Below are positions 1 through 64,000 of a stretch of 64,000 nt of DNA, one piece after another. Below the pieces are notes generated by a model. It was not told where the DNA came from. It saw only the letters and a program-made list of their open reading frames with translations, and searched no databases. The first letter of the stretch is position 1, and the number at the start of each line of letters is the position of its first letter. The stretch spans positions 62,001-126,000 of the forward strand of contig JABCZO010000001.1 in assembly GCA_013289615.1 (NCBI GenBank). Reading direction: 5' to 3'. Position numbers and translations under genes: made by a program. The stretch is from Gammaproteobacteria bacterium (GTDB lineage: Bacteria > Pseudomonadota > Gammaproteobacteria > Steroidobacterales > Steroidobacteraceae).

Positions 1-564
1 CCGCTGGGCATGCCGTATGGCGGACCGCTGTTCTTTACCCACTATTCGTTCTGTGGCCTCGATCCCAGAGGGCTGCAGGACCGCTACGCCGACTATTGGC
101 AGAAGAATCTCAACCACGTGCGCATCAACTACGCGCATTGCGTTGCCAATCCGCATCGCTACAAGGGCTATGGTCCGTCCTGCTGGGGTCTCACCGCGAG
201 CGAAGACAAGGGCGGGTACTCGATGCACGACCCCGCCCACGACAACGGAACCATCGCGCCCACCGCAGCCGTGGCAAGCATTCCGTATGCCCCGCGTGCG
301 GCGATGCGGGCATTGCGCCATTTTCTCGGCAGCCACGGCCAACGACTGTGGGGACGATATGGCCTCACCGACGCATTTAGCCAGAGCAGGAACTGGTATG
401 CCGATACCTTCCTTGCCATCGACCAGGGCCCGATCATCCTGATGATCGAGAACTACCGCACCGGCCTGCTGTGGAAGCTGTTCATGAGCGTGCCGGAGGT
501 ACAGGCAGGACTGCGCAGTCTCGGCTTCGCAAGTCCCCATCTGACCCGACGGACGCGCCGCTGA
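1..564 (+). CDS. GH144-type glucanase (glucoamylase-like PF10091 domain), C-terminal part
   Basis: The reading frame is open from base 1, so the 5' part lies outside the window; the visible 187 codons are the C-terminal portion. Visible family features are the run FFTHYSF near the left edge, CWGLTAS, GTIAPTAA, IPYAP and the terminal block IDQGP..MIENYRTGLLW. These are typical of PF10091 proteins, which include GH144 endo-beta-1,2-glucanases. The stop TGA overlaps the next gene's ATG by one base, so the two are probably translationally coupled. A GH94 enzyme resembling 1,2-beta-oligoglucan phosphorylase lies at 14.2-17.6 kb, which supports beta-1,2-glucan as substrate. That substrate is inferred; PF10091 also contains uncharacterised proteins. 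The catalytic residues are not in view. Confidence 0.8.
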   Translation, partial: PLGMPYGGPLFFTHYSFCGLDPRGLQDRYADYWQKNLNHVRINYAHCVANPHRYKGYGPSCWGLTASEDKGGYSMHDPAHDNGTIAPTAAVASIPYAPRAAMRALRHFLGSHGQRLWGRYGLTDAFSQSRNWYADTFLAIDQGPIILMIENYRTGLLWKLFMSVPEVQAGLRSLGFASPHLTRRTRR

Positions 565-1880
565 TGGAACCGCTCGACCGCTGGGTCGATCGACAGTACC
601 GTCACGCCGCGCGCGCCATGCGGGCCAGCATATCGCCGCTGGGCATCGTCAAGACGCGGCCGGGATTCGGTCAGACGGTGGTGCCGATCAGTGGCTCGGT
701 GGTCGCCTCGCCTGTGCTTGCCGCCTACGATCCGGACCCGGACTATTTCTTCCACTGGTATCGGGACTCCGCGGTCGTCATCGATGCCTTGCGACAGCTG
801 TTCGAGGACGGCAGCGCGGGACCGGATGCAGTGGCGCAATTCTCGGATTTCGTGCACTTCAGCCTGGCGCTGCAGCAGCTGGACGGGCGCCCGCTGGCTG
901 CCTCTGATGCCTGGCGCACCAGGGTCGCGCCGGATTTCAAGAAATTCCTGCGCACCGACGCCGATCTCGCGCGCATCCATGGCGAGGCGGTGGCCGCCGA
1001 AACGCGGGTCAATCCGGACGGCAGGCTCGATATCTCCAGTTGGCCACGCCCGCAAAATGACGGGCCTGCGCTGCGGGCGCTCACACTGCTACGGTGGAGC
1101 CGAAGCGCGCGCTTCGACCCGCCGCTGAGCGCGGCAGTGTCGGCGCTATTGCGTGCCGATCTCGCCTTCACGCAGCAGCACTGGCGCGATGCCTGCTTCG
1201 ATATCTGGGAGGAGGAGCAGGGCCTGCATTACTACACGCTCTCGATCGCCGCTGCGGCGCTCAATGCCGGTGCCGACTGGCTGCAACAGCACGGCAAAGG
1301 CGCGCAGGCGCGCGCCGCCGCAACCGAAGCCGAGACCATTCGTCGAGCGCTCGACGGCTACTGGCTCGATGATCAGGGATATTACCGATCGCGAACCCTT
1401 GCATCGGGTCAGCGCTCGGCCAAGGAACTCGACATCGCCGTCATTCTCGCCGCACTGCACGGCGCCGGCACCGGGACAGTCCACTCGGTGCACGACCCGC
1501 GCATGCATGCCACTCTTGCGCAGTTGGAAGCCCTGTTCGACGCGGCCTATCCGATCAACCACGATCGCCCAGCGTCGCGCGCGCCCGCCATGGGCCGGTA
1601 TGCTGGCGACGTCTATTATTCAGGCGGCGCCTATTATTTCTCGACTTTGGCGGCCGCAGAATTCTGTTTCCGAGCGGCCATCGGGGTCGCGGCTGCGCGC
1701 GAGCTGCGCGAGCGCGGCGACGCTTTTCTGGAGACGGTGCGCAGCTTCACGCCGCCGAGCGGCGACCTGTCGGAGCAGTTCGACCAGAAAACCGGTGCTC
1801 AGACGTCTGCCAGGCAGCTCGCCTGGAGCTATGCCGCATTCATCTCCTGCATCGCCGCGCGGCGTGCTGTCACTGCATGA
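564..1880 (+). CDS. GH15 family glucoamylase-like protein
   Basis: 438 residues, near the usual size of a single-domain GH15 catalytic barrel. Visible motifs are FFHWYRDSAVV near residue 70, SSWPRPQNDGPALRA (the GH15 substrate-binding signature) near 170, CFDIWEEE near 210 (candidate general acid Glu) and LSEQFDQKTG near 410 (candidate general base Glu). I see no convincing signal peptide, so the enzyme may be cytoplasmic. The start at 564 is chosen because it couples to the preceding stop (TGATG); an extension to 471 would only overlap the upstream gene. GH15 enzymes hydrolyse alpha-glucosidic ends of starch-like glucans or trehalose. Its place beside a GH144 gene suggests a broader glucan locus, but the substrate cannot be read from sequence. 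Confidence 0.85.
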   Translation: MEPLDRWVDRQYRHAARAMRASISPLGIVKTRPGFGQTVVPISGSVVASPVLAAYDPDPDYFFHWYRDSAVVIDALRQLFEDGSAGPDAVAQFSDFVHFSLALQQLDGRPLAASDAWRTRVAPDFKKFLRTDADLARIHGEAVAAETRVNPDGRLDISSWPRPQNDGPALRALTLLRWSRSARFDPPLSAAVSALLRADLAFTQQHWRDACFDIWEEEQGLHYYTLSIAAAALNAGADWLQQHGKGAQARAAATEAETIRRALDGYWLDDQGYYRSRTLASGQRSAKELDIAVILAALHGAGTGTVHSVHDPRMHATLAQLEALFDAAYPINHDRPASRAPAMGRYAGDVYYSGGAYYFSTLAAAEFCFRAAIGVAAARELRERGDAFLETVRSFTPPSGDLSEQFDQKTGAQTSARQLAWSYAAFISCIAARRAVTA

Positions 1881-1958
1881 ATACCGCCTGCCCGCCGACC
1901 GCTCCCGCTTGCCGCGTTGGGCATGCCGGATTATGGTAGCGCCGATCGGTTGCGCCCG

Positions 1959-3833
1959 ATGACAGATCCGCGCCCTATCCAAGGAGTATCTGGCACGCCA
2001 GCTGATTCGGAGGAAGAGGACATCGCCAGCGCCGCCGCGTTCGAAGCTGACGAGGCTGCCCATTCGGGCCTCGTAGCTCAGCTGGGAATGATGGTCCGGA
2101 CCGGGCTGGGCTCCCCGGTGGGCAAGAAGATCTCCTGGCTGATGGTCGGAATATTCCTGGTCGTCGTAGCCACGACTTACGGCCAGATCCGGCTCAACCG
2201 TTGGAACAAGCCCTTTTATGACGCCTTGTCGAGGCGCGACTTCAGGGACTTCCTCTACCAGCTGGCGGTTTTCTTCCTGATCGCAGGAATCCTGCTGGTC
2301 CTCAATGTGGCGCAGAAGTGGCTGGGTGAGACGCTCAAGGTCAGGATGCGGGAAGGACTGGTTGGCGATCTGATCGAACATTGGATGCAGCCGCGCCGCG
2401 CATTCTGGCTCGCCAACGCAGGTCCGATCGGCGCCAATCCGGATCAGCGCATGCACGAGGACGCGCGCCATCTGTGCGAGCTGTCGGCCGATCTCGGCAT
2501 CGGGCTGCTCCAGTCACTGGTCCTGCTGCTCGCCTTCACCGGCGTGCTGTGGGTGCTGTCGAGTGACTTCTCCTTCCATGTCGCCGGCCGGATCTTCGCA
2601 ATCCCGGGCTTCATGGTCTGGGCCGCTGTGATCTATGCGGCTGCCGGCTCGCTGATGAGCTACTGGGTCGGGGGCACCCTGATCAATCGCAATGCCGAGC
2701 GATACGCGCGCGAGGCCGACCTGCGCTTTGCGCTGGTGCGGGTGAACGAACACGTTGACGGCATTTCGCTGGCTGCCGGCGAGGCTGACGAAAGCCGTCG
2801 TGTCGAGTTGCATCTGGCGGCCGTGCTGGCCGCAACGCGCCGGCTGGTTACCGGACTCACCAACCTCACCTGGGTCACCTCGGGCTTCGGCTGGGTAACG
2901 CTGGTAGCGCCGATACTGGTCGCCGCACCGCTGTACTTCGCGGGCAAGCTGTCGTTTGGCGGCCTGATGATGGCGGCCGCGGCATTCACGCAGGCGCAAT
3001 CGGCGTTGCGCTGGTTCGTGGATAACTTCAGTGTCATTGCCGACTGGCGCGCGACATTGCTGCGCGTGGCCAGTTTTCGCCGCGCACTGATCACGACCAA
3101 CGTGGTGCCGCACGTTGAAAGCCGCATTATCTACGCCGATGGTGAGCCCGGCAGGATCGTCATAGAAAACCTGGAAGTCGCCTCCTCGACCGGCTGCGAC
3201 GTGCTGCGGGAAAGCAGAGTCATCGTGCGCGCCGGCGAGCGCGTTCTTATTCTCGGGGAACCCGGCACCAACAAGACACAGTTATTCCGCGCGCTGACCG
3301 GTCTGTGGCCCTGGGGCGCCGGACGCATCGAGCGCCCGAAAGACGAAGCCATTGTCTACATCCCCCGCGGCACGCCCTACCTGCCGCGCGCCAGTCTGCG
3401 CGAAGTACTCGCCTATCCAATGGAGGTCGAGAATTTCCACCCGGATGCGTTCGCGCAGGCCCTGACGCGCCTTGCACTGGATCGTCTGGTGCCGGCTCTG
3501 GACACCACCCTGCGCTGGGACCGGGAGCTCAGTGCCGACGAGCAACTCGACCTGGCCTTTGCGCGGGTAGTGCTGCAGGCGCCGCCCTGGATACTCATCG
3601 ATGACACTCTGCGATCGCTCGACGGCGATACGCTCGAGCGCTTCATGGACACGCTCGCGCACGAACTGCTACATACCGGAGTGATCCATATCGGTGGCGG
3701 CCAGGCGCGCAACCCGCTGTTTACGCGCACGCTGCATCTCGCCAAAGCTCCGCCGACACACACGGTCGGCCGCGACGACGCAGCCACGGCGCCGCCCGCC
3801 ACCCCTCAGCCTGTATCCCCATCCGGCCGATGA
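1959..3833 (+). CDS. SbmA/YddA-type ABC transporter, permease-ATPase fusion with degenerate ATPase
   Basis: About 624 residues. An acidic N-terminus is followed by a membrane domain of the ABC_membrane_2 type (residues about 45-370; RWNKPFYDAL is the family hallmark), then a nucleotide-binding domain (about 400-600). The ATPase motifs are unusual. Walker A reads GEPGTNKTQ with Asn where Gly is normal. The ABC signature reads LSADEQ instead of LSGGEQ. After Walker B (WILIDD) the catalytic Glu is replaced by Asp. Proteins of this class move peptides, long-chain or vitamin-like molecules across the inner membrane. The start at 1959 is the second in-frame ATG; 1917 is possible. The stop overlaps the next ATG (ATGA), so it is co-transcribed with the CocE/NonD-like gene. 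Whether it still hydrolyses ATP is uncertain. Confidence 0.85.
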   Translation: MTDPRPIQGVSGTPADSEEEDIASAAAFEADEAAHSGLVAQLGMMVRTGLGSPVGKKISWLMVGIFLVVVATTYGQIRLNRWNKPFYDALSRRDFRDFLYQLAVFFLIAGILLVLNVAQKWLGETLKVRMREGLVGDLIEHWMQPRRAFWLANAGPIGANPDQRMHEDARHLCELSADLGIGLLQSLVLLLAFTGVLWVLSSDFSFHVAGRIFAIPGFMVWAAVIYAAAGSLMSYWVGGTLINRNAERYAREADLRFALVRVNEHVDGISLAAGEADESRRVELHLAAVLAATRRLVTGLTNLTWVTSGFGWVTLVAPILVAAPLYFAGKLSFGGLMMAAAAFTQAQSALRWFVDNFSVIADWRATLLRVASFRRALITTNVVPHVESRIIYADGEPGRIVIENLEVASSTGCDVLRESRVIVRAGERVLILGEPGTNKTQLFRALTGLWPWGAGRIERPKDEAIVYIPRGTPYLPRASLREVLAYPMEVENFHPDAFAQALTRLALDRLVPALDTTLRWDRELSADEQLDLAFARVVLQAPPWILIDDTLRSLDGDTLERFMDTLAHELLHTGVIHIGGGQARNPLFTRTLHLAKAPPTHTVGRDDAATAPPATPQPVSPSGR

Positions 3834-6082
3834 CGAGATCGCTTCATCTCGTGTTGCTGCTGGCGCTGCTGCCGTCATTGGCACCCGCACAGGAACTCGA
3901 TCTGCGCCTGCCCGCGGCCGCCACCGACACGACCATGCCCACGGTGCTGCACGATCTGGCCACACGGGTGCTGCCGGTGTATCAGGAGAGCAATCGCGAG
4001 CGCTACCTTGCGAATCTGGCGGCGCTGCAGTTCGTATCGGGGGTCTACGCCGCAGCCGACACGACGCGCCAGGAACTGCGCGACTGGCGACGCAGCGTAC
4101 ACGGTGCCTATCCGGCCGACCGCTCGGTGGTCTACGACATCTACATCCACGCCCGCGCCGTCGAGGCAGCCGATCACGTTGCGTTTGCGCAAGCGCTCAC
4201 GCAGGCGTTCCAGGAAGTGGTGCCGCACCTGAACGATCCCGACGCCTATGCGGTCACCTGGAGCTTGGAGGCGCCTGCGCCAGTCTCGTTGGAGGCGTTG
4301 CAAAGGGAATTCGATCGGCTGCGACCGAAAGGTTCAGTGACGTTGCCAGAGGCCGTGGAGCTGATCTGGGCCTATTTTTCGTTCAGCGCCTATCGGAATC
4401 TGTGGCCGCTGGTCGATCCGCTGGTCGCCGCCGATGAGAATCGCCGTTACACCACCGAACAGGATGTCCTCATCAAGACCCCCGGCGGGGCGAGCATCTC
4501 GGCGATGGTCGTGCGGCCGAAAAACGCCGTCAAGTCGCTGCCTGCGCTGCTCGAGTACACGATCTACGTCTATCCGCAGAACAAAGCCATGGAGTGCGCC
4601 GCCCACGGCTATGTCGGTGTGGTTGCATATGCCCGCGGGAAACAGAAGAGCGGTGACAAAGTCGTGCCTTTTGAGCACGACGGCGATGATGCCCGCGCCG
4701 TCATCGACTGGATTACCCAGCAGCCGTGGAGTGACGGGCGCGTGGCCATGTACGGCGAGGACTACAGCGGCTTTGCGCAGTGGGCTGCCGCGAAACGCCT
4801 GCCGGCTGCCCTCAAGGCGATCGCCAGTTCGGCGACCATCGCCCCGGGCATCGACCTTCCCAGGGAAGGCAACGTCTATCACAACGCCGCGTACCGCTGG
4901 GCGCGATTTGTCACCGACACCGCGGGTCTGGACGAGGAGATCTATCGCGAGGACGCGCACTGGCGCTGGCTCGATCAGACCTGGTACACCAGCGGTCAGT
5001 CCTATTGGGATCTGGCGCACATCTATGGCCGGCCCAATGCCGACTTTCGGCGCTGGCTCGGACACCCGAGCTACGACGGCTACTGGCAGAAGATGATCCC
5101 GTATCGGGATGATTTCTCGCACATCAACATTCCGGTGCTGACCACGACCGGATATTTCGACAGCAGCCAGGAAGGCGCGCTCTACTACCTCACCGAACAT
5201 TACCGCTTCAATCCGAAGGCCGACCACACGCTGCTGATCGGACCCTACGACGAGGTTGCGATGCAGCGAGGTCCGCTGCCGGTGCTTGAGGAGTACCAGG
5301 TCGATTCGGCCGCTCTGATCGACATTCACGAGCTGCGATACCAATGGTTTGATTACATCCTCAAGGGGGCGGCAAAACCGGCCCTGCTCCAGGATCGCAT
5401 CAACTACCAGGTCATGGGGGCAAACACCTGGGAGCACGCGCCGTCGATTGACTCGATGGCCAATGGATCGCTCAGATTCTATTTCGACCCGGCCCCCGCA
5501 AGCGACGTGCACCGGCTGGCGGTCAAGATGAGTTCCAGGACCACGTACATTCGCCAGAGCGTCAACCTGGCCGATCGCAGCGACGCGGGCTGGATGCCGC
5601 CGTCCGCGCTGATAAGCAAAAACCTCTCGCTGCACAACGCCGTGGAATTCATCAGCGATCCGTTTCCCCAGCCGCTCGAGGTCAGCGGCCTGCTATCGGG
5701 AGTGCTGGATTTCACGCCTAACAAGATGGACATGGACGTCACGATCGCACTGTACGAGAGGCTGCCGAGCGGTGAATACCTGCGGCTGTTCGATCCGCCG
5801 TACACGTTTCGCGCCAGCTACGCGCGGGATCGCAGTCATCGTCATCTGCTGCAGGCCGGCGTGCGCCAGCAGTTGAGTTTCAGGAGTGAGCGCCTGACAA
5901 GCCGCAAGTTCCAGGCGGGCAGCCGATTGGTCATGGTCATCGGCATCAATAAACGAGCCGATCAGCAGATCAACTACGGCACCGGAGGAGACGTCAGCGA
6001 CGAATCGGTAGCCGATGCGACGGTCCCATTGAAGATCCGTTGGTATGGAAGCAGCTTTATCGATATCCCGACGAGACAATAA
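3830..6082 (+). CDS. CocE/NonD (S15) family alpha/beta-hydrolase protein lacking catalytic Ser and His
   Basis: 750 residues with a clear signal peptide (MTRSLHLVLLLALLPSLAPA), so periplasmic or exported. The central alpha/beta-hydrolase domain (about 220-540) and the C-terminal jelly-roll domain (about 550-745) match the X-Pro dipeptidyl-peptidase/CocE class. In that family the nucleophile elbow is usually GxSYxG; here it reads GEDYSG (bases about 4754-4771), with Asp in the Ser position. The His normally found in a GPYDH-type motif is replaced by Glu (GPYDEVAMQ). The acidic residue in GYFDSSQ is kept. Overlap with the ABC gene by four bases implies one operon. It may be a pseudoenzyme, or may use Asp as nucleophile as haloalkane dehalogenases do; both are inference. 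Confidence 0.85.
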   Translation: MTRSLHLVLLLALLPSLAPAQELDLRLPAAATDTTMPTVLHDLATRVLPVYQESNRERYLANLAALQFVSGVYAAADTTRQELRDWRRSVHGAYPADRSVVYDIYIHARAVEAADHVAFAQALTQAFQEVVPHLNDPDAYAVTWSLEAPAPVSLEALQREFDRLRPKGSVTLPEAVELIWAYFSFSAYRNLWPLVDPLVAADENRRYTTEQDVLIKTPGGASISAMVVRPKNAVKSLPALLEYTIYVYPQNKAMECAAHGYVGVVAYARGKQKSGDKVVPFEHDGDDARAVIDWITQQPWSDGRVAMYGEDYSGFAQWAAAKRLPAALKAIASSATIAPGIDLPREGNVYHNAAYRWARFVTDTAGLDEEIYREDAHWRWLDQTWYTSGQSYWDLAHIYGRPNADFRRWLGHPSYDGYWQKMIPYRDDFSHINIPVLTTTGYFDSSQEGALYYLTEHYRFNPKADHTLLIGPYDEVAMQRGPLPVLEEYQVDSAALIDIHELRYQWFDYILKGAAKPALLQDRINYQVMGANTWEHAPSIDSMANGSLRFYFDPAPASDVHRLAVKMSSRTTYIRQSVNLADRSDAGWMPPSALISKNLSLHNAVEFISDPFPQPLEVSGLLSGVLDFTPNKMDMDVTIALYERLPSGEYLRLFDPPYTFRASYARDRSHRHLLQAGVRQQLSFRSERLTSRKFQAGSRLVMVIGINKRADQQINYGTGGDVSDESVADATVPLKIRWYGSSFIDIPTRQ

Positions 6083-6099
6083 CTGCCTTGCTGCTGGGC

Positions 6100-9000
6100 T
6101 CAGCCGGCTTGCGGCAGCCTGAGCAGCCCGCTCGCTGACAGATCGACGACGTTGGCCGCGGAAGCGCGAAGCTTCGACGTCAGCAGCAACTCCTCAACCC
6201 TGCGGGTCAGATCGGCCATCACCGGCAACAATTCGTCACGTGTGACCGGGGGGGACAGCAGGTAGCCCTGCAGATACATGGCACGATGGCCGAGCAGCAG
6301 GGCAAATTGCTCGGGCCGCTCGACCCCTTCAGCCGTGACCTCCAGACCCAGCCCTTGACACAAACCGATGATAGCGCGCGCGATAGCCGCCGAACGCGGG
6401 CTGGTGTCGATGCCAGCTATCAGGCTGCGGTCGAGCTTGATGCGGGTCAGCGGAAGCTGCTGAAGTGAAGCCAGGGACGAGTATCCGGTGCCGAAGTCAT
6501 CCAGCGCAATTGCCACCCCATGCGCCCGCAGACATTTCAATGTCTCGATGGTCGCTGGGCCCGTCTGCAGCACGGTTTCGGTCAGCTCGATCTCGATGCA
6601 TCGAGCCGGCAGGCGATACTCCTGCAACAGCCCCCGCAGGCGATCGACGAAGCGCTGATCGATGAGCTGGCGCGGCGAAACGTTGATCGCGACGCGAGCC
6701 GCGGGCCAGGAGCCATGGTGCCAATGCGCTGCGGTTTCGATCGCCGAGCGCAGCACCCAGTCGCTGATCTCCATGATCAGCCCCGATTCCTCGGCAATGC
6801 CGAGAAACTGGCCGGGCATGGCATAGCCGCCGTCCGGCATCCGCCAGCGAATCAGCGCCTCCACCAACGCCGTCTCCAGTGTCTCAACATTCACCTCCGG
6901 CTGGAATACGAGTTCGAATTCGCCTCTTTCGATGGCTCGACGCAACCCCTGCTCCGTGGTGAACTTGGCCGATGCAGCCGCAAACAGGTCGGGCGTGAAT
7001 ACACAAAGCTGGCTGCGCCCCAAGGCCTTGGCCCGAAACAGCGCAGCATCCGCAGCCCTGAGCAGCGCTTCGGCCTCGCGTCCATGTTCCGGGTAAATGC
7101 TTGCTCCGACACTGACGCTGACAATAAGCTCGCGACCGTCGACCGCCAACGGTGTCTGGAAAGCCTGCACCACCTGCAGGCCTGCCGCCCTTATGTCGTC
7201 GAGGCTGTGCGCGCGCTCGTACACAATCGTGAACTCATCGCCACCGAGCCTTGCGGGATAGCCGAAGTTTCGCGTGCTGTCCTGCAGGCGCTGCGCCAGG
7301 CTGACCAGCACACGGTCGCCGAACTCGTGGCCCATGCTGTCGTTGATATACTTGAAATTGTCGACATCGAGGAAGAACACCCCTACGAGGCAATTCTCGG
7401 CATGAGCCCGCTCGATCGCGGCATGGAGCAGCACAAAGAGTTCCCGCCGATTGGGCAGGCCGGTGAGCGGGTCGTGTTCGGCAAGTTCCTGAAGCTGGTG
7501 GGTGCGCTCCGCCACCTTGGATTCCAGACCCTGTTGATATTCCCGAGTGGCGAGATGCGCTGAAGCCAGCTGGTCCGCCATGTCATTGAATGCGACCGCA
7601 AGCGTATCGAGCTCCCTGATGCCGCCGCGTGCGACTCGAATGCTGCTGTCCCCTTTGGCCAATCGCGCAGTCGCAGTGAGCAGACGGCGCACCGGCCTGA
7701 CGATGCTCAATATGGTGCCCAGCGATATGCACACCAGCAGAAGCAGTACGCCGACACTGATCCACGCTATCAGCACGCGCTTGGCATGAGCTTCGGGTGT
7801 CTGTGTGGTGACCGATCGCGTCTCGAGCACAGGCGTAGCAAGCGCCGGCTGATCACTCACGACGTCCACAGCTGGCCTGCCTGCGGCCCGCGGCAGCCTC
7901 ACCGCCGCGGCCGGGCTTCGTTTGGCCGCGGCAGCAACCACCACCGGTGATGCGATCTTTGCTGGCATCATCGCCGCAACGCTCGACTTCTCCTGCAACA
8001 ACGCCTGGCTGCGAACCCGGAGTTGCTCGTTCAACGCCAGCATGGACTCGCCCACAGCGGCCAGTTGGGTCAGATCGTCCCGCGCGGCGGTGAACCATTG
8101 ATCCCCTTGTGATCGTCGGAACCCCTTATCATTCTCATCCAGGGTCTTGGCGGCAGCCTGTTCACTGCTCAACAGCGGCACCATCTCCGGCGCGTCCGCG
8201 CTTTCCGCCGAGCCCAGTACGGCGGCACTGCGCCGCAATTCATCGAGCTCGGCGCGCAGCTGCAGAAGCGATTGACGCGCAACCACACGCCCGAAGATCT
8301 TCCAGGCGTCAGCCATCGAGGCGTTGACCCGCGCATTCAGCGCCTCAAATATGGTCGAGAACTTGAGCAACACGATGCGGCGGTTGTCCGCCATTGCAAC
8401 TAGGTCGTCGCCGTGTTCCCTGTGAGCATTCACAGCGGCGGTCAGCGTACTGAAGGGCTTGCCGGAGATCGACGCGGCTTGGGTTGTGAAAGCTGCAGAA
8501 GCGCGATCCAGATCGGCGCTGGATCGTTGGTATTCCGACGCCGATTGCTCCGAGTTGGCTTTGACGCGATCCTCTGCGGCGCGTGTATAGCGGTCGAGCG
8601 CTGCGCTCAACGCGTCAGACGTGATCTCGCGCCGCTCGACGACGATCTTCGGGGGCGGCGGTGGTTCAACAACAGCTGGCGGTGGTGCCACCGGCGCTGC
8701 GGCAACGACCGGCGATGCCGGTATCTGCGTTATTCGCTCGACCAGCACGCCTTGCACAACGATCAGATTGGCAGCCACGACCAGCGCGGCTACGCCGATA
8801 AACGCGGCCACCAGACGCGCCGCAATTCCAAATCGAAGGCCTGCCCCGATTACTCTCCAACGCCGTTTGATGGCTTGTCCAAAAAATCGGAGGCCTGTCT
8901 CGACTACTGACCAACGCCCTTTGATGGCTTGTCCAAAAAATCGAAGACGTGGCCCGACTACTGACCAACGCCCTTTGATGGCTTGTCCAAATCGGAGGCC

Positions 9001-9144
9001 TGCCCCGACTACTCTCCAACCCCCTTTGATGGCTTCTCCAAATTGGAGGCGTGGCCCGACCACAGACCAACTCCGTCTAATGGCTTGACGGAAAGACGCC
9101 AGCGCCGAGAGCATTGAATGCCAATACCGGCCCGCCGCACTCAT
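6100..9144 (-). CDS. Membrane GGDEF-EAL protein (c-di-GMP cyclase/phosphodiesterase) with HAMP and N-terminal repeats
   Basis: 1014 residues. In order: five tandem basic/aromatic repeats (residues 20-106), a transmembrane helix (about 110-132), a Pro-rich linker, a helical periplasmic region (about 170-455), a second membrane helix (about 460-482), HAMP (RPVRRLL..., about 482-535), GGDEF (about 565-720) and EAL (about 735-985). The GGDEF signature RLGGDEF is intact and the EAL motif reads VEALIRW, so both activities are possible. I see no RxxD inhibitory site just before GGDEF. The protein probably senses a periplasmic or membrane signal and changes c-di-GMP levels. It converges on the CocE/NonD-like gene with a 17-base gap. 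YajQ, a reported c-di-GMP binding family, is encoded at 18.9 kb. Confidence 0.9.
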   Translation of the reverse strand: MSAAGRYWHSMLSALASFRQAIRRSWSVVGPRLQFGEAIKGGWRVVGAGLRFGQAIKGRWSVVGPRLRFFGQAIKGRWSVVETGLRFFGQAIKRRWRVIGAGLRFGIAARLVAAFIGVAALVVAANLIVVQGVLVERITQIPASPVVAAAPVAPPPAVVEPPPPPKIVVERREITSDALSAALDRYTRAAEDRVKANSEQSASEYQRSSADLDRASAAFTTQAASISGKPFSTLTAAVNAHREHGDDLVAMADNRRIVLLKFSTIFEALNARVNASMADAWKIFGRVVARQSLLQLRAELDELRRSAAVLGSAESADAPEMVPLLSSEQAAAKTLDENDKGFRRSQGDQWFTAARDDLTQLAAVGESMLALNEQLRVRSQALLQEKSSVAAMMPAKIASPVVVAAAAKRSPAAAVRLPRAAGRPAVDVVSDQPALATPVLETRSVTTQTPEAHAKRVLIAWISVGVLLLLVCISLGTILSIVRPVRRLLTATARLAKGDSSIRVARGGIRELDTLAVAFNDMADQLASAHLATREYQQGLESKVAERTHQLQELAEHDPLTGLPNRRELFVLLHAAIERAHAENCLVGVFFLDVDNFKYINDSMGHEFGDRVLVSLAQRLQDSTRNFGYPARLGGDEFTIVYERAHSLDDIRAAGLQVVQAFQTPLAVDGRELIVSVSVGASIYPEHGREAEALLRAADAALFRAKALGRSQLCVFTPDLFAAASAKFTTEQGLRRAIERGEFELVFQPEVNVETLETALVEALIRWRMPDGGYAMPGQFLGIAEESGLIMEISDWVLRSAIETAAHWHHGSWPAARVAINVSPRQLIDQRFVDRLRGLLQEYRLPARCIEIELTETVLQTGPATIETLKCLRAHGVAIALDDFGTGYSSLASLQQLPLTRIKLDRSLIAGIDTSPRSAAIARAIIGLCQGLGLEVTAEGVERPEQFALLLGHRAMYLQGYLLSPPVTRDELLPVMADLTRRVEELLLTSKLRASAANVVDLSASGLLRLPQAG
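8827..9087 (-). repeat. Five tandem 51/54-bp repeats inside the GGDEF-EAL gene
   Basis: Five consecutive units of 17 or 18 codons with consensus QAIKGRWSVVGPRLRF(F)G. The conserved tgatggctt-type core recurs at about 8868, 8922, 8976, 9027 and 9078, giving periods of 54, 54, 51 and 51. The length difference comes from one extra Phe codon. The repeats keep frame and lie before the first membrane helix, so they would form a basic, Trp-containing cytoplasmic segment. Confidence 0.9.
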
Positions 9145-9464
9145 ATTGCCTCGACTGACTTGTTGGGAGCGACCACCAGTGTGCGGTTGGGATAGTTTCA
9201 GTACGAGCGAGTTGCGCTGAAATTGTGTGGTCGGTCCGGTGCCAGTTCATGGGAAAAGGAGGGGCGATTGGACTCAAAACGCCCAATTTGCCATAAGCCG
9301 GGTAATGCCACCGGTAGCGACCGGAATGATCGACCGGCGCCCGGGGGTGTGTAATTTATGCGCGCCGCTGCAGCGCGCAACTCGAAGCACGTCTTGAAGC
9401 ACGTCAGCGCCGCCAATCTGCCCGCGAAACATCAGGCATGGGCGGCCCGGCAGAAGCGCCCGCG
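9145..9464. other. Intergenic region upstream of the GGDEF-EAL gene
   Basis: 320 bases between the start of the GGDEF-EAL gene and the stop of the OmpA-domain lipoprotein gene, both on the minus strand. It should hold the GGDEF-EAL promoter. I could not pick out a convincing -35/-10 pair, RNA gene or conserved small frame here. Confidence 0.4.
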
Positions 9465-10811
<1,347 letters not shown>

Positions 10812-11975
10812 TGAGTGTTTCCCCTAACTGAGCACTTTCCAGGATCGAATCGCACCGTGCCCCCCACTGTTTCTTCGGCGCCGCCGGAAGCGGGCTCGTG
10901 ACCGGCGTGGCTGCAGCAGCCGGCTTTGGCGGCGGGTGCTGCAGCGACGATGCCGATTTTGCCCGATTGGCCGCCAGGCCGGCGAATTCGCCGCGTGGGT
11001 ATTTCTTCAGATAGTCCTGGAAATCGGCCGCGTCCCTGCTGTCCTTGATCGATTCCCAGTAGGCCAGTTCGATCTGCTTGGGATCAGAGCTGGCCGGCTG
11101 CGAGCCGGTGGCGGCCATCGTTGCGGCTGGAGTCTGGCTCGCCCTCGGCGGAATGAAATAAAAATCGCCGGTGAACTGCGAATAATATCCCGGGGTCTGG
11201 GAATGGTCGACGCTGCGGGCCAGCTGCACCACCTGATTCCGAACGTCGTGGATGACCTGGTCGAAAGACAACCCCGGGGTCTTCATTTCCTTGATCAACA
11301 CGCGTGTGAACACACCATTGGGATCCTTGTCGCGGGGACCCAGATTATCCAGCGCTTCCTGGCCGGCTCCGGCCGAATACAGCACTGCCTGACCGTCGGC
11401 CGCCATGACGGGTGCCAATCCACGGGTGCGAAGCGCCCGACCGTTGCTCTTGAAAGGATTGTCACGGCAGGCATCGATGATCGCCAGCGTGAATCGGGCC
11501 TTCTGGTCCTGCATGTCATCGAGCACGCGTTGCAACGAGATCGAATCGTCCTTGAGCTGATCCGGATTCTCCCCCGCGGTATCCACCGGAATCATGTAGT
11601 TGTTGCCTTCGAGTTGTACCCCATGACCGGCGTAATAAAAGATGACCTCGTCGCCTCCAGCCACGTCGTTCTTGAACGTGCGAATCGCCGCTTTCATGGC
11701 CTGCTGGGTCAGATCCTGTCTAAGGGTGACCTTGAAGTCTGTCGCCTTCAGCGCATCGGCAACGGCGCTGGCATCGGCACGCGCATTGGTCAATGGGTCG
11801 GCGTGTTGATAGCTGTCATTGCCGATCACCAGCGCCAGTCGCCTTGCATCGACCGGCGCTACGAACGAGAGCATCGTCGCTGCGAGCAGCGCAACGCCGC
11901 GGCGAACTGTCGGCGGTGCCACCTTTACCGTGTGTCCTCCTGTCGTTCTGTGTGGCAACGGTCTGCGCCCATCGG

Positions 11976-12470
11976 CTAGCCAACCGGGCATTCGTCGCCG
12001 AATGCGAACGGCGCGTGCGCCAGCGCCGCATCCGGAGCACGGAACGCCTGACGAAAAGTAAACCCATCGGGCGTTGGCCCGTGCTCGCGCAGCAGCGCCA
12101 GTTTCTGCAGTGCCTCGGTTATCGCCGGCCGGTGACCCTTCGACACCCACCACAGCACCACATACGCGCTCGAGCGTTCGAACCACTCCTTGCGCCGACG
12201 CATGATCTGCGCATGAGCCGACCGATACACAAAGGCGTTCAGCGCGGCAACGTCGTGCCAGACCGATAGGTTGATCAGGCTGGCCTCGCCCAGCGGTCGC
12301 AGCGCCGTCGCATCGCCTGCATCGGTCTGAAGGCGCCACACGAAGCCGGGCGAGTTTTCAGCCAACGCGTTGATTCTATCCAAGTTTGCCACGAAATCGG
12401 CCATCCCCGCGGACTGCAGGGGGAATTTCATTGTCGCGACGTTGAGCTGCGCGAGTTGGTACTGCGACAT
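11976..12470 (-). CDS. DUF3291 domain-containing protein
   Basis: 164 residues, starting MSQYQLAQLNV. The visible pattern (SPGFVWRLQ..., LINLSVWHDVAALNAFVYRSAH, RRKEWFERS, VLWWV.KGHRPAITEAL) matches the DUF3291 family, a ferredoxin-like fold related to antibiotic-biosynthesis monooxygenases. Its function is not established. The ATG at 12470 fits the family start better than a longer frame reaching 12632. It lies upstream of, and on the same strand as, the caspase-like gene (53-base gap), and is divergent from the second caspase-like gene at 12649. Confidence 0.85.
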   Translation of the reverse strand: MSQYQLAQLNVATMKFPLQSAGMADFVANLDRINALAENSPGFVWRLQTDAGDATALRPLGEASLINLSVWHDVAALNAFVYRSAHAQIMRRRKEWFERSSAYVVLWWVSKGHRPAITEALQKLALLREHGPTPDGFTFRQAFRAPDAALAHAPFAFGDECPVG

Positions 12471-12648
12471 TGGGGTCCCGTTGCGCCTGCCGCCCAGCAG
12501 CCAGTGCCGAGAATGCGCGCCGTCGAGGATATCAGGACGGGGAAAATCGGTAAAACCGAGCGGCAGGAACACTACTGTTGCCTGCTCATCCCTTTTGCAA
12601 CAGACTTGCGCCAAGCCCCATTTGGTTTGCAACTGCGCAGGTTAGGGT

Positions 12649-14223
12649 GTGCGGTTTTCCCTCGGACTCTGCGCACTATTGATCTTCCTGCCGGCCACGT
12701 GCTGTGTGGCTGCCGAGACGCGCATTGCGTTGATCATCGGCAACAGTGATTATGCCAACGCGAACCTGAAGCTGTCCAACCCGGCCAACGATGCCGCCGC
12801 GATGCAGCGCGCGCTGAAAGCGGCGGGCTTCGAGACCATCGTCAGGCTCAATGCCAGGCGGCTCGACTTCTATCGGGCAGTGGACGAATTCAGCGCCCGA
12901 ATCGGCCGTGACCAGCATGCGGTGGGGCTGTTCTATTACGCCGGACATGGCGTTCAGGCGGAAGGCACGAACTACCTGATCCCGGTAGACGCCGACATCC
13001 AGTCCGAGGCTGACCTCGATGCCAATGCCTTCGATGCCGGCAGGGTCCTGCGTGCCATGAAGACCGCGCAGAACGAGATGAATATCGTGATCCTGGATGC
13101 CTGCCGCGACAATCCGCTGCCCAAGACGCGCGGCATCGAGCGCGGGCTTGCACGGATGGACGCGCCCAGCGGGACCTTCATTGCCTATGCAGCGGCGCCC
13201 GGTCAGAGCGCCCAGGACGGTACCTCCGGAACCAACGGCGTGTTTACCGGGGAATTGGTGAAGGCGATGGCCGAGACAGGTGTGCCGCTGGAGCAGATGT
13301 TCAAGAAAGTCATCGCCGGCGTAAAGGCAGACACGCATGGCGCTCAGCAGCCGTGGTCGGAAGCCTCGATCCAGGGCGACTTTTATTTCCATGCGGGCGA
13401 GCCAAGCCCCGCCACGCGCGCCCAGACGACGCCGATCGAACCGCCCAGCGCCAGTCACGCACAGTCGGCCGATGAAATCGCCGCCTACAAGGCTGCCGAA
13501 GCCAGCAATACGGTGGCGGGCTGGCAGATATTCAAGCGCAACTACCCCAATAGCGCCTACGCCTCCACCGCCGACATCAGGCTCGCCACGCTCTCGCAAC
13601 CGCGTGTGCCGGCGCCTGCACAGCGCGATGCGCAGCCGGCACCCCAGTCGCCCGCCAGGTCCGAGGTCGTCGACCCCGCCGTGGTCGGGACCTTCGAACT
13701 CGACGGCGTCGTTGACGACTACGATCAGCACGCGATCGTGACGATCACGGCGGACGGCCGCTGCCATCTGCTGGTCACGCGGGAGGAGAATGGCACCTCC
13801 CAGGCAGCCTTCGGAGTGTTCCGAACGACCGCCGCCAAGACTCACCGCGTTCGAACCGGCACGCTACGGGCGGTGGGTACCAATGCGATTGAGGTTACCA
13901 ATTCGGCCGGGTCGGCCATCTTCCAGCCCGAGCAGCCGGGCGCTCCCGTCAATCGGCTCAATCCGGTCATGCTCGGGACTTGGCACGGCAGCATCGTACT
14001 CGCCGGCGTCAACTGGAGCATGACCGAGCAGAACAGTGCCAACGGTGCCTTCGAATTCAAGGCGCAGACCGAGGACAGCGGCAGCTGCTCCTATGCCAAT
14101 AATCAATGGCACACCAACTCCACGATCACCGGGCACTCCGACGCGGGAACCTACCGCGTGATCGACGCGCGCGAGGTCGAATTCAGCGGCAGCCAGGGTA
14201 GCGCAGTCTGGAAGCGCCGCTAG
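12649..14223 (+). CDS. Secreted caspase-like (peptidase C14) protein with C-terminal beta-rich domain
   Basis: 524 residues from a GTG start, with a signal peptide (LGLCALLIFLPATCCVAAE). The caspase domain (about 25-245) has both catalytic motifs intact, FYYAGHGVQ and LDACRDNP. The C-terminal part contains a short region like that of the 10.8-kb caspase (AAYKAAEASNTVAGWQIFKRNYPNS, about 280-305). After it comes a duplicated beta-rich module (about 345-420 and 440-520) that I do not recognise. It is the second of three caspase-fold proteins in this window. It is encoded divergently from the DUF3291-caspase-OmpA set, with about 180 bases between, which may be a shared control region. Confidence 0.87.
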   Translation: MRFSLGLCALLIFLPATCCVAAETRIALIIGNSDYANANLKLSNPANDAAAMQRALKAAGFETIVRLNARRLDFYRAVDEFSARIGRDQHAVGLFYYAGHGVQAEGTNYLIPVDADIQSEADLDANAFDAGRVLRAMKTAQNEMNIVILDACRDNPLPKTRGIERGLARMDAPSGTFIAYAAAPGQSAQDGTSGTNGVFTGELVKAMAETGVPLEQMFKKVIAGVKADTHGAQQPWSEASIQGDFYFHAGEPSPATRAQTTPIEPPSASHAQSADEIAAYKAAEASNTVAGWQIFKRNYPNSAYASTADIRLATLSQPRVPAPAQRDAQPAPQSPARSEVVDPAVVGTFELDGVVDDYDQHAIVTITADGRCHLLVTREENGTSQAAFGVFRTTAAKTHRVRTGTLRAVGTNAIEVTNSAGSAIFQPEQPGAPVNRLNPVMLGTWHGSIVLAGVNWSMTEQNSANGAFEFKAQTEDSGSCSYANNQWHTNSTITGHSDAGTYRVIDAREVEFSGSQGSAVWKRR

Positions 14224-14233
14224 GGAAAACCGG

Positions 14234-17200
14234 CTACCCAATGTGGATGCGCAGTGCGTTGTGCCCGGCCGCCAGCCGCTCGCGTAGCGTCGCCACGGCA
14301 ATGAGTGCCGCGCCGGGGCGATGCGGGTTCGGATCGCGGTCGAAATTCACCGCCTGTCCGTTCAGCACGATCTCGTTGACGCCGCAGCCGGCAGCGCCGA
14401 TTCGATAGCTGACGTCAATCGGGCGCCCCATCAGCCACGTCTGCACGCGCAGGCCGTCGAGGGCGCCAGGTATCACGGGGTCTACGCGCACTACCTGCGA
14501 CTCGCAGCTCAAGCCCAGAAAGCAGCGCACGATGAGGCCGAGTGCGATGCCCGCCCCGCTCGAATACACGCGCCAGCCGCCATCGAGCGCCACCGAGCCT
14601 TGCGCCACCCGCTGGTATTCGGCACTTGCCTGGTAGCGATCTTCGAATGCCGCGTCGGAACTGGAGTAATAGCAGTTCGCCTGGCGCAGCGTCGCAGCCG
14701 GCACGATCGAGCGGATTGCGATCGGATTGGCCTGGCCCAGGGCATGGAGGAAGCCGTCCGCGTCGCCGATGTGCGCCAGCGCCTGCGCATAGCGCAGATG
14801 CGCATGCGTGTACATCAGGCCGATTTCGCGGCCGAAAAATGTTGCCGTCTCGGCCCGCTGGAAGATCGTCTGTGGGCCGCCGTGGTAAGGCATCGGCCGG
14901 TCGAACAGGCGCACGCCGTCCGCGGCACTCAAGTGCGCGTCGATCAGCTGTAGGTGCTCGCGCACCTGTGCTGGCGTCAGCATATCTTCCAGAATCGCGT
15001 GGATCATGGCCAACACGCTGTAGCGCACGCCGGTGGTAGCATCGCATGGATGCAGCAGGTAGCGCACACTGCCGCCGTCTTCGAAAATGGCGTAGCCGGC
15101 GAGCACGCCGTGTACCAGCAACAGCCGCTGAAAATCCTGCCGCACGGACCCGGCCCGCATCTCCAATCGCGCGGCATCGACCGCCTGGCCGATGACGCGC
15201 AGTCCGCGCGCTAGCGTGTTCAGCGTCTTGAATTGCAACGTCACGGTCCAGGCGCTGCACATGTGATCGCGCAGTGCGGGGTCGACCGGTTGCAGCGAGT
15301 CGTTCCAGTCGCCATGACCATAGGCGGCCAGCGCGGTGCCTGCAATGACTCGCTTGTCGATCAGCGCGAGCGCACGCTCGACGTGTTGCCACAGCGACGC
15401 CCGCTCTCCCAGTTGCTCGCCGCGCGGGTCGAAGAATGGCAGCGGTTCATCCAGCACAGCGCCATCTCCGGTGGCGATCAGATACTCGCCGAGCACCAGC
15501 AGCGGCCAGAAGACGATATCGCCGTGCGAATCCCCGGCGCGGATGCCACGCTCACGCTCGAAGAACATGAACCACTGCGGCCAATCCCCATCAGCGTTTT
15601 GGGCGCGCATCAGGCGTAACAGAATGTCGCGGATCGGTGCTACCCGCCCCAGCGCCAGCAGCATCTCCACCGGTCCCTGGCACACGTCGCGCGTGCCCCA
15701 GCCGCCACCGGAGAATTGCTCCAGACCTCGCGGCGCGAGGTAATGCACCAGCGCATTGTGGGTGTACCAGGGCAGAATATCGGCCATCCGAGCGACCTGT
15801 TCGGCGCCTGGGCTGGCCGCGCCGACACTCATCGGTAGCGCCGGTATCAACCGGTGACCGGATGGGACTCGCTGCGGCGTCTGGGTTGCTTCGGCGACCA
15901 GGTGTCCGCGGATACGCAGTCCTATCGATCGGGACGGCGCCGTCACGATGCATAAGTAGGGCTGGCGGCGCGATCGGCCGTCGATGAACAGCAGCTCGTC
16001 GCCGCCGACACGTTCAAAGTCCGTTCCGGCATCGGCAGCGAGGAGAAAACTACCGTCCGGAAATCGACCTGCAAGTTCGCTGCCGGCCGGCGCGACGACG
16101 ACGATATCTTTGCCCTCGCGCCGCCACTGTGCCGGTCCCGGCGCGCTGCCGTCATCGCCATCGAGTGCCATGTGGTGCGAGATCAGGAATCGCACCGCTG
16201 CGCCGGAGATGACATGAATCGACAGCGTCAGCTGGTGCGGTTCGCTGCGCGCCTCGGAGCGAACTTCGATCACACCGTGCTCATGGCTATAGAGCCAGCG
16301 GCAGGCGTCGGGTGAGATCTCGAACGCGGAAGGCACGTGAAGCAGCCGCCAGCCGCCGCCGGTATCGGCGAACACCCGCTGTCCGTGCGAACGAAACAGC
16401 CCCAGATAACTGCGCACCGTGGACAAGAGGCGATTGATGCTGACGTGTCCCTGCGTGAGCAGCGAGTGAAACACACCGCTCATCCACACCGTCGAGGTCA
16501 GCGCGCTCTCGTCCGGTGTCAGGTGGCGACCGGTACGCAGCATATGCCCATGCGGGCGCTGCACGCGCAGCTCCTTCGCGCGCAGCACCACGTGGCGATC
16601 GCCGCCGTGAAAGAAGGACAGCGGCTCGCCGTGCTGGTCGAGCTCCGGGTGACGCCATTGCGACCCGAACAGTGTACGCAGCTGCTCGGCGTCGAGATCG
16701 CTGCCATTGAGCAGCGGCGCCGAGCTGAACAGCGTCGCGGCGCTGGCCACGCCGGCAGGGGTCGCAGCTATGGTCGCGAGCGGCACTGCCTCCGCCAGTG
16801 CCAGCGTCTCGCTCACGTGCTCAAGGTCCGGCGCCGAGCTCGCCTCCGGGTGATCCGCCAGATACCTGCCGAAGAACCCGGCGGCGGCGCTGCTTCCCGG
16901 ATTGAGCATCATCGGCGCGTCGCGAATGACCACCATGGCGTGTTCGTGCTGCAGGCGCCGGCCCGGCAGCTCGCCGGCAAGCCCCACCGGGACGTCACCG
17001 GCGCGACTTGCGAGCCCATGAAATTGCATCGCGTCGGTGGCGAATGAGGTCGCCGCTCGCAGCGAACCGATCAGGCACCACGGATTGCGGCGATCGGCCG
17101 CAAGATTCTGCCGTGAGGCGACCACCAGTCCGCGCGCCGGGTGGCGCAGCGGCGTATGGTCGATATACTGACTCACGTAGTACTCGTTCATGCGCAGCGC

Positions 17201-17620
17201 GCCGTAAGGTGCCAGCGCAATATCCTGTGCGTAGGTCAGATCCAGCAGCTGCGCCGTCGGGTTGGTGTTCTCGAGCCGCACCTGCCAGAACCAGGCAGGC
17301 AGGTCACCGGCGAGCACCAGGGCGATCGAATAGTGAATGCCGCACCAGGTGCCGGTGCCCACCGGCAGGCCGGTGGCCGGATCGGCATGAAAGTGACTGC
17401 TACTGCGCGGTCCCAGCAGCGGTGTCCATTGCATCGTATCCGCGTGACTTCGCAGGTACAGATTTGTCGGGCCGCCCTCGAGCTCATTGCCGACGAACAG
17501 CATCAGCGCGATCGGATCGCAATCGAGGCGGCGCAGCGAGCCGTTGGCGTTGAAGTCGGCGCGCAACCCCGAGCGGCTCGTCAGGCTCATTGCGCTCGGG
17601 TCGATCAGTGCCTGCGCCAT
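14234..17620 (-). CDS. GH94 phosphorylase, probable 1,2-beta-oligoglucan phosphorylase
   Basis: 1128 residues. The N-terminal beta-domain contains DLTYAQDIAL, NEYYVSQYIDH and VVASRQNLA, then SFFHGGDRHVVLR and RPHGHML. From memory these closely follow the characterised Listeria 1,2-beta-oligoglucan phosphorylase (EC 2.4.1.333), which is of similar length. The (alpha/alpha)6 catalytic part has GGWGTRDVCQGP and the GH94 general-acid motif GDWND. The reaction would be phosphorolysis of beta-1,2-glucooligosaccharides to alpha-glucose 1-phosphate, in the cytoplasm since no signal peptide is seen. The start at 17620 is chosen for homology and a GGGGAT-type ribosome site; a longer frame to 18028 runs through the divergent regulator gene. 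An XRE-cupin gene divergent from it is its likely regulator. Confidence 0.88.
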   Translation of the reverse strand: MAQALIDPSAMSLTSRSGLRADFNANGSLRRLDCDPIALMLFVGNELEGGPTNLYLRSHADTMQWTPLLGPRSSSHFHADPATGLPVGTGTWCGIHYSIALVLAGDLPAWFWQVRLENTNPTAQLLDLTYAQDIALAPYGALRMNEYYVSQYIDHTPLRHPARGLVVASRQNLAADRRNPWCLIGSLRAATSFATDAMQFHGLASRAGDVPVGLAGELPGRRLQHEHAMVVIRDAPMMLNPGSSAAAGFFGRYLADHPEASSAPDLEHVSETLALAEAVPLATIAATPAGVASAATLFSSAPLLNGSDLDAEQLRTLFGSQWRHPELDQHGEPLSFFHGGDRHVVLRAKELRVQRPHGHMLRTGRHLTPDESALTSTVWMSGVFHSLLTQGHVSINRLLSTVRSYLGLFRSHGQRVFADTGGGWRLLHVPSAFEISPDACRWLYSHEHGVIEVRSEARSEPHQLTLSIHVISGAAVRFLISHHMALDGDDGSAPGPAQWRREGKDIVVVAPAGSELAGRFPDGSFLLAADAGTDFERVGGDELLFIDGRSRRQPYLCIVTAPSRSIGLRIRGHLVAEATQTPQRVPSGHRLIPALPMSVGAASPGAEQVARMADILPWYTHNALVHYLAPRGLEQFSGGGWGTRDVCQGPVEMLLALGRVAPIRDILLRLMRAQNADGDWPQWFMFFERERGIRAGDSHGDIVFWPLLVLGEYLIATGDGAVLDEPLPFFDPRGEQLGERASLWQHVERALALIDKRVIAGTALAAYGHGDWNDSLQPVDPALRDHMCSAWTVTLQFKTLNTLARGLRVIGQAVDAARLEMRAGSVRQDFQRLLLVHGVLAGYAIFEDGGSVRYLLHPCDATTGVRYSVLAMIHAILEDMLTPAQVREHLQLIDAHLSAADGVRLFDRPMPYHGGPQTIFQRAETATFFGREIGLMYTHAHLRYAQALAHIGDADGFLHALGQANPIAIRSIVPAATLRQANCYYSSSDAAFEDRYQASAEYQRVAQGSVALDGGWRVYSSGAGIALGLIVRCFLGLSCESQVVRVDPVIPGALDGLRVQTWLMGRPIDVSYRIGAAGCGVNEIVLNGQAVNFDRDPNPHRPGAALIAVATLRERLAAGHNALRIHIG

Positions 17621-17718
17621 CCTGTGCTTATCCCCCGCCGGCGGCGCGGCGTTCCAGGTCGAGTAGTTCGATCGTATCGGCCACGGCAGCGAAACGCCAG
17701 CGGATAGCGCGCCAGTGC

Positions 17719-17758
17719 TTGACAGGTATCCAGTATCCTGGAATATATTTCCTGTTAA
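17719..17758 (+). promoter_or_regulatory. Probable promoter and operator of the XRE-cupin gene
   Basis: A consensus -35 box TTGACA lies at 17719-17724. An AT-rich -10 region follows (AATATA 17742-17747 at 17-base spacing, or TATATT 17744-17749 at 19). Two imperfect dyads overlap it: CAGG...CCTG (17723-17740) and GGAA-N5-TTCC (17740-17752). The ATG at 17759 is so close that the message may be leaderless, and no Shine-Dalgarno sequence is visible. The dyads are candidate autoregulatory sites that could also control the divergent GH94 gene. Confidence 0.5.
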
Positions 17759-18364
17759 ATGGATATGGCCGGCCGCGACATCAATCTTCGAATCGCCGCA
17801 CAGGCGCGCAGCCTGCGCGCAGCGATGGGACTGTCGCTGCAGGTGCTGGCTACCCGGAGCGGAGTGAGCCGCTCGATGATCTCGCTGATCGAGCGTGGCG
17901 AGGCCAGCCCCACGGCAGTGGTATTGGAGCGCCTGGCCTTCGGGCTTGGGGTACCCCTGGCGCGGCTGTTCGATCCGCCCGCCGATCACGGTGGCACCCC
18001 GCATCCGGTCGCACGACGTGCGCAGCAACCCCAGTGGCGCGATCCGGCCTCGGGCTACCTGCGGCGCAACGTGTCACCTCCGCATTGGCCCTCCCCCATC
18101 AAGATCGTGGAGGTAGACTTCCCGGCCGGCGCCCGCATCGCCTACGAGACCGGCTCGCGCATTCCGCCCGTGTATCAACAGCTGTGGCTGTTGACCGGGC
18201 GGCTACAGGTGACGCTCGGCGATGAGCAGCATCGGCTCGATGCCGGCGATTGCCTGGCCATGCTGCTGGACCGGCCTACCGTGTTCGCCAACCGCACCCG
18301 CCATCCGGCGCGCTACATCGTGGTGATCAGCGCTGACATACCCTGTTTGGAACGGCCGGCGTGA
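17759..18364 (+). CDS. XRE-cupin transcriptional regulator
   Basis: 201 residues. The N-terminal helix-turn-helix (about 8-65; LQVLATRSGVSRSMISLIERG) is followed by a cupin domain (about 105-195; VYQQLWLLTGRLQVTLGD..HRLDAGDC). This two-domain layout is that of small-ligand-responsive regulators such as the PuuR-like group. It is divergent from the GH94 gene and overlaps the GNAT gene (GTGA), so it probably regulates both. The cupin ligand cannot be deduced. Confidence 0.9.
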   Translation: MDMAGRDINLRIAAQARSLRAAMGLSLQVLATRSGVSRSMISLIERGEASPTAVVLERLAFGLGVPLARLFDPPADHGGTPHPVARRAQQPQWRDPASGYLRRNVSPPHWPSPIKIVEVDFPAGARIAYETGSRIPPVYQQLWLLTGRLQVTLGDEQHRLDAGDCLAMLLDRPTVFANRTRHPARYIVVISADIPCLERPA

Positions 18365-18900
18365 GCGCTGCGGGCTTTCGCATCCGCACCATGGGTCATG
18401 AGCCTCAGCTTGCGCCAGCGCTGGCCGAGGTCCTCATCGACTGCGTCGATGGCGGGGCTTCGGTCAGCTTCATGTGGCCGATACCACACCACAGGGCGCT
18501 GCTGTTCTGGCAGGGCGTGATCGACAGCGCGCAGCGCGCTGAGCGCATCGTGCTGGTGGCCGAAGACATGGCCAGCGGTGCGATCGTGGGTACGGTGCAG
18601 GTGGTATTCGCCGTGGCCGATAACCAGCCGCACCGTGCCGACCTGGCCAAGATGCTGGTAGTGCGCCGCGCACGCCGGCGCGGCCTCGGCACGGCGCTGT
18701 TGCAAGCGGCCGAATGCGCCGCGCGCGACGCCGGAAAAACACTGCTGGTGCTCGATACCGTGACCGACGGCGATGCCGAACGCCTCTACGCCCGGCTGGG
18801 CTGGCAGCGCGGAGGCGTCATTCCCGGCTACGCGTTGTGGCCGAACGGCGGCCTATGCGACACCACCTACTTCTACAAGGCGCTTTCTACAGGGCGCTGA
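18361..18900 (+). CDS. GNAT family N-acetyltransferase
   Basis: 179 residues from a GTG that overlaps the regulator's stop codon. The acetyl-CoA pyrophosphate loop RRARRRGLGTALL (about 102-114) and the following LVLDTVTDGDAERLYARLGW are typical of GNAT proteins of small-molecule or aminoglycoside-acetyltransferase type. The acceptor substrate is unknown. The pairing with an XRE-cupin regulator is common and suggests joint expression. Confidence 0.9.
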   Translation: MSAAGFRIRTMGHEPQLAPALAEVLIDCVDGGASVSFMWPIPHHRALLFWQGVIDSAQRAERIVLVAEDMASGAIVGTVQVVFAVADNQPHRADLAKMLVVRRARRRGLGTALLQAAECAARDAGKTLLVLDTVTDGDAERLYARLGWQRGGVIPGYALWPNGGLCDTTYFYKALSTGR

Positions 18901-18910
18901 CCCGCGACCG

Positions 18911-19393
18911 CTAGTCGCGAAAATTCTCGAACTGCAGCGGTAGATCGATTTCGCACTTGCGTAGCAGTGCGATGGCGGACTGCAGGTCATCGCGCTTCTT
19001 GCCCGTTACCCGCAGCTTGTCGCCGTTGATCTGCGCCTCGACCTTGAGCTTGGCCTGCTTGAGGCTCGCCACGAGTTTCTTGGCTGTTGCCTGCTCGATG
19101 CCCTGCCTGATGGTGATCTGGCGGCGCGCCTCGCTCAGGTTCACCTCGACGTCGCCGAGTTCGAGGCTGCGCGGGTCGATGCCGCGCGCTGCCAGGCGCA
19201 GCCTCAATATGTCGAGCAGCTGATTGAGCTGGTATTCGCTCTGTGCAAACTGCGAGATCAGGTACTCCTGCAGTTCGAAGCGCGCGTTGGTGCCGCGCAG
19301 ATCATAGCGCTTGGCAACCTCGCGATTGGCCTGATCCACGGCATTGGAAAGCTCATGCGAGTCAACCTTGGAGACGGCATCGAAATACGGCAT
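18911..19393 (-). CDS. yajQ: YajQ family c-di-GMP/nucleotide-binding protein
   Basis: 160 residues covering the whole family. The start MPYFDAVSKVDSHEL, the block AVDQANREVAKRYDLRGT, RQGIEQATAKKLV, KVEAQINGDKLRVTGKKRDDLQ and the end DLPLQFENFRD are all diagnostic of YajQ. Family members have been shown to bind c-di-GMP, and in Xanthomonas to act with a transcription factor in virulence control. The protein is cytosolic. It converges on the GNAT gene with a 10-base gap and stands alone as a transcription unit. Confidence 0.95.
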   Translation of the reverse strand: MPYFDAVSKVDSHELSNAVDQANREVAKRYDLRGTNARFELQEYLISQFAQSEYQLNQLLDILRLRLAARGIDPRSLELGDVEVNLSEARRQITIRQGIEQATAKKLVASLKQAKLKVEAQINGDKLRVTGKKRDDLQSAIALLRKCEIDLPLQFENFRD

Positions 19394-19510
19394 GGCTGTC
19401 GAAACACTCTCACCGGCAAGCGCCCCTGTGCCGGCTCATTCCAGCCCGCCGGGCGTGGCTTGTCAACGAAGCTGCTCGCGCCGGAATACGCGGCTGACAG
19501 CGCCCGCCGA

Positions 19511-19858
19511 TCAGCGCTCGACGAATGCCTTCAGCCTCGACAGCGACTGATCCCATTGCTCGGAGACCAGATCGAGGTATTTGCGAAGGTTCACCAGCGG
19601 CTGCGGATCGAGTTGAAAGCGACTTTCCCGACCGCGGCGACGGCTGTGCACGATGCCGGCACTCTCGAGTACTCGAAGATGCCTGGTGATCGCCTGTCGG
19701 CTGAGCACCGAGTCCTGTGCCAGCTGGGAGATCGACCGCGGCTGGCCGCCACACAGCTTGGCGACCAGCGCCAGACGCGTCCTGTCGCCCAGCGCGGCGA
19801 AGATCGGCGCCTGATCGTGCCGCCGTGTTCCCGTGGCGCTACGTCCCGGATACGACAT
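19511..19858 (-). CDS. ArsR family transcriptional regulator
   Basis: 115 residues from the ATG at 19858. The winged helix is clear (IFAALGDRTRLALVAKL, SISQLAQDSVLSRQAITRHLRVLESAGIV). No paired metal-binding cysteines are seen in the recognition helix, so it probably belongs to the SRPBCC-associated ArsR branch. It overlaps the 3' end of the SRPBCC gene by 20 bases, the usual arrangement of such pairs, and is likely co-transcribed with it. Confidence 0.9.
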   Translation of the reverse strand: MSYPGRSATGTRRHDQAPIFAALGDRTRLALVAKLCGGQPRSISQLAQDSVLSRQAITRHLRVLESAGIVHSRRRGRESRFQLDPQPLVNLRKYLDLVSEQWDQSLSRLKAFVER

Positions 19859-20300
19859 GGCGTTCAATGTTCTTCACCTGCTGCGCCCAGCCGCCGTCGT
19901 TCATGCGAAAGGCCTCGAGCCGGCGCTGCGGCGGCAGCTTGTCGAAGCCGGATTCCGTGACGATCAACAGCGTGCCGCCGGCCGATTTCTCCAGCCTGAA
20001 CTCGACCAGTGTAGGGGTCTCGGCCGAGTAGTCGGCGTTCGGATCGATGGCATAGGGGTGCCAGGTGAATGAAAACAGTCGCTCGGGTTCCATCTTTTGC
20101 ACTACCACCTCCCACATCAGGTGCTCATAGCCCGGGTAGGTAATCGGGCCGCGCGTGACCTGACCCACGACGAACGGGTCCTGCGGCTTGACGCCGAACC
20201 ATTGGCCGAACTCCTGGGAATCCGTCAGCGCGCGCCACACTCGCGACACAGGCGCCTTCAATTCAATGCGCTTCTCGATGCGATCGTTGATATTATGCAA
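19839..20300 (-). CDS. SRPBCC (AHSA1-like) domain protein
   Basis: 153 residues, a single START-like/AHSA1 fold (ELKAPVSRVWRALTDSQEFGQWFG near the N-terminus; PQRRLEAFRMNDGGWAQQVKNIE near the C-terminus). It is paired with an ArsR regulator downstream. The start is odd. The frame opens with TTG at 20300, directly after a strong GGAGG, and has no ATG before the conserved fold, so initiation uses TTG or another non-ATG codon a few bases on. The ligand is unknown. Confidence 0.88.
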   Translation of the reverse strand: MHNINDRIEKRIELKAPVSRVWRALTDSQEFGQWFGVKPQDPFVVGQVTRGPITYPGYEHLMWEVVVQKMEPERLFSFTWHPYAIDPNADYSAETPTLVEFRLEKSAGGTLLIVTESGFDKLPPQRRLEAFRMNDGGWAQQVKNIERHVVSGT

Positions 20301-20452
20301 CCTCCTCGTTGCACTTTATCGCCTGGGCCGCCAGAAGCGCAACCATTTTGTTGCTCTTTACAATCGACCAGGACGCCGCCGGTCGGTCGAATTGTCGGAT
20401 TGCCGCCGCCAACGCAGACTTAAGGCCCTGACCCGAATCCGGGGAGACTGCC

Positions 20453-20977
20453 ATGCAAGCATCGGTTTTTGTCGGCACCAGTCTCGACGGCTTCATCGCC
20501 CGCTCCAATGGCGCCTTCGATTTTCTGCCCACCGGTGGTGGTGAACCGCACGGCTACGAGGAGTTCATGGCCACGGTGGATGCCCTGGTGATCGGCCGCA
20601 ACACCTATGAGACGGTGCTCGGTCTGGACGCCTGGCCCTACGGCCCCAAACCCGTCGTCGTCCTCAGCACCCGCTCACTCGCGCCCGCGCCGGTCGAGGC
20701 GGTGGTCGAACGCATGTCGGGGCAGCCGGCCGACATCGTGTCGGTACTGGCCGCGCGAGGCATCCGGCATATCTACGTCGACGGTGGACGCACCATCCAG
20801 GCGTTCCTTCGCGCCGGGCTCATTCAGCGCCTCATCATCACGCGCGTACCGGTACTGATCGGCAGCGGCATCGCACTGTTCGGTGCCACCAGCGGCGACA
20901 TCGCCCTAAGGCACATCGCGACGCACCAGTACGCGAGCGGACTGGTCAAAAGCGAGTACCAGGTGATCGGCGCTTAG
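20453..20977 (+). CDS. Dihydrofolate reductase family (RibD C-terminal) protein
   Basis: 174 residues with the RibD-C/DHFR-like fold: VFVGTSLDGFIAR at the start, ALVIGRNTYETVLG, KPVVVLSTRSL, HIYVDGGRTIQAFLRAGLI and TRVPVLIGSGIALFG. A good ribosome site (GGGGAGA) precedes the ATG. These stand-alone proteins are NADPH-dependent reductases of unknown substrate and are not the housekeeping folA. The stop overlaps the stop of the convergent M61 gene by four bases. Confidence 0.92.
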   Translation: MQASVFVGTSLDGFIARSNGAFDFLPTGGGEPHGYEEFMATVDALVIGRNTYETVLGLDAWPYGPKPVVVLSTRSLAPAPVEAVVERMSGQPADIVSVLAARGIRHIYVDGGRTIQAFLRAGLIQRLIITRVPVLIGSGIALFGATSGDIALRHIATHQYASGLVKSEYQVIGA

Positions 20978-22896
20978 TTCGATGGTGCCTTGGGCGCGAT
21001 GATCTCATCCAGGCGATCGGTGGTTCCGGCAACCCGCGTCAGATGCGGATACATCGGGCCGCCGTGGTAGTCGAGCCTGACGGTCATGTAGCTGTCCAGG
21101 TTCTGCACCAGGATCTCGATCGGGGCCTTGCTGCCCTGAGCCGCCTTCAATTCCTCGTCAACGCGCTCGACGTCGAACTTGCGGCCATTGATCGCGAGCA
21201 GCTTCATGCCGGGTGCAAGCCCGGCGGTGAATGCCGGGCCGTTCCACAGCACATCCATCACCTTGCCCTCATTGTCCGGGCCGGTACTTACCACCAGGCC
21301 GAGCGAATAGCTCAGGTCGAGAAACTTGCGCGTCTTGCCGCGCGCCTTGAAATTCGCGCTCGGCTGATCGCTATAGCTGAGCGCCCAGCCCCCTCGCGTG
21401 AGGCCCCCGAGCGGCGCCGGCGCATCGTGACTGTCCAGTCGGCTGCGCAGGAATCCCGCCCAGTCATGCGGCTGCACCGCATTGAGCGCCTTCACGACAT
21501 CTTCGACGCTATAGGGCTTGACGACGAAGCTGCCATCGTCGATGCCGTAGAAGGCGCGCACGAAATCATCCAGCGATCGGCGCCCGCCCGACAGCTCCCG
21601 GATGGTGGTGTCGACATCCAGCCAGATCAGCTCGCCCTCATCGTAGAAGTCAACGCCGCGACGCCAACTGGCCCAGTCCATTGGAACGTAATACAGCAGC
21701 TGCGCCTCATCGGCGGTGTCCTGCAGGTTTCGCCACACACGGCCGGGCCGGCGATCCATGCCGGCGGCCATCTGCGCAAGCTGCTCGCGATACTGTTCGG
21801 CGGTGCAGATGCCGGAGCGTGCGGTCAGGACATTGCCCAGGTATTCGGTCAGGCCCTCGTATACCCACAGCAGCTCGTCACGCATCGGAACATTGAAATT
21901 CGGCGTTGCCAGTCCGGCGGGCCGGCGGAACTTGCCGTTCCAGGAATGCACATACTCGTGCGGCAGCAGACCCCCGCCCGCCAGGTAGGTGTCGGGGTCG
22001 GTGAAGAACTTTGCGTACAGGCGATCGTCGCTCGACTGCGAATGCTCGAGTCCAAAGTGGCCGGTGTTCTCCGACAGCGTGAACAGGAAGTCGTAGTGCT
22101 GATAGTGGTGCGCACCGAACAGCGCCTGGGCCTGCGTGACCAGATTGCGGTGTGCCTGCAGCTGCGGGTCGGTGAGCGTGAGATCGCTGGCGTGGTCGGC
22201 GACCAGATCAAGGTGCACCGGCACGGCGGCGCCGGGCGCCAGATCGATCCGGGCAAAGTACTGTCCGGTAATCAGCGGCGAATCCACCAGCTGCTCGAGC
22301 GACACCGCATCGAAGTCGATGCCGGCGTTGTTCGACGCGCTGCTCGACAGCGCCGTAGCAAAGCCCCACCCCGCCGGCAACTGCACCCGCGGGCGCACCG
22401 TGATATTGCGCACCGGGTAACCGGCCGGATAGAACAGCACCTGGTTCCATTCCAGGTCCTCGACCTGAGCGCTCGCCGAGACGCTCTGGCCAAAATCCCC
22501 GCCCGAACCCGGCGACAGCAGCTGAAATTCAAGCTGCAACGAGCTCACGCCCGCCGGCACCGTCAGGTGCAGCGCGAACATGTCGTCCAGATCACGCCGC
22601 CAATCCACGCGCGCGCCGCCATCGCCGGTAATGATCAGCCCGCTCACCTGTTTGAGGGTGCCGCTGGGCGAGTGCTCGCCGGGAATCCACTTCGGGTAAT
22701 AAAGGGTCAGTGCGCCGGCTTTCACCGGGATGCGCTCATGCACCCGGAAGATCTTTTGTGCCGGGTCGGTAAGGTCGACGCTGAGCGTCAGTTCGCCGGG
22801 ATATCGGTGCTCCGACTGCGGCGCTGAGAGCGCGGTGCGGCAGAATAACAGTGAGACAGAGGCGGAAACGGCGACGATTCGAAGCATAGGGCGCAT
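20974..22896 (-). CDS. M61 family metallopeptidase with PDZ domain
   Basis: About 640 residues with a signal peptide (MRPMLRIVAVSASVSLLFCRTALSA), so periplasmic or surface located. The zinc motif HEYVH is at about residue 300 (LLPHEYVHSWNGKF), with the third ligand Glu in WVYEGLTEYLG about 45 residues on. A PDZ domain follows (about 530-620; GPAFTAGLAPGMKLLAINGRKF). M61 glycyl aminopeptidases release N-terminal Gly or Ala. The start is probably one of the closely spaced ATGs (22896 or 22887). Confidence 0.92.
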   Translation of the reverse strand: MRPMLRIVAVSASVSLLFCRTALSAPQSEHRYPGELTLSVDLTDPAQKIFRVHERIPVKAGALTLYYPKWIPGEHSPSGTLKQVSGLIITGDGGARVDWRRDLDDMFALHLTVPAGVSSLQLEFQLLSPGSGGDFGQSVSASAQVEDLEWNQVLFYPAGYPVRNITVRPRVQLPAGWGFATALSSSASNNAGIDFDAVSLEQLVDSPLITGQYFARIDLAPGAAVPVHLDLVADHASDLTLTDPQLQAHRNLVTQAQALFGAHHYQHYDFLFTLSENTGHFGLEHSQSSDDRLYAKFFTDPDTYLAGGGLLPHEYVHSWNGKFRRPAGLATPNFNVPMRDELLWVYEGLTEYLGNVLTARSGICTAEQYREQLAQMAAGMDRRPGRVWRNLQDTADEAQLLYYVPMDWASWRRGVDFYDEGELIWLDVDTTIRELSGGRRSLDDFVRAFYGIDDGSFVVKPYSVEDVVKALNAVQPHDWAGFLRSRLDSHDAPAPLGGLTRGGWALSYSDQPSANFKARGKTRKFLDLSYSLGLVVSTGPDNEGKVMDVLWNGPAFTAGLAPGMKLLAINGRKFDVERVDEELKAAQGSKAPIEILVQNLDSYMTVRLDYHGGPMYPHLTRVAGTTDRLDEIIAPKAPSN

Positions 22897-23066
22897 GCTG
22901 CAGATCCTGTTGGTCACACATCGTTGGATACCGATACTCTAGCATCACTGGCTGCCCGCACCGTCGCTGTTCAGGCCGACCAACGGTGCTGCAGTGGGAT
23001 CAACTGCTGTGACACGAACTTTCCGCTCACCTGACAGAATCAACTCGTATCGCTGACAGGCTTTTG

Positions 23067-24269
23067 ATGTCCCAAGAATTCTCCAAGCCGGCAGCCGCCC
23101 GGATTGTTGATCGCAGCGACTGGATACGCATCTGGGTACTGGTGCTGGCAGGTATCGCCGCGGCGATGCAGATCGGGAAGGTACCGGCAGCGTTAGCGCT
23201 GCTACGTGCGGACTTCAGCATGGGGTTGGTGGCCTCGGCCTGGATCCTGTCGATGTTCAGCGCCGTTGGTGCTTTGTTCGGCTGCCTTGCCGGCGTTCTG
23301 GCGGACCGATTCGGGTCGCGCCAGGTGACGGTCGCGAGCCTGCTGCTGATGGCGCTGGCATCGGCAATCGGAAGCCGCGCGCACAGCGCACCGCTGTTGC
23401 TGCTCAGTCGCGCGGTCGAGGGCGCAGGCTTCGTGGTGACGGTGGTTGCCATTCCAAGCCTGCTGATTGCCGCGGCGGTGGACCGTGATCGACGGATCGT
23501 GCCGTCGTTGTGGGGCACTTATATGCCGGTGGGCATGGCAGTGGCGCTGGCCGTCACGCCACTGGTGGTGGCCACTTCCGGCTGGCGGCCATGGTGGCAA
23601 GTCAATGCGGCGCTGCTGACCGGACTGGCGCTGGCCGTGGCGTGGTCGAACTCGCGCACCCGCCGGCTGCGCCCATTACCCGCGGCGCCATTCGCCGGCA
23701 GCTTGCGAATCCTGCTGCGACAGCCGGCCGCTTTGCTGCTGGCGCTGATCTTTGCCTGCTATACCTTCCAGTTCCTGTCGGTACTGGGCTTTTTGCCTAC
23801 CATTCTGCAGGAGCGTGGAAGCTCGGTCAGGCTGGCCGGGGCACTTACCGCCCTGGCCGTGCTCGCCAACGCGCTCGGCAACCTGAGCGCCGGCTGGCTA
23901 TTTACGCGCGGTGCAGCGCCGCGATGGCTGATCTGTACCGGCATCATCGGCATGGCGGCGGCCGAACTGGTCGTGTTCTCGCCTCGCTACTCCTGGTCGC
24001 TGCAGTATCTGGCGACGGTCGCATTCTCGAGTATCGCCGGACTGGTGCCGGCATCGATTTTCACTGCCATACCGGATGTCGCGCCCGCCGCCGCGCGCTC
24101 GACGATGATGGGCATCGCCGTACAGGCCTCGCACGTCGGGCAGCTGGTGGGTCCGCCGACTGTTGCCGCCGTCGCGGCCGCGGCCGGGGGCTGGTCGGCC
24201 TCGCCGCTGGTGCTGGTGCCGGTCGCGGCGATCGGATTGACGGCCGCCTGGTCAATGCGCTCACGATAG
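23067..24269 (+). CDS. MFS transporter
   Basis: 400 residues with about 12 hydrophobic segments. The cytoplasmic loop GVLADRFGSRQ after the second helix is the MFS signature. The helix 4-5 region (LSRAVEGAGFVVTVVAIPSLL) resembles CynX/NimT-type or drug-type permeases. The gene begins at ATG 23067. The stretch between it and the divergent M61 gene (about 170 bases) should carry both promoters. It lies 83 bases before the BHMT-like gene on the same strand and may be its partner. The substrate is unknown. Confidence 0.88.
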   Translation: MSQEFSKPAAARIVDRSDWIRIWVLVLAGIAAAMQIGKVPAALALLRADFSMGLVASAWILSMFSAVGALFGCLAGVLADRFGSRQVTVASLLLMALASAIGSRAHSAPLLLLSRAVEGAGFVVTVVAIPSLLIAAAVDRDRRIVPSLWGTYMPVGMAVALAVTPLVVATSGWRPWWQVNAALLTGLALAVAWSNSRTRRLRPLPAAPFAGSLRILLRQPAALLLALIFACYTFQFLSVLGFLPTILQERGSSVRLAGALTALAVLANALGNLSAGWLFTRGAAPRWLICTGIIGMAAAELVVFSPRYSWSLQYLATVAFSSIAGLVPASIFTAIPDVAPAAARSTMMGIAVQASHVGQLVGPPTVAAVAAAAGGWSASPLVLVPVAAIGLTAAWSMRSR

Positions 24270-24352
24270 CCTCGAGCGCTGAGCGCAGCCGCAATCTGCC
24301 ACAATGCCGCCGCGGCCCTGGCGGCCAACGAACTCTAGCGACGGAGACGACC

Positions 24353-25429
24353 ATGGCGAGTATCGACCGGAAGAAGACCGCAGCCTCGCGCCGACCCTTG
24401 AGCCGCGACTTACTGGGCCGGCTCAAGCGTGGTGCCGTGATCTGCGCCGAGGGCTATGTTTTTGAACTCGAGCGCCGCGGCTACCTGCAGGCAGGTGCGT
24501 TCGTGCCCGAGGTGCTCACCGAACACCCGGAAGTGGTCGAGCAGTTGCACATGGATTTCGTGCACGCCGGCTCGGACGTCACTCAGGCCCTGACCTACTA
24601 CGTGCATCGGGAAAAATTGCGGGTCATCGGCCGGGAGAAGGATCTGCTGAAGATGAACCGCAAGGCGCTGGCGATCGCCCACAAGGTGGCGCGCAAGACC
24701 GGCACACTGTTTGCCGGCGATATCTGCAATACCAACATCTACGACCCCGCCGACCGCAAGGCGCTGCGCGAAGTGGCCAGGATTTTCGAGGAACAGGTCG
24801 GATGGGCCGCGGATGCCGGCGTCGATTACATCGTCGCTGAAACCTTCTCCTGGGGCGCTGAGGCTTTGATGGCGCTGGACGCGATCAGGAAGTACTCGAA
24901 AGTTCCCGCGGTCGTCACCATGGCGCAGCATCGGGAGGAAACCACGCGCGAGGGCTGGAGCATGGCCGAGACCTGCCAGCGCCTGGAGGCGGCCGGCGCC
25001 GACGTCGTGGGCCTGAACTGTCATCGCGGACCCGATACCATCATGCCGGCGCTCAAACAGATTCGCGCTGCGGTCAAATGTTACGTGGCCGCGCTGCCGG
25101 TGCCCTATCGCACCACCCCTGCGCAGCCCTCCTTCATGTCACTGACCGATCCGTGCTGCGGCAATGCACGGGCTTTTCCGGTGGGCCTGGATCCTTTCGT
25201 CTGCACGCGCGCACAGATGTACGACTTCGGCAAGACTGCCTACGCGATGGGCATACGCTACCTGGGCATCTGCTGCGGCGCCGGTCCGCACCACATCCGC
25301 GCGCTGGCCGAGGGACTCGGCCGCCATCCGGCGGCGAGCAAATATTCTGCCGACATGTCCAAGCATGCCTTTTTCGGCACCAACAAGCGGATCAGGAGCG
25401 TGCAGCGCGAGTATCGCGACAAGCTCTAG
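24353..25429 (+). CDS. Betaine-homocysteine S-methyltransferase-like protein
   Basis: 358 residues forming a homocysteine S-methyltransferase barrel. The zinc ligands are visible as Cys in VGLNCHRGP (about 220) and the Cys-Cys pair in GICCGAGPHHI (about 305). The N-terminal GAVICAEGYVFELERRGYLQAG and the ..DYIVAETFSW block match BHMT-type enzymes more than MetH modules. The reaction would be methyl transfer from glycine betaine (or a similar donor) to homocysteine, giving methionine and dimethylglycine. ATG at 24353 follows a GGAGA ribosome site. It lies between an MFS gene and a PLP dehydratase-like gene. Glycine betaine could come from the phosphonate operon at 32-38 kb, which is inference. 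Confidence 0.88.
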   Translation: MASIDRKKTAASRRPLSRDLLGRLKRGAVICAEGYVFELERRGYLQAGAFVPEVLTEHPEVVEQLHMDFVHAGSDVTQALTYYVHREKLRVIGREKDLLKMNRKALAIAHKVARKTGTLFAGDICNTNIYDPADRKALREVARIFEEQVGWAADAGVDYIVAETFSWGAEALMALDAIRKYSKVPAVVTMAQHREETTREGWSMAETCQRLEAAGADVVGLNCHRGPDTIMPALKQIRAAVKCYVAALPVPYRTTPAQPSFMSLTDPCCGNARAFPVGLDPFVCTRAQMYDFGKTAYAMGIRYLGICCGAGPHHIRALAEGLGRHPAASKYSADMSKHAFFGTNKRIRSVQREYRDKL

Positions 25430-25494
25430 AACTCGATGGCGCGCCCGTTACCCCCGCCATCGCCGCCCTCGGCACTCAAACGCAGGAACAGCGC

Positions 25495-26484
25495 ATGAGC
25501 GCATCGGTACTGGCCATCGGCCTAGACGAAATCGAGCAGGCGGCCCAATTCATTCACCGCACCGTCTCGCCGACCCCGCAGTATCCATGGCCGAAGCTGC
25601 GCGCGCGCGCCGGCTGCACCGTGTGGGTCAAGCACGAGAACCATACACCGACCGGTGCATTCAAGGTGCGCGGCGGCCTGCTCTACCTGGACCGATTGCT
25701 GCACGCGATGCCCGAGGTCCGGGGCATCGTCTCCGCCACGCGGGGAAATCACGGTCAGTCGATCTCCTTTGCGGCAGCGCGCGCCGGTGTCGCCGCGACC
25801 ATTTACGTGCCGCGTGGCAACTCGCCCGACCAGAACTCAGCCATGGCCGCATTCGGCGCGACCGTGATCGAGTTCGGGAAAGACTTTGACGAGGCCAAAC
25901 ATGAGGCGCAGCGCGCCGCCGCGGCGCAGTCACTGCACCTGGTACCCTCGTTTCACCGCGATCTTGTGGTCGGAGTCGCCAGCTATGGGCTCGAGCTGTT
26001 TCGTGCCGCGCCGGTACTCGATACGGTCTACGTCGGGGTCGGCATGGGCTCGGGAATCTGTAGCCTGATCACGGTCCGCGATCTGCTCGGCCTGAGGACG
26101 CAAATCGTCGGCGTCGGGGCGGTCGGCGCCCCGGCGACCTGCAGGTCCTTCGCCGCCGGGCGCGTGCTTACCACCCCTTCTGCGCACACTTTTGCGGATG
26201 GTATCGCCACGCGTGAACCCAACGCCGATGCGATCGAGGTCATCTGCGCCGGTGCCGCGCGCTTCGTCGAGGTCAGCGACGATGCGATAGCCGAGGCGAT
26301 GCGCATCTATTTCGACGACACGCATCAGATCGCCGAGGGTGCCGGAGCGGCACCTCTGGCCGCGCTGCTGCTGGAGCGTCAGCGGATGGCCAATAAGAAC
26401 GTGGCGGTCATTCTCAGCGGCGGCAATATAGAACGCGCGCGGCTGCTGCAGGTGCTGGGCGGGCGCACGCCGGCGCCGCCCTGA
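25495..26484 (+). CDS. Threonine/serine dehydratase-like PLP enzyme
   Basis: 329 residues, fold type II. The PLP lysine is in HTPTGAFKVRGG (about 60), the Gly-rich loop in VGMGSG (about 180), and the cofactor-nitrogen contact region in LSGGNIE near the C-terminus. There is no C-terminal ACT domain, so it is of the short, catabolic-type size, similar to serine/threonine dehydratases and to EutB of hydroxyectoine use. It follows the BHMT-like gene by 65 bases and is likely co-transcribed. Exact substrate unknown. Confidence 0.88.
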   Translation: MSASVLAIGLDEIEQAAQFIHRTVSPTPQYPWPKLRARAGCTVWVKHENHTPTGAFKVRGGLLYLDRLLHAMPEVRGIVSATRGNHGQSISFAAARAGVAATIYVPRGNSPDQNSAMAAFGATVIEFGKDFDEAKHEAQRAAAAQSLHLVPSFHRDLVVGVASYGLELFRAAPVLDTVYVGVGMGSGICSLITVRDLLGLRTQIVGVGAVGAPATCRSFAAGRVLTTPSAHTFADGIATREPNADAIEVICAGAARFVEVSDDAIAEAMRIYFDDTHQIAEGAGAAPLAALLLERQRMANKNVAVILSGGNIERARLLQVLGGRTPAPP

Positions 26485-26496
26485 GATCGGCGCCGG

Positions 26497-27198
26497 CTAA
26501 GACAGCAGCAACTTCGACAATCCTGCCAGCGCCACGACGGCAAACAGGACCTTTAGCCCCCAACCGAATGCCTGCTGTGCCTTTTCGTTGTCGGGTGTAT
26601 CGAAGAGGACATATGGATTGATCCTTCGGATCAGTGCAAACAGCCCCCAGAACGCCCCGATGCTGATCGCGACCCACATATTCATCGACCTGAGCGGCTC
26701 GGGAACTCGCGGATCCAACATCAGCAGCAACATACCCATGGAAATGCCAAACCCGATCAGCGGCAATGCCAGGTACCTGCCGTGAAAGATGAAGTTGAGG
26801 TTCGCACCTTCGCGCAGCATGATCTGGATCTCATGCAGGATCGACATCGCCGTTTCGCGCGCATTCTGTCCTTCCACCGTCAGTTGGATCGTGGACCAGC
26901 GCTCGCGGACTCCGAAGCTGATCTTCAGCGTCGTTAACCTGTCGTGATAGCGTCGATACGTGAGCACCAGGCGCCTGATGTCATTGTAGAACTGGTGACG
27001 CCCATGTTCATGAATTGAACGTGATGTCTCGGTGCCGAGAGAATCTACCGATTCGATTTGATAGTCTTCCTGGACAGTGTCCAGCGGGATCTGGTTGATC
27101 GCCGCTGCCTTTTCAAACATGTATTTCTCCAGCCGCTCAACCGCCTGCTTCGAAAGCGAGCCCGATCTGACTGGGGCCTCAATGCTGTACTTTGACAT
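26497..27198 (-). CDS. Unrecognised membrane protein
   Basis: 233 residues from the ATG at 27198. A soluble N-terminal half (about 1-145) is rich in charged residues. Three hydrophobic stretches follow: LPLIGFGISMGMLLLML, MNMWVAISIGAFWGLFAL and LKVLFAVVALAGLSKLLL. I do not recognise the family. The gene is convergent with the dehydratase gene and divergent from the TonB receptor. Confidence 0.7.
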   Translation of the reverse strand: MSKYSIEAPVRSGSLSKQAVERLEKYMFEKAAAINQIPLDTVQEDYQIESVDSLGTETSRSIHEHGRHQFYNDIRRLVLTYRRYHDRLTTLKISFGVRERWSTIQLTVEGQNARETAMSILHEIQIMLREGANLNFIFHGRYLALPLIGFGISMGMLLLMLDPRVPEPLRSMNMWVAISIGAFWGLFALIRRINPYVLFDTPDNEKAQQAFGWGLKVLFAVVALAGLSKLLLS

Positions 27199-27745
27199 CA
27201 CGTGCGCTCTTTTAAGGGGTCATCCGCTGCGAAGTACAACACCGAGCGAAGCGGCTCCCCACTCATCCAGGGGTCTTGCGCCAGGCGAGCCGGCTGGGCC
27301 GAGGGTAAATGGGGGCGAAAGCGGCTCGGCGCACCGTACTAGATACCGGATGTAAAGGAAAATGGTCGTGTCGGTAGCGGGCATCGGCGCGCGCGAGGCC
27401 GCCCGCGTGAGCAACAATCGCGCGTCTTAGCGGCACGCGAGCGATATCGCCCAGCTATGCACCCGGGCCGCGCACCGCCGAGCATCAACGCCAGCGCCCG
27501 GATTGTCACTAACGTGCAACTTTCGCCATTTAGCATCTGCTCCGGTACATGGTCTTGTTGTAAAAACATTAACGACGCGTGAGCACGTCGCAGCAACTGC
27601 GAGCGTGGTCGCGTTTGCTTTGTCTGACTCATCAGGGCGCAAACCTCAGCAAACCTGTGCCGACACGGGGCGCCCCGCCGGTGAATTTTTTGGCCTCCAA
27701 GACTGTTGGTTTTGCGCTTCACAAATCGATCTCAGGGAGAGCTTC
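27199..27745. other. Long intergenic region upstream of the TonB-dependent receptor gene
   Basis: 547 bases with no convincing gene. It must contain the promoters for the membrane protein (minus) and the receptor (plus). I looked for a cobalamin-type leader element before the receptor and saw none. An AT-rich patch around 27535-27570 is the likeliest promoter area. Confidence 0.4.
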
Positions 27746-30436
27746 TTGAAGACAAATCAAAAAGTGACCGCCGCAATCGTGGCAGCGCTGGGCATGCATG
27801 CCGGTGCATCCTACGCCGCTGGCGATACAGAAGTATCAGCGTCTACCAGCCTGGAAGAGGTCATCGTCACGGCGCAGCGGCGCAGCGAATCGATCCAGGA
27901 CGTGCCTATCACGATCCAGGCGATCACGGGCGACACACTGGATCAGCTGAGCGTGACAACCTTGGATGACGTCATCAAGTATCTGCCGAATGTGGCCTTC
28001 GGCACCAACGGCCCGGGTCAAGGCGATATCTTCATCCGCGGCTTGAGTCCCGGCACGGTGGGGGGCCAGTCAACCGCGACCTTTGCCCCGTTCCCGAATG
28101 TCGCGGTGTACCTGGATGACCAGTCGATGCAGTTCCCGTCGCGCAACCTCGATGTCTACATGGTCGACATGGAGCGCATCGAGGTGCTCGAGGGCCCCCA
28201 GGGCACGCTGTTCGGCGGCGGCGCCGAGGCGGGCGCGATCCGCTATATCACCAACAAGCCGAAACTCGACGTGACCGAGGGTAACCTCGAGGGCACCTAT
28301 GGCTGGACCGCCGGTGGCGACCCGAACCCGAGCGTCAACGGAACCCTCAATCTGCCGCTGCTGCAGGACACCCTGGCCCTGCGCGCAGTGATCTACGACG
28401 ACCGGCGCGGCGGCTACATCGACAACGTACCGAGCACCTTCACGCGCAGCAACAACGATGCCGGTAACTACTACGCCGGCATCAAGCCCGGCGCCAACGG
28501 TCTTTGTCCGAACGGCCTGGGAACGACTTCGGGCTTCTGCGTGCCGGCGAACAACACTGTCGGCAACAACTACATGATCGCGCACGACGCATCGAACCCC
28601 GTCACCTATGGCGGAGCGCGCGCGTCGCTGCTGTGGAAAATCAACGACGACTGGAATGCTCTAATCTCGCAGAGCTTCCAGAATATGGAAGCGGACGGCG
28701 AATTTACGCAGTACCCGGTCGGTTCCGACGGCCAGAAGCTCGGGCCCTGGCAGGTTACGGCGTTTGTCCCGGCGTACGACAAGGATCGGTACGAAAACAC
28801 CTCTTGGACGCTCAACGGCAAGCTCGGCGACCTGAAGGCCGTCTATACCGGCGGCTACCTCGATCGTCACATCGACCAGACCAACGACTATTCGAACTAC
28901 ACGCGCAGCGCAGAAGGCTTCTACTACAGCTGCAGCGGTGGTCCGGGCGGCGGCGGCTTTGGAGCGGGCGGCAGCCCCGGTGCACCAGCAGGTGGAACGC
29001 CTCCGATCTGCTACTCGCCGATCACTTCCTGGCGCGACCAGGTAACCACGACCCACCAGAGCCACGAACTGCGCGTCAGCACGCCGGATGAATGGCGTGC
29101 CCGGGGAATCCTCGGCGCCTTCTACGAGGATTTCGAAATCGCCGACAACATGAATTTCCTCTACAAGACCATTCCGTCGTGCACACCTGAGAACCTCGCC
29201 GCCGCGATTGCCGGCGGCTACCCCTGTGTCGCCAACGTCGGCCCGTTGCCTGGAACCACCGCCTCCGACCCCAGCGTGCGCAACGACAATACCGCCTACG
29301 GCGAGGACGTCCATCGCGGCTACAAGCAGACAGCGTTCTTCACCTCGATCGACTTTGACCTGATCCCTAAGGTGCTGACAATCACCGGCGGCACCCGCTT
29401 CTACCACTACACCGAATTCGAGGTGGGATCGAAGTACACGACGGGCACGGCTTGCACGGACGTGCCGAACGGCTGCTACGCCGGCGTGACCAGCATCGAT
29501 GGGGAGCATGAACACAAGGGCTACCACGGCTTCAGGAGCCGCGGCAACCTGACCTGGCACATCACACCCGACATCCTGGCGTACTACACCTTTTCGCAGG
29601 GCTTTCGTCCGGGCGGGTTCAACCGTACCATCGCCAACAAGGCGGACGACACCAACGGCGTGCCGCAGTACTCCTCACCGCTGGGCTATGCGCCGGACTC
29701 ACTCACCAACAATGAGATCGGCATTAAGAGCGAATGGCTCGATCGACGCCTGCAGGTGGACGTGTCGGCCTACCGCATGAACTGGAACAACGTGCAATTC
29801 ATCCTGTTCGACCCGACCATCCTCGGTAACACAACGTTCGTGGTTAACGGTCCGGACTATCGGATCGATGGCGTCGAGCTGCAGCTGGTGGCAAGAATTA
29901 CTGACGGACTGACAGTGCAAGGATCAAGCTCCTGGAACAGTCCTAGCCAGACCTCGGCTCCATGCCTGCTCGACAACTACCCGACCTCGCCGAATCTCGG
30001 CAACTGCATCACCGAGGTCAAGGGGGCCGCGTTCCCAAATCCGTTCGGTGCAGCAGGCGGTCGACCGGCCTTTTCGCCGGCGGTGGAGTTCAACCTGCGA
30101 GCGCGCTATGACTGGGCCATTGGCAGCTACAAGACATTCGTGATGGCCGGCGCCAGCCACATCGGCGACATGCAGAACCAGCCGGCCAGCTACCTGTTCG
30201 GCGACATTCCGTCGGAGGCGGTCCCGACCACCACGCACCTGCGCTACGATCAGCCCGGCTACACGGTGTACGATGCCTCGCTCGGCGTGGCCAAGGACAA
30301 CTGGACTGCGACGCTCTACGGCCAGAACCTCGGCAATAGCGACGCCAGTGTGTTCACGTCCTCGGCGCAGTTTATCAAGTCGGAAGTGCCGCTGCGGCCG
30401 CGGGTGGTGGCCATCAAGATCGGCTACAAATTCTAG
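27746..30436 (+). CDS. TonB-dependent outer-membrane receptor
   Basis: 896 residues from a TTG start with a good ribosome site (GGGAGA, spacing 7). It has a signal peptide (AAIVAALGMHAGASYAAG) and a TonB-box-like stretch (LEEVIVTAQRR). The plug domain (about 50-160; DVPITIQAITGDTL, ERIEVLEGPQGTLFGGGAEAGAIRYITNKP) leads into the 22-strand barrel, ending with an aromatic C-terminus (VAIKIGYKF). A Gly-rich insertion lies in an outer loop near residue 400. It belongs to the large group used for carbohydrates, peptides or other organics rather than classic siderophores, judged from similarity alone. A terminator hairpin follows the stop, then the sulfotransferase gene. Confidence 0.93.
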   Translation: MKTNQKVTAAIVAALGMHAGASYAAGDTEVSASTSLEEVIVTAQRRSESIQDVPITIQAITGDTLDQLSVTTLDDVIKYLPNVAFGTNGPGQGDIFIRGLSPGTVGGQSTATFAPFPNVAVYLDDQSMQFPSRNLDVYMVDMERIEVLEGPQGTLFGGGAEAGAIRYITNKPKLDVTEGNLEGTYGWTAGGDPNPSVNGTLNLPLLQDTLALRAVIYDDRRGGYIDNVPSTFTRSNNDAGNYYAGIKPGANGLCPNGLGTTSGFCVPANNTVGNNYMIAHDASNPVTYGGARASLLWKINDDWNALISQSFQNMEADGEFTQYPVGSDGQKLGPWQVTAFVPAYDKDRYENTSWTLNGKLGDLKAVYTGGYLDRHIDQTNDYSNYTRSAEGFYYSCSGGPGGGGFGAGGSPGAPAGGTPPICYSPITSWRDQVTTTHQSHELRVSTPDEWRARGILGAFYEDFEIADNMNFLYKTIPSCTPENLAAAIAGGYPCVANVGPLPGTTASDPSVRNDNTAYGEDVHRGYKQTAFFTSIDFDLIPKVLTITGGTRFYHYTEFEVGSKYTTGTACTDVPNGCYAGVTSIDGEHEHKGYHGFRSRGNLTWHITPDILAYYTFSQGFRPGGFNRTIANKADDTNGVPQYSSPLGYAPDSLTNNEIGIKSEWLDRRLQVDVSAYRMNWNNVQFILFDPTILGNTTFVVNGPDYRIDGVELQLVARITDGLTVQGSSSWNSPSQTSAPCLLDNYPTSPNLGNCITEVKGAAFPNPFGAAGGRPAFSPAVEFNLRARYDWAIGSYKTFVMAGASHIGDMQNQPASYLFGDIPSEAVPTTTHLRYDQPGYTVYDASLGVAKDNWTATLYGQNLGNSDASVFTSSAQFIKSEVPLRPRVVAIKIGYKF

Positions 30437-30503
30437 CTGCTGCCCAATCAGCGCGGCAGGCTCCGGCCAGTTGCGGCGGACTCAGCCGGTTGCCGTAGAA
30501 TCC

Positions 30504-30527
30504 AAGGCGGGCAGTGACGCCCGCCTT
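30504..30527 (+). terminator. Hairpin terminator after the TonB receptor gene
   Basis: A perfect 9-bp stem (AAGGCGGGC / GCCCGCCTT) with a 6-base loop, followed by only one further T. It sits between the receptor stop (30436) and the sulfotransferase start (30546). Confidence 0.6.
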
Positions 30528-30545
30528 TGCCATTCTTCGACGCGC

Positions 30546-32570
30546 ATGAACCTGACCGCTACCGATCCGCAGGCCTCGCCGCCGCAGCCATCGCCGATCG
30601 AGCTGCATGTACGGCGCATTCGCGAACTGGCAAAGGTTCGGCGGCACGCCGAGGCGCTTGCTGCGGCCGAGACCCTTGGCGCCGAGGTGCCCGAAAATCG
30701 CGATGTGCTCTATCTCATCGCACTGAATCAGCGCCACATGAATCGCATTCCCGAGGCGCTCACGACGCTCGAACGCCTGGAGCGGCTGCACCCGCGCTTC
30801 AGCCGTGTGCACCAGGAACGTGGTCATTGTTACGTCGCCATCCGGGACGCGTCGCGCGCGATCGACGCCTTTTTGCGCGGGGTGAACCTTAATCCGGCCC
30901 TGCCCGCGAGCTGGAGCATGCTCGAGAATCTGTATCGCATGACCGGAGATGCGGCCAATGAGGCCATGGCCGCGCAGCACGTGGCGACACTCAAGCGCCT
31001 GCCGCCTGAGGTGGTGACGGCCACGAGCTTGTTTTCGGACGGAGAACTGGCGCCCGCGGAGAACATCATCCGTGCCTATCTGCTGCAGCATGGCAACCAC
31101 ATCGAAGCCATGCGCCTGCTGGCAAAGATCGGCATCGCGCGCGACGTGCTGGACGACGCGGAGCTGCTGCTCGAGGCCGTGCTCACGCTGGCGCCCGACT
31201 ACCGCGCCGCGCGCCATGACTATGCGCTGGTGCTGGTCGAGCGTCACAAATACCAGCAGGCTCGCGAGCAGCTCGAGACGCTGCTGCAAATCGAGCCGGA
31301 CAATCGCCACTACCGCACCCTCTACGCAACCGCCTGCGTGGGCCTCGGCGAGCACGACAAGGCGATCCCGCTCTACCGCGAACTGCTGGTCGGCTCACCG
31401 GCAGCCCCGGAGCTGCACCTGTCGATCGCACACTCGCTCAAGACCATCGGGCGGCGCGAGCAGGCCATCGACGCGTACCGCGCTGCCGCCGCTGCCCGGC
31501 CGAACTACGGCGAAGCCTACTGGAGCCTGGCGAACCTCAAGACCTATCGTTTCCTGGACGAGGAAATCGCACGCATGCGCGCCGAGGAGGCGCGGCCGGA
31601 AACGCCGCTAGCCGATCGCTACCACCTGTGTTTTGCGCTCGGCAAGGCCTACGAGGATCGGGGCGAGTACGGGGTGTCGTGGGGTTACTACGAGCGCGGC
31701 AATGCGCTGAAGCGCTCGGAGAGCCGTTACCGACCGGAGATCATCGAGAACAACACACGGATGCAGATCGCCACGTGCACGCGCGAGTTATTCGCCGCGC
31801 GCGCGGGCTCGGGCGCGCAGGATCCGGATCCCATCTTCATTCTGGGGCTGCCCCGTTCCGGCTCTACGTTGCTCGAGCAGATCCTGGCCTCGCATTCGCA
31901 GGTCGCCGGCACGCAGGAACTGTCCGACATTCAGCGCTTCGTGCTCGAGCTGCAGGGCCGCGACCCAGACCTCGCCAATCCGCGCTACCCGGGCGCGCTG
32001 GCGGACCTGAAGGCCACCGATCTGCTGCGATTCGGCGAAAAATACCTGAACGACACGCGCGTCTACCGCACCGACAGGCCATATTTCGTCGATAAAATGC
32101 CGAACAACTTCCGCCACATCGGACTTATCCACCTCATATTGCCCAACGCCCGGATCATCGACGCGCGGCGCGAGCCGATGGCCTGCTGCTTCAGCAATCT
32201 CAAACAGCTGTTCGCCAATGGACAGGAATTCACCTACAGCATCGAGGACATCGCGCGCTATTACCGCACCTATCTCGAGCTGATGCAGCACTGGGATCAG
32301 GTGTTGCCGGGCAAGGTACTCAGGGTCTGGCACGAAGACGTGGTTGACGACCTGGAAGGTAACGTGCGGCGACTGCTCGATTTCTGCGGGCTGGAATTCG
32401 AACTGGCCTGCGTTGAGTTCTACAAGACCGAGCGGCGTGTACAGACAGCCAGCTCCGAGCAGGTGCGCCAACCGATCTTTCGCGACGGCCTGGAGCAGTG
32501 GAAGAACTACGAGCCCTGGCTCGGCCCGCTCAGGCAGGCGCTCGGCGACGCGCTGGTGCGTTATCGCTGA
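30546..32570 (+). CDS. TPR-repeat sulfotransferase family protein
   Basis: 674 residues. Tetratricopeptide repeats fill about residues 20-370 (for example LIALNQRHMNRIPEALTTLERL and YATACVGLGEHDKAIPLYREL). A C-terminal sulfotransferase domain (about 425-660) has the PAPS 5'-phosphosulfate loop FILGLPRSGSTLLEQIL. No signal peptide is seen. Proteins of this build are often encoded beside TonB-dependent receptors in Proteobacteria, as here. The acceptor is unknown. The last 10 bases overlap the convergent phnX gene. Confidence 0.9.
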   Translation: MNLTATDPQASPPQPSPIELHVRRIRELAKVRRHAEALAAAETLGAEVPENRDVLYLIALNQRHMNRIPEALTTLERLERLHPRFSRVHQERGHCYVAIRDASRAIDAFLRGVNLNPALPASWSMLENLYRMTGDAANEAMAAQHVATLKRLPPEVVTATSLFSDGELAPAENIIRAYLLQHGNHIEAMRLLAKIGIARDVLDDAELLLEAVLTLAPDYRAARHDYALVLVERHKYQQAREQLETLLQIEPDNRHYRTLYATACVGLGEHDKAIPLYRELLVGSPAAPELHLSIAHSLKTIGRREQAIDAYRAAAAARPNYGEAYWSLANLKTYRFLDEEIARMRAEEARPETPLADRYHLCFALGKAYEDRGEYGVSWGYYERGNALKRSESRYRPEIIENNTRMQIATCTRELFAARAGSGAQDPDPIFILGLPRSGSTLLEQILASHSQVAGTQELSDIQRFVLELQGRDPDLANPRYPGALADLKATDLLRFGEKYLNDTRVYRTDRPYFVDKMPNNFRHIGLIHLILPNARIIDARREPMACCFSNLKQLFANGQEFTYSIEDIARYYRTYLELMQHWDQVLPGKVLRVWHEDVVDDLEGNVRRLLDFCGLEFELACVEFYKTERRVQTASSEQVRQPIFRDGLEQWKNYEPWLGPLRQALGDALVRYR

Positions 32571-33355
32571 ACCAGACTGGCACGCTCGAGCGCAGGGACC
32601 AGGTCTGCGACCGACTCGATTGCCACATCGGCACCGGCGTCGAGCAGCAGCGCGCGGGTAGACTCAATGCGCCGGGCGCGCTCGGTCAATGGCAGCGCAT
32701 GCAGGGCTTCAAGTGATAGGCCGAGTTCATTGCCCGACGCCACCCCGACCGTGTAGGCGCCGGCGGCCCTGCCTTCGGCAATCCCTACTACCGCATCATC
32801 GACCTTGACCACCCGCGACAGCGGCCAGACGCCCAATTCCGCGCATGCCTTGTAGATCATCAGCGGCGACGGCCGGCCCGCCGGCGTCTCGCCGGAACAC
32901 ACCAGGTGCTCCGGTACGTAGCCCTGCTCGGCAGCGCGCGCCAGCAGGGATTGCATCATCTCGCGCGTGTAGCCGGTCGAGGACGCAACCCGCAGCCCCG
33001 CGGCCCTCAGCCGATCGAAGGTCTGCCGGGCCCCGGGGATCAGCGTTGATGCGCGCGCGGCGTGCTCGCGCATCAACGGCCCAAGCCGCGCAATCAACAC
33101 CTGCACGTCCTGTTCGTTCGATGCGCGACCGTGCCGGGCAAGCCAGGCCGCCGCAACCGCTGGTTCCGCCAGCAGGCTGCGAACGTGATCGATCTTGGCC
33201 TTGCCCATATCGCGGCGCGCGGTAGCCTCATCGATCACCACGTCGTCGGCGGCGAAGCCTTCGATCAGCGCCCTGACCGGCGCCTCGCAACCGAAATCGA
33301 CCATCGTGCCTGCCCAGTCGAAGATGACCAGGTCGAAGTGATCCTTGAGGCTCAC
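32561..33355 (-). CDS. phnX: Phosphonoacetaldehyde hydrolase (phosphonatase)
   Basis: 264 residues, HAD superfamily. The nucleophile motif is FDWAGTMVDFG, the phosphonatase form of DxDxT. The cap lysine that forms a Schiff base with the aldehyde is present in MGKAKIDHVRSL. Further PhnX signatures are SSTGYTREMM, GRPSPLMIYKA and VVKVDDAVVGIAEG. It hydrolyses the C-P bond of phosphonoacetaldehyde to acetaldehyde and phosphate in the cytoplasm. GTG start; the upstream FAD gene's stop overlaps it (GTGA). It is the last gene of the six-gene operon. No PhnW transaminase is visible nearby, so the aldehyde is probably supplied by the FAD oxidoreductase. Confidence 0.93.
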   Translation of the reverse strand: MSLKDHFDLVIFDWAGTMVDFGCEAPVRALIEGFAADDVVIDEATARRDMGKAKIDHVRSLLAEPAVAAAWLARHGRASNEQDVQVLIARLGPLMREHAARASTLIPGARQTFDRLRAAGLRVASSTGYTREMMQSLLARAAEQGYVPEHLVCSGETPAGRPSPLMIYKACAELGVWPLSRVVKVDDAVVGIAEGRAAGAYTVGVASGNELGLSLEALHALPLTERARRIESTRALLLDAGADVAIESVADLVPALERASLVQR

Positions 33356-34503
33356 GGGGCGGGTCCGGCACCAAATAGGCTGGTAATCACTTCCTCTCCA
33401 ATCGCAAAGCCGGTGGAGGCGCCGGCCCCGCAGGTAACGATAGCGACGCGAACCGATGGCTCTGGCGCATCGATCAATACCGGACGATCGGCAGCGAACG
33501 CATAGGTGCCGATCCAGCGCTCGATAGTCGGTGGCGGCTCGATCCCGAGCGCCGAGCGGAATTCATCGAGAATGAGCGCGTCGATGGCCTGATGGGAGAA
33601 CGGGTCAGGGGTGGTTGCATAGTGATGGCTATCCCCCACGATCAGGCTACCGTCGGCGCATTGTACGACGATCAGATGGACGCCATGTTCCAGATGCTGC
33701 GCCTGTTCGAGCGCCAGCCGCGCCTTGAGCGGCGCGGCAGCCTCAAGGTCGGCGTAGCCGCGGTGGCGGCCGAGTCCCAGGTCCGACATCAGCGCAGCAG
33801 GCAACTTGAAGCCGGGATCGGCCAACCGCAGCATCTGCAGCTTGCAACGCGTGAGCCCATAGCCCTCGAGTCGCAGCGCATACAGGGCGTTGAAGTCATC
33901 CCCGGGGCATACCGCTACCCGACCTGCCTGCACGATACCGCTCGACGTCTGCAGATTCGGGGTATCTATCGACTGCACCGTGGTATTGCGCAGGAAGCTG
34001 ACGCCGTGCGCGCCGGCAAGCCAGCTCGCAAGACGTGGAATCGCCTGTCGCGACTCGACGCGAAGCTCGATCGTGCTTTCCAGCACCGCCGCCAGTTTCG
34101 GCGCCAACAGTTGCGGGCACCGGCGGCGCGCTTCGGCAGGCGTCAGCAGGCGACAGCCTGCCGCCATCTTGGTCAGCATGAATGCCTCGAGTAAAGCGGC
34201 AGACTCCGGATGTCTGGCGGTCATCCACAGGCCGGTATGGACGATGGGAATGCCGGCGGCATCGGCCAATTCGCGCCATACCTCGCGACTGCGCCGTGCG
34301 CGCTCCCACATCGATCCGCGTTGCTGGCCGGTCACCGTCACGAAACCGAAGTTGCGTACCGAGGCACCATTCGCCTGGGCATCGCGATCGATCACGACGA
34401 CCCGCAACCCGCGGCGTGCGGCGGCCAGGGCGGTGGCGAGTCCGACGATCCCGGCGCCTACGACCGCCAGATCGAATCGCCCCGACAATTGGCTTGGAGA
34501 CAT
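33352..34503 (-). CDS. FAD-dependent oxidoreductase of the phosphonate-associated (TIGR03364) type
   Basis: 383 residues. The FAD-binding dinucleotide fold is at the N-terminus (DLAVVGAGIVGLATALAAARRG) with the acidic end of strand 2 in VVVIDRD. NGASVRNFGFVTVTGQ is the characteristic second motif of this branch, and a C-terminal GAGASTGFAIGEEV contacts FAD. The DAO-type family includes glycine and sarcosine oxidases. TIGR03364 members are linked by gene context to aminophosphonates. The probable role is oxidation of aminoethylphosphonate or its N-methyl form to phosphonoacetaldehyde, which PhnX would use. It starts at ATG 34503, 14 bases after the enolase-like gene, and overlaps phnX. Confidence 0.88.
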   Translation of the reverse strand: MSPSQLSGRFDLAVVGAGIVGLATALAAARRGLRVVVIDRDAQANGASVRNFGFVTVTGQQRGSMWERARRSREVWRELADAAGIPIVHTGLWMTARHPESAALLEAFMLTKMAAGCRLLTPAEARRRCPQLLAPKLAAVLESTIELRVESRQAIPRLASWLAGAHGVSFLRNTTVQSIDTPNLQTSSGIVQAGRVAVCPGDDFNALYALRLEGYGLTRCKLQMLRLADPGFKLPAALMSDLGLGRHRGYADLEAAAPLKARLALEQAQHLEHGVHLIVVQCADGSLIVGDSHHYATTPDPFSHQAIDALILDEFRSALGIEPPPTIERWIGTYAFAADRPVLIDAPEPSVRVAIVTCGAGASTGFAIGEEVITSLFGAGPAP

Positions 34504-34517
34504 AGCTGTTGAGCCCG

Positions 34518-35627
34518 TCAGGGGTCGACCCACGCGCTCGCCTGGTGCCTCGCACCGGCCAGCCATTCGGGATTGATCTCCACACCCCAGCCCGGTAAGC
34601 ACGGAATGCTCGCGCAACCGTCGCGAATCGCGAACGGATCGCCCAGGAACAGGCCCTCCTGCCAGGGATAGTAATCGGGACCCTCGATTGAGAACTCGAG
34701 ATATTTTCCCGCATTCGGTATCGCACCCAGCAGGTGCATCGTGCAGATGGTAACCAACGACAGGTTGGCGCAGTGTGGCGTGCAGGGCAGTCCGGCGCCG
34801 GCCGCCATCGCAGCCACCCTGAGCGTGCGGCTCAGGCCTCCCATGTACATGATGTCGGGCTGCACGACGTCCACCGTGCGGGTGTCGATCATGCGGCGCC
34901 AGGTCGCGAGGTCCCAGTCCTGCTCGCCGCCGGTCACGTCGAGCTGTAGCGCATCGGTGACCAGCTTTGTCTGCTCCAGTTCCCAATAGGGACACGGTTC
35001 CTCGAAGTGACTCACGCCTTCGGACTCGAGCAGCCGGCCGACCTCGATCGCGCGCGCCGGCGAGAAGCCGCTGTTCGCATCGACCAGCTTCGCGACACCT
35101 TCTCCCAGTGCGCGAGCTACCGTCGGCACGATCGCCTCGGTGCGACCCGGCCACTCATCCACGTCCCGACCGCATTCGGCAGCGACACGCCACTTGAACG
35201 CGTCGAAGCCCTTGGTGTCGCGCAGCCGCAGCAGACGCTGCGCCTCGGCCAGGGGCGTAATATCGCGCCTCATCGATGAGGCGTAGGCACGCAACGACCT
35301 GGCCCGGCCGCCGAGCAGCTCGACTACCGGCCTGCCCTGCACGCGCCCGCGCAGATCCCACAGCGCCGTATCCAGCCCGGCCAGGGCCCGGCAGCGGTAG
35401 CTGCCCGGGAACTTGTGCTCGCGCTCCTCGATCCGGCGCACCAGCCCGTCGATGTCGGCCGCATCCGCGCCCAGCGCCCACGGCGCGACCTGACGGTGGA
35501 AGATCGTGGCCGTGATGTCGGCGTTGTAAGTGGAGGTCTGTCCCCAGCCTACGTCACCGGTGTCGGTCGTGAGGCGCACGAAGCAGACGAACTGGCTGGC
35601 AAAGGTCTCCAGCTTGTGGATCTTCAT
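34518..35627 (-). CDS. Enolase-superfamily (mandelate racemase/muconate lactonizing type) protein
   Basis: About 369 residues from ATG 35627 (MKIHKLETF); a TTG at 35651 is the alternative. The capping domain is about 1-110. The barrel carries three acidic metal ligands, in VDANSGF, HFEEP and GGEQDW. The catalytic strand-2 region reads FKWRV (Lys kept, second Lys replaced by Arg), and a possible general base His is in CTPHCANLS. Members take a proton alpha to a carboxylate and catalyse dehydration, racemisation or cycloisomerisation. The place inside a phosphonate operon is the puzzle: it may act on a hydroxyphosphonate or a carboxylate product. I know of no established role for this superfamily in phosphonate breakdown. 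Confidence 0.88.
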   Translation of the reverse strand: MKIHKLETFASQFVCFVRLTTDTGDVGWGQTSTYNADITATIFHRQVAPWALGADAADIDGLVRRIEEREHKFPGSYRCRALAGLDTALWDLRGRVQGRPVVELLGGRARSLRAYASSMRRDITPLAEAQRLLRLRDTKGFDAFKWRVAAECGRDVDEWPGRTEAIVPTVARALGEGVAKLVDANSGFSPARAIEVGRLLESEGVSHFEEPCPYWELEQTKLVTDALQLDVTGGEQDWDLATWRRMIDTRTVDVVQPDIMYMGGLSRTLRVAAMAAGAGLPCTPHCANLSLVTICTMHLLGAIPNAGKYLEFSIEGPDYYPWQEGLFLGDPFAIRDGCASIPCLPGWGVEINPEWLAGARHQASAWVDP

Positions 35628-35651
35628 CCCTGCATCCGTTGCGATGGCCAA

Positions 35652-36197
35652 CTACGCTACAGCCAGTCGGTCGATGAGCGCGCGGTAACTGGAAAAATCG
35701 GCCGTCGCCAGACCCGCAATCTTGCCCCGGTCGTCCCATTGCCGGACCAGGATTGCTTCCCGATGATAGGGTTCGGCCTCGAAGGCGTCCGCCTCGGCAC
35801 TCGACATCGGACCGCCCTGCAGCTTCAGGGTCAGAACCGATGCCGCACTGAGCTTGCCGAAATAGTCCGGGTCTGTGGCACACAGGTAGCGTTTCGCCGG
35901 CACGTGCAGGCGCACCGGTTCGCACACCCCGGGTCCGAAGTGCGCCGCCAGCCATCGGCTGCCGGTCCATTCGTGACCCGCATCGATTTTCCAGTCGGCG
36001 ATATCGTCCGGCACCGACTCGATCAGGTGGCCGATGTCGTGCAGCAATGCCGCGATTACCAACGCATCCGGAGCCTTGGCGGCTTGCGCGAAATGCGCAG
36101 CCTGCAGGCTGTGTTCGGTAATGGTGACCGCCTCGCCGAAGTAGTGCGCCGCCCCGCCTGGCTGGTAGATCGACAACAGTACATCGGACATCCTCAT
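35652..36197 (-). CDS. HD-domain oxygenase of the PhnZ/TmpB type
   Basis: 181 residues. The metal-binding histidines and aspartate of the HD fold are visible: ITEHSLQAAHFA, ALLHDIGH, AGHEWTG, then VRLHVPAKRYLCA. The last block, together with LSAASVLTLKLQGGPMS, is the signature of phosphonate-associated HD proteins. A Tyr-x-x-Glu pair (YFGE, residues 19-22) matches the spacing of the substrate-gating Tyr/Glu pair known in PhnZ. PhnZ and TmpB are mixed-valent di-iron oxygenases that split 1-hydroxy-phosphonates to a carboxylate and phosphate. The start overlaps the stop of the dioxygenase gene (ATGA). It could act on hydroxy-aminoethylphosphonate or its trimethyl form. Confidence 0.9.
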   Translation of the reverse strand: MRMSDVLLSIYQPGGAAHYFGEAVTITEHSLQAAHFAQAAKAPDALVIAALLHDIGHLIESVPDDIADWKIDAGHEWTGSRWLAAHFGPGVCEPVRLHVPAKRYLCATDPDYFGKLSAASVLTLKLQGGPMSSAEADAFEAEPYHREAILVRQWDDRGKIAGLATADFSSYRALIDRLAVA

Positions 36198-37339
36198 CGC
36201 TGCATTCCGCTAACGACTCGGCGCCGCAACAGTGCCGTTTCGCTATAGACGCTGTCGCGCGTCAGGTAACAGCCGCGCAGGTGCCGCGGATGGCGCGCCG
36301 ATGCGAATCCGGTACGGCCATGCAGGATCCGCTGGTTGTCAAACACTACCAGCTCACCGTTACCGAGCAAGGTGCGCAACTGGAAGCGCGGCTCGCGCAG
36401 CAGTTCGCCAAACTGCCGATAGGCGGCGTAGAACGGCTGGCATTGGCCGGCCGCGAGGCGCAGCGGCCCGATCGAGCGACTGTTGTAATGCACAGCGATG
36501 ACGACACCGGTGCAGGACAGTTCGATCAGCGGGCGTTCTGCATACAGATCCGCATCGTTCGACCGATACCGGAATGGTACCGCCGTGCGCGTGAGAATCG
36601 CGAACACCTGCGGCCAGCTCTCGCGCAGGTGCTCGGCCAGAGCAAATCCGTCGGCGAACAGGCTGTCGCCTCCATCGGGCGCGGCAACCAGCGTGTGCAG
36701 CGCCTGATAGCCAGGTACCGGATTGCGGTACGGATTATCGGTATGCAAGCCAAGACCAAGATCTGAATAGGCTAGATTCTCCGGCTGCGCAACCGCACGC
36801 ACATCGAACACCAGGCCGTAATTGGTCTCGGCGATGCGGCCGATCAGGCTCATCGCCTGCAGGATGCCGCTGTCGACTGCAGGCACCTCACTCAGGAACG
36901 CCATGCCCTGGCGCAAAAGCCGTGTCAGCCATGCGAGCCGAGCCTGTGGATCAGCCTGCAACACTCCCATTGGCCGACAGGCGAAGTCTCGACCGGGCTC
37001 GAGCTGGCCGCCGTCCAGCCAGCGCAGCGGCTCCGGCACGGGGCTGTCATGACCGTGGATCGCCTGCTCATACAGCCAGTCAAGTGCAAACGTGGAAACG
37101 CGCGATTCATCGCGCCAGGCGATGCGCACGGTCGCATCGGCCAGTGTCGCGGTGCGGATTCGCGGCTGCACTGGAAGTTCGGTCACGTCGATCAGGCGTT
37201 GGCCGCTGTAGCCGTCCCGATCCTCCGGCAGGTTGTCGCGCAACCAGATACTGGCGAATTCGGCGCTGGTACCGTCGTTCCACTCGACGGTGAGCAGAGC
37301 GTCACGGGCGTTCACGCCCGTACACGGGATCGACGGCAT
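36194..37339 (-). CDS. 2-oxoglutarate/Fe(II) dioxygenase, TmpA-like (gamma-butyrobetaine hydroxylase family)
   Basis: About 381 residues. A short N-terminal domain (about 5-95) of the GBBH-like type is followed by a TauD-type double-stranded beta-helix. The iron triad is HTD (LGLHTD) and the distal His in RILHGRTG, with the co-substrate Arg in RHLRGCY. The N-terminal domain lacks the zinc-binding cysteines seen in gamma-butyrobetaine hydroxylase (WLRDNLPEDRD here). Alone it would be called carnitine biosynthesis. Next to an HD oxygenase it fits TmpA, which hydroxylates 2-(trimethylamino)ethylphosphonate at C1. Start: GTG 37342 or ATG 37339, both overlapping the permease stop. Confidence 0.85.
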   Translation of the reverse strand: MPSIPCTGVNARDALLTVEWNDGTSAEFASIWLRDNLPEDRDGYSGQRLIDVTELPVQPRIRTATLADATVRIAWRDESRVSTFALDWLYEQAIHGHDSPVPEPLRWLDGGQLEPGRDFACRPMGVLQADPQARLAWLTRLLRQGMAFLSEVPAVDSGILQAMSLIGRIAETNYGLVFDVRAVAQPENLAYSDLGLGLHTDNPYRNPVPGYQALHTLVAAPDGGDSLFADGFALAEHLRESWPQVFAILTRTAVPFRYRSNDADLYAERPLIELSCTGVVIAVHYNSRSIGPLRLAAGQCQPFYAAYRQFGELLREPRFQLRTLLGNGELVVFDNQRILHGRTGFASARHPRHLRGCYLTRDSVYSETALLRRRVVSGMQR

Positions 37340-38700
37340 CACGGCATTCTACTCGCCTTCGCAGCGGCTCTGCGCTCCAGACCATACAGGCGGCCGGCAC
37401 CGATCGCAGCGCAGAGACTGATCACGGCCAGGGACAGAAAAACGCCCTTCCAGCCGAAGGCGATCGACACGCGTGCCACGGTGACACCCCCGAGGACTGA
37501 ACCGAGATAGCCGACGCCATCGATGATGCCGGAGGACAATGCAGCGCCCTGTTTGCCGCCGAAGTCGATCGCCAGGGCGCCCCCGAGGTACGAGTAGGGA
37601 CCGATCAGGCATAACGCGGTGATACCGATTGCGAGCAGCGGCAGCATCGGGCCCACCGTGCTCGAGCGCAGCAGTGCCAGCGTCAACAGTGCGGCGGCAG
37701 TGGCCAGAAGGCCTATGCACATGACCCCCGGCCGGCTGTTGGCACCGAGTCGATCGCTCAACCAGCCAGCGGCGAGCACCGACACTGCGCCAACGGCGGG
37801 AAACACCGCACTGGCGCTGGCCGCAGCGCTCATGCTGTAGCCGAAGAAATCCCGCAGGTAGACCGGTGTCCAATAGTTGAAGGTCTCGCGCACGATCGTA
37901 CAGCCGAGCGACAGCAGGCACACGAGCAGGAAGGCACGGCTCTTGAATAGCGGCAGGACCAGCGCCGCCACGCTGGCCGGTCTTGCGGCGGAATCGCCGT
38001 ACACGTTTTGCGGGTTCGGCGTCGCCTCGGCGTAACCCGCATCGGTGCGCGATTCGCGCAACAGCAGCGCATTGGCGATGAGAAAAAAACCTGCGACCGC
38101 GGCGGCCAGGTAGAACAGCGCCCTCCAGCCATACCCGTGCTGGATCAACAGGCCCATCCACTGGCGGGCCGCGGCATCCCCGACCAGATAGCTGACGCTC
38201 AGAATCCCCACGATCGTCCCGTGCGAGGTGAAGTCGAACCACCGGGACGACACCTTGATCAGTCCCGCCCATCCGATCGACTGGGTCAGGCGGTTGCCCA
38301 GCCAGGCCATCGTGAACACCGGCAGTGTCCCGCCCAACGCGAATAGCACGGTGAAGAGCGTGGCGCCGCCAAGGCAAATCAGGAAATTCGGCCGGCCGCC
38401 CCAGAAATCTCCGAGGCCCGTCAGAAACAGCTTGCCGATGGCATAGGCGAATACTCCAATCGATGCGATCTGGCCAATATGCACCAGCGCATCGGCATGG
38501 CTGACGCCGCGGTTCCCCAGCTCCTCGATCAGCAGTGGTGCCGCCACAGACAGATCGGCCCGGCAGAAATAGCACGAGGCATACCCGCCAAACAGCAGCA
38601 CGAGCGTCAGGAACTGACGCAATCGCAACCCTGAGCCTTGGTCGCCGACGACGCGGCCGGCGCACGACGCTGCCCCGCTGCTGTACTCGCCATCGTTCAT
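37339..38700 (-). CDS. MFS permease of the organophosphate:phosphate antiporter (GlpT/UhpT) type
   Basis: 453 residues, about 12 membrane helices. The first helix region GGYASCYFCRADLSVAAPLL resembles the GYAxxYxxRxxFSxAxP signature of the OPA family (GlpT, UhpT, PgtP), whose conserved Arg binds the phosphate group. Later features are GLGDFWGGRP and GWLSDRLGAN loops and ETFNYWTPVYL. As first gene of the phosphonate operon it is the likely uptake system for the aminophosphonate substrate. Its promoter should lie in 38701-38830. Confidence 0.88.
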   Translation of the reverse strand: MNDGEYSSGAASCAGRVVGDQGSGLRLRQFLTLVLLFGGYASCYFCRADLSVAAPLLIEELGNRGVSHADALVHIGQIASIGVFAYAIGKLFLTGLGDFWGGRPNFLICLGGATLFTVLFALGGTLPVFTMAWLGNRLTQSIGWAGLIKVSSRWFDFTSHGTIVGILSVSYLVGDAAARQWMGLLIQHGYGWRALFYLAAAVAGFFLIANALLLRESRTDAGYAEATPNPQNVYGDSAARPASVAALVLPLFKSRAFLLVCLLSLGCTIVRETFNYWTPVYLRDFFGYSMSAAASASAVFPAVGAVSVLAAGWLSDRLGANSRPGVMCIGLLATAAALLTLALLRSSTVGPMLPLLAIGITALCLIGPYSYLGGALAIDFGGKQGAALSSGIIDGVGYLGSVLGGVTVARVSIAFGWKGVFLSLAVISLCAAIGAGRLYGLERRAAAKASRMP

Positions 38701-38830
38701 ATAGCCCCTGCTCTCTGGACGAGTTTAGGTCGCTAAGATGTGGCAACGGTTACAGGGTCCCCGGATCGACTCTAGGGCAGTGGCACCTTGGCCTGCAACC
38801 GGCGCCATCGGCTGCGTGCCGGCGGCAGCA

Positions 38831-39667
38831 CTATTTTCTCTTGACGGTCGGCTTCGGAGCCGTCGGTTTCGAGGTCGACGTGCCGGTACGCCGCGCCAGC
38901 TGCAATTGCACCCACACGGGAGCGTGATCGCTCGCATGCGGTTGGCCGCGCATGTCGCGATCGACGTCTGCTGCTACCAGTCGTGGCTGCAGTTGCCCGC
39001 TCAAGAGCAGGTGATCGATTCGCAAACCCGCGTTACGTAGCCAATGGTTGCGAAAGTAGTCCCAGAAAGTATAGATGCGCTCATCCGGATGCTTGCTGCG
39101 CAGCGCATCGATCCACCCCTGTGCAAGCAGACGCTCGAATGCTGCGCGAGTCTGGGGCTGCAGCAGCGCGTCCTTTTTCCAGGATCTGGTGTCATAGATA
39201 TCGAGATCCGTAGGTACCACGTTGTAGTCGCCGGCCAGCACCACCGGCAGCGCCGATTCAAGCAGCTTGCCGGCGTAGCCGATGAGCCGCTCGAACCATG
39301 CAAGCTTGTAGTCGAATTTGGGACCTGGCTGGGGATTGCCGTTCGGCAGATAAAGACATCCGACCACCACGCCCTGCACCTGCGCTTCGATGTATCGACT
39401 CTGGGAGTCGTCAGGATCGCCAGGCAGGCCGCGCCGGGTTTCGATCGGGTCCGCCCCTCTGGCGAGAATCGCAACGCCATTCCAGGAGCGCTGTCCGTGC
39501 CAGATCGCGCCGTATCCGGCTTCGCGGATGGCAGCGATCGGGAAAGCGCTGTCGATCGCCTTGAGTTCCTGCAGACAGACGACGTCGGGTGAAGTTCGCG
39601 ACAGCCAGTCAATCAACGCGGGCAGGCGACTGGCAATGCCATTGACATTGAAGGTGGCTATTCTCAT
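38831..39667 (-). CDS. xth: Exodeoxyribonuclease III
   Basis: 278 residues, full family length. The metal and catalytic residues are in FNVNGI (Asn), CLQELK (Glu), LYLPNG, GDYNVVPTDLDI (Asp/Asn), RIDHLLLS (Asp) and SDHAPVW (Asp-His). It acts in base-excision repair as an AP endonuclease and 3' exonuclease. A Thr/Pro/Lys-rich tail of about 15 residues is appended. It is a stand-alone gene between the phosphonate operon and a small Cys-containing protein gene, on the same strand as both. Confidence 0.95.
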   Translation of the reverse strand: MRIATFNVNGIASRLPALIDWLSRTSPDVVCLQELKAIDSAFPIAAIREAGYGAIWHGQRSWNGVAILARGADPIETRRGLPGDPDDSQSRYIEAQVQGVVVGCLYLPNGNPQPGPKFDYKLAWFERLIGYAGKLLESALPVVLAGDYNVVPTDLDIYDTRSWKKDALLQPQTRAAFERLLAQGWIDALRSKHPDERIYTFWDYFRNHWLRNAGLRIDHLLLSGQLQPRLVAADVDRDMRGQPHASDHAPVWVQLQLARRTGTSTSKPTAPKPTVKRK

Positions 39668-39771
39668 CCCGTGATGCTGGCGCTGCGCCCGGGTCGCGTT
39701 GCCCGCGACCGGGCTAAAGCTGAACTAGCCATGCGCTGGCACGCCTGCCTTAGCCTCGCCGGTCGTCTGAT

Positions 39772-40050
39772 TCACCTGCCGTCAAGGCGCCGGCCGTCCG
39801 CGCGTCCTGCGCGGCGTTCCCTGATGCCAAACATGGCGCCGCGCTCGGTAGAACCGAGCATCCTTCGATTGTCGTCCATCCGACGGTCGGTGTGCTTCTT
39901 GTAGCTGCATTTGCACAGCGCCGGCATGCTGCATTCCGCCAGCGGCAGACAGGTGCCGTGCGTCAGCAGCAGCCGTTGACCGCTCGGGGTTCGTGCTGCC
40001 TCGCAGCTGGGCGTGCGGCAGATAATCGACACCGCGCGAAAATCCTTCAT
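39772..40050 (-). CDS. Small cysteine-containing conserved protein
   Basis: 92 residues. The ATG at 40050 has a GGAG ribosome site seven bases upstream. The core pattern is LPLAECSMPALCKCSYKKHTDRR followed by DDNRR. It resembles a family of small proteins I have seen in Proteobacteria with a C-x(5)-CxCxY-x-x-HxDRR pattern, perhaps metal binding. Function unknown. The C-terminus is Arg-rich. Confidence 0.6.
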   Translation of the reverse strand: MKDFRAVSIICRTPSCEAARTPSGQRLLLTHGTCLPLAECSMPALCKCSYKKHTDRRMDDNRRMLGSTERGAMFGIRERRAGRADGRRLDGR

Positions 40051-40440
40051 CGTTTGCTCCGTATGACCGTGCGATCGGCCGAAACATTCACCGGCGGTCG
40101 CCCATGACATTCACCTTATGTGCCGCTCCACCGGGTGCTTGATTCAGACTATCCGAGTTCTCAGATCCGATCATGATGTTTCGAGCGCGCCGGCAGTCAG
40201 GCGCCGATATTTTGAAATCAAGACTTCTATCCTTGACTGCGCACACGGCTATGTGGCTGCAAAATTCGTTGTCATAATGGCGCACTACCGCCGCGTCGCC
40301 CTCAGGCCGGTCGCGCCGGGATATCTCGCCTATTGCATCGCGTCCATCCGCGCATCGCTTCCATCCGGCATCGGACGGTACAATGTAACTATTATGCATC
40401 CCCTTCACCACGCGCGACATTGTTCCGCTTCGGCTGCAGC
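40051..40440. other. Intergenic region before the Rieske oxygenase gene
   Basis: 390 bases, somewhat less GC-rich than the genes around it. It separates divergent genes. A -10-like TACAAT at 40379-40384 could serve the Rieske gene, but no good -35 box sits at the right distance. I see no RNA gene. Confidence 0.35.
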
Positions 40441-41619
40441 ATGACCAATGATGCGAAGGCGGCTCCGGCCACGCGCGAGTATTCCGGGCTCCGGCGGCTC
40501 GAGTATTCGCTGCCGAGCAGCTGGTATTTCGATCCCTGCCAGTATGCTCTAGAGCTCGAGCGCGTCTGGTACCGCAACTGGATCTATCTGTGCCGTGCCG
40601 ACACGATCGCCGCGCCCTCCTCTTTTCGCACCTTTCGCATCGGCACCCAGCCGATCCTCGTCCTGCGCGACGAGGCCGATACCTTGCGGGCGTTCTACAA
40701 TACCTGCCGGCACCGCGGGTCGATGCTTTGCAACGAACCCGCAGGCCGGCTTGCGGGCAACCGCATCACCTGCCCGTATCATGCGTGGACCTATCGGTTA
40801 AGCGGCGAGCTGGCAGCCATTCCAACGGGCGGCCGACCACACCACATTCCGATCGGAGAGACAGCCCTGTACCCAATAGCGCTCAGTGAGTGGCATGGCT
40901 TCGTCTACATCAATCTCAGCCAATCGAGCTGCCGGTTCGGCGACAACTTCAATGCCAATCTACAGACCCTGGCCAATTGGCCGCTTTCGGAACTCAGGGG
41001 CGGCCATCGGCAGACCATGCGTTTGCATTGCAACTGGAAGATATTCTGGGAAAACTATAACGAGTGCCTGCACTGCCCGACAGTACATCCCGGCCTCAGC
41101 AACCTGGTGCCGATCTACCGCCGCGGCATTATGGAGCCGCATGACGATCCGAACTGGCGCGCACACGCGGCAGCTACCACCCCCGCCTACCAAGGTGGCC
41201 TGCGCGCCGGGGCGGCGACCTGGTCGGTCGATGGTCGCTCTCTCGGGCACGAGTTCCCCGCATTGACGGACGAGGAGCGTCGCATCGGTTATCACTACGT
41301 TACCAACCTGCCGTCGCATTACCTCGTGGCGCACGTAGACCATGTCCGCTCCTCGCGCCTGCTGCCGCTAGGGCCGGACGAGACCGAGCTTGAAATCGAG
41401 TGGCTATTCCCGACCGCGAGCCTGCAGGATCCAGCGGTTGATATCAGAAAAGCCTGCGACTTCTCGGCGCAGGTGATGGCCGAAGACGCAGCCGCATGCG
41501 AGAACAATCAGCGTGGTTTGCGATCCGCACCACACGCCCACGGCATGCTGATGCCCGAAGAGTATGACGTATTCCACCTGCACGAGTGGCTGCGCGCTCA
41601 GCTCGCCGCTGCGGGATAG
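40441..41619 (+). CDS. Rieske non-haem iron oxygenase alpha subunit, choline/betaine-monooxygenase type
   Basis: 392 residues. The Rieske 2Fe-2S ligands are in CRHRG (about 85) and CPYHAW (about 105). The mononuclear iron ligands are in ENYNECLHCPTVHP (about 205-218), with a late acidic ligand expected near the ENNQRGL block (about 355). NYxECxHCPxxHP and ENxQRG are typical of choline monooxygenase, GbcA (glycine betaine demethylase) and stachydrine demethylase. No reductase gene is adjacent. If the substrate is glycine betaine, it would pair with the phosphonate operon 1.7 kb away. The ATG lacks a clear ribosome site; a longer start at 40333 is possible. Confidence 0.87.
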   Translation: MTNDAKAAPATREYSGLRRLEYSLPSSWYFDPCQYALELERVWYRNWIYLCRADTIAAPSSFRTFRIGTQPILVLRDEADTLRAFYNTCRHRGSMLCNEPAGRLAGNRITCPYHAWTYRLSGELAAIPTGGRPHHIPIGETALYPIALSEWHGFVYINLSQSSCRFGDNFNANLQTLANWPLSELRGGHRQTMRLHCNWKIFWENYNECLHCPTVHPGLSNLVPIYRRGIMEPHDDPNWRAHAAATTPAYQGGLRAGAATWSVDGRSLGHEFPALTDEERRIGYHYVTNLPSHYLVAHVDHVRSSRLLPLGPDETELEIEWLFPTASLQDPAVDIRKACDFSAQVMAEDAAACENNQRGLRSAPHAHGMLMPEEYDVFHLHEWLRAQLAAAG

Positions 41620-41727
41620 CCTGACGGCGCCGGTAACACGCTCAAAGCGAATTCAACCGCAACAATCGGGGTGGATCGGCAACTGTGTCGGGATACCGTG
41701 CCGCTCTACTGATTGCGCGAGCCCGTC

Positions 41728-42195
41728 ATGCACTTCCGAATTTCCGGCCTGTCGCCAGTGCCCTTCCGCCATCTCTACGGACTTAGCGACGATGAGTTGG
41801 TGCGCGAAGGCGTGATTCGTTACATCGCCGATAAAGCACCAGGCTTTCCGGATCGGATCGAGATGCGCGATGCCGACATCGGCCAGCGGCTTCTACTTCT
41901 CAATCATGTCTGTCAGCCGGCGGATACTCCGTATCGCGCCACACACGCCATTTTCGTCCGCGAAGGTGCTGAAGAAACCTACGATCGCATCGACGAAGTC
42001 CCGCAGGTAATGCGTACCCGATTGCTATCCCTGCGCGCATATGACTCGTCAGGCATGATGCTGGATGCCGACGTCGTTGATGGCCGCGAAATCGAGCCGA
42101 TCATCGGGCGCCTATTTGGAAACGACCGGATTGCGTACATTCATGCCCACAACGCCAAGCGCGGTTGCTACTCGGGGCGCATCGACCGCGCGTGA
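41728..42195 (+). CDS. DUF1203 domain-containing protein
   Basis: 155 residues, start MHFRISGLSP. Family marks are PFRHLYGLSDDEL, KAPGFPDRIEMRDADIGQRLLLLNHVCQPADTPYRATHAIFVREGA, TRLLSLRAYD and IHAHNAKRGCYSGRIDRA. Function unknown. It is downstream of the Rieske gene by about 110 bases on the same strand. Confidence 0.9.
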   Translation: MHFRISGLSPVPFRHLYGLSDDELVREGVIRYIADKAPGFPDRIEMRDADIGQRLLLLNHVCQPADTPYRATHAIFVREGAEETYDRIDEVPQVMRTRLLSLRAYDSSGMMLDADVVDGREIEPIIGRLFGNDRIAYIHAHNAKRGCYSGRIDRA

Positions 42196-42212
42196 CGATG
42201 CCAATTGCTTGC

Positions 42213-42815
42213 TCAGCGGACACAGCGCAGCAATGACGCTAAGTCCTTGTTCGGATGTTCATGGAATCCGTCGTTGAAACGCTGAGCCCAGGCCTGGTCG
42301 TCGCCGGCCTGCAGTGACGACCAGTAATAGCCGGTGGCGTTGTCCATTCTCCCGGTTTCATTGAATCCGCCGATGTCGGCGCGATTGCCGAACTGCACCG
42401 CCAGCTCGCCGATGCTCGGCACGCGCCAGTCAACACGCCCGGATGCCGACAGGGTTTTGCAATACTCCGCGGCATTGCTCCAGGTATAGACATCGGGAGC
42501 ATCCGCCGGAGTCGTGTACATGCGCTTGCCTGTATCCGGCGATATTCCGGCGTATATGGTGCCATCCGGCATCCTGGTGCCGGCGGCCGCGACAAACGAT
42601 GGTTTGCCGGTCGTCATCGACAGGCCCGCGTACACCGTCCCATCCGGCATCCTCGTGCCGATATCCGGCAGGACGTCGGGTGTGTGCTGGGATCGTGTAT
42701 CGGGTGCAGCGCCGGCATCTCGCGCCGCCGCGCCGGCCGGCATGGTGACGCAAGCGGGCAGCCATCCAGTCGCGGCAAGCGCAATTACCGCCGAGATACC
42801 GGAAACTCTCTTCAT
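42213..42815 (-). CDS. Lipoprotein with DUF1566/Lcl-like C-terminal domain
   Basis: 200 residues. The start MKRVSGISAV leads a lipoprotein signal with lipobox LPAC near residue 22. The phrase GTRMPDGT(V/I)YAG(L/I)S occurs twice in tandem (about residues 54-95), an internal duplication. The C-terminal part (about 105-200; DWRVPSIGEL, GYYWSSLQAGDDQAWAQRFNDGF, LLRCVR) looks like the Lcl/DUF1566 domain found in surface proteins. It follows the next minus-strand gene by 13 bases and probably belongs to its operon. Confidence 0.75.
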   Translation of the reverse strand: MKRVSGISAVIALAATGWLPACVTMPAGAAARDAGAAPDTRSQHTPDVLPDIGTRMPDGTVYAGLSMTTGKPSFVAAAGTRMPDGTIYAGISPDTGKRMYTTPADAPDVYTWSNAAEYCKTLSASGRVDWRVPSIGELAVQFGNRADIGGFNETGRMDNATGYYWSSLQAGDDQAWAQRFNDGFHEHPNKDLASLLRCVR

Positions 42816-42828
42816 CTGCCGTGCCCCA

Positions 42829-43530
42829 TCAGCGATCCGCGATGCGCCTGACAATCCTGCCGGCGTCGTCGATGAATTCGATCGACGCCGATCCGGACGG
42901 GGTAACCGTCAACTTCAGCCGCGCGCGCCCCTTTGCATCGCGCAGAATGACGGTCGACTCACGTTCCTCGTTCTTTCCAATGAACAGCCGCGGATAGCCG
43001 AAGCCACCCGTCTTTGTCAAAGTCTCGAATTCGGCGCTGCCCTCCGGGGTATTCAGATTATCAATGAGCTCGAGCGGTATCGGTGTCGCCGGCCGGTCGA
43101 AGAACGTGAGGCCCGCACGGCGCCGGCCGTGCTCCTCGGTCTGGTCGAGGGCGATCACCTGGTCCTGCTCGTACTGATCGAAGCTCAAATGACCACCGCT
43201 GCTGACGTTCTGGCCCTTCTTTGCCCCGCCATACAGAAGACCACCGTTTTCAGACCCCTCGTCATTGAAGAAGAGTATCCCCGCCGCCTGTCGGTTCGGA
43301 AACGGGTGTTCCTTGCCCTTAAAGATGAGGCCAGGCGCGGTTGCCGCGTTCGAGATCGTCATGCGCAAGGTCCCATCCGGCTCGCGTATATTGATCCGCT
43401 GGACGTCGAGCTCGGCAAATTCCGTCACCTTGCGTTCGGCGCCTGCCTGTCCCCAGGCGATGACGCCCAGGAACACGGTGATTGCCGCCAGCCACGTGTA
43501 AATCAGATTCTTGCGAACGAACGTGCTCAT
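42829..43530 (-). CDS. Hypothetical membrane-anchored protein
   Basis: 233 residues. One N-terminal membrane helix (LIYTWLAAITVFLGVIAWG) is followed by a soluble domain with short beta-rich repeats (LRMTISN, GLIFKG, GILFFNDEGSENGGLLYGG, LTFFDRP, LFIGKN, TVILRDAKGRARLKL). I do not recognise a named family, but the repeated phrases suggest a beta-solenoid or beta-propeller-like fold. It lies between the Lcl-like lipoprotein and the Sel1-caspase gene on the same strand. Confidence 0.75.
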   Translation of the reverse strand: MSTFVRKNLIYTWLAAITVFLGVIAWGQAGAERKVTEFAELDVQRINIREPDGTLRMTISNAATAPGLIFKGKEHPFPNRQAAGILFFNDEGSENGGLLYGGAKKGQNVSSGGHLSFDQYEQDQVIALDQTEEHGRRRAGLTFFDRPATPIPLELIDNLNTPEGSAEFETLTKTGGFGYPRLFIGKNEERESTVILRDAKGRARLKLTVTPSGSASIEFIDDAGRIVRRIADR

Positions 43531-43639
43531 CACTCTTCATCCTCCCGGTTCGCGTTCCAGTGATCGATAAATTCAATCCCCGACCCAGGCTGGCTGCTGT
43601 GATGCTCAGGCTGATGCGCCGTATCGGCGACCGGGGAGC

Positions 43640-45526
43640 TCAACGTGGGGCGGCGTCGAGCCTTTTCAATGCGGTCTTCGCACCGTCGTCGCCGGCTGAA
43701 GCCCCCTTGTCGTACCATTCACGGGCGAGCGCGCTGTCACGCGGGACCCCCGAGCCGCTCTCATACACAATGCCCAGATCGGTCATGCATATCGCAGTGC
43801 CGATTGCGGCGCACTTTTCATACCAGCTGCGCGCCTTATAGAGATCAACCGGGACTCCGGTGCCAAGCTGGTAGTGTTTGCCGAGATTATGCATTGCGAG
43901 GCCATACCCCAGCGCCGCCGATTTCTCGAACCACTTGTGGGCAATGGCATCGTCCTTGGGTACACCCGTACCTCGCCCATAGAGAGTACCGAGGAAATTC
44001 ATTGCCGCAGGCTCGTTCGCGGCCGCCGCACGCTCAAACCACTTGCGTGCCTCGGCAGGATCAGCGGCTACTCCGGTGCCGTTTAGATAGAGCCGGCCAA
44101 TGTCGGTAAGCCCGGACGCCATGCCGGCATCGGCCGCCTTGCCGTACCACTTGCGCGCTGCTGCGGAATCGGCCGGGACTCCTCGACCGGTTTCATACAC
44201 GCGGCCTAGTTCCAGCATCGCCCGTGAATCGCCGGCGGTCGCTGCCCGTTCAAACCATTTACGGGCCTCCGCCTGGTCCGCTGAGCTGCCGCCGTCGCGA
44301 AGATAGATGATCCCGAGGTTGGTCATGGCGACCGTCACGCCGCCGTCAGCCGCCATCTTGAACCATTTTTGCGCCTGAGCATGATCCTGGGCGACCCCAT
44401 CGCCGCGCTCGTAGAGCGCAGCGAGGTTGTTCATCGCCGCAGGGCTTCCGAGGCTGGCCGCCTGCTCATAGAGTTGACGCGCGCGCCCCTGGTCCTTCTG
44501 GATGGTGGCGACGCGACCGGCCTGGTACGGAAAGCGCGCAACCTCGGGATACTGGCGCATCGCATCCCGACACGCCGTCAGCGCCGCGACGATATCCACC
44601 TTGGCTTCATCGACGCCGTCGACGCCTTTCGGCCGGCTGGGATCCTTCGGGCTCGCCGCGAGGCGGTCGCAATCGGTGACCAGATCCAGTCGCATCGGAT
44701 CACTCGGCTTGGCCGGCGGCGGCACCGCAGCGCCGCTGGCCGCGACACTGTCCTTGTCGGCAATCGGCGCTCCGGCGAAATAGAAGTTGCCGTCGATCGG
44801 AGACGTCGACACCCATGGCTGCTGCTCGCCGCCCGTGGCGTGCTCAACCGCAAGGCCTACCTCATTGAAGGTTCGAAAGATATCCAGTCCCGGGCGGCGG
44901 ATCGTCGCCGCCAGCGCCTTGGTAAACGGACTGTCGCCGTCGACGCCATCCTGTGCAACGTTGCCGGGCTGTGTCGCATAGGAGATCAGCGTACCTTCCG
45001 GGGCCCGCACCTGGGCCAGGCCGGGGTCGGTACCGCGCAACCCGCGGCCTCCGAACGGATTGTTTCGGCACGCGTCGAGGATGACCAGGTTCAGCCGGGT
45101 GCCGGCGGCCCCCATCTGGCGCAGCACCAGGTTGAGATCCACCATTTGAAAGTCGACATCCGCCTCACGCGTCGGATTGGCATTGACCGGCACCAGATAA
45201 TTCGAGCCGCGAATCTGAACGCCGTGCCCGGCGTAGTAGAACAGCGCGACCGCGGCGCCTTGCAGCTGCTGGCTAAAACTCTGAATGGCTTTGTCCAGAG
45301 CGGCCTTGTCGAGGTTTATCTGCGCACCGTCGCCGATCAGGGTGAATCCCAGTTCCTTTAATGTGCGCGCCATCAGCGCGGCGTCATTCTTGGGGTTATC
45401 CAGTTGCGCGACGTTCTGATATGCGGAATTGCCGATGACCAGCGCGATGCGCTTGTCGGCAGCGGCGGTGCTAGTGAACGGAATGCAGACCAGTAGGGTC
45501 GCCAGGAAGAGGCTGCGAGCGGTCAT
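43640..45526 (-). CDS. Secreted caspase-like protein with Sel1 repeats
   Basis: 628 residues. A signal peptide (ARSLFLATLLVCIPFTSTAAA) precedes a caspase domain (about 23-255) with catalytic motifs FYYAGHGVQ and LDACRNNP intact. After a linker (about 265-335), seven or eight Sel1/TPR-like units of 36 residues run to the C-terminus; a typical unit is AMNFLGTLYGRGTGVPKDD. Sel1 arrays bind protein partners, so the arrangement suggests a protease or sensor head with a scaffold tail. It is the third caspase-fold protein in the window and the probable first gene of a three-gene minus-strand group ending at 42213. Confidence 0.9.
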   Translation of the reverse strand: MTARSLFLATLLVCIPFTSTAAADKRIALVIGNSAYQNVAQLDNPKNDAALMARTLKELGFTLIGDGAQINLDKAALDKAIQSFSQQLQGAAVALFYYAGHGVQIRGSNYLVPVNANPTREADVDFQMVDLNLVLRQMGAAGTRLNLVILDACRNNPFGGRGLRGTDPGLAQVRAPEGTLISYATQPGNVAQDGVDGDSPFTKALAATIRRPGLDIFRTFNEVGLAVEHATGGEQQPWVSTSPIDGNFYFAGAPIADKDSVAASGAAVPPPAKPSDPMRLDLVTDCDRLAASPKDPSRPKGVDGVDEAKVDIVAALTACRDAMRQYPEVARFPYQAGRVATIQKDQGRARQLYEQAASLGSPAAMNNLAALYERGDGVAQDHAQAQKWFKMAADGGVTVAMTNLGIIYLRDGGSSADQAEARKWFERAATAGDSRAMLELGRVYETGRGVPADSAAARKWYGKAADAGMASGLTDIGRLYLNGTGVAADPAEARKWFERAAAANEPAAMNFLGTLYGRGTGVPKDDAIAHKWFEKSAALGYGLAMHNLGKHYQLGTGVPVDLYKARSWYEKCAAIGTAICMTDLGIVYESGSGVPRDSALAREWYDKGASAGDDGAKTALKRLDAAPR

Positions 45527-46224
45527 GCCCTTTTTACGCCAGGTGAATTGGCCGCGTCTCGCCTTAGTCTAGAACGAATTCGCGCGCTGCGGTTGATTGC
45601 CATTGCGGTGTGGAGCGGCGGGCAAAAAATAGGAACAGAAACAATCTCTTGAAAATGCCAGCTCAGGCCATCGATAGTTATTGGACAACACTCGGCAGCC
45701 CGAGCGTCGCCCGCGCTCGATGGCTGCGGCGCAGCTTGGCCGCCGTCCGCCTTTCGAATTGCCCACCTTGGCGCATTGCCGTTCGAGCGAAGCGCCAACC
45801 CCTTCGGCCCGACAGTCGAACAGAAGTCATTGCGCGCGCACCTTTACCTCGGAAGTCTTTGAAAGATAAGTACGTTCTCGCCCGCACAGAACTGAAGTCG
45901 GGCGCCGCCGCCCGGGGGACAACCGCCATCCATATGCCGCCGTCGATTCCACTCCTGTGCTTTTGATGCCGGAACACGGCAGGAATGGGGTATTGACCTT
46001 ACAGCCGCAATCTTGCCGAACCGAATCGAAGCGTGGATGATTAGTCGGAACTACAAAGCCGGCCCACGTGCGCTTGCGAAAATGCCAAATCAACCTGCGC
46101 GGAATAGAAAAACGCGCGGCGGCGAGTATTTCCTCACCTGCAGCATTGGCGAAATCCTGCCGCCCATCCAGTGGTGCGGCCGGCCCGGTTCGGCGGCCTT
46201 AGCGTCCGTGGCGTGGGGCACATC
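45527..46224. other. Intergenic region between the Sel1-caspase and Gln-rich protein genes
   Basis: About 700 bases between two divergent genes. The short frames here have no recognisable product and overlap on both strands. It should carry two promoters; a TTGACC near 45993 is a possible -35 for the plus-strand gene, but I see no matching -10. Otherwise I see nothing definite. Confidence 0.4.
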
Positions 46225-48132
46225 ATGAAAGACAAAATAGCTGGTTGGGCGTCTATCGCTGTGCTTCTTGTCCCCACGGTATCGTTCGCCGTGTGCCAGT
46301 ACACCGACGCGACGGTGCAACGACAATGCCTGACGCTGGAAGCCCAGCAGCGTGCCCAGCAGCAGGCTCAGCAAAATGCCCAGCAACGTGGCCAGCAGCA
46401 GGCGCAGCAGCAGGCCCAGCAAAATGCTCAGCAACGTGGCCAGCAGCAAGCCCAGCAGCAAAATGTGCAGCAGCGCGCTCAACAGCAGTTGCAGCAGCAG
46501 GCCCAGCAAGGTGTGCAGCAGCGCGCTCAACAGCAACTTCAGCAACAGGCCCAGCAACGCACCGGACAGCAGACTCAGCTGCAAGCGCCGGCGACTGCAC
46601 GCAATAACTACGTGGCGCCGCAGAACCAGGGCACGACATCGCGCCAGCCCGGTAATTCATCGGCGGCCGCAAGCGCATCGTCTTCGTTCACGTCGCGCGC
46701 GGTCGCGACCGCGCCCTCGCAATCACAGGCACGCCCGGTCTACATCGTTCCTCCGTCCGCGGTCGCCGCGCGCGCAGCGAACGGCAGCATGACGTTGACC
46801 TCTGCGGGTTCGGCCTCTGTATTGCGCGACATAAATTCCACGCGCAAGACTCTGGCAGGAATCAATAAGAGGCCGATTCCTGCCGGTGAAGTGACGAGCC
46901 GCAAGGATGGCAGCCTGACCGTCGCAACGGCCGACGGCCGGCAGTTTGGCGTGCGCCCCAACGGGACCCTCGCTTCCTTCGTAGGCGGAGGCAAAACGGC
47001 GGCGTTCGGAGCGAACGGCCAGATTCGCTCGGTTCACACCCCCAATATGGACATCGCCCGCTTTTCGCACGGGCAGCGCACCGTCGTCGTACGCCGGCCG
47101 GACAATTCGCTGCTGGTCAGTACCGGGTTGCATAGCGGCTATCTGCAGCGGACCATCGCCCGGAACGGCCGCACGCTGGTACAAAGAACCTATGCGGTGG
47201 GCAATGCTCATTACACGCGACTGTTTACCCCGTACAATTTCCATGGCGTCGCGCTGGTTAACTACGTTCCTACCTTCTCCTATAGTGCGGCCTTCTATGG
47301 CTGGGCGGCGCAGCCGTGGCGGACACCGGTAGCGCACGCCTCGTCGGTAACCGGAGCACCGTGGTACGCCTACTATGGGACGTACTTTACGGTCTCGCCG
47401 ACCTATGCCGGCGCCCCGTGGCTGCTGACGGACTTTATCCTGGGGCAGACGCTGGCGGACGCCTATCACATGGAGTCCCAGGCGGCCCAGGCGCCTAGCC
47501 ATGCAGCCGACGCCAGCAGCGATGCGAACGCCTCTGATTCGATCGAGGCACCGGTGACCGCTCCGATAACGCCTCAGATCAAGCAGGCCCTCGGTAACCA
47601 GGTGCAGCAGCAGTTGACCTACGAAATGGCCGGCTCCGCGGACACGGATCGGGCCGCGGCGACGAACGGCCTGCCGCAGGTGCTGGTGCGTAACCATCTG
47701 TTCGTGGTCAGCACGCCTCTCAATGTGACCACAGACGACGGGCGGCTCTGTGCCGTTTCCCCCGGTGATGTATTGCAGCTGAGTGCGGCGCCTGCCAGGG
47801 ACGCGACCGCGGCGGATCTGAAGGTAAGCAGCAGCCGGCAGGCGGACTGTCCGGCTGGCGCGCAGGTCAGCGTGTCGCTGGACGATCTGCAGGAAATGCA
47901 CAACAGCTTCCGCGCCAAACTTGACGCCGGCCTTCAGGCCTTGCATGAGCAGCAGGGTCAGGGGGATCTGCCAGCGGCGCCGCCAGTGGCAATGGCCCAG
48001 CCCCCGCACCCGGTCGAGGTGCCGCCCACGGGCGACACCAACGTTCAAGCCGAACTGGCCAGCGCGCAGGAACAGGCCAATGTGAACGAGACAGACGTGA
48101 CAGAGAAGACTTTGTCACCGGCACTCATCTGA
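46225..48132 (+). CDS. Secreted protein with glutamine-rich repeat N-terminus
   Basis: 635 residues. A signal peptide (KIAGWASIAVLLVPTVSFA) is followed by a short Cys-containing segment, then a Gln/Ala-rich stretch (about 38-120) that may form a coiled coil. A Ser/Ala-rich linker, a beta-rich region (about 210-330; DGSLTVATADGRQFGVRPNGTLASF), a Tyr/Trp-rich domain (about 335-430) and a C-terminal domain with a long helix (SLDDLQEMHNSFRAKLDAGLQAL) come after it. I do not recognise the family. The context (caspase with Sel1 repeats, lipoprotein) suggests an envelope role, as inference. Confidence 0.8.
   Translation: MKDKIAGWASIAVLLVPTVSFAVCQYTDATVQRQCLTLEAQQRAQQQAQQNAQQRGQQQAQQQAQQNAQQRGQQQAQQQNVQQRAQQQLQQQAQQGVQQRAQQQLQQQAQQRTGQQTQLQAPATARNNYVAPQNQGTTSRQPGNSSAAASASSSFTSRAVATAPSQSQARPVYIVPPSAVAARAANGSMTLTSAGSASVLRDINSTRKTLAGINKRPIPAGEVTSRKDGSLTVATADGRQFGVRPNGTLASFVGGGKTAAFGANGQIRSVHTPNMDIARFSHGQRTVVVRRPDNSLLVSTGLHSGYLQRTIARNGRTLVQRTYAVGNAHYTRLFTPYNFHGVALVNYVPTFSYSAAFYGWAAQPWRTPVAHASSVTGAPWYAYYGTYFTVSPTYAGAPWLLTDFILGQTLADAYHMESQAAQAPSHAADASSDANASDSIEAPVTAPITPQIKQALGNQVQQQLTYEMAGSADTDRAAATNGLPQVLVRNHLFVVSTPLNVTTDDGRLCAVSPGDVLQLSAAPARDATAADLKVSSSRQADCPAGAQVSVSLDDLQEMHNSFRAKLDAGLQALHEQQGQGDLPAAPPVAMAQPPHPVEVPPTGDTNVQAELASAQEQANVNETDVTEKTLSPALI
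46340..46580 (+). repeat. Gln-codon-rich internal repeats
   Basis: Imperfect repeats of CAG/CAA-rich units encoding QQ(A/R/G)QQ patterns. Two nearly identical longer blocks (about 46468-46510 and 46513-46556) differ at a few third positions. They lie wholly inside the coding frame and keep it. Confidence 0.8.
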
Positions 48133-48242
48133 TGGTGTCGTAGTACTCGGACGCCTGCAGGCCCTGTGCGTTCCGAGGAGCAGCGCATGTGCCTGTCAGC
48201 CGGGCGCCGGTCAACCGGCTTGTAAGCGCACGGGACTTCCGG

Positions 48243-48518
48243 GTGAAAAGCAACTCGAAACCAGTCGGCACATTGGAGGCGGCGCGTCAGCATGCGCTGC
48301 GCCTGCTGGAATCCCAGCCGGCGCTCGCGTTCGAGCAGGCCGCGGAAATCCTCAAGGTCAGCGCCAATCATCCGCAGGCCATGCTCGTCGCCGGCGCAGC
48401 GCGCCGCCTGTGCCGTGACCCCGCTGGAGCGGAGTTGACACTCAAATCGTTCTCCCATGCTCTCCCAGGCGCCATGGTTGGCGCGAACGGTCAGCCCGGT
48501 GTGGTTGTTGCCAGCTGA
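48243..48518 (+). pseudogene. N-terminal remnant of a TPR (sulfotransferase-type) protein
   Basis: A frame of about 91 codons (possible GTG start at 48243; also open from 48189) encodes TLEAARQHALRLLESQPALAFEQAAEIL followed by HPQAMLVAGAARRL. This resembles the first TPR unit of TPR sulfotransferases such as the 30.5-kb gene. It stops at 48518 in a Gly/Val-rich stretch, and no continuation of the TPR series is seen. The aminotransferase frame begins across its end. It may be a truncated gene or a small real protein. Confidence 0.5.
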
Positions 48519-49926
48519 GCCGCTCGAGCCCAGTCCGGCCGCGCCCGGCGGGCCCGACTTTCGGGCGCTGCACCGGGAGCGGCTGCGCCGGCTCAAGACC
48601 CGCGAGTTACAGCAGTTCGCGTCGCGCCACCCCAAGTCACGCGCGTTACATGAGCGCGCCCTGGCGTCGATGGTGGGTGGCGTGCCGATGCCGTGGATGG
48701 CGCGCTGGCCCGGCGGCTTCCCGTTGTATGTCAAGCGCGCCATAGGCTCACGCATCGTCGATGTCGACGACCATGTGTATGTGGATCTGTGCCTTGGCGA
48801 CTCCGGTGCCATGGGCGGCCACGGCCCGCCGGCCGTCGTGCGCGCCGTACAGGCGCAGGCGGCGCGCGGCATCACGATGATGTTGCCGACCGAGGATGGC
48901 ATCTGGGCGGCCGAGGAACTGGCGCGCAGGTTTGGCATGGATCACTGGCAGTTCACCCTTTCAGCGACCGACGCGAACCGTTGTGCGCTACGCGTGGCCC
49001 GGCAGATCACCGGGCGAAAGTTAATCCTGGTGTTCAGCTACTGCTATCACGGCACGGTAGATGAGGCATTTGCCGTTCGCGATCCGAGCGGGGTGACCCA
49101 TTGCCGCGCCGGCAATGTCGGGCCGGCAGTTGATCCGTCACAGACCACCCGTGCCATCGAATTCAACGATGTCGAGCAGCTCGAGCAGGCGCTCGCCGAC
49201 CAGAGTGTCGCGTGCGTGCTGGCCGAGCCCGCGATGACGAACATGGGCATTGTGTTGCCAGTCGCCGGCTATCACTCGACCCTCAGGTCCCTGACCCGTC
49301 GGTACGGAACACTGCTGGTCATCGATGAGACCCACACATTCTCGGCTGGCCCGGGGGGTTGCACCCGACTCTGGAATCTGGAGCCGGACATGCTCACGAT
49401 CGGCAAGTGCATTGGCGGCGGCATCCCTTCCGGCGCTATCGGTATGAGCAGCGAGGTTGTGGACAGAATCGGCCTGCAACGCGACGCCGACTACCAAGAT
49501 ACCGGCGGCGTCGGCGGAACGCTGGCCGGCAATGCCCTGTCGGCGGCGGCGATGCGCGCGACACTCGCGCAGGTACTGACGGCCGAAGCATTCGATCGGA
49601 TGATTTCGCTGGCGAACGACCTGTGTTGTTCGATAGAGCGGCTGATCGGCTCGCGGCGCCTGCCCTGGCACGTCACGCAGCTCGGTTGTCGAGTGGAGTA
49701 CAGTTTCCAGCCTCGGCCGGCCATGAATGCCACCGCCGCGCATGCCGGCGTCGACCGGGAGCTTGATTCCTATCTGCACCTGTACCTGCTCAACCGCGGC
49801 GTCCTTATCACACCGTTTCACAACATGGTGCTCATCTCGCCCGCATCCACGACCGCCGACGTGGCGCTGCACGATCGGCTGTTTGCCGCTGCCATCGACG
49901 AATTGCTCGCACCGGAGGCATCGTGA
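48499..49926 (+). CDS. Class III PLP aminotransferase (glutamate-1-semialdehyde aminomutase-like)
   Basis: About 475 residues from GTG 48499; the start is uncertain since no clear ribosome site exists and the frame is open to ATG 48457. Visible motifs are VPMPWMARWPGGFPLYV, DVDDHVYVDLCLGDSGAMGGH, MMLPTEDGIWAAEEL, ATDANRCALRVARQITGR, SYCYHGTVDE, VIDETHTF and the PLP lysine in LTIGKCIGGGIPSGA. This is the fold-type I group near HemL, but the N-terminal extension (HRERLRRLKTRELQQF) and motif details place it in an uncharacterised transaminase subfamily, not in haem synthesis. The substrate is unknown. It begins within the TPR remnant. Confidence 0.87.
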   Translation: MWLLPAEPLEPSPAAPGGPDFRALHRERLRRLKTRELQQFASRHPKSRALHERALASMVGGVPMPWMARWPGGFPLYVKRAIGSRIVDVDDHVYVDLCLGDSGAMGGHGPPAVVRAVQAQAARGITMMLPTEDGIWAAEELARRFGMDHWQFTLSATDANRCALRVARQITGRKLILVFSYCYHGTVDEAFAVRDPSGVTHCRAGNVGPAVDPSQTTRAIEFNDVEQLEQALADQSVACVLAEPAMTNMGIVLPVAGYHSTLRSLTRRYGTLLVIDETHTFSAGPGGCTRLWNLEPDMLTIGKCIGGGIPSGAIGMSSEVVDRIGLQRDADYQDTGGVGGTLAGNALSAAAMRATLAQVLTAEAFDRMISLANDLCCSIERLIGSRRLPWHVTQLGCRVEYSFQPRPAMNATAAHAGVDRELDSYLHLYLLNRGVLITPFHNMVLISPASTTADVALHDRLFAAAIDELLAPEAS

Positions 49927-50044
49927 CATCTTGCCCGGCTAACCGCCTAAGGTACGAGGCCTACAACCGCAGACCGTGATTGCCGTCGAAGGAGCAGCCG
50001 ACTGATTTGGCGGACGGCCTATACCATGTCAATATGACAGGATG

Positions 50045-50896
50045 ATGTCAGACGGCGTCGTTTCCTGGTGGTCTTTGCTCTGTGCGCTCGCCGCGCTCAA
50101 CATCCTTGCTTGGTGCATGTCGGCAGTGGCCCACAACCGCCGGCGGACGGTCATCGCACCCGAAGCATACTCCGCCCGGCGCCTGCAGCTTCAGTTGTCC
50201 GCAGTCTATGTGTTTGGTTGCGCCTTCCGTTCCGTGTTGCCGGTATTCGACGGTCCTCGCATCTGCCTGTTCAACTCCTGGCTGTCCAGCGTCGTCGTGG
50301 GCCGCTCGGTGGCGACCTGCGCAGAGCTGTGCTTCGTCGCTCAGTGGGCCGTGATGCTGCGCCAGACGTCGCGTGCGACCGACAGCATGCTCGGGAAAGT
50401 CGCCTCGCTGGCGGTGGTGCCGCTCATCGCGATTGCCGAGGCTTGCTCGTGGTATTCGGTGCTGACGACCTCCAACCTCGGTCATGTCGCCGAAGAGTCG
50501 ATCTGGGGTCTGTCGGCGGCGCTGCTGGTGACCAGCATGGTGGTGATCTGGCCACGTTGCACTGCGGCCGTCCGTCCCGTACTTCTCGCCTGCTGCGTCG
50601 CAGGCGCAGCCTACGTCGCCTTCATGTTCCTCGTGGATGTCCCGATGTACTGGTCGCGCTGGGTCGCCGACGGAACCAGCGGACGCCACTACATGAGCAT
50701 CGCTCAAGGCGCGCGCGATGTTGCCGTACGCCGGGTGGTCTCCTACCGTTGGGAGGACTGGAAGAGCGAGGTGGTTTGGATGTCGCTGTATTTCAGCGTC
50801 GCGGTGTGGCTCAGCATCGCGCTCGTCCACGCGCCCGTGTCCGAGGCACGAAGCGCCGCCCGGGAACGCAAACGCCCGCACGCCGTTCGCCGCTGA
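50045..50896 (+). CDS. Unrecognised polytopic membrane protein
   Basis: 283 residues with about six or seven hydrophobic segments (for example LLCALAALNILAWCMSAV, VASLAVVPLIAIAEACSW, PVLLACCVAGAAYVAFMFLV and MSLYFSVAVWLSIALVHA) and an Arg-rich C-terminal tail. Two adjacent ATGs (50042, 50045) are available. I do not recognise the family. It stands before a decayed DUF1624-type gene. Confidence 0.75.
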   Translation: MSDGVVSWWSLLCALAALNILAWCMSAVAHNRRRTVIAPEAYSARRLQLQLSAVYVFGCAFRSVLPVFDGPRICLFNSWLSSVVVGRSVATCAELCFVAQWAVMLRQTSRATDSMLGKVASLAVVPLIAIAEACSWYSVLTTSNLGHVAEESIWGLSAALLVTSMVVIWPRCTAAVRPVLLACCVAGAAYVAFMFLVDVPMYWSRWVADGTSGRHYMSIAQGARDVAVRRVVSYRWEDWKSEVVWMSLYFSVAVWLSIALVHAPVSEARSAARERKRPHAVRR

Positions 50897-50974
50897 GCGA
50901 CGCGATGGGCCCTATTCCGAGGTACGGTGCCATACCCCCGTCCCGGTACGCCCCGTCGCAAGCATCGTGACCAG

Positions 50975-51206
50975 AACTACCCGCCATCGCTGCTCTATCT
51001 ATTGATGACACTGGGGCCCGGCATTTCTCTCCTGGGTCTGTTGGAACGGGTCGAGCTGCGCGACGCAAATCCGTTTGGACTACGGCTATAACCTTGTCGT
51101 GGTCTACCTTGCCTGGCTCGGCGTAGTCCTGGCGCTGTATCCGCCGTGCAAATGGTTTTCGGCGGTCAGACAGAAAAGCACATCAACGCTGCTTAGCTAC
51201 CTCTGA
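50975..51206 (+). pseudogene. Decayed 3' end of a DUF1624/heparan-alpha-glucosaminide acetyltransferase-like membrane protein gene
   Basis: Two fragments of one family are visible in different frames. Bases 50975-51091 encode NYPPSLLYLLMTLGPGISLL and then LLERVELRDANPFG before a stop. Bases about 51078-51206 encode DYGYNLVVVYLAWLGVVLALYP..CKWFSAVR and end LLSYL. In intact proteins as I remember them, these segments flank an FGRVPLFFY-type helix region, which is missing. A deletion with frameshift explains it. No start or N-terminal part is present. Confidence 0.7.
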
Positions 51207-51286
51207 GTCCCTCCGGAATGACGTGCTAGCGGCGCTGGCGGGTAGAATCAGTGTCACACGGAGTTTTTTGACCACGGCGGCACACC

Positions 51287-52351
51287 ATGCACCTCCCCAG
51301 TAATACGCTTTCACCGAACACCGGGCGCACATCGACCTGTCAGGCCGTTGCAGTCATTGCCGCCTGCATCGCGGCGCTGTCGCCGGCACATGCCGATTCA
51401 CCGCGGCCGGAAGGTATGGCCGGACAGCTGATCGATCATTACCACATGCAGCGCATACCGCAAGAAGGGCCCTGGTTCAGCCTTACCTATAGCAGTGAAG
51501 ATCAGATCGACGGCGCGGCACTGCCGTCGCGTTACGCAGGACGTGCCCATGTGACAGGCAACGCGATCGTGCTGCTCGCGACGCGCTCCGATTTCTCGGC
51601 AATGCATCGATTGCAGACCGACGAAGTCTGGCATTTCTACGGCGGCTCCCCACTTGAGATGCTGCTGCTTTATCCCGATGGACATGGACGCAAGGTAACC
51701 ATCGGCCCGGACTTTCTGGCCGGCGACTTTCAGCAATTCACCGTTCCGCATGGGGTGTGGCAGGGATCGGCACCGCGCACATCGTCGGATGGCGCGTATT
51801 CTCTCGCTGGCACGCAATTGTCGCCCGGGTTCGACTATGCGGACTTCGAGATCGGCTATCGCGACGAACTGCAGCGCGAATATCCGGCTTTCGCCAACGA
51901 CATCGGCCGCTTGACGCGCGCCGAATTCGCAACCAGTAGCGCGCATCGCCCGCAGCAACCCGCAGTGGCACCGCCGAAGGCCATCGCGTTTCGCGCCGAT
52001 CAGGTGCCGATAGTTGCAATGTCGCCGGGATTGGGGTTGCAGGAGCTGGTTGGACGAGTCGCACACGATGCCCTGTCCTCCAAGCTCAGCGTTGCGAAGT
52101 TTACACTGGCGGCCGGCCGCACATCGGCCACGAGCTTCAATCACCAGTCACAGGAAGTCTTTCTTGTTGCAAATGGAACCGGCCAGGTCCATTTGGATGA
52201 AAAAGTAATGCCCGTCGGGCCGAGCTCGGTCGTTTTCATTCCCGCAGGGCAGCGACATTCGATCGAGGCGGATGTGAACGGCGCGCTGATTTTCTTCGCC
52301 ATTTCGGCACCGGCCTTCGCCCTCGAAGACTACGTGGTGGTAAAACCGTGA
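51287..52351 (+). CDS. Secreted double-cupin protein (DUF985 plus cupin)
   Basis: 354 residues. The N-terminus has a signal peptide ending in PAHA (about residue 36). The first domain (about 45-205) matches DUF985: LIDHYHMQRIPQEGPWFSLTY, HRLQTDEVWHFYGGSPLEMLLLYPDG, VPHGVWQGS and GTQLSPGFDYADFEIG. The second is a small cupin_2 (about 250-345; FNHQSQEVFLVANGTGQVHLDE, VVFIPAGQRHSIEA). Both cupin metal-site histidine and glutamate residues look present. Substrate unknown. Export of a DUF985 protein fused to a second cupin is not the usual form. Confidence 0.87.
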   Translation: MHLPSNTLSPNTGRTSTCQAVAVIAACIAALSPAHADSPRPEGMAGQLIDHYHMQRIPQEGPWFSLTYSSEDQIDGAALPSRYAGRAHVTGNAIVLLATRSDFSAMHRLQTDEVWHFYGGSPLEMLLLYPDGHGRKVTIGPDFLAGDFQQFTVPHGVWQGSAPRTSSDGAYSLAGTQLSPGFDYADFEIGYRDELQREYPAFANDIGRLTRAEFATSSAHRPQQPAVAPPKAIAFRADQVPIVAMSPGLGLQELVGRVAHDALSSKLSVAKFTLAAGRTSATSFNHQSQEVFLVANGTGQVHLDEKVMPVGPSSVVFIPAGQRHSIEADVNGALIFFAISAPAFALEDYVVVKP

Positions 52352-52508
52352 ACGCACCTGACATCAGGCATCGCGCCGTCCAGATCGCCCCGGACCGTTA
52401 AGAAACAGGGCAAGTCCCCTGCCACCTGCTGGGCGCACCGCTGCAGAATAGAGGTACGATGGCGCCCAACAATTACCGGCAACTCCGACAGTCAATTTCG
52501 GGCTCTCA

Positions 52509-53159
52509 GTGAACTCACCGTCAATCATCGTCGCCGAAGACCATCCGATGTTCAGGGCGGCACTGGTGCTTACGCTGAGGCGACTCATGCCCGAGGCGCT
52601 GCTGATGGAGGTGGCGAGCCACGGCGAACTTGAGAAAGCGCTGGCCGGGAACGGTGACGTGAGATTGGTTCTACTCGACCTCAGGATGCCCGGCGCGCAT
52701 GGCCTGTCGTCGCTTGTGTTCCTGCGGGGGGAATATCCAAACGTTTCGGTAGCGATCATTTCCGGTGGCGCTTATGCCGAAACCATCGTTCGCGCCCGCC
52801 AGCTTGGCGCTTCTGCATTCATACCGAAATCGGCACCGATCGACACCATTGCGCAAGCCCTGTCCTGCGTGATCCGCGGCGAACTGTGGTTTCCGGCGCA
52901 GGACGATGCCCCGCCAGGTCCCGTGCCGCTACTGCAAGACAAACTCACGACGCTGACGGCGCAGCAATTCCGGGTCCTCAAGTGCCTCGCCGAAGGCATG
53001 CTCAACAAGCAGATCGCCGACCTTCTTGAAGTCTCGGAGGGTACTGTGAGGGCGCACGTTACCGCGATTCTGCGCAAGCTTGGCGTGAGCACGCGCACCC
53101 AGGCGGTGATTCTGGTGACCGAACTGGATCTGGAAAGAGACAGCGCGGATACTTTGTGA
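52509..53159 (+). CDS. LuxR-family (NarL/FixJ) response regulator
   Basis: 216 residues, GTG start. Receiver domain about 5-120: acidic pocket VAEDHP, phospho-acceptor Asp in LLDLRMPG, Lys in FIPKSA. The LuxR helix-turn-helix is about 145-205 (LTAQQFRVLKCLAEGMLNKQIADLL.VSEGTVRAHVTAIL). Its stop abuts the stop of the convergent hybrid histidine kinase, so the two are a likely cognate pair. Candidate targets are the genes carrying the repeated element at 56803 and 63512. Confidence 0.93.
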   Translation: MNSPSIIVAEDHPMFRAALVLTLRRLMPEALLMEVASHGELEKALAGNGDVRLVLLDLRMPGAHGLSSLVFLRGEYPNVSVAIISGGAYAETIVRARQLGASAFIPKSAPIDTIAQALSCVIRGELWFPAQDDAPPGPVPLLQDKLTTLTAQQFRVLKCLAEGMLNKQIADLLEVSEGTVRAHVTAILRKLGVSTRTQAVILVTELDLERDSADTL

Positions 53160-56100
53160 TCACGCCTCGGTAGTGACCGCCGCTAATATTGCCAACATTT
53201 CGGTGCGCAGTTCCGCCGGCCGGATCGGTTTTGCCAATACCGGCCATGGTGCGTTGTAGAGCGCCTCCTCCAGCTGCGTGGCGTGCTCCCCGGAAACGAC
53301 CACCACCGGCACGGTGCGGCTCCAGATCGATTCGAGTTCGGCCAGAAGATCTGGCCCCACGCAATCCTCGAGGCGGTAGTCGAGTATCAGTAGATCGGGC
53401 GCGTCCGTGCAACGCGCAGTGCGCAGGCACTCCTGGCCACTGCCGCAAAGGGTAACCTGACATCCCCAACGTTCAAGCACCGTTCGCGTCGCTTCACGTA
53501 CATCGCGGTCATCGTCTATGCACCAGACCCTGCGTCCATCCAGGCCCCCCTCCGCCACCGGGGCAAGCTCAATTGCTTCGTGAAGCATTGAAACGTCGCC
53601 GACCGGAACTTCGATCGAAAACACGCTGCCGAGACCTGCCCAGGAACGCACTCTGACATCGTGGTTCAGCAACTTGGCAATGGTGCGCACGATGGCCAGC
53701 CCGAGACCGGCACCGCGCTCGATGCCGGTTTGTTGGGAATCGAGGCGGCGAAATTCCCCAAAGATCTCCTCGGTCTTGTCGGCGGCGATGCCGCACCCCG
53801 TATCCCAGACTTCGATCCGACAGGCGGCGCGGATACGCCGCACCCCCAGCAGAATTTTTCCTGAAGTTGTATAGCGGACCGCATTGGAAAGGAAGTTCTG
53901 CAATACGCGCCGCAACAGCGCTACGTCTGTGTGCACTACCGCCGTAGTCATCATGCAGTGAAGCTCGAGCCCGTGCGAGTGCGCAAGCATCCTGAACTCG
54001 CGAGCCAACGACTCCAGCACCGGCCCGAGCCTCGTGTCTTCGAGCTTGAGCTTGAGCTTGCCCGACTCCAGACGCGAAATGTCCATCAGGCTGGTAAACA
54101 GGTCCTCGACCGACGCGAGCGAACGTTCGGCGTGCTCGGCAAGATCGGCGGCAGGGTGGTTTCGAAGGTCTTCCTTGATCGCGGAGATGTAAAGGCGGGC
54201 GGCATTGATCGGCTGCGACAGATCGTGCACCGCGGCCGCCAGAAATTTGCTCTTCGAGCGGTTCGCGCGATTTGCCTCTGCCATCGCCCGCTGCAGATCT
54301 TCCGTGCGTTCCGATACACGCCGCTCGAGCGATTCAGCCAGCGCCAGTAATTTCTGCTCCACGCGTTTGTACGCGCTCACATCAGTATACGACGTCGCAT
54401 AGCCGACTCCCGGCACAGGATTTCCACGGATTTCAAGCACTGCGTTGCCGGGCAACTCGCGTTCGTGCACGTGCGTGTTACCGGTCCGCAGGTGATGGAT
54501 GCGCTTTTGGATCTGGGATTCCACATCGCGGCGGCCATACAGCCCGCGCCCGGCGTTATAGCGAATCAATGCCTCTATCGGTACCCCGACTTGAACCAGG
54601 CTTGAGGGAAAGTTGAAAATCTCCATGTAGCGCCGATTCCATGCAACCAGGCGCAGGTCCGCATCCACGACGCTTACACCCTGCGGAAGATGTTCAAGGG
54701 TCGCGCGCCACAGGCCGCGGTTCAGCTCGATCTGGTGAATGAGTCTCGCCAGCGCTTCGACCGTGGTGTTGATGTCGCGTTTGAGATTGGCAAAGGTACC
54801 CTCGTAGCCGCCCGTCATCCGTACGGTGAGATCGCCCCGTGCAACTGACGCGAGCACCGATGCGGCTTCGCCAAGACCACCGTCGGCGGTTTCCATCAGA
54901 TGGTTAAGATGCCGCACCATGTCGCGAAAAGCATTCTGAAATGAGGTTTCGTCGCCGCGTTCCGAAAAATCTCCGCGCGCCGCAGCCTCGACCAGACGCA
55001 CAATCTGCTCCTGAATCGCAATCAGGTTCTGCCGGGCCTTATCGATGGCCTCCGTCAGCATGCCCTTTTTTCCCGGTAGCGGCGGCAGATTCATCGAGAA
55101 GTCACCGATCGCATAGCGCTCAATGACGTCACGCATCATCATGGCCAGGGCGACCTGCTCGGCAACCAAATCGTTGACCGCGTCGGCCATCTCCTTGTAG
55201 ACGCCGCTGAATGAAGCACCGTCAATCTTGAAGTCAATATTGCCAAGCTCGTGCTCCGCGGCGATCTGCCGCTCGGCGTCGACGAATCGTTGCAGTGTTT
55301 GCCGTACTCCCTGCATGGCGCGAACCAGGTCGCCGATCTGGTCGCGACGCTTGGTCGATATCGTGAAGTCGAGATTGCCCTGACTGATTTGATTGGCTAC
55401 CGCGGTCACTCGTTCGATCGGCTTGGCAAATCCGCGGGCGATCATCAACGACAGCAACGTGACCAGCGCTGCGGTGACAACCAGCAGGAACAAAGCGCTA
55501 CGAGTGGCCTCGTTGACCCCTGCGAGGCTCTCCTCGGTGTTCTGCTGGGCAACGGCAATCCAGCCGAGATCGGTGTGGCGGATCATTGCTATGCGATCAA
55601 CGCCATCGAGCGCGTAGTGTTGGAATCCGTCGTTGCCGGCCCTCGCCGCCAGAAAAGCCGGATGCCTGCTGTAGTCCTTGAGGCTTTGATTCCACGGCTC
55701 ACGCGCGTTGGCGATCAGCCGCCCCTCCGGTGTCATCAGGAATGCAAAGCCGGTGCGGCCCAGATTGGCGGAGGTGACGGCCTTGCTCACTGCATCCAGC
55801 GTCGCCGCCTCGATCAGCATGCCGCGTAGTTGTCCATTCGTGTCGGAGATCGGCAGCGCCATCAGGAACGCGGGTCGCTGAGAGGTAAGCCCGACCTGAA
55901 CCTCGGCGGAATACGGAGCGCCCCGCAGTACGTCGGCGTAATAAGTCCGGACTCGATACGAGGCCAGCGGTTGATCATCGCTTCGCGCGACATTCATTCC
56001 GGTCAGGTCGGCCGTATGGATCAGATAGGCCCACGGTAGCTGCTGCGCCACCGACAGCACGAGCCGCTTATGCGCCAGCGGATCCATCGATATAGCCTCT

Positions 56101-56348
56101 GGCAGGCTCGCCGCGAGTTTCAACACCGACAGATTCTGCTGCGTCCAGTCGTTCACCTGCTGCACGACGCGGTCCGAGAACAACTGCAGGCGTGCGCGTG
56201 CGTCCGCTTCGCCATCCTCAATGCTGCGGGATCGTTCGAATTGCCAGAAGATGGTCAGGGGAAGCAGCGCGACGACCAGGAACGCGAGCAGTAGCTGCGA
56301 GAAAATTCCGACGCGGCGGGGAACCTTCGGAATGTAAAGGGGGCTCAT
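53160..56348 (-). CDS. Hybrid sensor histidine kinase with dCache, HAMP, PAS and receiver domains
   Basis: About 1062 residues. In order: membrane helix (about 17-38), periplasmic dCache-type sensor (about 45-285; GFAFLMTPEGRLIAN), membrane helix (about 290-310), HAMP and HAMP-like linkers (about 310-545), PAS of the PAS_7 type (about 555-665), HisKA with the phospho-acceptor in AAVHDLSQPINAARLY (about 715-780), HATPase (about 825-935; NFLSNAVRYT, DTGCGI, GAGLGLAI) and a receiver (about 950-1060; Asp in LLILDYRLED). The HDLSQP box and PAS_7 recall NahK/ErcS'-type kinases. The extracellular ligand is unknown. ATG 56348 is preferred over GTG 56354. Confidence 0.93.
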   Translation of the reverse strand: MSPLYIPKVPRRVGIFSQLLLAFLVVALLPLTIFWQFERSRSIEDGEADARARLQLFSDRVVQQVNDWTQQNLSVLKLAASLPEAISMDPLAHKRLVLSVAQQLPWAYLIHTADLTGMNVARSDDQPLASYRVRTYYADVLRGAPYSAEVQVGLTSQRPAFLMALPISDTNGQLRGMLIEAATLDAVSKAVTSANLGRTGFAFLMTPEGRLIANAREPWNQSLKDYSRHPAFLAARAGNDGFQHYALDGVDRIAMIRHTDLGWIAVAQQNTEESLAGVNEATRSALFLLVVTAALVTLLSLMIARGFAKPIERVTAVANQISQGNLDFTISTKRRDQIGDLVRAMQGVRQTLQRFVDAERQIAAEHELGNIDFKIDGASFSGVYKEMADAVNDLVAEQVALAMMMRDVIERYAIGDFSMNLPPLPGKKGMLTEAIDKARQNLIAIQEQIVRLVEAAARGDFSERGDETSFQNAFRDMVRHLNHLMETADGGLGEAASVLASVARGDLTVRMTGGYEGTFANLKRDINTTVEALARLIHQIELNRGLWRATLEHLPQGVSVVDADLRLVAWNRRYMEIFNFPSSLVQVGVPIEALIRYNAGRGLYGRRDVESQIQKRIHHLRTGNTHVHERELPGNAVLEIRGNPVPGVGYATSYTDVSAYKRVEQKLLALAESLERRVSERTEDLQRAMAEANRANRSKSKFLAAAVHDLSQPINAARLYISAIKEDLRNHPAADLAEHAERSLASVEDLFTSLMDISRLESGKLKLKLEDTRLGPVLESLAREFRMLAHSHGLELHCMMTTAVVHTDVALLRRVLQNFLSNAVRYTTSGKILLGVRRIRAACRIEVWDTGCGIAADKTEEIFGEFRRLDSQQTGIERGAGLGLAIVRTIAKLLNHDVRVRSWAGLGSVFSIEVPVGDVSMLHEAIELAPVAEGGLDGRRVWCIDDDRDVREATRTVLERWGCQVTLCGSGQECLRTARCTDAPDLLILDYRLEDCVGPDLLAELESIWSRTVPVVVVSGEHATQLEEALYNAPWPVLAKPIRPAELRTEMLAILAAVTTEA

Positions 56349-56386
56349 TGGCACGTTCCAGTGACGAGACCAGCGTGTTCGCTCAG

Positions 56387-56422
56387 GTCAGACTGAGTCT
56401 GACGCAAGTGTACTTCAAGTAC
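56387..56422. promoter_or_regulatory. Two adjacent palindromes upstream of the hybrid kinase gene
   Basis: GTCAGACTGAGTCTGAC (56387-56403) is a perfect dyad with 8-bp arms and one central base. GTACTTCAAGTAC (56410-56422) is a perfect 6-bp-arm dyad. They begin 39 bases upstream of the kinase start, where an operator would be expected. Confidence 0.55.
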
Positions 56423-57241
56423 GCCTGCGCCGAGCCGCTCGCCCGGTCATCCGGTGCAAAGCGAGGAGCTGATAAGCGATTGAAAAACAAGAGGAAGGCG
56501 CGCTTGAATTTTGGACAGGACAGGCGCGGTTGCGGGCCCAGTGCCTGTCGACCTTTGCAAGGCACGGCGGGCAGTACCTCCGGCGCGTGACGCCTGCCGC
56601 AGTTAAGGCCGGTTCTGACTCATCGCACTCGAACGATTGTCGACAACTCCCTCGCACGCACCGCTGCAGGAACGCTCGCGCATTTACCCAGATCCTGTCC
56701 GTGGCAGGAATCCCACACCCGAAAGGCCGCGACAACGCGCCTGTGGACACCTCCAGACCTGCCGGTTTAAGCTAGCCGCCGTTCTGCCTAAGCGGCTACG
56801 GCGCCTAAGCGAATGTGCAATTGTCAGTGTCGGTCTTGATCGTAAAGATCGCGTGAGTTAGGCCGCAGTCGTTGGGCCGCAGCTACAAAAAGTAACAGCT
56901 GCTGATCGGAATGGGGGATGTCGGTTGATAGCCAGGTACGAGTCTCGGGGCACTGAACCCGCTTTGGCGGGCCAAAACGGCGCCCGGATGCTGTGTCTGG
57001 GCTGCCGGCATTGACGGACGGGGGGCTAGCGATTGCTGCTTTATAACAACACTTCACAAAGTAGAGAATCCATGCAATTCAAATTAACCCCCACCTGAGA
57101 GTGCCGGTGCAGTGACCGCGACGATGAGGTGTATTGGCATCGTGGCGATCAGGTTCGTCGACGTGGCGTTCCGCTGGGAACTGTACGGTGCACGCCGCAA
57201 CTCGTCGGGGAAAATCTCTGAGTAAAATTGAAGGGAAAAAC
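56423..57241. other. Long intergenic region before the porin gene
   Basis: About 820 bases without a recognisable gene. It contains the repeated element at 56803-56822 and a less GC-rich stretch around 57035-57090 near the porin start. The remainder shows nothing I can name. Confidence 0.45.
56803..56822 (+). promoter_or_regulatory. Copy 1 of a 20-bp element shared with the dctA upstream region
   Basis: A 20-base sequence beginning gcctaagcg is identical to 63512-63531. Weaker similarity continues for about 45 bases (a shared ATCGTA and GGCCGCA). The first nine bases also occur just upstream at 56786-56794. It lies about 420 bases before the porin gene. Confidence 0.6.
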
Positions 57242-58909
57242 ATGTGCTCGCCAAAATTGTGGTGTGTGCTCCTGGCATTTTCTTGCATCGCGGCTGCTCC
57301 GCTGGCCTTAGCTCAAAGCGCCAGGCCCGCTGACGAGTCGACACCGTCAGATTCGACCGCTAAGGGGGCCGCCGAGAACGAGGTCCAGCAACTGCGCCGT
57401 GAGGTGACGGAACTGCAGGCGCAGATCCGGTACCTCGCTCAGGCCAGCAGCCGGAAGGAGGCCGGTGAGGCTCACCTGCTGCCAGCCAGCGATGTGGTGG
57501 CGAGTACCGCGGGTACGGATGCCGACAGCGCATCGACGCCCGTCAGCCGCGCGGACCTCGACGCCCTTCAGAAACAAATCGATGCCCTCAAGAGCAAGGC
57601 CGGCAGCGCCGATGTCGCCGCCCTCCAAAAGCAGGTGGACGCTCTGCAGAAAAAGTCGAGCGAAGCCCCCACAGCCGGTTGGAACGGCGAGCACTTTTTC
57701 CTGAGAAGTACCGACGGCAACTTCACGCTCATGCCGGTCGGCTACATGGATGGACAATACAACATCTACAACAATACCTATGGCGCACCTCCGGATTCGT
57801 TCTCCATCACGCGTGCGCGCTTCGGATTTCAGGGCAACTACGGCAAGCAGCTCGACTATGCCCTCATAATCGAGACGATCGCGTCCCCCACCGTGCGCGA
57901 TGCGTATATCGATTTCAAGCCCTGGAAGGCCTTCAGCATCCTCGGCGGCGTGTTCAAGGTGCCGTTCTCGATGGAAGTCGGAACCGCGGACACAAACGTG
58001 GAATTCTATAACCGCTCCATCGTCTCCAACCTCTATCCGGACGCCGGCGGAGCCTTCCGCGCTCCTGGGATCGAGGCTCACGGTGAACTGGCGCAAGGCA
58101 CCGTGGAATACTGGGCCGGGGTGTTCAATGGGCAGGGGCTCATAGCCAGCGGAACCACGAATGAACCCGAGGTGGTCGGCCGGTTACGCGTTTCCCCGTT
58201 CAAGACGACGAACATCAGCTGGCTGAAGACGCTGGGTGTCGGTGGTTCCTACGAGCACAGCCGATCCCGGGGCCTGTCGAACGAACTGAGCTACAGCGGC
58301 GCCGTCAACGATGGCACCTTTACGTTCTTTCCGCAGTTCCGGATCAATGGCAACGTCGATCGATATAACGCCTTCCTGTCGTGGCTGAGCGGGCCGTTGG
58401 GGATTCGCGCCGAATATGCGCATCTGCAGCAGGATCGAAGCAATGTCGGCTCGTTGACCACCGGCGGCATTGGCTTCAACAGCCTGCCTTCGGTGACGGG
58501 CGAGGGCTTTTACGTGTCGGCGATCTATTTCCTCACCGGGGAAAATGATCCGCTGAACGCGGTGCCGCGGGTTCGGCACCCGGTGATAGGCCCGGCTTCT
58601 CCCGGAGAGTCGGGGGCCCCAGGCTGGGGCGCCTGGGCGCTCAAGTTCCGCTATGCCAGGCTGCAGGGGGATGCACCAGGTCTGACCTGTAATGCCGCCA
58701 CCATCCCCGCCTGCCCGATCACGCCGGTCATCTCACCGGGATTCTTCGACCACACCGATCAGTTCAATTTCGGAGTGAACTGGTACCTGAATTACTGGGT
58801 TCTGGTCAAATCGGAAGTGAACCTGGATCGGCTCAAGGAGCCCAGCGTTCAGGGCATTCTGCCCCACAACTATTATGTGTTTCTCGAAACCCTGCAGTTT
58901 CGGTTTTGA
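57242..58909 (+). CDS. Phosphate-selective porin O/P family outer-membrane protein
   Basis: 555 residues. The ATG at 57242 has a GAAGGGAA ribosome site. A signal peptide (WCVLLAFSCIAAAPLALA) is followed by a coiled-coil region (about 45-135; QQLRREVTELQAQI, DALQKQVDALQKK). A beta-barrel of the OprO/OprP class (about 155-555) contains SITRARFGFQGNYGKQLDYALI and VFKVPFSMEVG and ends in an aromatic strand (FLETLQFRF). The family includes anion and pyrophosphate porins, but many members have unknown substrates. The leading coiled coil is typical of trimeric porins. Possibly under control of the adjacent two-component system. Confidence 0.9.
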   Translation: MCSPKLWCVLLAFSCIAAAPLALAQSARPADESTPSDSTAKGAAENEVQQLRREVTELQAQIRYLAQASSRKEAGEAHLLPASDVVASTAGTDADSASTPVSRADLDALQKQIDALKSKAGSADVAALQKQVDALQKKSSEAPTAGWNGEHFFLRSTDGNFTLMPVGYMDGQYNIYNNTYGAPPDSFSITRARFGFQGNYGKQLDYALIIETIASPTVRDAYIDFKPWKAFSILGGVFKVPFSMEVGTADTNVEFYNRSIVSNLYPDAGGAFRAPGIEAHGELAQGTVEYWAGVFNGQGLIASGTTNEPEVVGRLRVSPFKTTNISWLKTLGVGGSYEHSRSRGLSNELSYSGAVNDGTFTFFPQFRINGNVDRYNAFLSWLSGPLGIRAEYAHLQQDRSNVGSLTTGGIGFNSLPSVTGEGFYVSAIYFLTGENDPLNAVPRVRHPVIGPASPGESGAPGWGAWALKFRYARLQGDAPGLTCNAATIPACPITPVISPGFFDHTDQFNFGVNWYLNYWVLVKSEVNLDRLKEPSVQGILPHNYYVFLETLQFRF

Positions 58910-59056
58910 TCGGGGACCTAGAGCACATCGCATGAGCGCGTCGCCAGTTGCTATGAGAGCCGGCACGGGTGAATCCGATGGTGCTGCGGACCCCTGGAAC
59001 AATTGCTGTGGAATAAGGCTATTTGGCACGCGCCAGATATCGTTGGAGGAGATTGG

Positions 59057-61018
59057 ATGAAAACTAGAATGGTTCCGCTTCGAAACCTAGTCGCCCTGTT
59101 CGGAGTGTTATTCCTCCTGAACAGTTGCGGAAGTAGTCCCTCTGGCTGTCCGGTCTGCGGCACGCAGAAGAACGGGCCGATCGGATTGATCGATGTCATG
59201 CTGGTGCCGGAGCACAATCCCAACGGTGAGCCCGGCGGCCCGTTCAATATTTTCGACATCAGCTGGGTGGATCCGACCAACCGCTCCTTCTTCGTGACGG
59301 ATCGCATCGGCCTCGACGTCCCCGTGTTCAGCACGGTGTCCGACGTCGCGCTGTGGGCCGTCGGCGGCGACAATTCCGTTGCCGAGGGGGGGAACAACGC
59401 CAGCGTGTGCTGGGTGGATACCTCGAAAGGGACCACGGCCGGCGAGACCATTCCACCGATCACCACCGCGCAGGGCAACTACACCCGCTTTGGATGCAAG
59501 ACCAATACCTTCCGTCTTCCGGGTTTCTTCGGTCCCAACGGCCATTTCGGCGGATTCCTGGGCGGCCAATGCTGTGCCTCGCGTGCCAACAACCTGAACC
59601 CGCTGACGGGCCCGAACGGCCTCGAGGTCTCGAACGATGGAAATTTCATGTTCGTCGGCAATGGCAGCTCGGCACTGTTCGTTTTCGACCTGGCACCGAT
59701 GATCAGCAGCAACTACACCAAGGCACCTCTTCTGACCGCTGTCATACCGACGGGCACGTCCCCCGACTACGACGGACCTAATGGCATCTCCGCGTGCATG
59801 GCGTCTGCGGACGGCAGAGCCTTCGCTGACCCCACCTGCGGCGATTTGCGCGCCGATGAACTGGCTACCACCGGTGGCGTCGTGGCATTCCCGCAGGACG
59901 GTGCCTCCCATTTTCTGGTGGCGATCATCAATGGCGACCCGGGATTACCCTTTGTCAGCATCATCGATGCCACCGGGATCGTCACGCGGTCGGCCAACAA
60001 CATGCTTGGGCACTGTCTGCCCTATGCATCCGCGACATACGTGGCCGCTGACGCCGGCACTCAGGCGCCCTTCAGTCCCGGCGGCCCGGTGTCAACGTTT
60101 CCCGCGAACTACGCCTCCTGCATTCTGGGACAGATCTACTACGACGCTGCAGCGCAAAATGACACCACCGTCCTCATTGATGACGGCGGCGCCAATGGAC
60201 CCGTCGCAAGCCCGGCATTCCCCTGCCCCGATCCTTCGCTTCAGTTCATCGGCACACCTGGCGTGCCGGGGCCAGCCGTGCCAACCGGCGCCTCCGGCCA
60301 TGGGGCGGGTGTCAACCCGGATGTCCCGTGCCATCACGGCCCGCAGCTCACGGCAACCACCACTGGCGCGGCCGGCGGAGTCTTCTGCGCGGCCGGCCCC
60401 GGCTCGCCGGCTGGCTGCGTCGGTGCGATCGCGCCAGCCGGGTTGGGCGGGATGGTCTTCTACCCTCCCACCCACACCTTCCTGCTGACCAACGGCAATG
60501 CGACCGGTGACATCACCGTCGGCAGCGTCGACGTCATCGATCCGCTGCACCCGATCAAGGTCGCCGGTGTCACCAAATACGTGCCAGCAATCATCAACAG
60601 TTTCCCGATCTACAATTGCATGCCTACCGGCGTGAATGTCGGCCCGGGCACGGATGTGCTCGTGGGATGTGCGGATCATGACGGGCGGGCTTTCGCACCC
60701 TCCACCGTCATCATCAATGGCACCACCGGCGCCGTCATCACGACCATCAACAATGTCGGATTCGTAGATGAGACCTGGTACAACCCCGGCGACAACACCT
60801 ACTACCTGGGGGCCAGGGACATGCCCACCGGCCCGGTGCTGGGCGTAATCGATGCCGGAACCCGAATGTGGCTGCAAAACGTCCCGACCAACGGCAACGC
60901 CCACAGCGTCGCGGCCGATCCGATCAACAATCACATCTTCGTGCCGCTGCCCTCGGGTGGCCAAAACTGTGAAACCGTCAACGCCGATGGTTGCGTGGGC
61001 GTGTATGCAGCGCTGTAG
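59057..61018 (+). CDS. Large lipoprotein, beta-propeller-like, unrecognised family
   Basis: 653 residues from ATG 59057, which has a strong GGAGGAG ribosome site. Lipoprotein signal with lipobox LLNSC near residue 25. The mature protein is rich in Gly, Pro, Asn and Cys. It contains recurring phrases such as NGLEVSNDGNFMFVGNGSSALFVFDL, HTFLLTNGN, SVDVIDPLHPIKV and HSVAADPINNHIFVPLPSGG, which look like YVTN-type propeller blades. Many paired cysteines suggest disulfides. Exported and probably outer-membrane linked. It follows the porin gene by about 150 bases, so a joint role is likely. Function unknown. Confidence 0.78.
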   Translation: MKTRMVPLRNLVALFGVLFLLNSCGSSPSGCPVCGTQKNGPIGLIDVMLVPEHNPNGEPGGPFNIFDISWVDPTNRSFFVTDRIGLDVPVFSTVSDVALWAVGGDNSVAEGGNNASVCWVDTSKGTTAGETIPPITTAQGNYTRFGCKTNTFRLPGFFGPNGHFGGFLGGQCCASRANNLNPLTGPNGLEVSNDGNFMFVGNGSSALFVFDLAPMISSNYTKAPLLTAVIPTGTSPDYDGPNGISACMASADGRAFADPTCGDLRADELATTGGVVAFPQDGASHFLVAIINGDPGLPFVSIIDATGIVTRSANNMLGHCLPYASATYVAADAGTQAPFSPGGPVSTFPANYASCILGQIYYDAAAQNDTTVLIDDGGANGPVASPAFPCPDPSLQFIGTPGVPGPAVPTGASGHGAGVNPDVPCHHGPQLTATTTGAAGGVFCAAGPGSPAGCVGAIAPAGLGGMVFYPPTHTFLLTNGNATGDITVGSVDVIDPLHPIKVAGVTKYVPAIINSFPIYNCMPTGVNVGPGTDVLVGCADHDGRAFAPSTVIINGTTGAVITTINNVGFVDETWYNPGDNTYYLGARDMPTGPVLGVIDAGTRMWLQNVPTNGNAHSVAADPINNHIFVPLPSGGQNCETVNADGCVGVYAAL

Positions 61019-61046
61019 TTAGCCGGCGGGAAGTGCTTTTGAATTG

Positions 61047-61078
61047 GGGAGCCCCACGTGCACGGACGTGGGGCTCCC
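61047..61078. terminator. Strong hairpin between convergent genes
   Basis: A perfect 13-bp stem (GGGAGCCCCACGT / ACGTGGGGCTCCC) with a 6-base loop lies between the stop of the lipoprotein gene and the stop of the minus-strand NTF2-like gene. It lacks a T-run on either strand but is well placed as a bidirectional terminator. Confidence 0.6.
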
Positions 61079-61097
61079 ATTCCCCAAGGCCGCGGGC

Positions 61098-61589
61098 TTA
61101 CCGGACCAGCGTCTCCTGATAGCGCATCATCTGCCATTGTCCGTTCTGCCTGGTCCAAAGCTCACCGACGAACACCCTGCGGAAACGAAGCGCTGAGTTT
61201 TTTGGAAATTGCATGCTGCTCTCGTAGGTAACGAACGCATGGTCCGGCCCGAGCGGCTGCACCTGAAAGAACTGAAGCAGGTAATCGGTGTACATGCAGT
61301 GCTCGACTTCGCCGAGAACGTGACGCCTGGAGCGCTCGCCCTCGCCGTCGGATTCCACCGCCTGGAAATCGTCGGTCAGGAATTTTGCGTAACCTTCCTT
61401 GTCTTTCTTCTTGAACATTTCCCAGGCGGCGCGCACGTTCGCCTCGAGCAGCTTGGCCAGATTGGACGGCGCCACGGTCTTGTTGGACGGCGTGCTGGCA
61501 GGCGTATTGTCCGCCGGTGCGGGTTGCAGCGCGAATGCCAGACACGGCAGCGCAAGCGCGACAATAGAAGACAGCATCCAATTACGCAT
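61098..61589 (-). CDS. Secreted SnoaL/NTF2-like (DUF4440-type) protein
   Basis: 163 residues; ATG 61589 follows a GGAGGGA ribosome site. A signal peptide (SSIVALALPCLAFA) precedes a single NTF2-like domain: LEANVRAAWEMFKKKDKEGYAKFLTDDFQAVESDGEGE, CMYTDYLLQFFQVQPLGPDHAFVTYES and RRVFVGELWTRQNGQWQMMRYQET. Periplasmic; the ligand is unknown. Divergent from the gene at 61769. Confidence 0.8.
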   Translation of the reverse strand: MRNWMLSSIVALALPCLAFALQPAPADNTPASTPSNKTVAPSNLAKLLEANVRAAWEMFKKKDKEGYAKFLTDDFQAVESDGEGERSRRHVLGEVEHCMYTDYLLQFFQVQPLGPDHAFVTYESSMQFPKNSALRFRRVFVGELWTRQNGQWQMMRYQETLVR

Positions 61590-61768
61590 CGCTTCCCTCC
61601 ACAAATGAGCCGCCGCGAATCCTACAGCCTGGCGCCTGACACTCAAAGCAGAGTTGATGATCGCACGATGAAATACCTCATGATTTCCCGTCTGAATCGG
61701 GTTGCTGCTCCCTGGGGTCTCGGCTACCATGCAACCGTGCTGCGGAGCGCTAACCAGGGGACGAAACG

Positions 61769-62350
61769 ATGAAAACAATCCCACTGCTACTGCTCGTGTC
61801 GCTGGCGTCGGCCTCTGTTGGGTTCACGCAGTCGGCGCCGCAGCCAGCCCCATCGGCACATGAATGGCAGCAATCGCAGAAGACCGATACCGGCCGCACA
61901 TTTACCTACACGCAATTCACCCTGGTGGGAACGTTCGTGACGCCGCCGCACGATCCGGTCGCCAATCGCCCCACCCTGGCGCTGGATTGCATTCCCGCCA
62001 ACGGCTCTCACCGCGCCAAGGGCAGGCTGCTGGCCGGAAATCTTCTCGTCGGAACGACGCTGAAGATCGTCTACGTCGAGCCGGAAGAGATTCGTGGTAC
62101 CTCCTACTTTCCAAAGGTTGCAGTCCGTTATCACACGGACGGCGGCAAGGATATGGAGGATAACTGGACGCCCGGAACGGACAAGACTTCTGTGGCCATT
62201 CCCACCGATGTCCTGAAGCAACAGCTGCGTGCTCACAGCGTAGCAATCACAGCCGATGATGACCGCGGATCGCCGGTTGCCATGCGGTTCGACATACCCG
62301 ATCCGACGCTGGTCGAACAAGGCTGTCATCTGGATGAGCACAAGAAGTGA
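61769..62350 (+). CDS. Hypothetical secreted protein
   Basis: 193 residues with a signal peptide (KTIPLLLLVSLASASVGFTQS) and an AGGGGA ribosome site. The mature part has a beta-rich pattern (TFTYTQFTLVGTFVTPP, ALDCIPANGS..KGRLLAGNLLVGTTLKIVYVEPEEI, SVAIPTDVLKQQLRAHSVAITADDD) resembling small periplasmic proteins of unknown function. It lies 17 bases before the FAH-family gene and is probably co-transcribed with it. Confidence 0.75.
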   Translation: MKTIPLLLLVSLASASVGFTQSAPQPAPSAHEWQQSQKTDTGRTFTYTQFTLVGTFVTPPHDPVANRPTLALDCIPANGSHRAKGRLLAGNLLVGTTLKIVYVEPEEIRGTSYFPKVAVRYHTDGGKDMEDNWTPGTDKTSVAIPTDVLKQQLRAHSVAITADDDRGSPVAMRFDIPDPTLVEQGCHLDEHKK

Positions 62351-62367
62351 GATCGCGGAGATGAGAC

Positions 62368-63420
62368 ATGAACAACAGCCGTCGTAAGTTCCTGGCGGGC
62401 GCCGCCGCAGGAGCATCGCTCGCGGGCGTCGCTGCTGCCGCCGCCAGCGCGGCTGCCTCCGACACCGAGGTCGGCCTGGCACGCCGACTCAAGCGCTCGC
62501 CCGCTTCCAATGAAATGCCGCGTGGTATGACGCTCCTGTCCATACGCTCATCGAACGGGGATACCCTCGGCGTCAAGACCGATCACGGCATCCTCGACGT
62601 GCGGCGCGCATCGCTTGCGCTGCGGCTGCCGGTGCCCTTGACGCTCGACGCTCTGCTACAGGATGGCGGCGCCGCCGAAGTGGCGCAGCTCGTCGCCGCG
62701 GCGCGCAAGTCGCGCCACGCCGACAGTCTGTACGTGGATGAGTCGACGATCACGCACGGACGCCTGTTCGCCGACCCCGGCAAGATCGTATGCATCGGGC
62801 TGAACTATCGCGAGCACGCCAAGGAAGCCGGTGAGAAGGTACCGGCGGTGCCGATCCTGTTCAACAAATACAACAACGCGCTCACCAGTCATGGCACCAC
62901 GATCCACCTGCCGACGAGCGATGTGGCGACCAAGTTCGATTACGAGGTGGAGCTGCTGGTCGTCATCGGCAAGCGCGCGCATAACGTGAGCATCGAAGAC
63001 GCGCGCAAGTGCGTCGCCGGTTATTGCAGCTCTAACGATTTTTCGGCGCGTGATCTGCAGCTCGAGCTCGACGGCCACCAGTGGATGATCGGCAAGACGC
63101 TCGACGATTTTGCACCGATCGGTCCCTACTTCGTCTGCGCCGACCTGGTAGAGGATCCGAATAACCTCAATATCGAATGTCGCGTCAATGGCGAGCCGCG
63201 CCAGCACTCCAACACCAGCTTTCTGGTGTACAACACCGACTTTCTCGTGTCCTACATCAGCCGGCATTTTCCCCTCGATCCGGGCGACCTGATATTCACC
63301 GGAACACCGCCGGGGGTGATCCTCGGCATGCCCAAGGAAAAGCAGGTGTGGCTCAAGGCGGGTGATCAGATCGCCTGCTCGGTCGGCAATCTTGGCGAAT
63401 TGCGGTTTACGCTCGCCTGA
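62368..63420 (+). CDS. Fumarylacetoacetate hydrolase family protein with Tat signal
   Basis: 350 residues. The N-terminus MNNSRRKFLAGAAAGASLAG is a twin-arginine signal. The FAH domain (about 130-350) shows GKIVCIGLNYREHAKEAG, FNKYNNALTSHG, FDYEVELLVVIGKRA (metal-binding Glu residues), DFSARDLQ, GKTLDDFAPIGPY and FTGTPPGVILGM. Cytosolic relatives act as hydrolases, decarboxylases or isomerases of beta-diketo acids in aromatic breakdown. Export through Tat is unusual for this family and implies a folded metalloenzyme in the periplasm. Substrate unknown. Confidence 0.9.
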   Translation: MNNSRRKFLAGAAAGASLAGVAAAAASAAASDTEVGLARRLKRSPASNEMPRGMTLLSIRSSNGDTLGVKTDHGILDVRRASLALRLPVPLTLDALLQDGGAAEVAQLVAAARKSRHADSLYVDESTITHGRLFADPGKIVCIGLNYREHAKEAGEKVPAVPILFNKYNNALTSHGTTIHLPTSDVATKFDYEVELLVVIGKRAHNVSIEDARKCVAGYCSSNDFSARDLQLELDGHQWMIGKTLDDFAPIGPYFVCADLVEDPNNLNIECRVNGEPRQHSNTSFLVYNTDFLVSYISRHFPLDPGDLIFTGTPPGVILGMPKEKQVWLKAGDQIACSVGNLGELRFTLA

Positions 63421-63511
63421 CACGCTCAGTAACGATCGCAGGGATCCGCAACCGTGTCACATCATTACCTGCGCCACGTTCGCCAGATTCGGCACATGCC
63501 ATCGATGGCAA

Positions 63512-63531
63512 GCCTAAGCGAATGTGCAATT
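63512..63531 (+). promoter_or_regulatory. Copy 2 of the 20-bp element, upstream of dctA
   Basis: Identical over 20 bases to 56803-56822, with partial similarity continuing to about 63575. It lies about 90-110 bases before the expected dctA start, a natural position for an activator site. Confidence 0.6.
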
Positions 63532-63619
63532 TCCCAATGCGGATCCTCATCGTACAAGTGACATTCGGCCGCACCTGATGTGCCGAATATAACAATTCGA
63601 TCTTGCCGGGGAATCAATC

Positions 63620-64000
63620 ATAAAATCCAGTGCATCCCGCTTCTACCTTGTCGTACTGAGCGGCATCGTTGCGGGCGTGCTGCTTGGCTACTTCTGGCCT
63701 GCAGCTGGAATCGCCCTGAAGCCGCTCGGCGATGGGTTCATTGCGCTGATTAAAATGCTGATTGCACCGGTGATCTTTTTCACCGTGGTTCTGGGGATCG
63801 CCAGTGGTGCCCATGCCAGGCAGGTCGGCCGAGTCGCGCTGAAGGCGGTCATCTACTTCGAGGTCGTTTCTACATTCGCTCTGGTCATCGGACTGTTCGT
63901 CATCAACGGACTGAAGCCGGGCAACGGATTCAACGCGGATCCCGCCACGCTCGATGCGGGAGCCGTCGCCAAGTACGCGGCGCAGGCGAAGGAACAGTCC
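63620..64000 (+). CDS. dctA: C4-dicarboxylate transporter DctA, N-terminal part
   Basis: Runs off the right edge. The visible 127 codons match Dct[22 protein letters not shown] (helix 1), [52 protein letters not shown] and [23 protein letters not shown]. It imports succinate, fumarate and malate with protons or sodium. The frame opens after a TAA at 63590-63592 and has no ATG, GTG or TTG before the first helix. With GGGGA at 63608-63612, the expected initiator is ATA at 63620 (or ATC at 63617). This may be a rare start codon, a mutation or a sequence error. Confidence 0.9.

What the first reader, a model, noticed from the sequence alone, without database searches (positions are those of the whole stretch)
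32561..38700. Six-gene operon combining oxygenative and hydrolytic phosphonate breakdown
Seen: six minus-strand genes with ATGA/GTGA-type overlaps encode an OPA-type permease, a TmpA-like dioxygenase, a PhnZ/TmpB-like HD oxygenase, an enolase-superfamily protein, a TIGR03364-type FAD oxidoreductase and PhnX. Known: PhnY/PhnZ and TmpA/TmpB release phosphate by hydroxylation and oxidative C-P cleavage; PhnX hydrolyses phosphonoacetaldehyde. Inference: the operon takes up N-methylated aminoethylphosphonates and runs both routes in parallel, the trimethyl form going to glycine betaine and the mono- or unmethylated form through the FAD enzyme to phosphonoacetaldehyde. I do not know of a described operon with exactly this set.
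Basis: partly seen in the sequence, partly recalled or inferred. Interest (0 to 1): 0.88.

Follow-up and report, generated by a model that had tools for sequence, protein, structure and literature searches.

The report
Merged aminophosphonate-scavenging operon with orphan enolase
A bacterium carries one operon that seems to join two known ways of freeing phosphate from aminoethylphosphonates, plus an enolase-family enzyme of unknown job; each half is known, the join is unusual, and the enolase is the open question.

Summary
The six-gene minus-strand operon (32561-38700) is real. The FAD oxidoreductase (TIGR03364) and PhnX pass their curated cut-offs; the permease is GlpT/SLC37A4-like MFS; the HD protein keeps PhnZ/TmpB sequence features; the dioxygenase scores best as TmpA but misses the cut-off and sits in a sister clade, outside both TmpA and GBBH-like references. 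The operon looks like a merger of modules that relatives carry singly: dioxygenase-HD with permease (24 of 37 HD loci), FAD-PhnX (adjacent in 11 of 24 FAD genomes), and an enolase. A congener (G125) has the other five genes in the same order without the dioxygenase, so the join is unlikely to be an assembly accident. Most likely: import of aminoethylphosphonate and its N-methyl forms, trimethyl form oxidatively cleaved, mono-/unmethylated form oxidised to phosphonoacetaldehyde and hydrolysed. HD + TIGR03364 + PhnX in one cluster is in print (Achromobacter) and recurs in Pseudomonadota, so "oxygenative plus hydrolytic" is not itself new; dioxygenase and enolase are the additions. The enolase family is mostly not phosphonate-linked (8 of 51 family genomes); in six of those eight, all one genus, it stays by AEP genes while PhnX and PhnA-PhnY swap. 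Its reaction is unknown.

The parts
37339..38700 (-). MFS permease of organophosphate:phosphate antiporter type (GlpT/SLC37A4-like; AepP-like role inferred)
   Evidence: Pfam MFS_1; best NCBIfam PgtP 137 bits, below its cut-off 407.75; SLC37A4 and GlpT among the 8 PDB sequences hit
36194..37342 (-). TmpA-like Fe(II)/2-oxoglutarate dioxygenase (GTG 37342 or ATG 37339 start)
   Evidence: NF049936 346.4 bits (cut-off 400), TIGR02409 284.1 (cut-off 414.75); PDB best 6npb TmpA; tree; residues
35652..36197 (-). HD-domain mixed-valent di-iron C-P oxygenase candidate (TmpB/PhnZ-like)
   Evidence: TIGR03276 200.4 bits (cut-off 214.6), NF049941 188.7 (cut-off 300); PDB 6npa TmpB, 4mlm PhnZ; tree
34518..35627 (-). 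Enolase-superfamily protein, mandelate-racemase-like, function unknown (ATG start; TTG at 35651 possible)
   Evidence: Pfam MR_MLE; closest PDB 3t8q/3t9p/3u4f/3tcs, named only mandelate racemase/MLE family protein or putative racemase; candidate catalytic residues kept in 107-108 of 108 rows, window included
33352..34503 (-). TIGR03364 FAD-dependent oxidoreductase (PbfD/HpnW type)
   Evidence: 413.6 bits against cut-off 285.1
32561..33355 (-). PhnX phosphonoacetaldehyde hydrolase
   Evidence: TIGR01422 304.4 bits against cut-off 220; D13, K54, D187 align with D12, K53, D186 of the solved enzyme (roles recalled)
40333..41619 (+). Neighbour, not in the operon: Rieske oxygenase related to betaine/carnitine monooxygenases; possible later step on glycine betaine
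   Evidence: best NCBIfam GbcA 169.4 bits, far below its cut-off 670; PDB best 4qup/3vca, also 6y8j carnitine monooxygenase; a relative over 100 bits in only 3 of 106 other loci

Best explanation
A merged aminophosphonate-scavenging operon. The OPA-type permease imports aminoethylphosphonate (AEP) and its N-methyl forms. The dioxygenase hydroxylates the quaternary (trimethyl) form at the carbon bearing phosphorus, and the HD di-iron oxygenase splits the C-P bond to glycine betaine and phosphate. In parallel the TIGR03364 oxidase converts N-methyl-AEP or AEP to phosphonoacetaldehyde (PAA), which PhnX hydrolyses to acetaldehyde and phosphate. It arose by joining a dioxygenase-HD cassette with permease, an FAD-PhnX pair and an enolase gene that relatives carry apart. 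Shown here: gene content, order, family placement, key residues, modular distribution. Inferred: every substrate and reaction, and the history. The enolase is left without an assigned reaction; my guess is a carboxylate epimerase or dehydratase for a co-degraded compound.
For: FAD and PhnX over cut-offs; PbfD enzymes turn M1AEP, and some AEP, into PAA; pbfD genes outside the PbfD1 subgroup are most commonly with phnX alone (PMC10590968, passages). No PhnW match in G000 or G125 and no PhnJ in 15 of 15 genus genomes, so the FAD enzyme would be the source of PAA. Dioxygenase keeps H200/D202/H341 and shares N203, Y205, N287, R289, S290 with 7 of 7 TmpA references and 30 of 30 family sequences (window included), absent in 4 of 4 bacterial GBBH-like sequences. 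HD carries the TmpB/PhnZ signatures. 30 of 37 family HD loci have a TmpA-like gene, 24 of these also a permease (22 of the 24 with the permease first). In congener G063 the modules lie on three contigs. AepP, a GlpT-related MFS permease, imports AEP (PMC8316502, passages).
Against: Dioxygenase and HD both miss curated cut-offs; the dioxygenase shares only 38.5% identity with TmpA and lies in another clade, so another substrate is possible. N203, Y205 and R289 also occur in 2 of 2 SPRL-type dioxygenases of unknown substrate, and the cage positions are filled by aromatic residues in bacterial GBBH-like proteins too, so these marks do not prove a phosphonate substrate. G125 keeps the operon without the dioxygenase. 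I had no PbfD sequence to place the FAD enzyme. No Pho-box excess: 4 matches in the window, 3.8 expected, one of them (3 mismatches) inside the dioxygenase gene. No sigma-70-like promoter found; 6 terminator-like sites against 3.1 expected, four of them on the operon strand inside the permease gene. The genome is 83% complete, so absences are soft.
Confidence: 0.68

Rival explanations
1. The dioxygenase-HD pair serves another substrate than trimethyl-AEP, for example mono- or dimethyl-AEP or plain AEP, so both routes compete for, or split, a lower-methylated pool.
For: Own 30-row clade, support 100, outside the TmpA clade; 13 positions fixed differently from TmpA; HD genes also sit with PhnX/TIGR03364 or PhnW-PhnA-PhnY without a TmpA gene.
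Against: Positions Y175, F179, Y192, Y359 match the trimethylammonium cage recalled for human GBBH, and the TmpA-shared Asn/Arg positions are kept.
Confidence: 0.22
2. The HD protein mainly works with the hydrolytic module on imported (R)-1-hydroxy-AEP, as suggested for Achromobacter PhnHD, and the dioxygenase is an optional remnant of the ancestral cassette.
For: G125 (97% complete) has permease-HD-enolase-FAD-PhnX with best dioxygenase homologues at only 41% and 29% identity; HD and TIGR03364 lie within 10 kb in 10 of 398 Pseudomonadota genomes, own included; Achromobacter and Comamonas clusters.
Against: The window's dioxygenase frame is intact and groups with the congeners' dioxygenases (5 rows, 98), in line with the HD tree (6 rows, 99).
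Confidence: 0.2
3. The dioxygenase is a gamma-butyrobetaine hydroxylase and the enolase dehydrates the carnitine formed; the phosphonate genes are neighbours only.
For: GBBH model gives 284 bits; some enolase relatives lie by MTTB, BHMT-like and dimethylglycine-dehydrogenase-like genes (the last in 16 of 49 loci).
Against: 4 of 4 bacterial GBBH-like sequences lack N203, Y205 and R289; separate clade; close coupling to an HD oxygenase gene.
Confidence: 0.05
4. The enolase is a passenger with a general sugar-acid or amino-acid role unrelated to phosphonates.
For: In 43 of 51 family genomes with the gene, none of 12 phosphonate genes sought lies in the stretch read (15 of these 43 were read for less than 3 kb on one side); the gene is 75-88% identical to the window's across the family, whatever the context.
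Against: It sits inside phosphonate operons in two lineages; in six genomes of genus g18 it stays by AEP genes while PhnX and PhnA-PhnY swap.
Confidence: 0.5

Closest known systems
TmpA/TmpB pathway (Leisingera caerulea; review PMC10574752, passages; source paper not held)
   Same: Dioxygenase plus HD oxygenase gene pair; shared catalytic motifs
   Different: Separate dioxygenase clade below the TmpA cut-off; embedded with PhnX, FAD oxidase, enolase and permease
PbfD-PhnX hydrolytic route (PMC10590968, abstract and passages)
   Same: TIGR03364 oxidase overlapping PhnX, no PhnW found in the genome
   Different: Joined to a dioxygenase-HD cassette and an enolase
Achromobacter phosphonatase cluster (PMC11203657, passages and section 2.5)
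   Same: PhnX + TIGR03364-type flavin oxidoreductase (HpnW) + HD oxygenase (PhnHD)
   Different: There: ABC transporter phnSTU and LysR; the cluster is called eight-cistron and I saw seven genes named, no TmpA-like gene or enolase among them. Here: MFS permease, dioxygenase, enolase, all on one strand
AepP permease (PMC8316502, passages)
   Same: GlpT-related MFS permease beside AEP catabolic genes
   Different: Orthology to AepP not tested; no AepP sequence was at hand
G235 locus L350 (PhnW-PhnA-PhnY, LysR, TmpA, HD)
   Same: TmpA-type oxidative pair beside a hydrolytic AEP module
   Different: PhnWAY set, a TmpA over the cut-off (469.4 bits), no PhnX, FAD oxidase or enolase found in the 17 kb read

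Membership tests
TmpA (NF049936) | Curated score of at least 400 bits | tested here: not met
   346.4 bits
TmpA (NF049936) | Groups with characterised TmpA 6npb | tested here: not met
   7 TmpA references form their own clade (100), the window lies in a 30-row family clade (100) (quick tree)
TmpA (NF049936) | HxD...H triad and residues shared by TmpA, absent in bacterial GBBH-like sequences | tested here: met
   some of these residues also occur in 2 of 2 SPRL-type dioxygenases
Gamma-butyrobetaine dioxygenase (TIGR02409) | Curated score of at least 414.75 bits; groups with GBBH-like proteins | tested here: not met
   284.1 bits; outside the 9-row GBBH-like group (98), which holds long branches
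Phn-HD oxygenase (TIGR03276) | Curated score of at least 214.6 bits | tested here: not met
   200.4 bits; only 3 of 150 genomes of its own family pass
Phn-HD oxygenase (TIGR03276) | H...HD...H...H...D metal motif and Y-x-x-E of PhnZ/TmpB | tested here: met
   alignments; motif as given in PMC11203657 passage, Y-x-x-E recalled
TmpB (NF049941) | Curated score of at least 300 bits | tested here: not met
   188.7 bits; TmpB references form a separate clade (97)
TIGR03364 FAD oxidoreductase | Curated score of at least 285.1 bits | tested here: met
   413.6 bits
PbfD functional group | Oxidises M1AEP/AEP to PAA | not testable with these tools
   no PbfD reference sequence at hand, no assay
PhnX (TIGR01422) | Curated score of at least 220 bits; nucleophile Asp and Schiff-base Lys | tested here: met
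   304.4 bits; D13 and K54; the place of D190 is G191 here, and G also in 3iru
Enolase superfamily, mandelate racemase type | MR_MLE domains with acidic metal ligands and His-Asp dyad | tested here: met
   K145, D183, E209, E210, E235, D258, H285 in 108 of 108 rows and R147 in 107 of 108; roles assigned from memory
AepP permease | Transports AEP | not testable with these tools
   only family-level likeness

The most novel reading that the evidence does not exclude
The enolase is a new ancillary enzyme of aminophosphonate (or betaine) catabolism: probably recruited twice into AEP clusters, kept in one of them while the C-P-cleaving module is exchanged, and acting on a carboxylated or epimeric relative of the AEP series that none of the known Pbf enzymes handles; with it the operon would cover more forms of the AEP family than any described one.
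Probability: 0.2. Interest if true: 0.68.

Novelty: new variant of a known kind. Interest (0 to 1): 0.5.

Why it matters
It would be a compact phosphorus-scavenging unit covering plain to fully methylated aminoethylphosphonate in a bacterium with no detected PhnW or PhnJ, and it shows how such units are assembled from modules. It names two testable unknowns: the substrate of a TmpA-sister clade and the role of an enolase family whose solved structures (3t8q and kin) carry only generic names in the PDB table.

Tried and rejected
Assembly chimera: unlikely, five of six genes recur in order in G125. The dioxygenase's place in the operon is seen in the window alone, but it groups with its congeners' dioxygenases.

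Enolase as a phosphonate-specific family: rejected. In these 80 loci, some of them short contigs, the six window proteins found the permease beside 1 and a PhnX beside 1; with PhnW, PhnA, PhnY and a second PhnX added, the same two loci (L040, L084) were the only ones with the phosphonate genes sought.

Enolase acting directly as a racemase of hydroxy-aminophosphonates: disfavoured on general chemistry (this superfamily abstracts a proton next to a carboxylate; recalled), not tested. The published racemase for this step, PbfF, is NAD-dependent (PMC12366243, abstract and passages; the words 'enolase' and 'mandelate' do not occur in its main text).

Pho regulation: 4 matches in the window against 3.8 expected; none upstream of the operon, one weak one inside the dioxygenase gene.

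Glycine betaine use by the nearby Rieske gene: suggestive only; relatives of it lie in 3 of 106 loci.

Literature: searches (PMC open-licence library only; I saw the 8 to 20 papers listed per search, not all that matched) showed no paper with this six-gene set or with an enolase in a phosphonate cluster.

Trees: all quick trees. The careful enolase search did not finish. One enolase row (L283) was cut to 38 residues by my script's choice of range, not by the gene; I dropped it before the residue count (108 rows), and it distorts only the root of the tree drawn. L284 (176 residues, contig end) was not in the tree. My crude gene caller missed or mislabelled some genes, so the counts rest.
Full report
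Observation. The six genes are present on the minus strand at 38700-32561. Three of five junctions overlap by 1-4 nt; the enolase is preceded by 24 nt and followed by 14 nt. Pfam and NCBIfam give: MFS permease; TauD-family dioxygenase with GBBH-like N-terminus; HD protein; mandelate-racemase-type enolase; TIGR03364 oxidoreductase (413.6 bits, cut-off 285.1); PhnX (304.4, cut-off 220). The dioxygenase (346.4 to TmpA, cut-off 400; 284.1 to GBBH, cut-off 414.75) and the HD protein (200.4 to TIGR03276, cut-off 214.6; 188.7 to TmpB, cut-off 300) fall short of their curated cut-offs. The window's family is taken to be Steroidobacteraceae because two records titled so (L011, L040) match family contigs in length (L239, L274); this is inference.

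Dioxygenase. Closest solved structure is TmpA 6npb (38.5% identity over 356 positions). In a quick 50-row tree it lies in a 30-row clade of this bacterial family (support 100), apart from seven TmpA references (100) and nine GBBH-like proteins (98); long branches make the GBBH side unsure. The Fe triad H200/D202/H341 is intact. N203, Y205, N287, R289 and S290 are shared with TmpA (7 of 7) and the family clade (30 of 30, window included) and absent in four of four bacterial GBBH-like sequences. Against over-reading: N203, Y205 and R289 also occur in two of two SPRL-type dioxygenases of unknown substrate, and human GBBH has Asn at the place of N287. Positions matching the trimethylammonium cage recalled for human GBBH are Y175, F179, Y192, Y359, but bacterial GBBH-like proteins also have aromatics there. 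Thirteen positions are fixed differently from TmpA (all). I therefore call it TmpA-like, not TmpA.

HD protein. It aligns with TmpB (6npa) and PhnZ (4mlm) through Y-x-x-E, EH, HD, the later histidines and the distal Asp. In a quick 52-row tree it falls in a six-row group (support 99) with G125's HD protein (nearest, 76-77% identity) and four congeneric HD genes that sit by dioxygenases; the order inside is not resolved.

Modularity. TIGR03276 was sought in 150 genomes of the family; 38 full-length places in 37 genomes scored 194 bits or more. I read all 37 places other than the window, some cut by contig ends: 24 had permease + TmpA-like + HD (permease first in 22), 6 TmpA-like + HD, 4 HD alone, 1 FAD + HD + PhnX, 1 HD + PhnX, and 1 (L126, G125, same genus) permease-HD-enolase-FAD-PhnX with no dioxygenase. 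G125's best dioxygenase homologues are 41% and 29% identical to the window's. Among 217 family genomes TIGR03364 occurs in 24, PhnX in 25 (23 over the cut-off), the enolase in 51, PhnW in 68 at E of 1e-60 or better (53 over the cut-off); there is no PhnW match in G000 or G125. From the listed positions, TIGR03364 and PhnX are directly adjacent in 11 of the 24. In congener G063 the dioxygenase-HD pair, the FAD-PhnX pair and the enolase lie on three different contigs. The simplest history is that an old dioxygenase-HD cassette with permease, a FAD-PhnX pair and an enolase were joined in the ancestor of G000 and G125, and G125 then lost the dioxygenase; the order of events is inference.

Wider occurrence. 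In 398 Pseudomonadota genomes, HD occurs in 37 and TIGR03364 in 27; both within 10 kb in 10, own included. I read 20 of the 37 other HD places, nine chosen because they had both genes and eleven picked by hand, so the shares are not a survey: FAD alone 4, FAD + PhnX 4, FAD + PhnW/PhnA/PhnY 1, PhnW/PhnA/PhnY 4, PhnW + PhnX 1, PhnW/PhnA/PhnY + TmpA 1 (L350), TmpA alone 2, C-P lyase genes 1, none of these 2. The enolase was in none of the 20. Achromobacter (PMC11203657, section 2.5 and passages) and Comamonas endophytica carry PhnX + TIGR03364 + HD. So an HD oxygenase beside the hydrolytic route recurs and is published; a TmpA-type dioxygenase with it was met twice in what I read (window, and L350 with a different hydrolytic set), and the enolase inside such a cluster only in G000 and G125.

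Enolase. Closest solved relatives 3t8q, 3t9p, 3u4f, 3tcs carry only generic names. The candidate metal ligands, Lys-x-Arg and His-Asp dyad are kept in 107-108 of 108 rows (roles recalled), so it is probably an active enzyme. Of 51 family genomes with it (neighbourhoods read for all: window, L126, L237-L285), 8 have it near the phosphonate genes sought: the window, G125, three with PhnX-PhnW (L266, L272, L285) and three with PhnW-PhnA-PhnY (L263, L274, L282). Of the 43 negatives, 15 were read for less than 3 kb on one side because of contig ends. The six L2xx loci all come from genus g18, so they may be one recruitment. Xsc and an APC permease are seen on one side in L263, L266, L272 and L285; L274 is cut there by the contig, and L282 shows a second PhnA-PhnY pair instead in the 3 kb read. 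A glutamine-synthetase-like gene and aldehyde dehydrogenase follow the enolase in five (L285 is cut). Between these flanks PhnX and PhnA-PhnY are exchanged. A permease related to the window's lies directly before the enolase in L266, L272, L274 and L282, not in L263 or L285 (families). Other contexts include an SDR/Zn-ADH/MFS/FAD group and an MTTB + BHMT-like + dimethylglycine-dehydrogenase-like group; the last dehydrogenase type lies in 16 of 49 enolase loci and 0 of 37 HD loci. In the quick enolase tree the window and L126 pair up (98); five of the six g18 loci fall together with one non-phosphonate locus (90) and L285 apart, so two recruitments are likely but one is not excluded. Since most relatives lie elsewhere and are much alike (75-88% to the window in the family), one shared reaction useful in amine/betaine catabolism is as likely as a phosphonate-specific one; I leave it open.

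Mechanism. Published facts used: TmpA/TmpB convert trimethyl-AEP to glycine betaine and phosphate (PMC10574752, passages); PbfD oxidases turn M1AEP, and in some cases AEP, into PAA, and none of the oxidoreductases of that study took trimethyl-AEP (PMC10590968, abstract and passages); AepP is a GlpT-related AEP permease (PMC8316502, passages). From these the operon would cover both ends of the methylation series. With no PhnW found in the genome and no PhnJ in 15 of 15 genus genomes (the genome is 83% complete), the FAD enzyme is the only candidate found for making PAA. All substrate statements for this organism are inference.

Regulation. No sigma-70-like promoter was found in 32300-39000; six terminator-like sites (3.1 expected) include one just after PhnX (32523-32510) and four on the operon strand inside the permease gene. 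Pho-box-like matches are at the chance level.

Verdict. A real, somewhat divergent merger of two known aminophosphonate routes with a recurrent enolase of unknown reaction: a new variant of a known kind.

Noticed in passing
window 40333-41619 (+): Rieske oxygenase nearest to betaine/carnitine monooxygenases (GbcA best NCBIfam model, well below cut-off), 1.6 kb from the operon start on the other strand, followed by a DUF1203 gene (41713-42195).
   Followed up: partly
L130 6070-7122 and L301 (SPRL motif); own genome G000:C24:59420-60873 (outside the window): A further dioxygenase type (NPYR but SPRL motif) occurs in two loci. In G000:C24 a dioxygenase 42% identical to the window's lies next to a weak HD-like match; whether it is of the SPRL type was not checked. 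Possibly another oxygenase pair of unknown substrate.
   Followed up: no
L263, L266, L272, L285 (Xsc, APC); L263, L266, L272, L274, L282 (glutamine-synthetase-like and ALDH): AEP clusters that also hold a sulfoacetaldehyde acetyltransferase (Xsc) and GABA-permease-like APC, and a glutamine-synthetase-like/ALDH/Fe-ADH set (amidotransferase too in L272, L274, L282), as if one locus handled taurine, AEP and a gamma-glutamylated amine.
   Followed up: partly
L262, L267, L269, L270, L271, L273, L276, L279, L280, L281 (genus g12): Enolase beside a dimethylglycine-dehydrogenase-like gene, in most of these also MTTB methyltransferase, BHMT-like and CobT genes.
   Followed up: no
window 43640-45526 (-): Caspase domain joined to seven Sel1 repeats.
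   Followed up: no
window 27503-32570 (+): TonB-dependent receptor followed by a TPR-sulfotransferase gene; the mechanical ORFs overlap, a later start for the second is likely.
   Followed up: no
L315 5980-6540 and L314 5986-6534: HD oxygenase genes inside or next to C-P lyase operons (Nostoc, Variovorax).
   Followed up: no
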